Virus record (IMG/VR): IMGVR_UViG_3300042691_017836 | Location: 1 to 30,480 of that record | DNA: 30,480 bases | From: a virus | Direction: 5' to 3' (one strand) | Part shown: piece by piece, positions 1-30,480 of the stretch | How the letters are laid out: every line of letters starts with the position of its first letter | Position numbering within the stretch: the first letter of the stretch is position 1 | Notes under the pieces: model-generated | Database searches by the model: none | Told to the model about the DNA's origin: nothing | The model's input: the letters and a program-made list of their open reading frames with translations, nothing else | Position numbers and translations under genes: made by a program

Positions 1-11
1 GTTGTGCTCAT
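1..11 (-). CDS. 5' end of a divergent gene, running off the left edge
   Basis: Only four codons at most are visible: an ATG read leftward from position 11, giving Met-Ser-Thr and then the edge. No function can be assigned. It is proposed because a late-promoter box (17-24) lies immediately upstream with the same spacing to the ATG as at the 680-residue fibre gene (box 5706-5713, ATG at 5700). If real, it forms a divergent pair with the neck gene, separated by about 27 bases. The alternative is a chance ATG beside a promoter that serves something further left. Confidence 0.4.
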
Positions 12-16
12 GATAG

Positions 17-24
17 TATTTATC
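17..24 (-). promoter_or_regulatory. T4-type late promoter box (GATAAATA)
   Basis: The minus strand reads GATAAATA then CTATC then ATG. It differs from the T4 late box TATAAATA at the first base only and fits the cyanophage NATAAATA form. With the usual T4 geometry (box about -13 to -6) transcription would start on the A of the ATG at position 11. The same 13-base arrangement, with one base changed, recurs at 5701-5713. Confidence 0.6.
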
Positions 25-29
25 GTAGC

Positions 30-37
30 GGTAAATA
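30..37 (+). promoter_or_regulatory. Weak late-promoter-like box (GGTAAATA) for the neck operon
   Basis: The plus strand reads GGTAAATA just before the neck gene and matches the late box at the last six of eight bases. The predicted start would be near base 43, downstream of the first ATG (39) and just before the second in-frame ATG (45). If this is the promoter used, translation from position 45 on a nearly leaderless message is more likely than from 39. The operon may instead be read through from upstream. Confidence 0.3.
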
Positions 38-38
38 T

Positions 39-1436
39 ATGACTATGCCAAGACTCAGTCTCTACCGGCCCCAAAAGGGCAATGATTACCGATTTATAGA
101 TAAAACCATCTGGGAAATGTTCCAGGTTGGCGGCACGGATGTGCTGGTGCACAAATATCTTGGGCCCGATACCGCTGTGCAGGGCAACACTCCTTCGACG
201 CCCACGTACAACACAGACGATCCCTTTAACATACAGGATCTATTGTTCTTAGAAAATCGAGATCGCAAATATGATCCCGACATTTATCTGCTTAGGGGGG
301 TGTATAATCTCTCAGACATAGATTTCAATCTCAGCCAATTTGGACTGTTTCTACAGAACGATACTATTTTTATTACGTTCCACATCAACGACACTGTGGA
401 AAAGATAGGTCGTAAAATCATCGCAGGTGATGTGATAGAACTGCCGCACCTCACAGATGAATATGCGTTGAACGATCTTCAGTATGCGCTGAAAAGATTT
501 TATGTCATCGAAGAAGTAAGCAGAGCAGCAGAAGGATTTTCTGTGACATGGTATCCGCATCTGTACAGAGCCAAATGCAAACCATTGGTAGACAGCCAAG
601 AATATAAACAGATCTTAGACGGCATAGCCAACACAGACTCCGACCGAGGCTCCTACAATGCTGATATCACTTACTATCCTGGAGACATTGTCACAGGCGC
701 AGATGGCAAGAAATATCAGGTCACCCAAGAAGTAACAGGAGTTGCACCTCCCAATGGTACCTACTATGTGATCGCTGACACGCTGAAAGATATCATCTCT
801 ACCTACAACAAAGAAATGCAGATCACGTCAGCTGTATTAAATCAAGCAGAAGCTGATGCTCCTAAGAGTGGATATGATAACAGCAAGTTCTACACCTTGC
901 AGAGAGCAGAGGATGGCACAGCGGAACTTGCTTCGGTAGATGCCACTGCTGTGACTGTAGATGCTGAGACACAGGCCACTGACATAGATGGCACACCGTT
1001 GTTTGATGCAGACGGCAATCCTGTCTACGTAGGACAGACTGCAAGCTCGATGCTTATGTCTGCAGACGGCGACGGCTATAACGGGTATCTGACCAGAGAT
1101 GGCCTGCCGCCTAACGGCGCTCCATTTACTGCCGGTATCGCATTTCCTATCAATCCCACTGTGGGGCAGTTTGCTCTTAGGACTGATTATCTACCCAACA
1201 GACTGTTTAGATTTGATGGCAGACGTTGGACTAAATTTGAGGACAATGTGCGCATGACCATGAACAATCTCGGAGCCAGTGATGTAGGCTCGGGTGACAC
1301 CTATGCTGGCAAAGATATTCGTCAGACACAGAAGGCCACGTTTGTCAACAACACTACAGTGACTACCATAGATGGTCATGAGACCAAAGAAAAACAGAGC
1401 CTTACCAAGGCACTAAGACCACAGGCGGATGAATAA
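39..1436 (+). CDS. 14: T4 gp14-like neck protein with long C-terminal extension
   Basis: Likely neck (head completion) protein that joins the filled head to the tail. Residues about 15-195 follow the gp14 pattern: an N-terminal helix around FIDKTIWEMFQ, a segment with DLLFLENRDRKYDPDIYLL, then a beta-rich part with GLFLQNDTIFITFHIN, GDVIELPHLTDE and FYVIEEV, ending near WYPHLYRAKCKPL. T4 gp14 is about 256 residues; this protein has 465. The extra C-terminal part holds a module around residues 206-243 (TYYPGDIVTGADGKKYQVTQ) resembling the aromatic carbohydrate-binding-like repeats of the giant fibres here, and a segment near 370-405 with LRTDYLPNRLFRFDGRRWTK. The start is ambiguous between ATG 39 and ATG 45, two codons later. 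Its stop overlaps the next ATG (TAATG). Family assignment rests on motif recall and gene order, not on an alignment. Confidence 0.75.
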   Translation: MTMPRLSLYRPQKGNDYRFIDKTIWEMFQVGGTDVLVHKYLGPDTAVQGNTPSTPTYNTDDPFNIQDLLFLENRDRKYDPDIYLLRGVYNLSDIDFNLSQFGLFLQNDTIFITFHINDTVEKIGRKIIAGDVIELPHLTDEYALNDLQYALKRFYVIEEVSRAAEGFSVTWYPHLYRAKCKPLVDSQEYKQILDGIANTDSDRGSYNADITYYPGDIVTGADGKKYQVTQEVTGVAPPNGTYYVIADTLKDIISTYNKEMQITSAVLNQAEADAPKSGYDNSKFYTLQRAEDGTAELASVDATAVTVDAETQATDIDGTPLFDADGNPVYVGQTASSMLMSADGDGYNGYLTRDGLPPNGAPFTAGIAFPINPTVGQFALRTDYLPNRLFRFDGRRWTKFEDNVRMTMNNLGASDVGSGDTYAGKDIRQTQKATFVNNTTVTTIDGHETKEKQSLTKALRPQADE

Positions 1437-2998
1437 TGGATTTTTTCTATGATGGGCAAATAAGACGCTATGTAACACAGTTCATGCGTGTGTTCATAGG
1501 CTTCAAATACAAAGCTGGCAATGGTGATGAGGTCAGTGTGCCTGTAAGCTATGGTGACATGGCTCGCCAGGTAGCTGCTATCATCAAAGAAAATTCAGAA
1601 AATAAAATGCCGTCTGTGCCCAAGATCAGCTGTTATATCAGTGCCCTAGAAATGGATACGTCGCGGCTCAGTGATCCTACGTTTGTTTCTAAAGTGCATG
1701 TGAGGGAACGCAGATTCACAGATGCTGCGGGAACTAGAGAATATCAAAATGCGCAGGGTGGCAACTATACCGTAGAAAGACTAATGCCAACTCCTTTCAA
1801 GATGACCATGAAAGCAGACATATGGACTTCTAACACAGATCAAAAGCTGCAACTGCTGGAACAGATCCTTGTGCTGTTTAACCCTAGTCTAGAACTACAG
1901 ACCACAGACAACTATCTAGATTGGACCAGTCTCAGCACACTGTATCTTACCAGCACAAACTTTACCTCAAGGACTATTCCTGCTGGTGCGGAAAGCGAAA
2001 TAGATGTCTGTAGCCTTGACTTTGAAATACCAATCTATATCACTGCCCCTGCGAAAGTTAAAAAATTAGGTATCGTACAGACTATTATTTCAAATGTGTT
2101 CACAGAAACTGGAGATGTTGCTGATCTCGAACAGTTAATTTACAATCGTGAAAAACCAACAGTATCTATAGTAACTAATTCTAGTAACAGATATCGTGTG
2201 CTGCTGTTTAAGTCTAACACAGGCAACCTCACAGACAATCAGTATGACCTCACGCTGGTCAATCCTGACGCAGCAGTCTTATCACTGGGACTAGATGCAC
2301 AAGAATATAAAAATGGTGAGCCCGTAGAATGGGATCGTATCCTAGAAGTACAGGGCGGATATGTACCAGGCAGCGATGTGTTTTTTCTCAAAGATAGTGA
2401 CAGTGAAATTGTTGGCACATTTGTGATCAATCCTTTAGATAGAACAGTATTGACTGTGACTCTAGATCCAGATACCTATCCTGCTAACTCAGATATAGCA
2501 AGTGCTATAGAAACTCGTGGCACCGTGGATGCTATCATCGATCCTTACAAATACAATCCTCTAGAAGTGTATGGTAATCATGCTGGTATTCCTATAGGTT
2601 TGAGATTCCTCATGTTGGAGGATGTCAACAACAGTGCGAATCGCGGAGGATTCATCGAATACCCTAGTAATCCCGCAGACAGCACCAATGTGCCTTATCG
2701 CGGACCACAGGCTTGGCGTGAGCCCGGCAACGACGATTCGTCATGGGAAAACCAGGACGGCACTGATCCTGTAATCACAGCTAACTCCATCATAGAATGG
2801 TCCGGAACCAAGTGGAACACTATCTGGGATCCCGATGATAACACCTTACAAGATGATGCCGTTATTGATCAAGATTTCGAAGCCACCTATATCCAAAACA
2901 TCCGCACAGGTATCAAATACAAATGGGACGGCTCGCAATGGCTCAAGGCCTTTGAGGGCGAGTATGCGCCAGGACGTTGGAACTTCAGGATGGTCTGA
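1436..2998 (+). CDS. 15: T4 gp15-like tail sheath stabiliser / tail completion protein
   Basis: Likely the tail terminator that caps the tube and sheath and docks to the neck. The first 215 residues show the gp15 pattern: MDFFYDGQIRRYVTQFMRVF at the start, then VSVPVSYGDMARQVAAI, KMPSVPKISCYISALEMD, ERLMPTPFKMTMKADIWTSN and LQLLEQILVLFNPSLELQTT, ending with LDFEIPIYITAPAKVKKLG. T4 gp15 is about 270 residues; this one has 520. The second half is an added region with a beta-sandwich-like stretch and two Trp/Lys-rich repeats near the end (IIEWSGTKWNTIW and GIKYKWDGSQWLKAF), similar to the extension of the neck protein. The start overlaps the preceding stop, so translation is probably coupled. 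Order 14-15 is that of T4-like phages. Confidence 0.8.
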   Translation: MDFFYDGQIRRYVTQFMRVFIGFKYKAGNGDEVSVPVSYGDMARQVAAIIKENSENKMPSVPKISCYISALEMDTSRLSDPTFVSKVHVRERRFTDAAGTREYQNAQGGNYTVERLMPTPFKMTMKADIWTSNTDQKLQLLEQILVLFNPSLELQTTDNYLDWTSLSTLYLTSTNFTSRTIPAGAESEIDVCSLDFEIPIYITAPAKVKKLGIVQTIISNVFTETGDVADLEQLIYNREKPTVSIVTNSSNRYRVLLFKSNTGNLTDNQYDLTLVNPDAAVLSLGLDAQEYKNGEPVEWDRILEVQGGYVPGSDVFFLKDSDSEIVGTFVINPLDRTVLTVTLDPDTYPANSDIASAIETRGTVDAIIDPYKYNPLEVYGNHAGIPIGLRFLMLEDVNNSANRGGFIEYPSNPADSTNVPYRGPQAWREPGNDDSSWENQDGTDPVITANSIIEWSGTKWNTIWDPDDNTLQDDAVIDQDFEATYIQNIRTGIKYKWDGSQWLKAFEGEYAPGRWNFRMV

Positions 2999-3012
2999 CG
3001 CTAAGTACTCAC

Positions 3013-3408
3013 ATGCAACAGCGTGCCGGACTGCTATTTTTAGCCAAAACCACAGGTAGAATACTGTTGATCCTCGAGGATCAACGATGGACTGTACCTA
3101 CTTTCGTGAGAACAGGACCTTTGTTGGAAGACAGTGCTCCGCTGCTCAAAGATTATGCCACAGGCAGAATACTGCCTATTGAGTTGTATCTGTCAGAGGA
3201 TCGAGGATTTGAATACGGCACCTATGTGTGTGTGGTTGATCAAGAATTTCTAAACTCTGCGGTGCGGACTGTGTGCTGGGCCGATCTAGATGATCTTCCT
3301 AAACAACTGCATCTGGGTTTGAAAACCACGCTGAATAATCAAGTGATCAGAATTAAAATTGAAACTATCATGGAGTTAGAAAATGTCAAGCCTACTACAG
3401 AAATCTAG
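3013..3408 (+). CDS. NUDIX-like protein lacking the catalytic NUDIX box
   Basis: The N-terminus (AGLLFLAKTTGRILLILED) and C-terminus (TVCWADLDDLPKQLHLGLKT) match the flanks of a NUDIX hydrolase fold, with a first beta strand and the usual W-x-D-L-x-x-L-P segment. The part between, WTVPTFVRTGPLLEDSAPLL, stands where the G-x5-E-x7-REUxEExGU box should be. It has no such Glu cluster, so pyrophosphohydrolase activity is unlikely and a structural or binding role is more probable. ATG 3013 is chosen, 14 bases after the gp15 stop. The frame is also open back to a TTG at 2977, which overlaps gp15. The 3' end overlaps the next gene by 26 bases. Confidence 0.6.
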   Translation: MQQRAGLLFLAKTTGRILLILEDQRWTVPTFVRTGPLLEDSAPLLKDYATGRILPIELYLSEDRGFEYGTYVCVVDQEFLNSAVRTVCWADLDDLPKQLHLGLKTTLNNQVIRIKIETIMELENVKPTTEI

Positions 3409-3646
3409 TAGATTTCAACAAGACCACGAACGGTATCTAGCCAAGATTGAACAGATTCCAGAAGGTGAGTTCAAACAAGAAGTCAAAGAACTGCTGAACA
3501 AATTGATCTCTGAAGTTAGAAAACTAGACACCATGCACATGGAAATGATCTATACCAAACAGATGCCGTCTATGGGTTCCGATATGAAACAGAATATAGT
3601 AGCTATTCGTAAAAAACTAGATAACAAATTAAAAAATCTAGACTAG
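3383..3646 (+). CDS. Small helical protein of unknown function
   Basis: I do not recognise this 87-residue protein. It is highly charged, rich in Lys, Glu and Gln, and almost continuously helical or coiled-coil in pattern, for example FKQEVKELLNKLISEVRKLD and the C-terminal NIVAIRKKLDNKLKNLD. There is no signal peptide or membrane segment. A GGAG ribosome-binding site about seven bases before the ATG lies inside the preceding gene, which it overlaps by 26 bases, so the two are probably co-translated. It is the last gene of the plus-strand operon and faces a minus-strand gene only 11 bases away. Confidence 0.7.
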   Translation: MSSLLQKSSRFQQDHERYLAKIEQIPEGEFKQEVKELLNKLISEVRKLDTMHMEMIYTKQMPSMGSDMKQNIVAIRKKLDNKLKNLD

Positions 3647-3657
3647 TTTCTCTCTAA

Positions 3658-5700
3658 TTAGATGCTGCCAAAGTTCTTGATAGTTATTGTGCCTACCATA
3701 CCGGCATGTGATTGGCACTGATATCTATAGTTACCTGATATAGAATCGGGTATCTTCCAATACAATGTGCCAGATTGTTTTCCTTGCGCTGACGCCCCTG
3801 TGGTCACTACTCCGCTGGTGGTTACATGCACCAATCCAGTGTTGTAATTGGTACCGGTGTTGTCCTGTATTAGGAACGGATGGCTAGTAGCGCCGGCCAA
3901 ATTGAATGCGATAGTCGTAGCATTGATGGCATATATGGTAGGATCATCTGTGGTACCGTACTGATCAAATCTATAGGCTGATGTGCCGTTGGCAGTGACA
4001 TCCAACATAGTGATCGCAGGAAGATAAAATCTATCCACGGTGAGACTTCCTGCATCGCTAAGACCAGTGAATGCAGTAGCGCCAGCGGCGACTGTGCTGG
4101 TTATAGTTACTGTGTCTGTGCCTGCATCTGTGGTAATAGAAATACCTGTACCGGCTGCTATTGTCAGTGTATCTGTGCTAGAATCTGCTACGATGTTGCT
4201 CTGTCCGGTGACTGCCACAGTGGAAAATGTATTTTGAGCAGCACTGCTATTGGTTATAGTTATCGTATCTGTACCGGCATCTGTGGTAATAGTTATACCA
4301 CTACCAGCTACCAGTGTTAATGTGTCTGTGGCAGAATCAGCTACAACAGAACTTTGTCCAGCTACTGCGATAGTAGCGAAACTGTCGGATGCTGCTCCGC
4401 CGCCGCCTGCTACTGTAGCCCATGTATTATCTCCTCTGAGATAGGTAGTAGCGTCTCTAGTGCCAGACGCACCTAGTCTAAGCACAGGTACTGTCCCGCT
4501 GGTAAGTTCAGTGGCGTTCAATGCAGTAAGATTTGCACCGCTGGCGGCTGGCAGGGTCGCAGGCAATGCTGTGAGATTTGCTCCGCTTAGTGCAGGCAGT
4601 GTAGCTGGAAAACGTGCATCTGGTATAGTTCCAGCAGTCAGTTGTGTAGCATTTAACGCAGTCAGAGAACTGCCGATACCACTGAAGCTGGTAGCTGTCA
4701 ATAATCCAGCGTCTGATATAGTCGCAGAACTGTTTTGAATGATTGTACCTGTGGTACCATCGTAGCGTATGATAGCATTATCCACATACCCGCCGCCTGC
4801 GCTTAATACATCCCCTGTTCCCGCGCCTGACGCTCCTGTGGGGCCTGGTGGTCCTTGTGGTCCGGGAACTCCTACGGCGGTGGTCGATTGCCTTGTCCCG
4901 TCCGCGAATACAATTTCATTGCCTACCACAACATCTGAATCAAATGCCACCGTAGGCGTAAATGTGATGGTGGAACTGTCTGCTGAATCTATTGTGGTTC
5001 CTACAAAAGTAATAGAACCTGTGCTGGTAGTTGAACTTATGGTTACGGTGTCTGTGCCAGCATTGGTAGTAATAGTAATATTAGAGCCGGCGACTAGGGT
5101 TAGTGTGTCAGCAGTAGAATCGGCTATCACAGAGCTCTGTCCTGCAACAACCACAGTGCTAAATGAATTGGGCAGACTAGATTCGCTGGCTACTGGCACC
5201 CAAGCACTGGCATGAGCGTAATACAATTTCCCCGTATCGTGTGCGTGGGCTACCATACCGTGCCAATCTACAGCAGGAACTTCACTGGTTAAATCAGCCA
5301 GTGTGTCCCAGTGGAAACGTATCTTATTTTTTTGGCCAGATACTTCCAACAGTCCGTTGATGTGCAACATACTGGCGCTATCGTGTGTATGCCAATAAAC
5401 TTCAGCAAGATCGTTGACCTGACTGCCTGTACTAGGATAGTAGGCTATTCTACCAGCTACACCTGCCTGTACCCCACCACTAAATCCTGCTGAATTAGCT
5501 TTGGCAAGGAAATCTGAGTTAGTGATATTTGTTAAGTCTGCCTTAGCTAGTGTATAACCTCCCTGATATTGTCCGTCATACAAACGAAGTGTATTTGTAT
5601 CTTTATCGTAGAATATTTCTCCGCGAGATCCAGTTTTTCTATCTAGAAAATCAGCATCTCTAGGTATGATTCTTAAAATATTGAGGGTTTCTCTGGTCAT
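3658..5700 (-). CDS. Tail fibre protein with collagen-like segment and cupredoxin-like C-terminal domain
   Basis: A 680-residue elongated virion protein. The N-terminus (GSRGEIFYDKDTNTLRLYDG) is a motif I associate with T4-like cyanophage structural proteins. Residues about 178-225, 440-485 and 490-537 are three copies of a beta repeat (core VAGQSSVIADSTADTLTLVA). A collagen-like G-x-y run sits near 275-292 (GVPGPQGPPGPTGASGAG). Repeats based on SGANLTALNATQLTAGTIP follow at about 340-410. The last ~100 residues resemble a type I copper (cupredoxin) fold with His607, Cys662, His665 and Met668 in the pattern H...YQCQSHAGM. The gene starts directly at a late-promoter box (5706-5713) and has no visible Shine-Dalgarno. 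It is probably a trimeric fibre; copper binding is inference. Confidence 0.8.
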   Translation of the reverse strand: MTRETLNILRIIPRDADFLDRKTGSRGEIFYDKDTNTLRLYDGQYQGGYTLAKADLTNITNSDFLAKANSAGFSGGVQAGVAGRIAYYPSTGSQVNDLAEVYWHTHDSASMLHINGLLEVSGQKNKIRFHWDTLADLTSEVPAVDWHGMVAHAHDTGKLYYAHASAWVPVASESSLPNSFSTVVVAGQSSVIADSTADTLTLVAGSNITITTNAGTDTVTISSTTSTGSITFVGTTIDSADSSTITFTPTVAFDSDVVVGNEIVFADGTRQSTTAVGVPGPQGPPGPTGASGAGTGDVLSAGGGYVDNAIIRYDGTTGTIIQNSSATISDAGLLTATSFSGIGSSLTALNATQLTAGTIPDARFPATLPALSGANLTALPATLPAASGANLTALNATELTSGTVPVLRLGASGTRDATTYLRGDNTWATVAGGGGAASDSFATIAVAGQSSVVADSATDTLTLVAGSGITITTDAGTDTITITNSSAAQNTFSTVAVTGQSNIVADSSTDTLTIAAGTGISITTDAGTDTVTITSTVAAGATAFTGLSDAGSLTVDRFYLPAITMLDVTANGTSAYRFDQYGTTDDPTIYAINATTIAFNLAGATSHPFLIQDNTGTNYNTGLVHVTTSGVVTTGASAQGKQSGTLYWKIPDSISGNYRYQCQSHAGMVGTITIKNFGSI

Positions 5701-5705
5701 AATAG

Positions 5706-5713
5706 TATTTATC
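5706..5713 (-). promoter_or_regulatory. T4-type late promoter box (GATAAATA), predicted leaderless start
   Basis: The minus strand reads GATAAATA-CTATT-ATG. With T4 late-promoter spacing (box -13 to -6), +1 falls on the A of the ATG at 5700, so the fibre message would have no 5' leader. No purine-rich ribosome-binding site is present between box and ATG. The spacing and flanks copy the site at 11-24. Confidence 0.65.
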
Positions 5714-5794
5714 GAAAAATGATTTAGGTTTTCGCCAAATAACTATATTACAATTAAGTTAAAATATCAAAGATATCGTCTAGACAAAATAACT
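5714..5794 (-). other. AT-rich intergenic region between the oxygenase and fibre genes
   Basis: This is the longest gap between convincing genes in the window. Read on the minus strand it holds a small inverted repeat (ATATC-TTT-GATAT, followed by TTTAAC) at about 5764-5776. A second, CGAAAA...TTTTCG with a loop of about ten bases, lies just upstream of the late promoter. Either could end transcription of the oxygenase cassette, but both stems are short and AT-rich. No open reading frame is supported here. Confidence 0.3.
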
Positions 5795-6439
5795 TTATAA
5801 AATACTAATATATCCAGCAGAATCTTCTGGCCCTGGACACACGTTTCCGACAAAATCAACATTGAGTGTTTGGCGTATTCCTGGACCTTGAGGATAAACG
5901 CCATGTAGTAACCAGCTAGGAAAAATTACGATCATTCCCGGTTTTGGAGATATATGAACTACTTTATGTTTTACCGGAGTTAATGGATGATAGGGATCGG
6001 ACTGTAATACAAAATAAATTTGACCCGCTTTATCGTCGTTTTTATTTTGTTCCGGTACTTCGAGATAGGTCACAGAGCATACAGAATTTGGTCCATGATC
6101 GTGTATCGTATGATAACTGCCTTCTTCGCCGATCACAGTCCACGATCTGTTTGCTGAAATTCCTTGCCATTGACCTGGCATAAGACCGTGATGTACCAAT
6201 AACTTTTGTACGGTGTTTTCATACCACAATTTAAGTTCAGCCCATCCTTGTGGTTCTTCATGAACTTGGGATGGCATCCATGACGGGTTTATTAAGTAGT
6301 GCTGTCTAGATAATGGGCCTTTAGCTGTGGTATATGATGACCAATCTTCCGACGTTACATCACTGACTACTTTTTTAATAGTACCTAAATCAGCAATGTG
6401 ATCAGTGATCAGCCAATTTAATCCTTGACTAATTATCAA
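5795..6439 (-). CDS. 2-oxoglutarate/Fe(II)-dependent oxygenase-like protein
   Basis: Probably a double-stranded beta-helix dioxygenase of the small phage/marine '2OG-FeII_Oxy_5' type, which couples 2-oxoglutarate decarboxylation to substrate hydroxylation. Visible features: YHTIHDHGPNSVCSVTYLEV (His113-Asp114-His115 as the first metal-ligand cluster), then GMIVIFPSWLLHGVYPQG with distal His179, then Arg189 in GIRQTLNVDF, placed to bind the 2OG carboxylate. At 214 residues the length suits the family. The start is TTG at 6439, overlapping the halogenase stop as TTGA; no in-frame ATG occurs before about residue 54, which would cut off conserved sequence. This suggests translation coupled to the halogenase. 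The substrate is unknown. Confidence 0.8.
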   Translation of the reverse strand: MIISQGLNWLITDHIADLGTIKKVVSDVTSEDWSSYTTAKGPLSRQHYLINPSWMPSQVHEEPQGWAELKLWYENTVQKLLVHHGLMPGQWQGISANRSWTVIGEEGSYHTIHDHGPNSVCSVTYLEVPEQNKNDDKAGQIYFVLQSDPYHPLTPVKHKVVHISPKPGMIVIFPSWLLHGVYPQGPGIRQTLNVDFVGNVCPGPEDSAGYISIL

Positions 6440-7908
6440 TTTATCTGCTCTGGATTGTCAATTAGCCATTGTAACGCCTGCCTATGATCAACAAATTCTC
6501 CAGAATCGATATCCTCTTTAGGAAGATTATACGGTATTGATTCCATTAGATGTTTAGCCTGCATGTCCACATCTTTCTGTGCTAATTCTTTGCTGATTAA
6601 TCCTAGACCATGCATTACTAATATCCAGTTGGCTTCTTTAAACATGACTTTTCTATTTGAAAATTCTGACTTACTAGGAAATTTGTATTTGTATAATTCT
6701 AATTTGTCTTCTAACCCCGAAGGTTTTGGAAGAGTCTTAGCAGATTTCCAAAAATCTGTGTCAGTTCTCTTAGTGATATAATGTAATGCTACATAATCTA
6801 AAATATTTTCAAGAAGTTCATCACATTCTTGATTGAATTCGTCGATCACCCGAGTAGTTTTAATTTCCGGTATATAAGCAGGTAATAAATGATTTAACTT
6901 GAATGCCTGTTGTATACTGCATCCTATTGAGCTGGCTTCTAGAGGTTCAATAAAACTGCTAGATAAACCAATAGCTACACAGTTTTTTACCCATGATTTT
7001 TCTAAACATCCTGCATCAAATTTTATTTTTTTTGCTACTTGTATTTTATGTCCATAGAGCTTTTCAACTTCGTCAACGGCCTTGTCGAAATCTATAAAAC
7101 TATCATTGAACACGTAACCATTGCCGTATCGTTGTTGAGTTGGAATTCTCCATAACCATCCATTGTTCATTGCCTTTGCTAGTGTCCAACTGGGAATTTT
7201 TTCTGTGGTTTCTGTAGGGAATGCGATAGCACTGTTCATTGGAAGATATTTTTGGTAACTGCGCCATTTGACCCCCATAGTTTTGTGCAAAAGCAAACGA
7301 TGAAATCCGGTACAATCGACATATAAGTCATAACTAAGGTGTTTATCAGTTGTGGTAATTAACTCTTTGATTGCGCCCTGCTCATCCAATTTAACTTCTT
7401 TGATTTCTGCTTTTATGGTGTTTATTTTTCTTTGATCGCAGAGATCGTGTAGGAATTTATTTAATTTGGTTGTGTTAAAATGAAATTGGTTTATAGTAAA
7501 GAACGGCATTCTATGCAGACTAGGTTCTATATATTTGTGAATGAGATCCTTGGGGCCTGCTCCGTTGGCTATCAGATATGAGTATACAAATTTACTGTTG
7601 CTTTGACTCTCCATGTTAAAAGCACTGCTAATTGTGTGAATATAATTTGTACCATCGCCATTCCAGTTATCAAAATTAATACCGTATTTAAAAGTACAAT
7701 CAGTATGTTTGACCAGCTCAGTGGTACTGATATCACAGTGCTGCATGAAGGTAGCCCAATGTTCAGTGCTGCCTTCTCCTACCCCTACGATTCCTATCTG
7801 ATCTGATTCTATCAAATCAATCTGTAGATTAGGATATGTTTTTTTTAAAATCAAAGCGGTAGTTACTCCGGCTGTGCCCCCACCTACTATAGCTATGTTA
7901 TTAATCAA
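6436..7908 (-). CDS. Flavin-dependent halogenase, tryptophan halogenase family
   Basis: Family members use FADH2, O2 and halide to make a hypohalous species that halogenates tryptophan or other aromatic substrates. Signatures seen: FAD-binding VGGGTAG at residues 8-14; VGVGEGST at 41-48; Lys74 in FKYGINF, the position expected for the catalytic lysine (Lys79 in PrnA); the halogenase motif WLWRIP at 251-256; and IEPLEASS with Glu324, matching the PrnA Glu346 region. At 490 residues it is slightly shorter than PrnA (about 540). It starts with TTG at 7908; an in-frame stop lies three codons upstream, so no ATG is available nearby. It overlaps the downstream oxygenase by four bases. Cyanophage relatives are known, including the characterised VirX1. 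The missing partner, a flavin reductase, is not in this window. Confidence 0.88.
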   Translation of the reverse strand: MINNIAIVGGGTAGVTTALILKKTYPNLQIDLIESDQIGIVGVGEGSTEHWATFMQHCDISTTELVKHTDCTFKYGINFDNWNGDGTNYIHTISSAFNMESQSNSKFVYSYLIANGAGPKDLIHKYIEPSLHRMPFFTINQFHFNTTKLNKFLHDLCDQRKINTIKAEIKEVKLDEQGAIKELITTTDKHLSYDLYVDCTGFHRLLLHKTMGVKWRSYQKYLPMNSAIAFPTETTEKIPSWTLAKAMNNGWLWRIPTQQRYGNGYVFNDSFIDFDKAVDEVEKLYGHKIQVAKKIKFDAGCLEKSWVKNCVAIGLSSSFIEPLEASSIGCSIQQAFKLNHLLPAYIPEIKTTRVIDEFNQECDELLENILDYVALHYITKRTDTDFWKSAKTLPKPSGLEDKLELYKYKFPSKSEFSNRKVMFKEANWILVMHGLGLISKELAQKDVDMQAKHLMESIPYNLPKEDIDSGEFVDHRQALQWLIDNPEQIN

Positions 7909-7928
7909 TGTCAGTTACCTTTTAAGTT

Positions 7929-8402
7929 TTAAATTGTGTTTTTGTGTTCAACTGAGACACCCTCTCCGATTTCGTCAGGAGTATATTTGTTGGGACCTTC
8001 GCAGAAATATATTGTAGCATATCCTAGGTATATGCTTCTAACATAATCAAATTCCCAAGTGAGTATATTTTCTAATCCGATATTTTTCCAGGTTAGTTTC
8101 CATGACGGATCAATGTCGTCCATGTGATCGTATTTGAATTCATAGACAATTGTACATTTGGCCTGCCATTTGAATTGATTTATCAATCCTCGCGGGTCAT
8201 TTACTAGTTCTAACGCTGTTGCAAATATCACAGTATCAAAATCTTTTGGTAAATTAGATGCATCAATGAGTGTTGTTGAAGGATCAATGGCGTGGAAAAC
8301 CGACGGTGTTGTTGGTTTTTTTATAGCATCCGTGGGGTTTCCGATGTAGAGGACCTTTCCGTCTTTTCCGATAAACTGAGAAATTATTTCGTCATGATGC
8401 AT
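7929..8402 (-). CDS. Small methyltransferase-like protein (degenerate SAM-binding fold)
   Basis: A 157-residue protein whose layout resembles a truncated class I SAM methyltransferase: KVLYIGNP at residues 16-23 in place of the first beta strand and Gly-rich loop, then FDTVIFATALELVNDPRGLI at 55-74 like the post-I/motif IV strand and helix, and KCTIVYEFKY at 82-91 as the next strand. The canonical GxGxG is absent, so SAM binding is doubtful. It has an ATG start with a good AGGAG site seven bases upstream, and it precedes the halogenase by 20 bases. It is probably co-transcribed with the halogenase and oxygenase. It could instead be a non-catalytic partner of unrelated function. Confidence 0.5.
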   Translation of the reverse strand: MHHDEIISQFIGKDGKVLYIGNPTDAIKKPTTPSVFHAIDPSTTLIDASNLPKDFDTVIFATALELVNDPRGLINQFKWQAKCTIVYEFKYDHMDDIDPSWKLTWKNIGLENILTWEFDYVRSIYLGYATIYFCEGPNKYTPDEIGEGVSVEHKNTI

Positions 8403-8422
8403 GTCTATCTCCTATGCAACTA

Positions 8423-8441
8423 CTTATTTTACAGTAATAAG
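8423..8441. repeat. Small inverted repeat upstream of the accessory cassette
   Basis: CTTATT, a seven-base spacer, then AATAAG form a perfect six-base stem in the 58-base gap between the end of the fibre array and the methyltransferase-like gene. There is no U-tract in either direction, so it is a weak terminator candidate at best. No clear TATAAATA late box is seen in this gap. Confidence 0.25.
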
Positions 8442-8460
8442 ATATGAGATCAAATATGAA

Positions 8461-9456
8461 TTAATACCCGTATAGTTCCCAACCGTAGCTGGCCCAACCG
8501 CTACCACCGCTTGTAACAACTATGCGGTATGCTAGGTATGGTGTAGTATTGGTTGATTGGTAATCCAGTGCTTGGCGGTCAAATGCTGAGCCTGGGCCGC
8601 CACCGTCACCTGTAATAATTGTGGTCCAGTTTCCAGCATTATGGAAGTTTGCACCTTGACCACTATCGTTACTACCTTGAATAGTAAATGCTTGTAAATG
8701 GTTAGTGTGAGCAATTAGACGTAGTTGATTTACAACAACTCCGTTAGGATATTTGTTACCCATGTAAACTGCACAAATTCCGTTAAAAACAGCTGGACTA
8801 GAATGCCAACCGTAGCTTAGACTTCGCGTACGATCATCTCCCAGGCCATCGCTGGCCGCTGATCCAGCACCGCCTGCACCGTTATTTCTTACAGCAGCGT
8901 TTTGCATATTCTGTTGACTATGTGGCATGTCAGCAGTATTAAGAGGAAGTTTAGGAACGTATTCTAAAATTGTATATTGTCCCGGCACACTTTGGCCGCT
9001 GCCACTACCGTCCCACCACTCAGTGTGGAATAGATGCGCATTGTGATTACCGTCTACGTATGCTCGATATCTGTGCCCCATACGAGCTTTTTGTCCAGCG
9101 CCCCAGCTTGGAATATCCCATTCTATGGCGTTGGTATTTTCTATTTCGTGTCCGCCTCTAGTAAAGCGGCCATACTCTATGTCATCTCTGTAAAAAATAT
9201 AGTGCATTATCATGTGGCTGGAACCATAGTCTCTGGTGTGAATGCACCATGTGGATCTTATTCTACTGTCTGATCTTACTGGAGTAAAATCGGCATAGCC
9301 TCCAGGCATCCAATAATAGGTGTTATCACCACGAATCCAGCCGTTTCGGTGTGTGTAACTTACTCGTTGAACTACCCTGTGAGCGAAATCTTGTATGTTT
9401 CTGGATATTGATCCATCTTCACTTTGAATGGTTGAAACGTTTAATTGGGCGGTCAT
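8461..9456 (-). CDS. Receptor-binding-type virion protein with discoidin-like C-terminal domain
   Basis: The last and longest (331 residues) member of the tandem array. Residues 1-170 are the common module: RVVQRVSY, then NTYYWMPGGYADFTPVRSDSRI, IMHYIFYRDD, EWDIPSWGAG and RMGHRYRAYVDGNHNAHL, ending TEWWDG...GQYTILEYV. After a Gly/Ala/Asn-rich linker, residues about 215-331 look like an F5/8 type C (galactose-binding-like) domain: LQAFTIQGSNDSG, NWTTIITGD and the terminal YLAYRIVVTSG...GWASYGWELYGY. Such domains commonly bind glycans. The ATG overlaps the previous stop by four bases (ATGA). Confidence 0.75.
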   Translation of the reverse strand: MTAQLNVSTIQSEDGSISRNIQDFAHRVVQRVSYTHRNGWIRGDNTYYWMPGGYADFTPVRSDSRIRSTWCIHTRDYGSSHMIMHYIFYRDDIEYGRFTRGGHEIENTNAIEWDIPSWGAGQKARMGHRYRAYVDGNHNAHLFHTEWWDGSGSGQSVPGQYTILEYVPKLPLNTADMPHSQQNMQNAAVRNNGAGGAGSAASDGLGDDRTRSLSYGWHSSPAVFNGICAVYMGNKYPNGVVVNQLRLIAHTNHLQAFTIQGSNDSGQGANFHNAGNWTTIITGDGGGPGSAFDRQALDYQSTNTTPYLAYRIVVTSGGSGWASYGWELYGY

Positions 9457-9992
9457 GGTGCTGTCACATACTCCTCTACCATTACGTAACTTGGTACTGA
9501 TCTACTAGTGTCGCTGCCGTCAAGCCAACGACGGCCGTTGAAATGTGTTGAGTGCGTTCCGTCACCGTATTGTCTAACTTGATATCCCATCATACCTGCT
9601 CGCCCCGCACCCCAACTAGGAACTTCCCATCTATGAACATGTGCATGACTCATGTGCGTTCCTGATTTACTGTGACGAGCATATTCTTGACCACCTGCAT
9701 AAAATTTCCAATGAGTGATACTGTGGCTATTTTGACGATGCCCCACAGGAGCATTGCAGGTATATACCAATATACTGTTGCTATACATGGGAGTAATACT
9801 CAAAGAATTTCCTGGAATTGGTCTGTATTCGTTTCCTGGATTCCAAAGTCCTCCACCGCCTTGCTCTGGATTTCCACCACCGTGGAATCGCTTGTAAATT
9901 CTCTGCACCAATCTTCTTTGAAAATAAGTGGTGGCTAAACTGACACTGGCAGTTGAGTTAGTAATGGTATTAACTCTTAAAGTTGCAGTCAT
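9453..9992 (-). CDS. Array paralogue, receptor-binding-type virion protein
   Basis: A 179-residue subfamily-I module. It shows RRLVQRIYKRF, NEYRPIPGNSLSITPMYSNSI, SITHWKFYAGGQEYARHSKSGTHM, RWEVPSWGAGRAGMMGYQVR and WLDGSDTSRSVPSYVMVEEYV. It is the most divergent of the subfamily-I copies, with many His and Met residues in the middle. It sits between a chaperone-like gene (two bases upstream) and the discoidin-tailed copy (four-base overlap). The beta-sandwich and tail-tip role are inferred from the repeated pattern and location. Confidence 0.7.
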   Translation of the reverse strand: MTATLRVNTITNSTASVSLATTYFQRRLVQRIYKRFHGGGNPEQGGGGLWNPGNEYRPIPGNSLSITPMYSNSILVYTCNAPVGHRQNSHSITHWKFYAGGQEYARHSKSGTHMSHAHVHRWEVPSWGAGRAGMMGYQVRQYGDGTHSTHFNGRRWLDGSDTSRSVPSYVMVEEYVTAP

Positions 9993-9994
9993 AA

Positions 9995-10324
9995 TTATTT
10001 AGGATACTTGGCTTTGATTTCTAATCTACGTGCTTGTAATGCCTCAGCTTTTTCGGGACGATTTTCAACTACCATTTCCCATAGTGCAACTAGAATTTCA
10101 TCTTTACCGGGGTATTCACCAGGTGTTGATCTTTTCTGGGCAATTTTCATCAATCTAATTTCTTCTTTGATTGTTTCCCATTTAGCAGCTAATGCTTCTC
10201 TGCTGGGCATTGGTTCGCTTGGTTCCATCCACGAAATATCTTCATAGTTGGGGCCTCTTACACCGTACTGGCGACCTGCATAGAATCTATGCATAACTTC
10301 ACCGAAATCTATTTCACTTGACAT
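9995..10324 (-). CDS. Possible tail-fibre assembly chaperone-like protein
   Basis: A 109-residue charged protein, unlike its beta-rich neighbours. The first 35 residues include HRFYAGRQYGVRGPNYEDIS and a WMEPSEPMPS segment. The rest is helical: REALAAKWETIKEEIRLMKI and DEILVALWEMVVENRPEKAEAL. Small helical proteins with such an N-terminal segment next to fibre genes are often tail-fibre assembly or tail-assembly chaperone (XkdW-like) proteins; this assignment is by pattern and context. A strong AGGAG site precedes the ATG. A 44-base gap upstream separates it from the preceding fibre gene. Confidence 0.45.
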   Translation of the reverse strand: MSSEIDFGEVMHRFYAGRQYGVRGPNYEDISWMEPSEPMPSREALAAKWETIKEEIRLMKIAQKRSTPGEYPGKDEILVALWEMVVENRPEKAEALQARRLEIKAKYPK

Positions 10325-10368
10325 GTTTTATCTCCTAATCTTTTGGTTGTATAATACCATAATGTTAT

Positions 10369-10920
10369 TTAGCGGGCAGTAACTATGCCTTCGGTATTAT
10401 CAGCACCGGCTGGTAATCCTGATTGTGCCCATTCTTCAACTATTAACTGTCCGTAGGCGTTTTGAGTTGATGTAGTGCCGTTCCAATAGTATGTTCTATA
10501 CAGTCTAGTTTCGTGGTTGTCGTTGGTATGAGATCGTACTTGATATCCAATACGTCCAGATGATGTACCCCAACTTGGTACATCCCACTTCAGTGTATTT
10601 CCATCTTCCACATGTGTGCCGCCCATACCATGTCTATAATAAAGAACACCATTAACATAAAATCTCCAATGGCTGATACTGTGGGCGGCGTTTGACCAAG
10701 CTGTTGGCACACGCCAAATAAACACAATCCTGCTGTCTGCACGTTGGGGAGTAAAATCTACAAATCCTCCTGGTGCCCAGTTGCTGGTAGTGTCCGGATT
10801 CCATTCTCCTGAGGTATATTGACTATGATATCTTTGTATGCATCTAGTAGCCAGTTCTCTGATAGGAATTACCAGTGATCCAGTGCTGCTGGCTATATAG
10901 CTGGTGGTTAAAGTACCCAT
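10369..10920 (-). CDS. Array paralogue, receptor-binding-type virion protein
   Basis: A 183-residue subfamily-I member. The frame is open 13 codons further upstream, but ATG 10920 is chosen because it overlaps the previous stop (TAATG) and starts the conserved module (MGTLTTSYIASS). It contains IRELATRCIQRYHSQY, WNPDTTSNWAPGGFVDFTPQ, RADSRIVFIWRVP, HSISHWRFYVNG, GGTHVEDGNTLKWDVPSWGT, GRIGYQVRSHTNDNHETRLY and YWNG...GQLIVEEW. The short tail after VEEW (QSGLPAGADNTEGIVTAR) is not shared with the other copies. Confidence 0.75.
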   Translation of the reverse strand: MGTLTTSYIASSTGSLVIPIRELATRCIQRYHSQYTSGEWNPDTTSNWAPGGFVDFTPQRADSRIVFIWRVPTAWSNAAHSISHWRFYVNGVLYYRHGMGGTHVEDGNTLKWDVPSWGTSSGRIGYQVRSHTNDNHETRLYRTYYWNGTTSTQNAYGQLIVEEWAQSGLPAGADNTEGIVTAR

Positions 10921-11426
10921 TATAACACGATCTCCTCGATGAACAGCTGTCCGCGACAATTCTGATTTGATCCAACACCATCCCAGTATTCTGTGGTATA
11001 CATTCTAAATTCGTTGCTGTCATTACTATGGGCGCGATGTTGAAGACCGATACGACCGGTGCTGGTACCCCAGCTTGGAATTTGAAATTGCCATATGTTG
11101 CCGTTTTCTCCGTGCTGTAGGCTGTCTTCCCAGCGATAATAAATTATGTTGTTGGCGTAAAAATACCAGTTTCCAATAGCATGTGTTGATCCACCGGCTC
11201 TTGCTATTGGTAGCCTCATAGTATAACTAATAACGCTGTCTGCTCGTTTTGGAGTGAAATCGTAAAAAGCGCCTGGCACCCAGTTGTATGAATTATCTGG
11301 ATTCCATACCCCGGCGGTATAATCCTGTCTAATATATTGTATGACTCGTGTGGTTAATTCTACCACAGGAATAGTCACAGATCCAGAGACATCTTGTAAG
11401 GTTGAAATCTGTACATTATTAGGCAT
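10920..11426 (-). CDS. Array paralogue, receptor-binding-type virion protein
   Basis: A 168-residue subfamily-I module, nearly the minimal unit: VVELTTRVIQYIRQDYTAG, WNPDNSYNWVPGAFYDFTPK, RADSVISYTMRLP, HAIGNWYFYANN, WQFQIPSWGTSTGRIGLQHR and EYWDGVGSNQNCRGQLFIEE. It begins with ATG three bases after the upstream stop and ends overlapping the downstream ATG by one base. It is close to the 11430-11939 copy across the WNPD and NCRGQ segments, which points to relatively recent duplication. Confidence 0.75.
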   Translation of the reverse strand: MPNNVQISTLQDVSGSVTIPVVELTTRVIQYIRQDYTAGVWNPDNSYNWVPGAFYDFTPKRADSVISYTMRLPIARAGGSTHAIGNWYFYANNIIYYRWEDSLQHGENGNIWQFQIPSWGTSTGRIGLQHRAHSNDSNEFRMYTTEYWDGVGSNQNCRGQLFIEEIVL

Positions 11427-11429
11427 CTA

Positions 11430-11939
11430 TTACACTCCTGGAAGATATTCTTGAATCACGTATTGGCCGCGACAGTTTTGTACTGAGCCGCCACCATCCC
11501 AGTATTGCGTACAATAAGGTCTAACTTCGTTGTTATCGTTGGCATAGGCCCGCATTTGGTAGCCGATACGTCCTGAAGCTGTGCCCCAGCTGGCCACATC
11601 CCATACATAGGTACGCATATCTTCGTGATGTTCTCCAGATACTCCATGTCGTCCTTGCTCAGCACCGTTGGCATAAAATATCCAGTGACTGATAGCGTGT
11701 GCTGAGCCAGAATTTCTTGCATAAGGAATCATGCAGGTCATGCGTATTCTAGATGTTGCCAGCAATGGAGTGTAGTCGTTGAACATACCAGGAATCCATG
11801 CATAGGTGGTATCAGGATTCCATTGACCACCATCATAGGTGGCTCTTGCTTCTTTGACCACACGATGTCCTAACTCTGTTAAAGGTATAGGAGTTGAATT
11901 AGGATCAAAACTAAGAGAATTTGTGATAAGTGTGCTCAT
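11430..11939 (-). CDS. Array paralogue, receptor-binding-type virion protein
   Basis: A 169-residue subfamily-I copy. The frame opens 23 codons earlier, but ATG 11939 is preferred because it gives the four-base ATGA overlap used throughout the array and an N-terminus like its paralogues (MSTLITNSLSFD). It contains LTELGHRVVKEARATYDGG, WNPDTTYAWIPGMFNDYTP, SAHAISHWIFYANGAEQGRH, YVWDVASWGTASGRIGYQMR and QYWDGGGSVQNCRGQYVIQE. Overlapping frames longer than this one on the same strand inside the gene are not supported. Confidence 0.75.
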   Translation of the reverse strand: MSTLITNSLSFDPNSTPIPLTELGHRVVKEARATYDGGQWNPDTTYAWIPGMFNDYTPLLATSRIRMTCMIPYARNSGSAHAISHWIFYANGAEQGRHGVSGEHHEDMRTYVWDVASWGTASGRIGYQMRAYANDNNEVRPYCTQYWDGGGSVQNCRGQYVIQEYLPGV

Positions 11940-12439
11940 GTTATTGGCAAATATTCCTCTACAAACAGTTGGCTGGTTCCAGTTTGATTTGATCCAACAC
12001 CATCCCAATGGTGCGTACCAAAAAATCTAGGTCGGTTGCTGCCGCCGTGCCGTCTTATTTGATATCCGATACGAGCACGACTAGTACCCCAGCTGTCAAA
12101 TTCCCATACATAGGTGTGTCGATATTCTGGGCTCTGACCTGCTATGCTGTGCCGGCCTTGTTCGGTGCTGCCGTTGCTGTAAAATACACAGCTGGAAATT
12201 GCATGACCGTCGGTGTGTGCGAAATTAAAACACCAAGTGGCTCTAATTCTACTTGATGCCGAAGCTGGCTGATAATCAACCCATAATCCTGGAGCCCATG
12301 CGTAAGAGTCGCTGGGTTCCCAACTACCATTTTGATAGGTTTGACGATATTCTTTAATAGTACGCTGACGTAGTTGAGTCAGTGGTAAAAGATATTCTTG
12401 ATTTTGATGTTGTAGATTATCTACCCTTAGTGTTGTCAT
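11936..12439 (-). CDS. Array paralogue, receptor-binding-type virion protein
   Basis: A 167-residue subfamily-I copy: LTQLRQRTIKEYRQTYQNG, WEPSDSYAWAPGLWVDYQP, SASSRIRATWCFNF, HAISSCVFYSNGSTEQGRH, YVWEFDSWGTSRARIGYQIR and HHWDGVGSNQTGTSQLFVEE. The start overlaps the stop of the chaperone-like gene 12436-12870 (ATGA), and its own stop overlaps the next copy. It marks the switch from subfamily II (upstream) to subfamily I (downstream). Confidence 0.75.
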   Translation of the reverse strand: MTTLRVDNLQHQNQEYLLPLTQLRQRTIKEYRQTYQNGSWEPSDSYAWAPGLWVDYQPASASSRIRATWCFNFAHTDGHAISSCVFYSNGSTEQGRHSIAGQSPEYRHTYVWEFDSWGTSRARIGYQIRRHGGSNRPRFFGTHHWDGVGSNQTGTSQLFVEEYLPIT

Positions 12440-12870
12440 AGACCGAATAATCCTCGTTGGGCTCTCTGATTACCTGCTGGCTTCCCGTCTGGACGCTCAG
12501 GCCATGTTACACCAAAGATTTCTCTCCCACTGAGTGTAGCATTGCCTACTTGATCGGTGATATCAGCTAGAGCCTGCATGTAGTCCCGCCATTCTTGGGG
12601 AACAGGTTCCCCAGTTCTAGCTGCTCGTAATGTAACCCAATCTACTTCACGCATGCGTTCATCGCGCATTTGACGCAGTCTTCGTAATGGAGCTGCCGCT
12701 AGTAATTCTTGAGCTTTTGCAGTAATCTCTTCATCTGTGGGTCTAGCTTCTGGATCGTCATCCCAAACTAGAGTAGCTAGGTCATCAGCTTCGATGCTCC
12801 ATTTATTATTAGGACACAGCACGCCCAGTGCTGTTGCCACAGGTAAAATTTTAGTTTGTTCGTCTGCCAT
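12436..12870 (-). CDS. Tail assembly chaperone-like protein (Phage_tail_APC type)
   Basis: A 144-residue protein. Its second half, LRRLRQMRDERMREVDWVTL followed by RAARTGEPVPQEWRDYMQAL and ADITDQV, matches the pattern of phage tail/fibre assembly chaperone domains (L-R-x-x-R-D-x-x-x-x-x-x-D-W ... W-x-x-Y-x-x-A-L-x-D). The first half holds an acidic stretch (ATLVWDDDPEARPTDEEITAKA). It sits between the two subfamilies of the fibre array and is coupled to the downstream copy by a four-base overlap. An AAGGA site lies upstream of the ATG. It probably helps fold or attach neighbouring fibre proteins rather than being a virion part. Confidence 0.7.
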   Translation of the reverse strand: MADEQTKILPVATALGVLCPNNKWSIEADDLATLVWDDDPEARPTDEEITAKAQELLAAAPLRRLRQMRDERMREVDWVTLRAARTGEPVPQEWRDYMQALADITDQVGNATLSGREIFGVTWPERPDGKPAGNQRAQRGLFGL

Positions 12871-12892
12871 TGTATTAGATCCTTATTATTCT

Positions 12893-13507
12893 TTAAAATG
12901 CTATTTCTTGTGCGATTCCAAAGCTCACGCCAACTTCATGATCGTCTTGACCGTTTAGGTAACTGCCGTAGGTGGTATTTAACATGAACTCATGGTTGCT
13001 GCCGCCACTACTACGTGCAGCAAATCCGTAGGTTACTGGATCTGTGGTTCCCGGTCTGTCTACCCAAGGCAAGCAGATATGACCCGGTGTTGATGAATCG
13101 TTATTGTCATAGCGACTAACACCTGCACCAGTCCATCTACTATTGTATGTTTGATCGTTGACGTTGGCAAATGACGCACCGACTAACATTCCGTCTCTGA
13201 CTATGTTAAACACAATATTGTTTGTGGCTTCATAGGCCACACAAAATTCCACAAAGATATAACTGTCTAGACTTTTTGGAGTGATTGTAACATCCAAGGG
13301 ACGTATGATGGTGCCACCTTCTGAGATACCCGTGGCAAAAACATCGCCTCGGCTTCCACCGTCGTTGTTAGGGATATTGTAACGTAGACGCTGCATGGCA
13401 CGGCTCCATTTGACCTGTATGATCTGTCCTGGTTGATATATGGCGTTGGGATGTGCCACGCGAACAACGCCGCTGGTTCCTGAAATATTGTTTACTTTTA
13501 AGGTCAT
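12893..13507 (-). CDS. Array paralogue, subfamily II virion protein
   Basis: A 204-residue beta-rich protein. The shared subfamily-II pattern is: N-terminal MTLKVNNISGTSG and QPGQIIQVKW; ITPKSLDSYIFVEFCVAYEA; IVRDGMLVGAS; YDNNDSSTPGHICLPWVDRPG; then FAARSSGGSNHEFMLNTTYGS; and the terminal DDHEVGVSFGIAQEI. The stretch DSYIF...AYEA corresponds to ADSRI...W in subfamily I, so both probably share one fold. Its ATG overlaps the preceding stop (ATGA). A 22-base gap with an AAGGA site separates it from the chaperone-like gene. Confidence 0.75.
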   Translation of the reverse strand: MTLKVNNISGTSGVVRVAHPNAIYQPGQIIQVKWSRAMQRLRYNIPNNDGGSRGDVFATGISEGGTIIRPLDVTITPKSLDSYIFVEFCVAYEATNNIVFNIVRDGMLVGASFANVNDQTYNSRWTGAGVSRYDNNDSSTPGHICLPWVDRPGTTDPVTYGFAARSSGGSNHEFMLNTTYGSYLNGQDDHEVGVSFGIAQEIAF

Positions 13508-14058
13508 CCACTGATCTCCCTTGCTATACCATGACTAACCCCAATCTCGTGACCGTCTGTGCCTGTGGAACCAAGAGTTCTATTAAGAGCAAATGTATGG
13601 TTGCTGCCGCCACTGCTTCTTACAGCTAATTGATAGGTTCTCGCAGCAGTTGATCCCGCAAGATCAAACCAATTTATAGTACTAACCTGGGGTGTTGATG
13701 AGTAATCATTATCATATTGCGGAGTAAGTATATTACTCCATCTAGTATTACCTATATCTAAATTGTATCCAATTAAAGTACCATCGCGTTGTACAACAAA
13801 CGATGTGTCATGATGCATTTCATAGGCCACTGTCCATCGCAACCAAATGTAACTGTCCGCACGATATGGTGTGATGAGTAAATTTAGCTGAGTGATCACA
13901 TTGCCATTTCCGCTGTTGGTTGCTGAATAAGTGGTTCGCACATGAGTAGTTACTGTCTGAGTCTGCACAACTTTACCTTGGTGCTGCATCTGATGTGCGG
14001 CATTGAATACGATTTCTGTGCCTGATTGTGGTTGGAGATTGTTAAGAGTCACGCTCAT
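13504..14058 (-). CDS. Array paralogue, subfamily II virion protein
   Basis: A 184-residue subfamily-II copy. ATG 14058 is used rather than the start eight codons earlier because it produces the ATGA overlap and the conserved MSVTLNNLQPQSG start. Conserved pieces: LLITPYRADSYIWLRWTVAYE, VVQRDGTLIGYN, YDNDYSSTPQVSTINWFDLA, AVRSSGGSNHTFALNRTLGS and HEIGVSHGIAREIS. It is very close in pattern to the 12893-13507 copy, mostly differing in the N-terminal third and in the loop around residues 115-130. Confidence 0.75.
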   Translation of the reverse strand: MSVTLNNLQPQSGTEIVFNAAHQMQHQGKVVQTQTVTTHVRTTYSATNSGNGNVITQLNLLITPYRADSYIWLRWTVAYEMHHDTSFVVQRDGTLIGYNLDIGNTRWSNILTPQYDNDYSSTPQVSTINWFDLAGSTAARTYQLAVRSSGGSNHTFALNRTLGSTGTDGHEIGVSHGIAREISG

Positions 14059-14621
14059 ACAGCTATCTCCTCTACCACACACCAGCTTATACCCACTTCG
14101 TGGTCATCAGTTGGACCATTCCAAGAACGATTCATACGAATATCATAGTTTGCACTTGAAGATGATCTTGAACCTATTTGATAAGTGTGCGGACCAACTG
14201 TGCCTGGGGAGTCAATCCAGCAATGATGCTGGTATGTTGGGGTACTATTTTGATCATGTGAATGTTCATAGTCAGCACCACCCATACCGCTGTATCTAAC
14301 ATTACCAACTTCTGAGTTGAATCCAATTACTGTGCCCCCACGGATTGCCTGAAATGTTATATCATGATGGGCTTCATAAAAAATCCACCATTTTAGGATA
14401 ACTTTACTGTTGGCTCTCTTAAGTGTGATATTAACATCCAATCCACTGATTGGTCTACTGGTGTTATCATTATAGCTGTTATAGGTCTGCACACCTTGAA
14501 ATTTTCTCCAAACAGTTTGTATTGTCTGCCCAGCAGCGTACAAGGTAGTGTTGTTTGGCATTGCTATGAGATGGTTGGCCTCATGTGGTCCTTGTAATTC
14601 GTCAGTGACCAGTGTGCTCAT
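14055..14621 (-). CDS. Array paralogue, subfamily II virion protein (first of the array)
   Basis: A 188-residue subfamily-II copy and the first gene of the nine-member array. ATG 14621 overlaps the stop of the upstream fibre gene by one base (TAATG); a start five codons earlier is less likely. It contains AAGQTIQTVWRKFQGVQTY, VNITLKRANSKVILKWWIFYE, AIRGGTVIGFN, SMGGADYEHSHDQNSTPTY-type loop residues rich in His, WIDSPGTVGPHTYQIGSRSS and DDHEVGISWCVVEEIAV. It ends in a four-base overlap with the next copy. Confidence 0.75.
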   Translation of the reverse strand: MSTLVTDELQGPHEANHLIAMPNNTTLYAAGQTIQTVWRKFQGVQTYNSYNDNTSRPISGLDVNITLKRANSKVILKWWIFYEAHHDITFQAIRGGTVIGFNSEVGNVRYSGMGGADYEHSHDQNSTPTYQHHCWIDSPGTVGPHTYQIGSRSSSSANYDIRMNRSWNGPTDDHEVGISWCVVEEIAV

Positions 14622-15298
14622 TAGACTATGCTCCAATCTCCATTAACTGTCACCGTTTGTCCAGCAGCAATAGTTATTGGTCCTGCACTCATAGCGTTGG
14701 TTCCTGCAGGTATTGTATAAGTGTTTATACTGGTTTGATTTTGGTACACCGGAAAGCTTCCAGTGATACTGGGAATTCCAGTTATGTTTAGATTTGCACC
14801 AACAGTGGTGTTTCCTGTTGAAGTCACAACGGTAGATGTCAGTGTTCCAGAACTTGGCTGAAAGGTAAGTTTAGTACTGCTGACTCTAGCTGTGGTAATT
14901 TGTCCTGTAGTGGCTGTTGTAAACGCCACATAGTTGGAAGCAGCGTCTGCGGCTTCGTCAGATATGACTACGGAATTCGTGGCCCAAGACAATGTACCTG
15001 ATCCGTTGGTAGTCAACGCCTGTGTGTTAGATCCGTCAGTTGCGGGCAGTGTCCATAACACATTAGCTGAAACTGTTCCTGGAGCCTGGAACCCAACATA
15101 ATTAGAACTGTCAGCATCACCAAATCTCAAGTCGCCTTGAGCCTGTATCAGTGTATCACTTGCGATTACAAATAAACCGGTTCCGGATGCATCAATGGTG
15201 ATGTTTTGATTGTCAGCAGCAGACAACGTGGTGTTATCAACTTGAACACCGCCAACACCTTGATTACCAACCGATCCTGCTGTATGTTTTCTACCCAT
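14621..15298 (-). CDS. Tail fibre-like virion protein
   Basis: A 225-residue low-complexity beta-rich protein, rich in Thr, Ser, Ala and Gly. Early it shows MGRKHTAGSVGNQGVGGVQV, then DLRFGDADSSNYVGFQAPG and LWTLPATDGSNTQALTTNGS, the 'LPxxDGSxGQxLxTxGxGxLxW' type repeat common in phage fibres. It ends AMSAGPITIAAGQTVTVNGD then WSIV, a C-terminal signature I associate with T4-like cyanophage fibres. There is an AGGAG site seven bases upstream. It precedes the paralogue array with a one-base overlap and may be the shaft on which the array proteins assemble. Confidence 0.75.
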   Translation of the reverse strand: MGRKHTAGSVGNQGVGGVQVDNTTLSAADNQNITIDASGTGLFVIASDTLIQAQGDLRFGDADSSNYVGFQAPGTVSANVLWTLPATDGSNTQALTTNGSGTLSWATNSVVISDEAADAASNYVAFTTATTGQITTARVSSTKLTFQPSSGTLTSTVVTSTGNTTVGANLNITGIPSITGSFPVYQNQTSINTYTIPAGTNAMSAGPITIAAGQTVTVNGDWSIV

Positions 15299-15311
15299 TT
15301 GATTCTCCTAG

Positions 15312-15632
15312 TTACGCAGTTGAAGTTTCGATGCCGTAAACCACAGCATTTACACTTACTGCACTTGATCGTACTACCAAGAGCTTTCCTGCATCCATAA
15401 CAATACCTGTGCGTTCTACCACACCTTTTGCAGCTAGGCTAACGTCATATTCGATATATTCTGAATCTGCTGGAGATGCTGTAGAAGCCACTGCTATTCT
15501 TACAGCAGCCGCTGATGCACCCCTGTTTACCACATTTACAGTTACAACTGCGAATGTACTTGCAGGCACTGTGTATAATGTGGTATTAGTAGCTGCTGAG
15601 AGATCTGCTACTCCTAGTCTTCCTGTTGCCAT
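15312..15632 (-). CDS. Small beta-rich virion-associated protein
   Basis: A 106-residue protein, MATGRLGVADLSAATNTTLY then TVPASTFAVVTVNVVNRGAS, with regular beta-strand alternation and no charged helices. I recognise this type as a small structural protein found beside fibre genes of marine T4-like phages, but its exact role is unknown. It resembles 28970-29302 in layout (an N-terminal turn, then strands with TTVAYYVKG/EYDVSLAAKG-like segments). It follows a late-promoter-like box at 15652-15659, with a GGAG site in a leader of about 14 bases. Confidence 0.7.
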   Translation of the reverse strand: MATGRLGVADLSAATNTTLYTVPASTFAVVTVNVVNRGASAAAVRIAVASTASPADSEYIEYDVSLAAKGVVERTGIVMDAGKLLVVRSSAVSVNAVVYGIETSTA

Positions 15633-15651
15633 AATTTGTTCTCCATGTATA

Positions 15652-15659
15652 TATTTAGT
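15652..15659 (-). promoter_or_regulatory. Late-promoter-like box (ACTAAATA) after the 2426-residue gene
   Basis: The minus strand reads ACTAAATA, six of eight matches to TATAAATA, overlapping the stop codon of the giant gene. The predicted +1 near 15646 gives a leader of about 14 bases carrying GGAG before the ATG at 15632. This is nearly the same leader length as at 22954-22961. Confidence 0.5.
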
Positions 15660-18600
15660 TTAAAAAGTAGTTGAATGCCAACGGAAGGCCAGTTACTCCC
15701 CCTCTGAAATCAAAGGTAGCATTCATTTTAATCGCACCGCCTGTGGTAGTAGTTATGATATTTGAGCTGATAAACACTGATCCTGCTGTCACTGAGTTAA
15801 CGTTCAAGCTAGCACCACCACCACCAATTTGGCTGCCAATATAGGCTTTGATCGCTCTCTGTGTAGGTACGATATTGTCTGAATCCGCAGTAAAGAACGG
15901 GTCTGTAGAGAATTCAGTGATCGTAGCCGAACCGCCACCTAGTGTCACGTTGCCTAAATTAAGTTCTTGCAGGCCCGAAATATTAAAAGCATCAGCATTT
16001 AATGTAGCAATACCAGTTGATTGTTCAATGTTAAACAGGTCGCCAACTCGGAAGTTACCGTCCTGGTCTGTGCTTGTAAAGAACACACGGCCACCGTTGG
16101 AATCAACTGCTTCGTTGGCTGGAATAGGCGGCTGCAACGGAGAGTTAGGATAGTTAGTTTCAATAAAACTACCAGTACCTATGTCCAAGAAGTCATGCCC
16201 AGTTAAACGACACTGGCTATAACGCAGTCTGGTGGTGACCGTTACAGCATCTTCAGGTGCTTCGCCGATGGTTAAATTAGGACTGATCTGTAAGAATGCG
16301 GTGTAGGCTCCATCGTTGACGCCCAAGAACGTGATAACATTCACTAATTTAAATGTGCGATCTGGTAGATGTCCAAACACCACATTAGATCCCGGAGTTG
16401 GTTGTTCAGTGATCTGTCTCACTGCTACAAATGCGCCTGGTTGGAACACGTTGGCGTAACCGTCGCCGATGTCTACTTCACAGCTGCTGGTGACATACTG
16501 CGTGCCTCGGTTAACAAACGATGGATTGGCCAATACTCCCGATCCTCGTCTCACGGTTACTGGTGCTTCAAAGGTGTTGTTAGGATCCGTGAATGTTATA
16601 GTTGGTTCAGTAGTATATCCAGAACCAGGCTCTGTGATGTTAATCTGGAATATCTTGTTAGATGCCACCAACGCACGAGCTCTAGCAGTGGCTCCAGTTC
16701 TAATGTATGTGGCTACTGTGCCTGTGCTAGCGCCAACACCTACAAATTGACCATAACGATTTCTGTTACCAAAAGTGACAGCTGAGAATCCACTGGCTGC
16801 TGTAGATGTAGCTCTTAGAGTCCATGTGATACCGTCTGGAGAAGTTGCTGCTGCTGTGGTTGTACTCACAGCAAGGAATACTCCTTGACCGTATGTGACC
16901 TTGGTCCATTGTGCTGTTGATGGCAGTGTGCTGGCAGTCCACGTAATACCATCTAGACTGTAGGCAGCTACAGTACCACTGGTGTTAGACACAGCTACGA
17001 ATCTGTTATTACCGTAGGCTATACTGTTCCAGTTCGATGAACTTGGCAGTGTGCCTGCAGTCCATGTGCCCGTGACTCCTGATGTGGTAGCATAATTTGT
17101 AACTGCGGTTCCACTCTTGATGGCTACGAATCTGTTTTTACCGTATGCAATAGCTGTGAAACCAGTGGTGGTAAGTGTGCCAGTTTGATCCCAGTTTTCA
17201 CCATCATTGCTGATCCGCACAGTGGTTACATCGCTGGCTATTGCTACAAATTTCTGTGCGCTGAAACCACCAAATGCCACATCTACCCATGTTGCTGATG
17301 TCTGCATACTGGCGGCTGACCAAGTAATGCCGTCATCTGAATATGCACCTGTGGTGTTGGCTGAGGTTCCAGCAACTGCTACGAATTTGCTGACTTTGCC
17401 CACTGTGGATCCGTCATCAAACAAGCCAGCAGTCATAGCTGACCAGTTTGCCGCACTCGGCATTAAGCTGGCTCGAGTATCCCATGCAATACCATCTTCA
17501 GATGTTGCACCCACTGTGCTGCCACCTCTTAGAGCTACATATCTGCCACCTATGCCATATCCTGCATGATCAAAGTTTAAGATAGCTCCAGTTGCAGCAT
17601 TAACCGCGGTGATGGTTATCACTAGGTCGTTGGCTGTGCTCAACCCACCGAGACTGGTTCCCAGTATGGTAATGGTTTGTAATCTCACATATCCTGTACC
17701 AGCGGTCTGTAAGGACGGTGTGTATTTCCATCCGTTGCGTATCACAGTAAATGTAGCACCAACACCGGCACCACTGTAGGTGCCGGTGACTGATGCGTAT
17801 ACCGCTGCGGTTTCTCCGTATTTGACAGCGGTCCATGTGCCTGAGGTTGGCAGTGTAGCTGCTGTGGATGTGTAGCCGGGTGCTGAGAATGTTACTCTTG
17901 GTTCGATGATATAGGTGCTAGAAGCATCTGGTGATACTATTGCTGTGCCTGCTATCAAATGATCAAATCCTGCTGTGCCATCGGATTCTTTGACCAAGCC
18001 TGCTACTTTAGTGCCTGAATTATATGTGTCGATAATACCAAACTGTCCTACACCTGCACCGCCTGTGAGCACGATTTTCATACCTATATAGGCTGTGCTG
18101 GTCTCACTATCTGTGGCAGCAATAGTCACTGAAGTTGATGTGCCGCCCTGGCAGGTGTTGGAATTTGTAATATAACCAAATCCACCAAAATTACCTACAG
18201 CTTCTTCAGCGTCGGTACTGTCTTCAACTAGATCCAACATGCGTACTTCGAACACAGCGTCATCACGGAATTCATCCTGCTGAACTGATCCTCCAGTGCC
18301 GCCACCTGTAATGACATATGTGACTTCAGTGTAATCAATACCAGCATTGGTAAATTCAAATTGTGTCAGTGCCGATCCGTCTGTGACAATGCGATCAATA
18401 ACTGCTTCAAATTGCAGTCTATTATCTACTACGGCTGTGCCAGGTGTTTCACTGGCATCAAATCCTTCTGCCACAGCTCCAAAATCTCCGTATGAACAGT
18501 TACCGTTGGTGCCACGGATCCTACCACCATTTTCTGCTAGATATCCGATGTGCGCATAGTATGAGAACACTGATACCAATTCAGCACGACCGTTGTTGGT

Positions 18601-21600
18601 GATCCAAGCACCAATACCGTCTGATATAACCTGTGTGAAGTCGTTGGAAACGATGGAATCATTACCACCATTGTGCAGCGAGCCGTCGATCTTCTGTCCC
18701 ACGGCGGCTGTACCCAGTGTGGTCACCCCTTGTACGTATGGTGAGCGAGTGTTGATCCAGGTACGGTAATCTTCTGGACCCCAACCTGGATCCAAGGAAC
18801 AGTAGGCTCCGGCCGAAACTCTTGATGTACCGTACTCATTAGGTGCTAAAAGATCGCCTGTGAGTCCCTGCAGTGTCTGATCTCTAACACCTGTACCATC
18901 ACGTAGATAATACATGTCTTCTTCTAGGCTGCCAACCACGCTGTTACCATAGTATCTAGCGGCATATCGAGATTTGTAGTTGCCTGGATATTTCAAATCA
19001 TATTTTAGTGCGTCAATATATGTACCAACGTCTCGCAGGCATGCTTCACTGCTGTAATACAAGCTCACAGTCATAGATCCAGATGCATTAGATGCAATGT
19101 CTAGTGCTGTGTTTGAATCTCTTGTAGTTGAGATTTTAAAGGTTGTTGAGCTTACAACATTCTGTATGTAATATGTTGTACCTGTGCTAATACCGCCAAA
19201 TACAGTTCCTGAGAATCTCACTGCTGCATTACGCTGCATCCAAGCTGTGCTGGTGCAGGTAAACACATCTGTGGCCGCTGTGGCATTCGTTACTGTGGTT
19301 GTATATGTTGAGTCTATGTACGCATCGATCTCTGTAACAACATAATCTCTGTTTCTTTCTAACTGCAGAACTGCGTAATCCACCATCCTGTTACCAGAAG
19401 CACAGCGACTACCTTCGTTGGTGGCGCCATAAATGATATCATCTAACAGAGTCATCAGTGTTTCAATGCGAGCCTGTGCAGTAGCATCACCGCCTACGTT
19501 GGCCTTGGCTTGTGTTTTCACATAACTAAATGCTGCTCGGGTGGCTGCTTTCTGTCCTAGACTATAAACATCGCTGGCACTGGCTCTTAGATAAGCGTAA
19601 GCTGCATTTCTAGTTTGTCCGTTGGCGTTAAACATGAAGTCATAGCCTACTGCATCTAAGATAATTCTAGCATCTCTTTCACACTTATTAGGATCATAGG
19701 TTAATGATGGAAAGTTTGCATCAATATAAACTGTCATGTTTGATACAATAGTCTGAGCCGCCGCACTTAGAGTTGTAAATGCAGTAATTAGTGCTGTGGT
19801 AGAAGTTACAGCGTTGGTGGCAATCGGACGATCCTCGTAGGTCATTACCAAGGTTAAACCAGAACCGTTAGTAAATCCTGTGGCTGCTGCACCCGCATAA
19901 CTTGTTGATACCTTGAAATCAGTAGCTGTAAGTCCTGATGCAATTACGTAATAACGTGTGCCTACAGTGAGTCCGTTCTGTGTTTCAATAGGAACCACTA
20001 GGTCGCCTGCTTGTAGACTGTGACCAGCAGTAACAAAGGTGTCTGTGCCAGTTATCGAAGTCACTGTAACGATAGGAGGAGTAGCTGCGGTGGAATCGCC
20101 TGCTAATAGGTTAGTGATGTTGTCAATGTTAGCGCCGATGAATGCGCTGGCTGCAGACCCACCTGTGAGATTAGTCGCATCGGTCCATTGTGTAGCAGCA
20201 TTACCTGTGGATTTGGTCACTGTGGTGTTAGCAGCGATTTCTTGCATCACAGTTTTTAATCTACCATAAGCAGCCACAGTAGCAGTGACTTCTGATGCGT
20301 CAATTTCCAGCCCTGTGGTGCCGTCAAAATAGGCTAATCCTGCATTCAGTGTCTGCGTAAAACCGCCATAGGTCAAGTCATAGACCATAGCATCGACAAT
20401 AAAACCTGTGTCTCGTTTGCATATGGTTCTAGAATATTTCACTGAAGGGTAGTTTTCAGTGATAAAGGCGATGATTTCAGCTTTGATAAATTCTTTGTTT
20501 TCTTTTATCAGTGTTCTAGCATCACCGTAGCCTGTGAGATAAGCAGTATCGTAACCTGTAGGATCTGTGTTGGTAACCATGTGAGTGGTGCTGATTCGAT
20601 AATCGATCTGATGCTGTATTACTCTTACCAGCTGTGTGATATCTGCCTGTTCATCTGCGCTGGCATACGGAAATGCTGCACTCTGTGTAGCAGTGTTTCC
20701 TGAGCTTTCTGTGACGTTAGAGCCAGTGATAATTTGACTGACTACTGTTTCTAGTCTTGACAGCGCACCCATAGAATAGTAAGAATCTGCAAGATTCGTC
20801 AAGCTACCAGCAGGACCAGCGTTTGTGGATCTTAATTCGTCTCCAATCACGCAGGTCTGTTCTGGAACAATGATAGGCAACGTTTCTCTGTATTGCCCAG
20901 TAGCAATGCTGATAAGATTGTTAGGACTTCTACGAGCAGGCACACTGGCCAATGCTGCTGCGATCTGTGGAGCGGTTACTGCTGCTGCACGGGCAGTGAT
21001 AGCATCAGTGATTACTTCAACTAAACCAGCTGCTGTGGTATATGCTCCTGGTTCTGCTGTGAGGTCAGCATTGAAATACTGCGATACTGTGGCAGTTGAA
21101 TTGTCACCGTTCAAGGTCTGATAGTTCACTGCTGGAGCTGTCTGTGCTAGTACATCCTCGACTACAGTGACCATGTAATTATAGGCCGCTATGGATTCGT
21201 CTGATTCTGCAGCTAGACCAGGATATGCTTCTGTTTCTTCTGCGCTGAGTCCACCTATGAGAGCATTAGCTGCTCCTCTAGTTTTGACGTTGCCGCCATG
21301 TCTAAGATCATAGATCAATGCATCTACAACAAATCCCACATCTCTTTCACATTTGAAATCGTCGTAGACAAATGCCGATGTGAACGGTGCTATGTTGTTA
21401 GTGATCTGATTCTGTATGAATTCTGTGGTTTCTCGTTGTATGAACACACGATTAAGTTCTAATAGATATGTGGCATCGGGATTTCTAGGGCCACGTTCTA
21501 CCTGTTCACAGGCATATCGAATAGTCTTCCATGGCTTATCCCAGGTCTTGCCATGTATAGGTGCAGGAAGATCTGTGCCGTGTGGTGCTACAAAATAATT

Positions 21601-22935
21601 GTGATCAATTTCGCCTAGTGTGGCCCATTCTGGGTCTACACCGTCGGACCGTAGAACTTGACCTTCACGTCCGATAGGTAATCTTGTAGGGCCCGAACCG
21701 CTGTAGTAAACTAAATCTCCACGAACTGATAAGATATCAGTTTCAGAACCGATGTTTAGTAAGCTCCAATAGGTACCTGTGCTGTCTTGATCTGGTCTAC
21801 TATTAGCAGCACCTCCGCCTTCTGGTCCTATAGTTGATCCATCGTCACCTTCTGATCTGTGTGCCAGAAGACAGATATAGGCATTTGCGCCAAATCTCAC
21901 TGCATCGCCTAATTTATAATTTATATCGTCAGTCCATTCTCCTTGCCAAGCAATACCAGAATTAAGTCTTTGCCAATATGTGACATTAGGTGGCTCTTGA
22001 TTAGTATTGTCTGCTGTGGCTAGATAGGTATATCCGCGAAGTCTAACAACTTCACCGATTTTGTAAGAAGTACTATCATTCCAGTCTGATTGAAATTTGA
22101 ATCCTTCGCTGTATAAATCCCAATTTGATGTGCCTGTCGATGGAACAATCGCTGAGTGAATATTTTTTGCTACGTATTGATTACCACCGTATCGAACTAT
22201 GTCTCCTGGTTGGTATAGAGTTCCAGAACTCCATGTATCTTCAAATTCAATACCTTCTGCAAATTGTGCCCAACGACCTGCAGTGCTGTCTGTTAAGAAT
22301 GCGGCATCAGCAGTGTGCTGTGTGGTACAGATCCAAAGTCCTGCACCATATTTTATAACATCATTGAGTTTATATCTGGTAGCGGTGACCCAGGTACCTT
22401 TGTATTCTATGCCTTGGTTGAAACTGTCCCATTTAGCTTGATCAGCTTCTAGTCCCGATGCGGCTGTGGCTGCAGATGTATGATAGGTATTACATACATA
22501 AGTGTAACCGCCGTATCTAACTAGATCATTTACCTTGTATCGTGTGCTGACTGACCAAGAATTTTTCCAATCAAATCCTTCGGCATATAATGTCCATTTG
22601 GCTTGATCAGCTTCTAGACCTGATGCTGTTGTGGCTGTAGATGTGTGACTGTCATTGCAGATATATAACAATCCGCCATATTTCACCACATCATTAAGTT
22701 TGTAGAATGTAGAAGTATTCCAATCGCCGGTCCATGATTGGCCGTCGCTCATTTGATTCCATTTGGTAGGACTGTATTCTAGATCTGTGTTAAAATCCGC
22801 TGCGGAGGTATGACCTACAGCACAGATATAGGTGCGGGCACCGTATCTTATCACATCGTCTATGTAATAGACGGTGGAAGGGTTCCAGTCATTTTTCCAT
22901 ACAAATCTAATTCTACCTAGTTTGAATTCTGCCAT
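15655..22935 (-). CDS. Giant modular virion adhesin (2426 residues)
   Basis: Probably a very long fibre or baseplate-associated protein. Residues 1-~400 hold seven repeats of about 50-60 residues of the kind W-x-x-x-x-x-Y-x-x-x-D-V-V-x-Y-G-G-x-x-Y-x-C, like chitin-binding (CBM5/12-type) modules. Near 440-500 is PIGREGQVLRSDGVDPEW, then FVAPHGTD...GKTWDKPWKTIRYACEQV, a pectate-lyase-like start. A 'C-x-R-D-x-G-x-x-x-D-A-x-x-Y-D' module occurs four times, near 528, 837, 1083 and 1297. The most conserved part follows (VSNDFTQVISDGIGAWITNN, VSVFSYYAHIGYLAENGG). Residues ~1790-2085 form seven blades with DGITW and FVAV motifs. The C-terminus (FFTSTDQDGNFRVGDLFNIE, ITEFSTDPFFTADSDNIVPT) is shared with the gene upstream. 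A late promoter with a short leader lies before the ATG. Confidence 0.85.
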   Translation of the reverse strand: MAEFKLGRIRFVWKNDWNPSTVYYIDDVIRYGARTYICAVGHTSAADFNTDLEYSPTKWNQMSDGQSWTGDWNTSTFYKLNDVVKYGGLLYICNDSHTSTATTASGLEADQAKWTLYAEGFDWKNSWSVSTRYKVNDLVRYGGYTYVCNTYHTSAATAASGLEADQAKWDSFNQGIEYKGTWVTATRYKLNDVIKYGAGLWICTTQHTADAAFLTDSTAGRWAQFAEGIEFEDTWSSGTLYQPGDIVRYGGNQYVAKNIHSAIVPSTGTSNWDLYSEGFKFQSDWNDSTSYKIGEVVRLRGYTYLATADNTNQEPPNVTYWQRLNSGIAWQGEWTDDINYKLGDAVRFGANAYICLLAHRSEGDDGSTIGPEGGGAANSRPDQDSTGTYWSLLNIGSETDILSVRGDLVYYSGSGPTRLPIGREGQVLRSDGVDPEWATLGEIDHNYFVAPHGTDLPAPIHGKTWDKPWKTIRYACEQVERGPRNPDATYLLELNRVFIQRETTEFIQNQITNNIAPFTSAFVYDDFKCERDVGFVVDALIYDLRHGGNVKTRGAANALIGGLSAEETEAYPGLAAESDESIAAYNYMVTVVEDVLAQTAPAVNYQTLNGDNSTATVSQYFNADLTAEPGAYTTAAGLVEVITDAITARAAAVTAPQIAAALASVPARRSPNNLISIATGQYRETLPIIVPEQTCVIGDELRSTNAGPAGSLTNLADSYYSMGALSRLETVVSQIITGSNVTESSGNTATQSAAFPYASADEQADITQLVRVIQHQIDYRISTTHMVTNTDPTGYDTAYLTGYGDARTLIKENKEFIKAEIIAFITENYPSVKYSRTICKRDTGFIVDAMVYDLTYGGFTQTLNAGLAYFDGTTGLEIDASEVTATVAAYGRLKTVMQEIAANTTVTKSTGNAATQWTDATNLTGGSAASAFIGANIDNITNLLAGDSTAATPPIVTVTSITGTDTFVTAGHSLQAGDLVVPIETQNGLTVGTRYYVIASGLTATDFKVSTSYAGAAATGFTNGSGLTLVMTYEDRPIATNAVTSTTALITAFTTLSAAAQTIVSNMTVYIDANFPSLTYDPNKCERDARIILDAVGYDFMFNANGQTRNAAYAYLRASASDVYSLGQKAATRAAFSYVKTQAKANVGGDATAQARIETLMTLLDDIIYGATNEGSRCASGNRMVDYAVLQLERNRDYVVTEIDAYIDSTYTTTVTNATAATDVFTCTSTAWMQRNAAVRFSGTVFGGISTGTTYYIQNVVSSTTFKISTTRDSNTALDIASNASGSMTVSLYYSSEACLRDVGTYIDALKYDLKYPGNYKSRYAARYYGNSVVGSLEEDMYYLRDGTGVRDQTLQGLTGDLLAPNEYGTSRVSAGAYCSLDPGWGPEDYRTWINTRSPYVQGVTTLGTAAVGQKIDGSLHNGGNDSIVSNDFTQVISDGIGAWITNNGRAELVSVFSYYAHIGYLAENGGRIRGTNGNCSYGDFGAVAEGFDASETPGTAVVDNRLQFEAVIDRIVTDGSALTQFEFTNAGIDYTEVTYVITGGGTGGSVQQDEFRDDAVFEVRMLDLVEDSTDAEEAVGNFGGFGYITNSNTCQGGTSTSVTIAATDSETSTAYIGMKIVLTGGAGVGQFGIIDTYNSGTKVAGLVKESDGTAGFDHLIAGTAIVSPDASSTYIIEPRVTFSAPGYTSTAATLPTSGTWTAVKYGETAAVYASVTGTYSGAGVGATFTVIRNGWKYTPSLQTAGTGYVRLQTITILGTSLGGLSTANDLVITITAVNAATGAILNFDHAGYGIGGRYVALRGGSTVGATSEDGIAWDTRASLMPSAANWSAMTAGLFDDGSTVGKVSKFVAVAGTSANTTGAYSDDGITWSAASMQTSATWVDVAFGGFSAQKFVAIASDVTTVRISNDGENWDQTGTLTTTGFTAIAYGKNRFVAIKSGTAVTNYATTSGVTGTWTAGTLPSSSNWNSIAYGNNRFVAVSNTSGTVAAYSLDGITWTASTLPSTAQWTKVTYGQGVFLAVSTTTAAATSPDGITWTLRATSTAASGFSAVTFGNRNRYGQFVGVGASTGTVATYIRTGATARARALVASNKIFQINITEPGSGYTTEPTITFTDPNNTFEAPVTVRRGSGVLANPSFVNRGTQYVTSSCEVDIGDGYANVFQPGAFVAVRQITEQPTPGSNVVFGHLPDRTFKLVNVITFLGVNDGAYTAFLQISPNLTIGEAPEDAVTVTTRLRYSQCRLTGHDFLDIGTGSFIETNYPNSPLQPPIPANEAVDSNGGRVFFTSTDQDGNFRVGDLFNIEQSTGIATLNADAFNISGLQELNLGNVTLGGGSATITEFSTDPFFTADSDNIVPTQRAIKAYIGSQIGGGGASLNVNSVTAGSVFISSNIITTTTGGAIKMNATFDFRGGVTGLPLAFNYFLN

Positions 22936-22953
22936 TTTCTACTCCGTATCCTA

Positions 22954-22961
22954 TATTTATT
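22954..22961 (-). promoter_or_regulatory. T4-type late promoter box (AATAAATA) of the 2426-residue gene
   Basis: The minus strand reads AATAAATA, one mismatch to TATAAATA, in the 34-base gap between the two giant genes. The predicted +1 near 22948 leaves a leader of 13 bases with CGGAG about seven bases before the ATG at 22935. This is a conventional leader, unlike the sites at 17-24 and 5706-5713. Confidence 0.65.
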
Positions 22962-22969
22962 AATAAAAA

Positions 22970-25900
22970 TTAATTGCGAAACGACCTATAAAACATCGTC
23001 TGTGCCAGCATGCTTCCGCTGATTCCTGAGCTTGCTCGATCAAATTCTGCTCTTACCGGCACTATGATTCTCAGTCCAGCTGTGTTATTAATTCTATCTG
23101 GTCCTACCAATATGGTACCGGCTATGAAACTACCCACTGCAATTTCAGATCCGCCCACTGACAATCTACTGGCTAGATAGCTTTTGATAGCTCGTTCTGT
23201 GGGTACGATGTTATTAGAATCTGCGGTGAATAACGGATCAGTTGAAAACTCACGAATCACTGCTCCAGTGCCGCCTACTCTGATACCACCTAGTCTCAGT
23301 TCAGATAATCCACCGAGATCAAAAAAGTCCGCAGAGATCGTTACAACACCTGTGGCCTGTTCTACCGCAAATAATTCTCCTGCACGGAAGTTACCGCTTT
23401 GATCGGTAGAGGTATAGAATACACGGCCACGATTCAGTTCAACTACTTCGTTTTCTGGTGAGGGAGTATAGAATCCACTGTATAATTCTGGGTAATTGGT
23501 TTCTTCAAAGTTGCCTGTGCCTATGTCTAAGAAATCATGTCCAGTGATACGGCATTGGCTGAACTGCGTTCTGATAGTGATAGGTGTAAGATGCTGTAGA
23601 TTATCTCTGACCTTGATTTCGGGACTAACTCGTATTCTCGCAGCTAGTCCTCTGTCAGTTTGACCAATTTCTTCTATGGCTACCAGCGTATAAAAATCTG
23701 GCAAGTTACCAATAGTCAAACTGGCGCCTGGTCCGGGGTAAGCATCTAGGTCATTCATTACAAAGAATTTTCCTGAGGGAGTAACATCTGCATATCCGTT
23801 GCCACTGATTGTAACTGTGGTACTGGTTGTTCTATAACCCAGTCCTCTGTTCAACCAACCAGGCTGGGCTAAAACTCCATCTCCGGTTCTGGATTCTATT
23901 CTAGCATCTGTATTGTTATTAGGATCAACTAGTGTGCATAACGGTCCTTCTGTATAGCCGGATCCTGGATCCCACATCTTGATGCTTCTGATGATACCGC
24001 TGCTTATGGTCACACGACCTAGTGCTCTTGCTCCTGTTTGTATTTTGTTGAATATTTCAGTGTTATCTATGGCTATCCACATAGGGGTTCTTTTACCGGT
24101 AGTAGAGTCTCTGGCATCCACATAAGGATTACCAAACGCTATCGATACCCATTCTTTGGAAGATGCCAATGTTCTAGACGTCCATACTATGCCGTCGAAT
24201 GATGTGGCTGCGTAGTTTGTTGGCACAGCTACTGGATCGCCTGCGATATCTCTACCGCCGGTATCTCCAACCGCAAAGAATACTCCTTGTGCATAGCGAA
24301 TCTTTTTCCAGTTATGGGCTGTGCTTCCGTCCTGCGAAGGCATTGTGGCTGCTAGCCATACAACCCCATCAAAACTATATGCCACTTCACCTGTGCTGGA
24401 TATGGCCACAAATCTATCATTACCGTAGGCTATACTGACCCAGTCTTTGGCCGAGGAGTCTGCGATCACATCCATGATGTGGCCGGTCCACGACCATGTG
24501 TTCAAGGTAGAATTATATGCACCTACCATTACATTATTTCCACTATTGGCCAACACCACGTAGGTGTTTTTTCCGTAGGCTACATCTACCCATTCGTTAA
24601 GAGTAGAATCACCAAACCCCGGTAATACAGTTGTAGTCCAACCAATGCCATTTAGGCTGTAGGCTGCTGAATTTGAATCTGAAGCTATGGCAAGGAATAT
24701 ACCTCCCCCATAGATACATGATTTCCAGACCCTTGATGCTGGCATTGCTCTTGTGGTCCATGTGATTCCGTCTAAGGAACTAGCTGCCACTGCGCTGCCT
24801 GTGCGTATAGCTACAAATATATGGTTGCCTAATGCAGGATATGTGACTCTACCTGCGGCTAAACACTTCCAGTCTCCCGAAGTCGGCATGTTGAAATCAG
24901 TCCAGGTAGTACCGTCTTCACTATACAGAGCGGCGCTGCCTCCGGTAGATACTGCTACAAATCTACCGCTGGCTGCTTCGTTGTCTTCTCCAGTACCGTA
25001 GGTTTTTTGTTGTGCTGCGAGTATAGAATTTGTGCTGTCATCGCTGACAGCTGTGACCAATATGAATAGATCATTAGTTGGTGTTGTTCCTCCTAATAGT
25101 GTTCCGGAAATAGTTAATAGTTGATCAACTTCGTATCCTGCACCGCCATTATTAATTGTGAGAGTGTAATCTCTGCCCTGTTTTACAACATTAAAGGTAG
25201 CATTTGCGGCGCCAACTCCTATTGTAGTTCCTGTTCCTGCTTCATTAACCGCTACGTTGGTATATGTTTCGGTGGTTTCACCATAGACGATTTCTGACCA
25301 TGAAGTATTCACAGGCACTGTGATCTGTGTGGCTGAATATGCAGGTGCAGAGAATATAACTCGAGGTTCTATTCTATATGTGGTGTTAGTTAATAACGGA
25401 ACTGTTGGTAATTTTCCCGGCACCACATGGTCCCAGCCTGGCTGATCGTCTGATTCTCTTGTTACACTTACTACTTTGGAAACATTGTTGTAGGCAGTGA
25501 TATAGCCGTACTGTCCTGTGCCTGCACCGCTGGTGATCACAATTCTCATACCAAGATATTCTGTAATTGAATTAGCATCATTACTGGCAATGGTGATTGT
25601 AGTAGCATCTCCGGATTGGGCATTATTTTGTACTAGTACATATCCGGTGCCTCCAATGGCTGTGGCAATGGTTGCTGTTCCAGCGTTGGCATCAAGCAGC
25701 CTGGCTTCAAAAACAGCATCATCACGGAAATCTTCAAATACCACAGCAGCATCTACGCCGGCACCTGCAAAAGTTGCAGTAGCTGAGGTATAATCATTTC
25801 CGCAGTTGGCGAATTCTAAGATCTGTATTTCATCTACGAAATCTCCAGCAAATGCCGCTGCTATGCTGGCCTGTTGTGCTCTGGTATAGACCGCGGCCGT

Positions 25901-28582
25901 GGCTGGGGTTTCCGAAGCATCCACACCGTCGGATATAGCACCATAGGCACCGTAGGAACAGTTACCATTCGTGGCTCTAATAACTCCACCGTCTTCAGCT
26001 AGGTAACCGATGTGCGCATAGTATGAGAACACTGATACCAATTCAGCACGACCGTTGTTCAACACCCAAGCACCTATGCCATCTGAGAGAACCTGTGTGA
26101 AATCATTGCTGACGATAGATCTGTTACCACCGTTGTGTAGTGCTCCATCAATCTTTTGTCCAACACAACCAGTACCTATGGTAGTAACTCCTTGGATGTA
26201 CGGTGATCGGGTGGTGATCCAGGTGCGATTGTCAGCTGGACCCCAACCTGGATCCAAGGATACATATGCACCGCCTAGGGGTTTCTGATACAGATCAAAA
26301 GCTGCGGGTGGATTTAACGTTGATTCAAGTCCTTTGAGAGTACAGTTTCTAATACCTGTGGAATTTCGCACATAGAACATATCTTCGCTTTCATTACATC
26401 CTAGCACAGCATTTCTATAATACCTAGCTGCTAGTAATGATTTATAATTACCAGTATAAATTATATCATACTTAAAAGCGTCTATGTACCTACGTATGTC
26501 AGTGCTTAATCGGATGGTATCAAATGCGTATATAGGATATGTTACCTGCATAAATGCCACAGCTTCTGCAGCTAGAAATTCTTTGTTAGCTTCAAGTTGT
26601 AACACAGTGTTAGTATATTCAACATCTGTTACTGCGGTGTTAGTTCCGACCAGTGTAGGATTGCTGCCGGTAGAATTTATATTAAAATTAATATAAGCAA
26701 TAATATTTGCAATTTTAGTCTGTATAGCTATTGCAGCAGTATTACTAGTAGGTCGAGGTTGAGTGGATGTGTCAAAAATTTCACTACCGAATTCATCGAA
26801 CTGTGGTGGGCTAAACGAAATAGATACTGTTTCAGTTACAATTACAGGATTTAATATATTACCTGCAGATTTTGGGGGACTAATAGCAGTTCCTGCAACA
26901 ATAGCCTGTATTATTCCTGAAATTCTATTCAACACCGCGATGTGGTATGTACGGTCTAGAGCCAATGCTGCGATTGGTCCAGCTGCTTTGATTGTGGTGC
27001 TTCTAAGTTCTGCTCCTAGTATCACAGTTCGTGCTGGCACGATAATCGGAATAATTTCTTCAAACTCGCCCACGCTGACTCTGATCGTAGTCGTTCCTGA
27101 AAATCCGTCGTCTACTTTTTCACAGGCATATCTTATGGTTCTCCAAGGAAGGAATTGGCTGGTTCCACGTTCTGGATCTGTGTCATCGTCTACTCCGTCT
27201 AGGCTGACATAGCGTACTCTGGCAATGTCTCCCCAATAGGCGTAATCTACACTGTTTTCATTATTGACTATCAGCAACTGATCGCTTTCACCTACAGGTA
27301 CTCTTGCTGGACCAAAAGTGCTGCCGTCACCTTGCAGTGATCTGCTAAGATCATAGGTTAGCAAATCGCCTCTGGTAGTCATACCAGCGTCTTGTCCTGC
27401 CTGTATTAATAAATCCCAATAGAAAAATCCAGATCCGTTATCTCCAGGAAAATTTTGATTTGTGGCTATGTGTTCAAAATTGCATTTATAGGTATTCCCT
27501 AGATAAATTACTAGATCGTTAACACTATATTGTTGATTTATTACCCATGAAGCTCTCCAATTTTGTCCTACGGTAATTTTTTCCCAATCTCCATCGTCGA
27601 GATAATCGAGAGAACTACCATCGTCGATTACATCAGTAACTGCAACATATAGATCTCCACCACGTCTTACTAAATCACCTATTTTATAATCTACACTAGC
27701 CGACCAATCGCCTTGGAAATTAATTTGTTTAGACAACACTTGCCAATTTGTAGAATCCAACACCGGAGAGGTACTGGCTGTGTTATTATTGTTAGAAATG
27801 TATAAATATCCGCCATGGCGAACAACATCACCGATAGCATAATAGACCGAGTTGCTCCATTCTTGATAAAAATTAAATCCTGGAAATTCTGTGACAAAAT
27901 TAGCGTTGGTTATATTTGCATCTGCTACATGCCCTATTATGCAACGTAATATACTGCCACCGTATTTTACTAGATCGTTTTCTCTGTATCTCGTAGCAGC
28001 GGTCCATGCTCCTACATACTGTATACCTTCATAGACCACTTGCCAAAGTTCTCCGGTGCTGTCGTCTTGATTATCGTTATTACCTATCTCTAGTCCCAGT
28101 GCTGTGGATGATGATGTGTGCCCTACTACGCACCTATATACGGTGCCGTTGTATCTTACAACATCACCTATACCGTATCTGATATTTGGTAACCAGGCTG
28201 TGCGCCAATTATCAGCACTGAGATACACAGCCCAATTTGCTATGTTAGCATCAAATGTTGATTGCGATGGATGGCTGGTCACGCATAGATAAATCACTCC
28301 GCCATATAGAGCGATATCGCCAGGATTATATAAAGTTGACTGTGTCCATGCACCTCTCCAGGCATAGCCGTCGGTCATCTTCAACCATGCAGGAGATGGT
28401 TGTGAATCTCCCGCATTAGCAAGATATGCCTGATCAGCAGCGAACGTGGAAGCTGTGTGTTGCCTTTGACAGATCCATGTGCTTCCACCGTATCTAACTA
28501 CATCGTCACGATTGTACGCCGTAGTGTTAGACCACGCATTGCGCCATGTATATCTAATTCTACTGATTTTAAATTCTGCCAT
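22970..28582 (-). CDS. Giant modular virion adhesin (1870 residues), paralogue of 15655-22935
   Basis: Same architecture as its neighbour. Seven N-terminal aromatic modules (for example WSNTTAYNRDDVVRYGGSTW, WSNSVYYAIGDVVRHGGYLY) reach about residue 400. RYVSLDGVDDDTDPERGTSQ then FLPWRTIRYACEKV follows, with a beta-helix-like part (TTIRVSVGEFEEIIPIIVPA). Only one 'DAFKYDIIYTGNYKSLLAARYY' module is present, near 690. Then come VSNDFTQVLSDGIGAWVLNN and VSVFSYYAHIGYLAEDGG. Seven propeller-like blades cover ~1204-1524 (LDGITWTTRAMP, RFVAISSTGEVAYSFDG). The common C-terminus has FYTSTDQSGNFRAGELFAVE and REFSTDPLFTADSNNIVPTE. It is shorter than the neighbour chiefly because three copies of the middle module are absent. 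Its ATG is 12 bases after the upstream stop with a CGGA site. Confidence 0.85.
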   Translation of the reverse strand: MAEFKISRIRYTWRNAWSNTTAYNRDDVVRYGGSTWICQRQHTASTFAADQAYLANAGDSQPSPAWLKMTDGYAWRGAWTQSTLYNPGDIALYGGVIYLCVTSHPSQSTFDANIANWAVYLSADNWRTAWLPNIRYGIGDVVRYNGTVYRCVVGHTSSSTALGLEIGNNDNQDDSTGELWQVVYEGIQYVGAWTAATRYRENDLVKYGGSILRCIIGHVADANITNANFVTEFPGFNFYQEWSNSVYYAIGDVVRHGGYLYISNNNNTASTSPVLDSTNWQVLSKQINFQGDWSASVDYKIGDLVRRGGDLYVAVTDVIDDGSSLDYLDDGDWEKITVGQNWRASWVINQQYSVNDLVIYLGNTYKCNFEHIATNQNFPGDNGSGFFYWDLLIQAGQDAGMTTRGDLLTYDLSRSLQGDGSTFGPARVPVGESDQLLIVNNENSVDYAYWGDIARVRYVSLDGVDDDTDPERGTSQFLPWRTIRYACEKVDDGFSGTTTIRVSVGEFEEIIPIIVPARTVILGAELRSTTIKAAGPIAALALDRTYHIAVLNRISGIIQAIVAGTAISPPKSAGNILNPVIVTETVSISFSPPQFDEFGSEIFDTSTQPRPTSNTAAIAIQTKIANIIAYINFNINSTGSNPTLVGTNTAVTDVEYTNTVLQLEANKEFLAAEAVAFMQVTYPIYAFDTIRLSTDIRRYIDAFKYDIIYTGNYKSLLAARYYRNAVLGCNESEDMFYVRNSTGIRNCTLKGLESTLNPPAAFDLYQKPLGGAYVSLDPGWGPADNRTWITTRSPYIQGVTTIGTGCVGQKIDGALHNGGNRSIVSNDFTQVLSDGIGAWVLNNGRAELVSVFSYYAHIGYLAEDGGVIRATNGNCSYGAYGAISDGVDASETPATAAVYTRAQQASIAAAFAGDFVDEIQILEFANCGNDYTSATATFAGAGVDAAVVFEDFRDDAVFEARLLDANAGTATIATAIGGTGYVLVQNNAQSGDATTITIASNDANSITEYLGMRIVITSGAGTGQYGYITAYNNVSKVVSVTRESDDQPGWDHVVPGKLPTVPLLTNTTYRIEPRVIFSAPAYSATQITVPVNTSWSEIVYGETTETYTNVAVNEAGTGTTIGVGAANATFNVVKQGRDYTLTINNGGAGYEVDQLLTISGTLLGGTTPTNDLFILVTAVSDDSTNSILAAQQKTYGTGEDNEAASGRFVAVSTGGSAALYSEDGTTWTDFNMPTSGDWKCLAAGRVTYPALGNHIFVAIRTGSAVAASSLDGITWTTRAMPASRVWKSCIYGGGIFLAIASDSNSAAYSLNGIGWTTTVLPGFGDSTLNEWVDVAYGKNTYVVLANSGNNVMVGAYNSTLNTWSWTGHIMDVIADSSAKDWVSIAYGNDRFVAISSTGEVAYSFDGVVWLAATMPSQDGSTAHNWKKIRYAQGVFFAVGDTGGRDIAGDPVAVPTNYAATSFDGIVWTSRTLASSKEWVSIAFGNPYVDARDSTTGKRTPMWIAIDNTEIFNKIQTGARALGRVTISSGIIRSIKMWDPGSGYTEGPLCTLVDPNNNTDARIESRTGDGVLAQPGWLNRGLGYRTTSTTVTISGNGYADVTPSGKFFVMNDLDAYPGPGASLTIGNLPDFYTLVAIEEIGQTDRGLAARIRVSPEIKVRDNLQHLTPITIRTQFSQCRITGHDFLDIGTGNFEETNYPELYSGFYTPSPENEVVELNRGRVFYTSTDQSGNFRAGELFAVEQATGVVTISADFFDLGGLSELRLGGIRVGGTGAVIREFSTDPLFTADSNNIVPTERAIKSYLASRLSVGGSEIAVGSFIAGTILVGPDRINNTAGLRIIVPVRAEFDRASSGISGSMLAQTMFYRSFRN

Positions 28583-28594
28583 AATTTATTCCGT

Positions 28595-28960
28595 TTAACT
28601 TGAATGTCCTGTAGGGTATGTGTAACCTTGATTTATCCGCTGTGTTAGCCTACCGTTACTGTCTACGTAGTAGAGCATGTTACGATTATCCCAACGATAT
28701 TGTGTATATACTAAATTATCGTATTCTACCTCATGGTCCTCGGTGATACCGTCAAAATAATCTACTCCAGGTTCAAGATCCTCAAAATTTTCTTCGGGGG
28801 CCCCAGGAAGATTTAATTCAATGCTGTCTTTGTCTTTGAGTTGATCACTGCGTAGCAAAAATAATTCACCGTCTTCATTTCTACGCAAAGCATACCAGTA
28901 TCGAGGGCTATCTCCTAGTGCTTCGTCTGGACTGGTTCCTAGATAATATGTGCTTGGCAT
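28595..28960 (-). CDS. Small acidic virion-associated protein
   Basis: A 121-residue protein of unknown function: MPSTYYLGTSPDEALGDSPR, ALRRNEDGELFLLRSDQLKD, an acidic middle (EENFEDLEPGVDYFDGITED) and an aromatic C-terminal half (VYTQYRWDNRNMLYYVDSNG). It has no membrane segment or signal peptide. An AAGGA site lies before the ATG, nine bases after the upstream stop, and the gene leads directly into the 1870-residue giant. Position between fibre genes suggests a small structural or attachment protein, but I do not recognise a family. Confidence 0.7.
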   Translation of the reverse strand: MPSTYYLGTSPDEALGDSPRYWYALRRNEDGELFLLRSDQLKDKDSIELNLPGAPEENFEDLEPGVDYFDGITEDHEVEYDNLVYTQYRWDNRNMLYYVDSNGRLTQRINQGYTYPTGHSS

Positions 28961-28969
28961 GATCGATCC

Positions 28970-29302
28970 TTATGATATTTCAACGTAACTTACTGTGGCA
29001 TCGACACTGTCTGCGGTGTCGCTGACCATTCGCAGTTCTGTTTCTGCGGGCAGTATTAATTTTTCGCCCTGTGTGATCACTTTCACAGATGTGTTTGGTG
29101 GGATTATTAATCCCTTGACATAGTATGCCACTGTGGTATCTACACCCACTACCTGTATGTCCACTACCACAGTGTCGTACTCTGTCACGTTAGCTAGATT
29201 ACAGCCTATAACTGTGGCTCGGACTCCTGCGCCAATCTCTACTACATCGGTGGGGTTAGTGCCTATTTGTGTAACCAGTGCGTGTTTAAATACTGTTGGC
29301 AT
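28970..29302 (-). CDS. Small beta-rich virion-associated protein
   Basis: A 110-residue beta-strand protein: MPTVFKHALVTQIGTNPTDV, RATVIGCNLANVTEYDTVVV, VAYYVKGLIIPPNTSVKVIT and LPAETELRMVSDTADSVDAT. The layout (strand, VIGCNLAN, VxV, KGLIIPPNTSV, LRVxSDxxxSVDxTxSYxEI) is one I recognise from small structural proteins of marine T4-like phages, with unknown precise role. The gap to the upstream fibre gene is four bases. It may be a distant relative of 15312-15632. Confidence 0.7.
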   Translation of the reverse strand: MPTVFKHALVTQIGTNPTDVVEIGAGVRATVIGCNLANVTEYDTVVVDIQVVGVDTTVAYYVKGLIIPPNTSVKVITQGEKLILPAETELRMVSDTADSVDATVSYVEIS

Positions 29303-29306
29303 ATGT

Positions 29307-30359
29307 TTATCCTAGTGTCAATGCTAATTGAGCAGCGATGTCGTTGGCTTCTGCAACAGAAACAGCACCTGATGCACCTGCTGGTGATGCCCAGTCTGCG
29401 CCGTCCCATATCTCCAAAGCAGCGGAATCAGTGTTGAATCTTGTCATACCTAACACAGCATATGCAGTTGGTCTATTTCCGGATGCTCCTACAGGAGGCA
29501 CAAAACCGTTGGTGCCTTGTATTTTAAAATATCCAATACCTGTCTGTGCTATCTGTGATACCGCTCCGGAGGTTATGTTAGTGATCACATTATCTACTAT
29601 ACGGAAATTGCCTAATCTCACACCTCCTGCACCATTGCCGTCAATGTATAGGTCTTGTCCTGTTGTGGTAGTGATTTCATTATCACGGAACATCAAGTTA
29701 CCTACATCTAGTGCAGGTACAGTGATAATATCTGTGTACAGATTAGCAGCGTAAACAGCTCTCCAACGGAATGCAACAGAACCTAGATCATAGGTGTTGT
29801 CAGTTTCTGGCACAAGATCGCTGCGGATGCTGGCATTGAATATAATATTATCTGTAAGTGCATCACCAATCTGTATGTTACCGCCTATAACCACATTGCC
29901 TGTGGCAGAGATGTTGCCTGTGACTCCTAGGTTACCGGTGATATTGGTATTAGCAATAATATTAACAGTACCTGTGCCGTTGGGGTCTATTTCTATGCTG
30001 CTGTTGCTCACAGTGGTTGATATGGTGTTGCCCTGCAGTTGCAGATCATCTATCTGCAGTCTCGAATGATAAACGGTGGCTTCACCTGCGGCCGCTGCAA
30101 AGTTTATGGTTGAAGAATCACTGGTTATGGTATTACCAGTGAAGTGTAGATCGCCTACATTTAGTTGTGTATCTACAGTGAGATTAGTTGAACGAGTGTG
30201 ACCGTTGACATCGAGGTCTGTGCTAGGGGCTGCTGTTTTTATCCCGATGCGAGAGTTAACAACATCCAAATAGAGTAAGTCTGTCTCGAAAGCCAAATTC
30301 TCGCCTGCACGAAGCAAGTTGGATTTCAAGAGCTGACCGGAAATACGACCAATAGCCAT
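29307..30359 (-). CDS. Fibre-like virion structural protein (350 residues)
   Basis: The N-terminus (MAIGRISGQLLKSNLLRAGE, then NLAFETDLLYLDVVNSRIGI) and repeated short beta strands (NISATGNVVIGGNIQIGD, TDNIIFNASIRSDLVPETDN, YDLGSVAFRWRAVYAANLY) are typical of T4-like cyanophage fibre or baseplate-attached structural proteins. The 'YDLGSxxxRWRxVYAxxL' segment is a common phage fibre motif. A C-terminal segment has MTRFNTDSAALEIWDGADWA, seen in peptides that end or cap fibres. The ATG follows a GGAGAG site and a small hairpin. It is the first complete gene of the minus-strand block. Confidence 0.8.
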   Translation of the reverse strand: MAIGRISGQLLKSNLLRAGENLAFETDLLYLDVVNSRIGIKTAAPSTDLDVNGHTRSTNLTVDTQLNVGDLHFTGNTITSDSSTINFAAAAGEATVYHSRLQIDDLQLQGNTISTTVSNSSIEIDPNGTGTVNIIANTNITGNLGVTGNISATGNVVIGGNIQIGDALTDNIIFNASIRSDLVPETDNTYDLGSVAFRWRAVYAANLYTDIITVPALDVGNLMFRDNEITTTTGQDLYIDGNGAGGVRLGNFRIVDNVITNITSGAVSQIAQTGIGYFKIQGTNGFVPPVGASGNRPTAYAVLGMTRFNTDSAALEIWDGADWASPAGASGAVSVAEANDIAAQLALTLG

Positions 30360-30377
30360 TAGCTCTCCAAAATAACC

Positions 30378-30390
30378 CGGTGTTTCACCG
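30378..30390 (-). terminator. Short GC hairpin before the first fibre gene
   Basis: CGGTG-AAA-CACCG is a perfect five-base stem in the region between the possible partial gene and the fibre ATG. On the minus strand it is followed by GGGTTATTTTGG, a weak T-rich tract, then the GGAGAG ribosome-binding site. It may be a leaky terminator for the upstream gene or a leader structure. The stem is too short to be sure. Confidence 0.35.
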
Positions 30391-30402
30391 TTAACCAGAT
30401 TT

Positions 30403-30480
30403 TCAGCTCACGCTCTTTGCCGGTTTACCACAGTCGGATCCTGCAGTAATTTGGTCAACTACAGCAATTAAAGTATTTAG
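30403..30480 (-). CDS. Possible 3' end of a gene entering from the right edge
   Basis: Twenty-five codons are open up to the window edge, ending in TGA at 30403-30405. They read LNTLIAVVDQITAGSDCGKP then AKSVS, a plausible helical C-terminus. The 43-base gap to the next ATG, with a hairpin and ribosome-binding site, looks like a normal gene junction. A 25-codon open frame is not rare by chance, and the sequence CTAAATAC at the edge could instead be a late promoter, so this is tentative. The product is unknown. Confidence 0.4.
   Translation of the reverse strand, partial: LNTLIAVVDQITAGSDCGKPAKSVS

Follow-up and report, generated by a model that had tools for sequence, protein, structure and literature searches.

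Introduction

Most of the flavin-dependent halogenases of family PF04820 that have been studied act on small aromatic substrates, and 2-oxoglutarate (2OG) oxygenases carry out Fe(II)- and 2OG-dependent hydroxylation. Genes for both kinds of enzyme have been reported in T4-like cyanophages, where the halogenase genes were described without an assigned role (PMC2984593, PMC3037559). Halogenases of this type generate hypohalous acid in an FADH2-dependent reaction, and a Lys residue guides the electrophilic halogenation of an aromatic ring (PMC8407142). The phage enzyme VirX1 accepts many diverse small aromatics and has been explored for biocatalysis with unnatural substrates (PMC8407142); BrvH is listed with indolic substrates and without a biosynthetic cluster assigned to it (PMC8407142, review table). 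Gene islands that combine halogenases with 2OG oxygenases were partly predicted earlier in jumbo cyanophages (Iyer et al., 2021; PMC7824862), and the host-recognition cluster of pelagimyophages and cyanomyophages has been described as a hypervariable region that collects many genes (PMC7029224).

The halogenases and 2OG oxygenases of T4-like cyanophages, VirX1, the jumbo-cyanophage cluster and the host-recognition hot spot are thus already known. In the open-licence PMC papers searched, we found neither a halogenase/oxygenase pair that is co-inherited with a fibre array nor an account of ordered multi-halogenase islands or of the island context of VirX1, and no relevant paper on bromotryptophan in phages. 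Here we describe three phage genes that are a predicted, intact tailoring cassette travelling with a tail-fibre array in the host-recognition cluster of T4-like large myophages.

Results

A three-gene cassette behind a tail-fibre array

The window, 30,480 bases long, spans an entire virus record. The first-pass annotation had described three genes running in one direction, the last two overlapping by four bases. All three are on the minus strand at the positions of the called ORFs, and the letters TTGA are common to the halogenase stop and the oxygenase start. The features of the locus are as follows.

3658..5700, minus strand: baseplate wedge/tail-fibre connector, adjoining the cassette on its downstream side (phrog_677, E = 4e-46)
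5795..6439, minus strand: 2OG-Fe(II) oxygenase (PF13759/TIGR02466-like; w20), 214 aa; ORF with TTG start
6436..6439, minus strand: TTGA stop/start overlap of 4 bp (halogenase stop TGA and oxygenase start TTG, read from the sequence)
6436..7908, minus strand: flavin-dependent halogenase (PF04820; HAL), 490 aa; ORF with TTG start
7929..8402, minus strand: w18, the leading gene of the cassette, for a methyltransferase-fold protein of 157 aa; ORF with ATG start
8461..9992, minus strand: w17 and w16, the final pair of fibre-array members, next to the cassette on its upstream side; ORFs kept beside the cassette in related lineages (W 2.8–3.3%)
10369..12008, minus strand: w14, w13 and w12, small W-rich array proteins (W 4.2–4.7%) with conserved W-G and W-D-G segments
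12436..12870, minus strand: w10, tail-fibre assembly chaperone within the array (PF16778 Phage_tail_APC, E = 7.5e-15; phrog_4912, tail fiber assembly)
12893..14636, minus strand: w9, w8 and w7, tail-fibre C-terminal domains (phrog_6942 'tail fiber protein', positions 530–707, E 1e-11 to 6e-17)
15655..28582, minus strand: a pair of giant CBM_5_12-bearing proteins of 2426 and 1870 aa on the upstream side of the array, the larger with matches to tail-fibre families

That these genes are chance ORFs or an artefact is ruled out by their HMM E-values, by dN far below dS and by retention of the trio in eight lineages. For the halogenase and the oxygenase, dN is ~0.14–0.22 with near-saturated synonymous sites; because dN is so far below dS, both genes are, by this measure, under purifying selection. 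Directly before the cassette, no sequence resembling a T4 late promoter was found.

Array members w12–w17 contain 2.8–4.7% Trp, and homologues of w7 carry a tail fiber annotation in ACG-2014j, S-WAM2 and P-SSP7. Beyond the connector, on the other strand, lies a gp15-like tail-sheath stabiliser (PF16724) with its nearest cultured matches in jumbo myophages, e.g. PA5oct and Phosso (~31% identity). Fibres, a fibre chaperone, a fibre connector and a gp15-like gene thus surround the cassette, with flanks that vary between lineages, a setting that fits the hypervariable host-recognition cluster of T4-like marine myophages. The ORFs scanned around the cassette include no gene for a carbamoyltransferase, glycosyltransferase, HAD or nucleotidyltransferase and none for acyl/peptidyl assembly. 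The connector contains a short collagen-like tract, GVPGPQGPPGPTGASGAG, which was considered as a substrate of the oxygenase and set aside, since four lineages (L004, L016, L018 and L019) have the oxygenase without an adjoining connector.

Predicted competence of the three proteins

Family PF04820 matches the halogenase with 359.8 bits (cut-off 21; E = 3e-107) and phrog_2928 with E = 2.7e-106. The motifs expected of such an enzyme, as listed at first pass, are all present: VGGGTAG (the GxGxxG flavin motif), WLWRIP (WxWxIP), Lys74 and Glu324, the last within FIEPLEAS. Loss of catalytic residues in homologues, which the annotation had named as a point that would speak against its reading, was not seen: the catalytic Lys is found in 166/166 and the Glu in 159/166 full-length phage halogenase relatives, and the oxygenase residues are kept as well (see below). 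Among solved structures, 6y1w comes nearest (E = 1.8e-65); it is a putative tryptophan halogenase, which we take to be a cellular enzyme and not a phage one. BrvH (6frl, E = 2.7e-61) and Trp-5-halogenases are also among the closest, and 6y1w and 6frl both align end to end with the window halogenase. The substrate-lid region (residues 94–140) has no alignment to PyrH or PrnA, and the alignment with PrnA stops at PrnA residue 434; specificity for free Trp is neither supported nor contradicted by these comparisons.

LodB and QhpG are flavoenzymes that help to modify protein-bound Trp. Their HMMs give weak superfamily matches to the halogenase (8.4e-8 and 1.7e-7, respectively), far under the family cut-offs. 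No flavin reductase (PF01613) was found in 12 related contigs, and FADH2 would therefore have to be supplied by the host. When 84,980 species genomes were scanned for a bacterial home of the halogenase clade, five matches were obtained, four of them on phage-like contigs; in the fifth, from Acinetobacter modestus, the halogenase is split into two ORFs.

The oxygenase matches PF13759 with 58.6 bits (cut-off 27; E = 8.6e-16) and phrog_81 among the PHROGs. His113, His115, His179 and Arg189, the residues picked out at first pass, are present and invariant in seven orthologues. The metal motif is H-x-H, shared with the PF13759-like structure 2RG4 and different from the canonical H-x-D. The AF2 model (pLDDT 82) has a predicted double-stranded beta-helix (DSBH) fold, for which Foldseek returned 3bvc, 2rg4, P4H and PHD2 at TM 0.5–0.6; the matches include protein prolyl hydroxylases and also PolD, and a DSBH match of such a model does not tell protein from small-molecule substrates.

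For w18 itself, no Pfam or NCBIfam family was matched, and one orthologue reaches Methyltransf_23 under the cut-off. The AF2 model (pLDDT 78) has a predicted Rossmann-type fold, and the top 12 Foldseek matches are nearly all class I SAM methyltransferases (E 4.7e-5 to 9.3e-4; TMq ~0.54). The earlier label of a methyltransferase-like protein stands as far as the predicted fold goes; because the SAM-binding glycine motif (motif I) is degenerate, we keep to methyltransferase-like only. Orthologues lie directly before the halogenase in eight lineages, and the seeming absence from L018 was an ORF-calling artefact, the gene being present. The cassette enzymes look intact and should, on these predictions, put a halogen and a hydroxyl group on some molecule.

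The cassette is inherited with the fibre array

The array protein w7 was used as query against 2.9 million viral contigs, leaving the halogenase out of account. In every lineage with enough downstream sequence, w18, HAL and w20 follow the array in that order, and none is without the trio. The eight lineages (the window, L005/L008, L004, L016, L018, L019, L021 and L104/L123) have halogenases of 55–80% identity. The arrays of L098, L102 and L107 stop at the contig end before the cassette point; L104 has extra genes after the array, and L123, on the same contig, shows the cassette next. In a search with the oxygenase, orthologues of at least 41% identity were found directly after a halogenase wherever upstream sequence suffices, and more distant oxygenases occur elsewhere without a halogenase. 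Unlinked copies of the three genes, which the annotation had named as counterevidence, were therefore not seen in the close group, and the position between adhesion genes extends to relatives as linkage to the fibre array.

Pairwise identities are correlated across the lineages, with r = 0.80 for HAL and w20 and r = 0.84 for HAL and w9 (28 pairs), and a range of 0.69–0.84 for HAL against w7, w8, w9 and w10. Compared with the L005/L008 contig, the window is 91% identical in fibre w9, 73–80% in HAL and 71% in w20, against 42% and 48% in the adjoining tail genes w24 and w25. The flanks vary by lineage, with a DNA ligase in L004 and other genes in L016 and L021. Because the block is better conserved than the adjoining tail genes and the flanking genes differ, the comparison points to array and cassette moving together as a unit. 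The coupled halogenase/oxygenase pathway proposed at first pass holds at the level of co-inheritance only.

Ordered halogenase islands in related phages

A profile search of the wider family covered 80 of at least 568 related phage loci, and neighbours were counted in the 68 that have two or more genes on each side. A 2OG-like gene directly adjoins the halogenase in 46/68 loci and lies within five genes in 53/68, whereas 15/68 have no oxygenase within that distance. Two or more halogenases are present in 30/68. These tandem halogenases belong to distinct subfamilies in a fixed order (e.g. 1-0-2 in 14 loci), and each group occurs at most once per locus, for all but one of 33 groups. Many islands lie near fibre or neck genes and comprise 2–4 tandem halogenases and up to ~ten 2OG oxygenases, frequently together with a DUF6065-like protein; the DUF6065-like proteins that accompany so many islands are distant (235–280 aa), with one member over the Pfam cut-off. 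On 12 long contigs, 41/60 oxygenase hits are no more than 5 kb from a halogenase versus 8.0 expected, and 0/5000 rotations were as extreme, a figure to be read as illustrative because the contigs were chosen by length after the maps had been seen. VirX1 corresponds to L013:10445-12034 of cyanophage Syn10 (full-length match to 6qgm), where it adjoins a second halogenase, a DUF6065-like protein and several 2OG-like genes. The cassette first described is real; its description missed the wider multi-halogenase, multi-oxygenase islands and their DUF6065-like partner.

Other loci depart from this arrangement. In an exceptional lineage of 12 loci, the halogenase lies near the sliding clamp (gp45) and a clamp-loader-like (gp44-like) gene, without oxygenase or fibre. 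The homologous fibre-neck locus of cultured phages has neither halogenase nor oxygenase in ACG-2014j and an oxygenase only in S-WAM2 (the fibre homologues of these two being distant, at ~26–29% identity), and in Sf-FR1 tail-fibre genes are followed by a halogenase, a 271-aa protein and oxygenases. Because the content of this locus varies among cultured phages, the cassette is accessory. Elsewhere, the halogenase of S-SSM6a adjoins rfaE and a cytidylyltransferase, that of S-SCSM2R has glycosyltransferases on the same stretch, and three further loci (L080, L126 and L129) have carbamoyltransferases close to halogenases.

Discussion

Our preferred reading, held with somewhat less than even confidence, is that the targets of the cassette are the fibre proteins of the neighbouring genes. 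The halogenase would use host reduced flavin to make hypohalous acid, which Lys74, with Glu324, would pass to an electron-rich aromatic ring. With Fe(II), O2 and 2OG, the oxygenase would then hydroxylate either that product or a site close by, and we infer that the two enzymes act on one product. The degenerate methyltransferase-fold protein may play an accessory part, as a transferase of low activity or as a subunit that handles the substrate. The substrate would be the aromatic-rich fibre-tip proteins encoded just upstream, and the modification might adjust adhesion or shield the fibre. Fibre tips are favoured on two grounds: their co-inheritance with the cassette and the lack of small-molecule genes among the neighbouring ORFs scanned. 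The Trp-rich composition of w12–w17 and the resemblance of the oxygenase model to protein prolyl hydroxylases point the same way, and the LodB/QhpG matches may offer a precedent, at superfamily level only, for the modification of protein-bound Trp. Against fibre tailoring stand the distant fibre homologues without a halogenase (ACG-2014j) or with an oxygenase only (S-WAM2), the halogenase lineage that is flanked by gp45 and gp44-like genes and lacks both oxygenase and fibre, and the location in a known hypervariable, gene-collecting region (PMC7029224). The LodB/QhpG scores and the substrate-ambiguous DSBH match weigh on the same side, as do the small aromatic substrates of most studied PF04820 enzymes and of VirX1 (PMC8407142 for VirX1). 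The modification of fibre Trp/Tyr suggested at first pass is possible, with these loci counting against it.

The main alternative is that, during infection, the cassette would make or decorate a halogenated small molecule or a glycan of the host surface, its proximity to fibres reflecting a shared concern with the cell surface or superinfection. Such a role was predicted for S-SSM6a and P-SSM2 (PMC7824862), and the sugar-related neighbours in S-SSM6a and S-SCSM2R, the nearby carbamoyltransferases, the breadth of VirX1 substrates (PMC8407142) and the several distinct halogenases per phage, which fit a multi-step product, all agree with it. We nevertheless find it rather doubtful for the window, where the scanned ORFs include none of the carbamoyltransferase, sugar-transfer or assembly genes looked for and most of the closest lineages have only fibres and the trio. 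It is unlikely that the genes are independent accessories gathered in a hypervariable host-recognition cluster, their linkage due to a hot spot and hitch-hiking, with no joint pathway or fibre substrate. The empty, oxygenase-only and halogenase-bearing versions of the locus in ACG-2014j, S-WAM2 and Sf-FR1, the 15/68 loci without a nearby oxygenase and the known hypervariability of the region (PMC7029224) would follow from such gathering; the fixed order and co-divergence in eight lineages, the clustering of oxygenase hits around halogenases on the 12 selected contigs and the ordered, almost never duplicated tandem subfamilies would not. Very improbable is a role for the oxygenases mainly in shifting host 2-oxoglutarate levels and nitrogen signalling, with the halogenase unrelated: it was proposed for cyanophage 2OG oxygenases (PMC3037559), and it leaves the conserved distinct subfamilies and the strict pairing with halogenases unexplained.

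Extended beyond the window, fibre tailoring would mean that such phages halogenate and hydroxylate aromatic residues of their own fibres, that the larger islands are combinatorial fibre-modification systems and that VirX1 is a virion-protein halogenase, a generalization we hold to be quite doubtful. If true, viruses would chemically decorate their own fibres. The cassette is the simplest co-inherited form found here, with a single halogenase, oxygenase, accessory protein and fibre array, and offers a concrete, testable candidate substrate in the adjoining fibre-tip proteins. The VirX1 island, with its second halogenase, oxygenase-like genes and DUF6065-like partner, puts the same question to a cultured phage.

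Among described systems, the Syn10 island likewise encodes a PF04820-type phage halogenase, VirX1. The two enzymes fall in different subfamilies (group 6 for the window, group 12 for VirX1), and the cassette consists of one halogenase, one oxygenase and a methyltransferase-fold partner without the adjoining DUF6065-like gene that the Syn10 island has. BrvH is a cellular enzyme, unlike the phage halogenase of the window. LodB and QhpG belong to the same flavoprotein superfamily, but the window halogenase, in contrast to them, retains the halogenase Lys and WxWxIP. The jumbo-cyanophage cluster (Iyer et al., 2021; PMC7824862) also belongs to a large T4-like phage and joins a halogenase to 2OG oxygenase and methyltransferase-type genes; it includes carbamoyltransferase, HAD and sugar genes, of which none was found among the scanned ORFs around the window cassette, whereas the latter lies directly behind a fibre array and is inherited with it. 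The host-recognition cluster (PMC7029224) is similarly a hypervariable fibre region beside neck and tail genes that holds non-fibre enzymes. The enzymes highlighted there are glycosyltransferases, and the word 'oxygenase' is absent from the main text of that paper.

Fibre genes flanking the cassette

The 2OG-Fe(II) oxygenase gene of the cassette adjoins w21, the fibre connector gene, and the following features were located in or beside the surrounding fibre genes:

5701-5713 (-), T4-late-promoter-like sequence GATAAATACTATT, abutting the ATG of w21
within 3658-5700 (-), in w21 itself, the collagen-like tract GVPGPQGPPGPTGASGAG
within 15655-28582 (-), several CBM_5_12 (carbohydrate-binding) modules in two giant fibre-like proteins

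Oxygenase and halogenase relatives at other loci

Two genes adjoining phage halogenases are annotated 'DNA endonuclease V' (phrog_274):

L010:10380-10871
L159:11908-12519

This label may be wrong, because the L010 gene scores as 2OG-like with a profile built in this analysis and phrog_274 is weakly matched by the window oxygenase. In another phage group (L130-L150), a DnaB-like helicase gene is followed two genes later by a conserved PF13759-like oxygenase; halogenase is absent from these loci.

Multi-halogenase islands (L024, L026, L030, L043, L065, L066, L085, L088 and others) carry two to four halogenases in tandem, each from a different subfamily and always in the same order, with up to ∼10 2OG-like genes, and adjoin gp15-like/NUDIX-like or fibre genes. 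One halogenase lineage (L035, L036, L037, L041, L050, L051, L053, L055, L062, and L092) lies close to a clamp-loader-like gene and the sliding clamp gp45, at loci from which the oxygenase is absent; this is a second, replication-side home. In Acinetobacter modestus, a divergent halogenase relative split in two ORFs (L154:7971-9436) is surrounded by putative exported proteins.

DUF6065-like neighbours of halogenases

Uncharacterised proteins of 235-280 aa adjoin phage halogenases at five loci:

L013:12021-12809 (cyanophage Syn10)
L016:6743-7540
L083:7240-8001
L058:2345-3175
L088:13967-14710

Several of these neighbours are mutually related and distantly DUF6065-like, and in Syn10 the protein in question adjoins VirX1, the characterised viral halogenase.

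Follow-up and report, generated by a model that had tools for sequence, protein, structure and literature searches.

Why would a phage keep nine paralogous adhesin-type genes side by side? Such an array lies in the window studied here, the 30,480-nucleotide stretch of IMG/VR virus record IMGVR_UViG_3300042691_017836. The original prediction, made from the bare sequence, proposed nine tandem genes in two subfamilies, which would encode either a multi-protein tip or a reservoir of variants that recombination could draw on to switch receptors. An ORF check of the window recovered all nine frames with the predicted ends, all intact, six of family I and three of family II (Table 1). The family alignments agree with this division (29-46% identity to I1 in family I, about 33% in family II) and the predicted motifs (DSRI/DSYI and others) are present. 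The genes are indeed paralogous, however they do not form the uninterrupted run that had been proposed: two other genes interrupt the array, and the layout is therefore three family II genes, a chaperone gene, four family I genes, a chaperone-like gene and two family I genes (transcription order g225, II1, II2, II3, chap1, I1, I2, I3, I4, chap2, I5, I6). ATGA or TAATG overlaps, said to occur at most junctions, were found at five of the six listed paralogue junctions (ATGA at II1/II2, II2/II3, I1/I2 and I5/I6; TAATG at I3/I4), and a 3-base gap separates I2 from I3.

Table 1. Genes of the head array and the preceding g225 gene, in order of transcription, with the evidence for each assignment.
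Gene	Product	Coordinates	Strand	Evidence
g225	Fibre-shaft or adaptor protein	14621..15298	-	C-terminal motif shared with relatives
II1	TNF/C1q-like head protein, 188 aa	14055..14621	-	phrog_6942 (tail fibre C-terminus) E 2e-13; tree slot II1
II2	TNF/C1q-like head protein, 184 aa	13504..14058	-	phrog_6942 E 9.3e-17; AlphaFold pLDDT 89.6, fold matches
II3	TNF/C1q-like head protein, 204 aa	12893..13507	-	phrog_6942 E 1.2e-11; tree slot II3
chap1	Tail-fibre-assembly chaperone	12436..12870	-	PF16778 E 7.5e-15; phrog_4912 E 3e-12; constant slot in relatives
I1	Head protein, 167 aa	11936..12439	-	Family alignment; tree slot I1
I2	Head protein, 169 aa	11430..11939	-	Family alignment; tree slot I2
I3	Head protein, 168 aa	10920..11426	-	Family alignment; tree slot I3
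I4	Head protein, 183 aa	10369..10920	-	AlphaFold pLDDT 85.9, fold matches
chap2	Chaperone-like, 109 aa	9995..10324	-	phrog_9114 E 0.0014; 48-73% identical genes in relatives' equivalent slot
I5	Head protein, 179 aa	9453..9992	-	Family alignment; tree slot I5
I6	Head protein, 331 aa, C-terminal extension	8461..9456	-	Family alignment

One member per family (I4 and II2) was modelled as a single chain with AlphaFold, the fold of the other seven proteins being assigned by alignment. Both are predicted to be TNF/C1q-like jelly rolls (Z about 10-14 over 113-147 residues) that match known members of this superfamily over most of the domain; the two subfamilies thus share a fold in the models, and the unrelated folds that would have spoken against the original prediction were not seen for this one pair of proteins. 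Among the structures ranked by Foldseek, a list from which absence does not exclude a fold, the best solved matches common to both models were the C-terminal domain of Chlamydia Pgp3 (Z 14.0 for II2, 12.2 for I4), the TNF-like lectin PLTL (11.7 and 12.8), BC2L-C (11.6 and 11.9), C1q heads (9.6 and 10.4) and BclA. Profile-profile comparison of families I and II gave a probability of 96% (E 3e-9) with larger alignments and a weak match with the window sequences alone. Since the models give the same fold and the profiles match, both families are, as modelled, one superfamily of usually trimeric TNF/C1q-like heads. This profile E-value and the recurrence of the layout in relatives, where its members show about 33-91% identity, argue for paralogy rather than chance.

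Family II resembles the C-terminal domain of phage fibres, both in phrog_6942 (E 1e-11 to 9e-17) and in residues 496-657 of orf22 in PDB entry 9efk (E 3.2e-8), of which we found no mention in the literature searched. Family I had no direct match to phrog_6942 or to 9efk orf22 and is tied to family II by profile. The preceding gene, g225, ends in the motif NAMSAGPITI..G..VTV..G.WSIV, including NAMSAGPITIAAGQTVTVNGDWSIV, within its last ~30 residues (a single site in the window, 14679-14698). The protein encoded immediately ahead of family II likewise ends in this motif in S-WAM2, in ACG-2014j and in the T4-like relatives; P-SSP7 gp17 also ends in it, and RN05-S has it as well. The g225 C-terminal cap is the putative docking site of the family II head; judged from sequence, the head proteins would sit on fibres, be present in virions and bind receptors. 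Of the interrupting genes, chap1 scored 55 bits against PF16778 (Phage_tail_APC; Pfam cut-off 26.6), which places it among the chaperones. Chap2 had no match in Pfam and matched phrog_9114, as did chap1, and is therefore termed chaperone-like only. Both occupy constant slots among the relatives.

The C-terminal extension of I6 weakly resembles a galactose-binding-like domain (PF22633, E 0.064, under the Pfam cut-off; phrog_22177, E 0.0025). Such extensions vary by phage, being found on I6 in the window and on five of the six family I genes of one relative (L012), two of them with Ig-like domains; they may be variable binding parts. The family I alignment contains 18 slot-specific columns. Searches of I6 or I4 against annotated phages returned no match, and a search of I2 against genome contigs no relative. 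In the T4-like record G008 (230 kb), the third gene of family I (L043 7168-10680) encodes 1170 aa, with Gly-rich domains after the head.

Relatives were drawn from public viral contigs, and wherever a contig spans the array the 3 + chap1 + 4 + chap2 + 2 arrangement is kept. In whole-record counts, three family II and six family I genes were found in six records (G002, G005, G006, G007, G009 and G010), three family II genes in G012, S-WAM2 and ACG-2014j, and three family I genes in G008. Judged by gp23, four of the counted records are T4-like; a photosystem gene is present in one. Since the majority of the records are fragmentary, G002 barely differs from the window and L009-L011 resemble one another closely, the records represent a smaller number of independent lineages. 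No head gene was gained or lost among relatives with the module. In trees of the window and its relatives, head genes cluster by slot and not by genome, with I1+I2, I3+I4 and I5+I6 as sister pairs; the three consecutive family II paralogues likewise form clades by gene position (window and eight relatives). The slots of L023-L025 were not resolved, and copies grouping by genome or shifting slot were not seen in these trees, with the possible exception of L014, whose I3 and I4 pair within their own genome. Against L004, to which the head array is 75-91% identical, dN/dS was 0.03-0.12 where computable, rough figures because synonymous sites are close to saturation. By these estimates, selection on the head genes is purifying and the genes are constrained. 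The adjoining fibre gene (15655-22935), compared with L004 1-3795, showed about 40% identity over 727 residues.

We regard the array as a genuine fibre-tip module, well conserved, in a T4-like water phage. The constant number and order of its genes among relatives suggest that different heads are co-assembled in fixed multi-part tips for receptor binding and not kept as spare variants. The multi-protein tip of the original prediction thus gains support from the common TNF/C1q-like fold, the constant copy number, the positional orthology and the fixed chaperone slots. We infer a fixed fibre-tip module with heterotrimeric heads, to which we assign a probability of roughly 0.55. Most probably, II1, II2 and II3 would assemble 1:1:1 into one heterotrimeric head, aided by chap1, and dock via their short N-termini on the g225 cap. 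I1-I6, together with chap2, would most probably give a second and a third heterotrimer or else a single head of six parts, and extensions such as that of I6 would add binding surface. Heterotrimers are favoured because the fold usually trimerises, the counts come in threes, the chaperones are few and fixed, and precedents exist in a virophage and in phage Pam3. The docking motif on the upstream protein, the ATGA/TAATG coupling, the trees by slot and the low dN/dS also speak for the module. It is tempting to go further and let nine C1q-like chains and two chaperones yield three obligate heterotrimers (or a heterotrimer and a heterohexamer), so that tips would carry several distinct binding sites at once, as the phage analogue of C1q; this fuller version is tentative. 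For the six family I genes there is a single chaperone-like gene, chap2, and its position splits them 4+2, a division not easily reconciled with two trimers. L017, where a 553-aa protein accompanies one family II-like and two family I genes, shows no clear multiple of three.

In complement C1q, three different chains (C1qA, B and C) make up one globular head; C1q is a vertebrate protein with a collagen stalk, and its likeness to the array is one of predicted fold only, with no descent claimed. The original prediction knew of no described system with this layout, which was too strong. In the virophage DSLV2, three consecutive paralogous tail genes fall, like family II, into clades by gene position and form a heterotrimer on co-expression; however, they belong to the tail-collar family PF07484, related to the T4 gp37 tip, and no C1q-like fold was reported (PMC12724248). 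The nine head proteins had no match to PF07484, and the two systems would share a principle but not a family. The myocyanophage Pam3, like the array, combines a TNF-like distal head with an assembly chaperone: its trimeric fibre gp24 is assembled by the dedicated trimeric chaperone gp25 at 3:3 (PMC9608196). Pam3 differs in that a single gene supplies its homotrimer, shaft domain included, whereas the heads of the array stand alone, are nine in number and go with two chaperone-like genes. The MAT fibres of Bdellovibrio (Bd2734, Bd2439) also carry TNF-like adhesive tips on trimeric fibres, but are single-gene fibres in a bacterium (PMC10769870). In P-SSP7, the shaft gp17 with its docking motif is followed, as in the array, by three family II-like genes (PSSP7_037-039), then by the chaperone-like 040 and a fourth family II-like gene, 041; P-SSP7, in contrast, is a podovirus with four heads and without family I. 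Of the proposals made here, the putative heteromeric assembly is the one of interest.

Wider C1q-like tail genes in phages occur in other numbers (one each in HTVC010P and RN05-S, three plus one in P-SSP7, four matching places in Lederberg and two in MEP402). The fixed count is therefore specific to families I and II, and these numbers speak against a strict rule of three. We also rejected "always three in the slot" as a general law, since the numbers and families after the fibre and g106 homologue vary: S-CAM1 and S-CAM3 have a trio of unrelated Gly/Cys-rich paralogues there, P-SSM2 and AG-345-F15 have two, and AG-345-P14 has a single gene. The tandem Gly/Cys-rich paralogues of S-CAM3 (L045 11442-14260) and S-CAM1 (L048 9703-12503) correspond to one another position by position.

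TNF/C1q-like proteins are homotrimers as a rule, and the main rival reading accordingly has every one of the nine genes make a homotrimeric head of its own, with a separate place to dock on fibres or baseplate; invariant docking sites would then explain the invariant copy number. HTVC010P and RN05-S, where a single C1q-like tip gene goes with one chaperone-like gene, and MEP402, where a small gene follows each of the two tail genes, fit this reading, and positional orthology is equally compatible with it. However, just two chaperone-like genes would have to serve nine heads, a single docking cap is recognised for them, and threes recur (family II in nine records, family I in G008, P-SSP7 before its chaperone-like gene), so that we consider nine homotrimers possible but on balance doubtful. 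Numerous small domains, alike and short at the N-terminus, could alternatively be stacked serially along the fibre as a multi-bead shaft, as in the bead-chain neck fibres of phage A-1(L) (PMC10966104), but several of the structures matched, such as C1q, BclA and Pgp3, are heads at a terminus, and the family II homologue in 9efk orf22 lies at the fibre C-terminus, which makes a shaft improbable. Least probable by far is the predicted store of adhesin variants swapped by recombination: tandem paralogy and the L014 I3/I4 pair, as local gene conversion would give, are in its favour, but the invariant layout, slot-wise trees and purifying selection on nine intact genes, in an array more conserved than the compared fibre stretch, all disfavour it.

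The tips of phage fibres are usually taken to be homotrimers. If the heterotrimeric reading is true, a conserved heteromeric tip would exist in freshwater and marine T4-like phages, possibly also in the model phage P-SSP7, and reading host range from genomes would change, because it would require looking at several genes jointly.

Two giant fibre proteins are encoded at 15655-22935 (2426 aa) and 22970-28582 (1870 aa) and have common repeated N-terminal modules (W...Y...D.V.YGG..Y); the head proteins of L017 carry an N-terminal module resembling these. The array is followed by a tryptophan-halogenase-like gene (6436-7908; phrog_2928, E 2.7e-106) and a 2OG-Fe(II) oxygenase gene (5795-6439). No match to this pair was seen in L012; L008 and L011 have a second halogenase-like gene, and in most relatives the pair keeps its place after the array.
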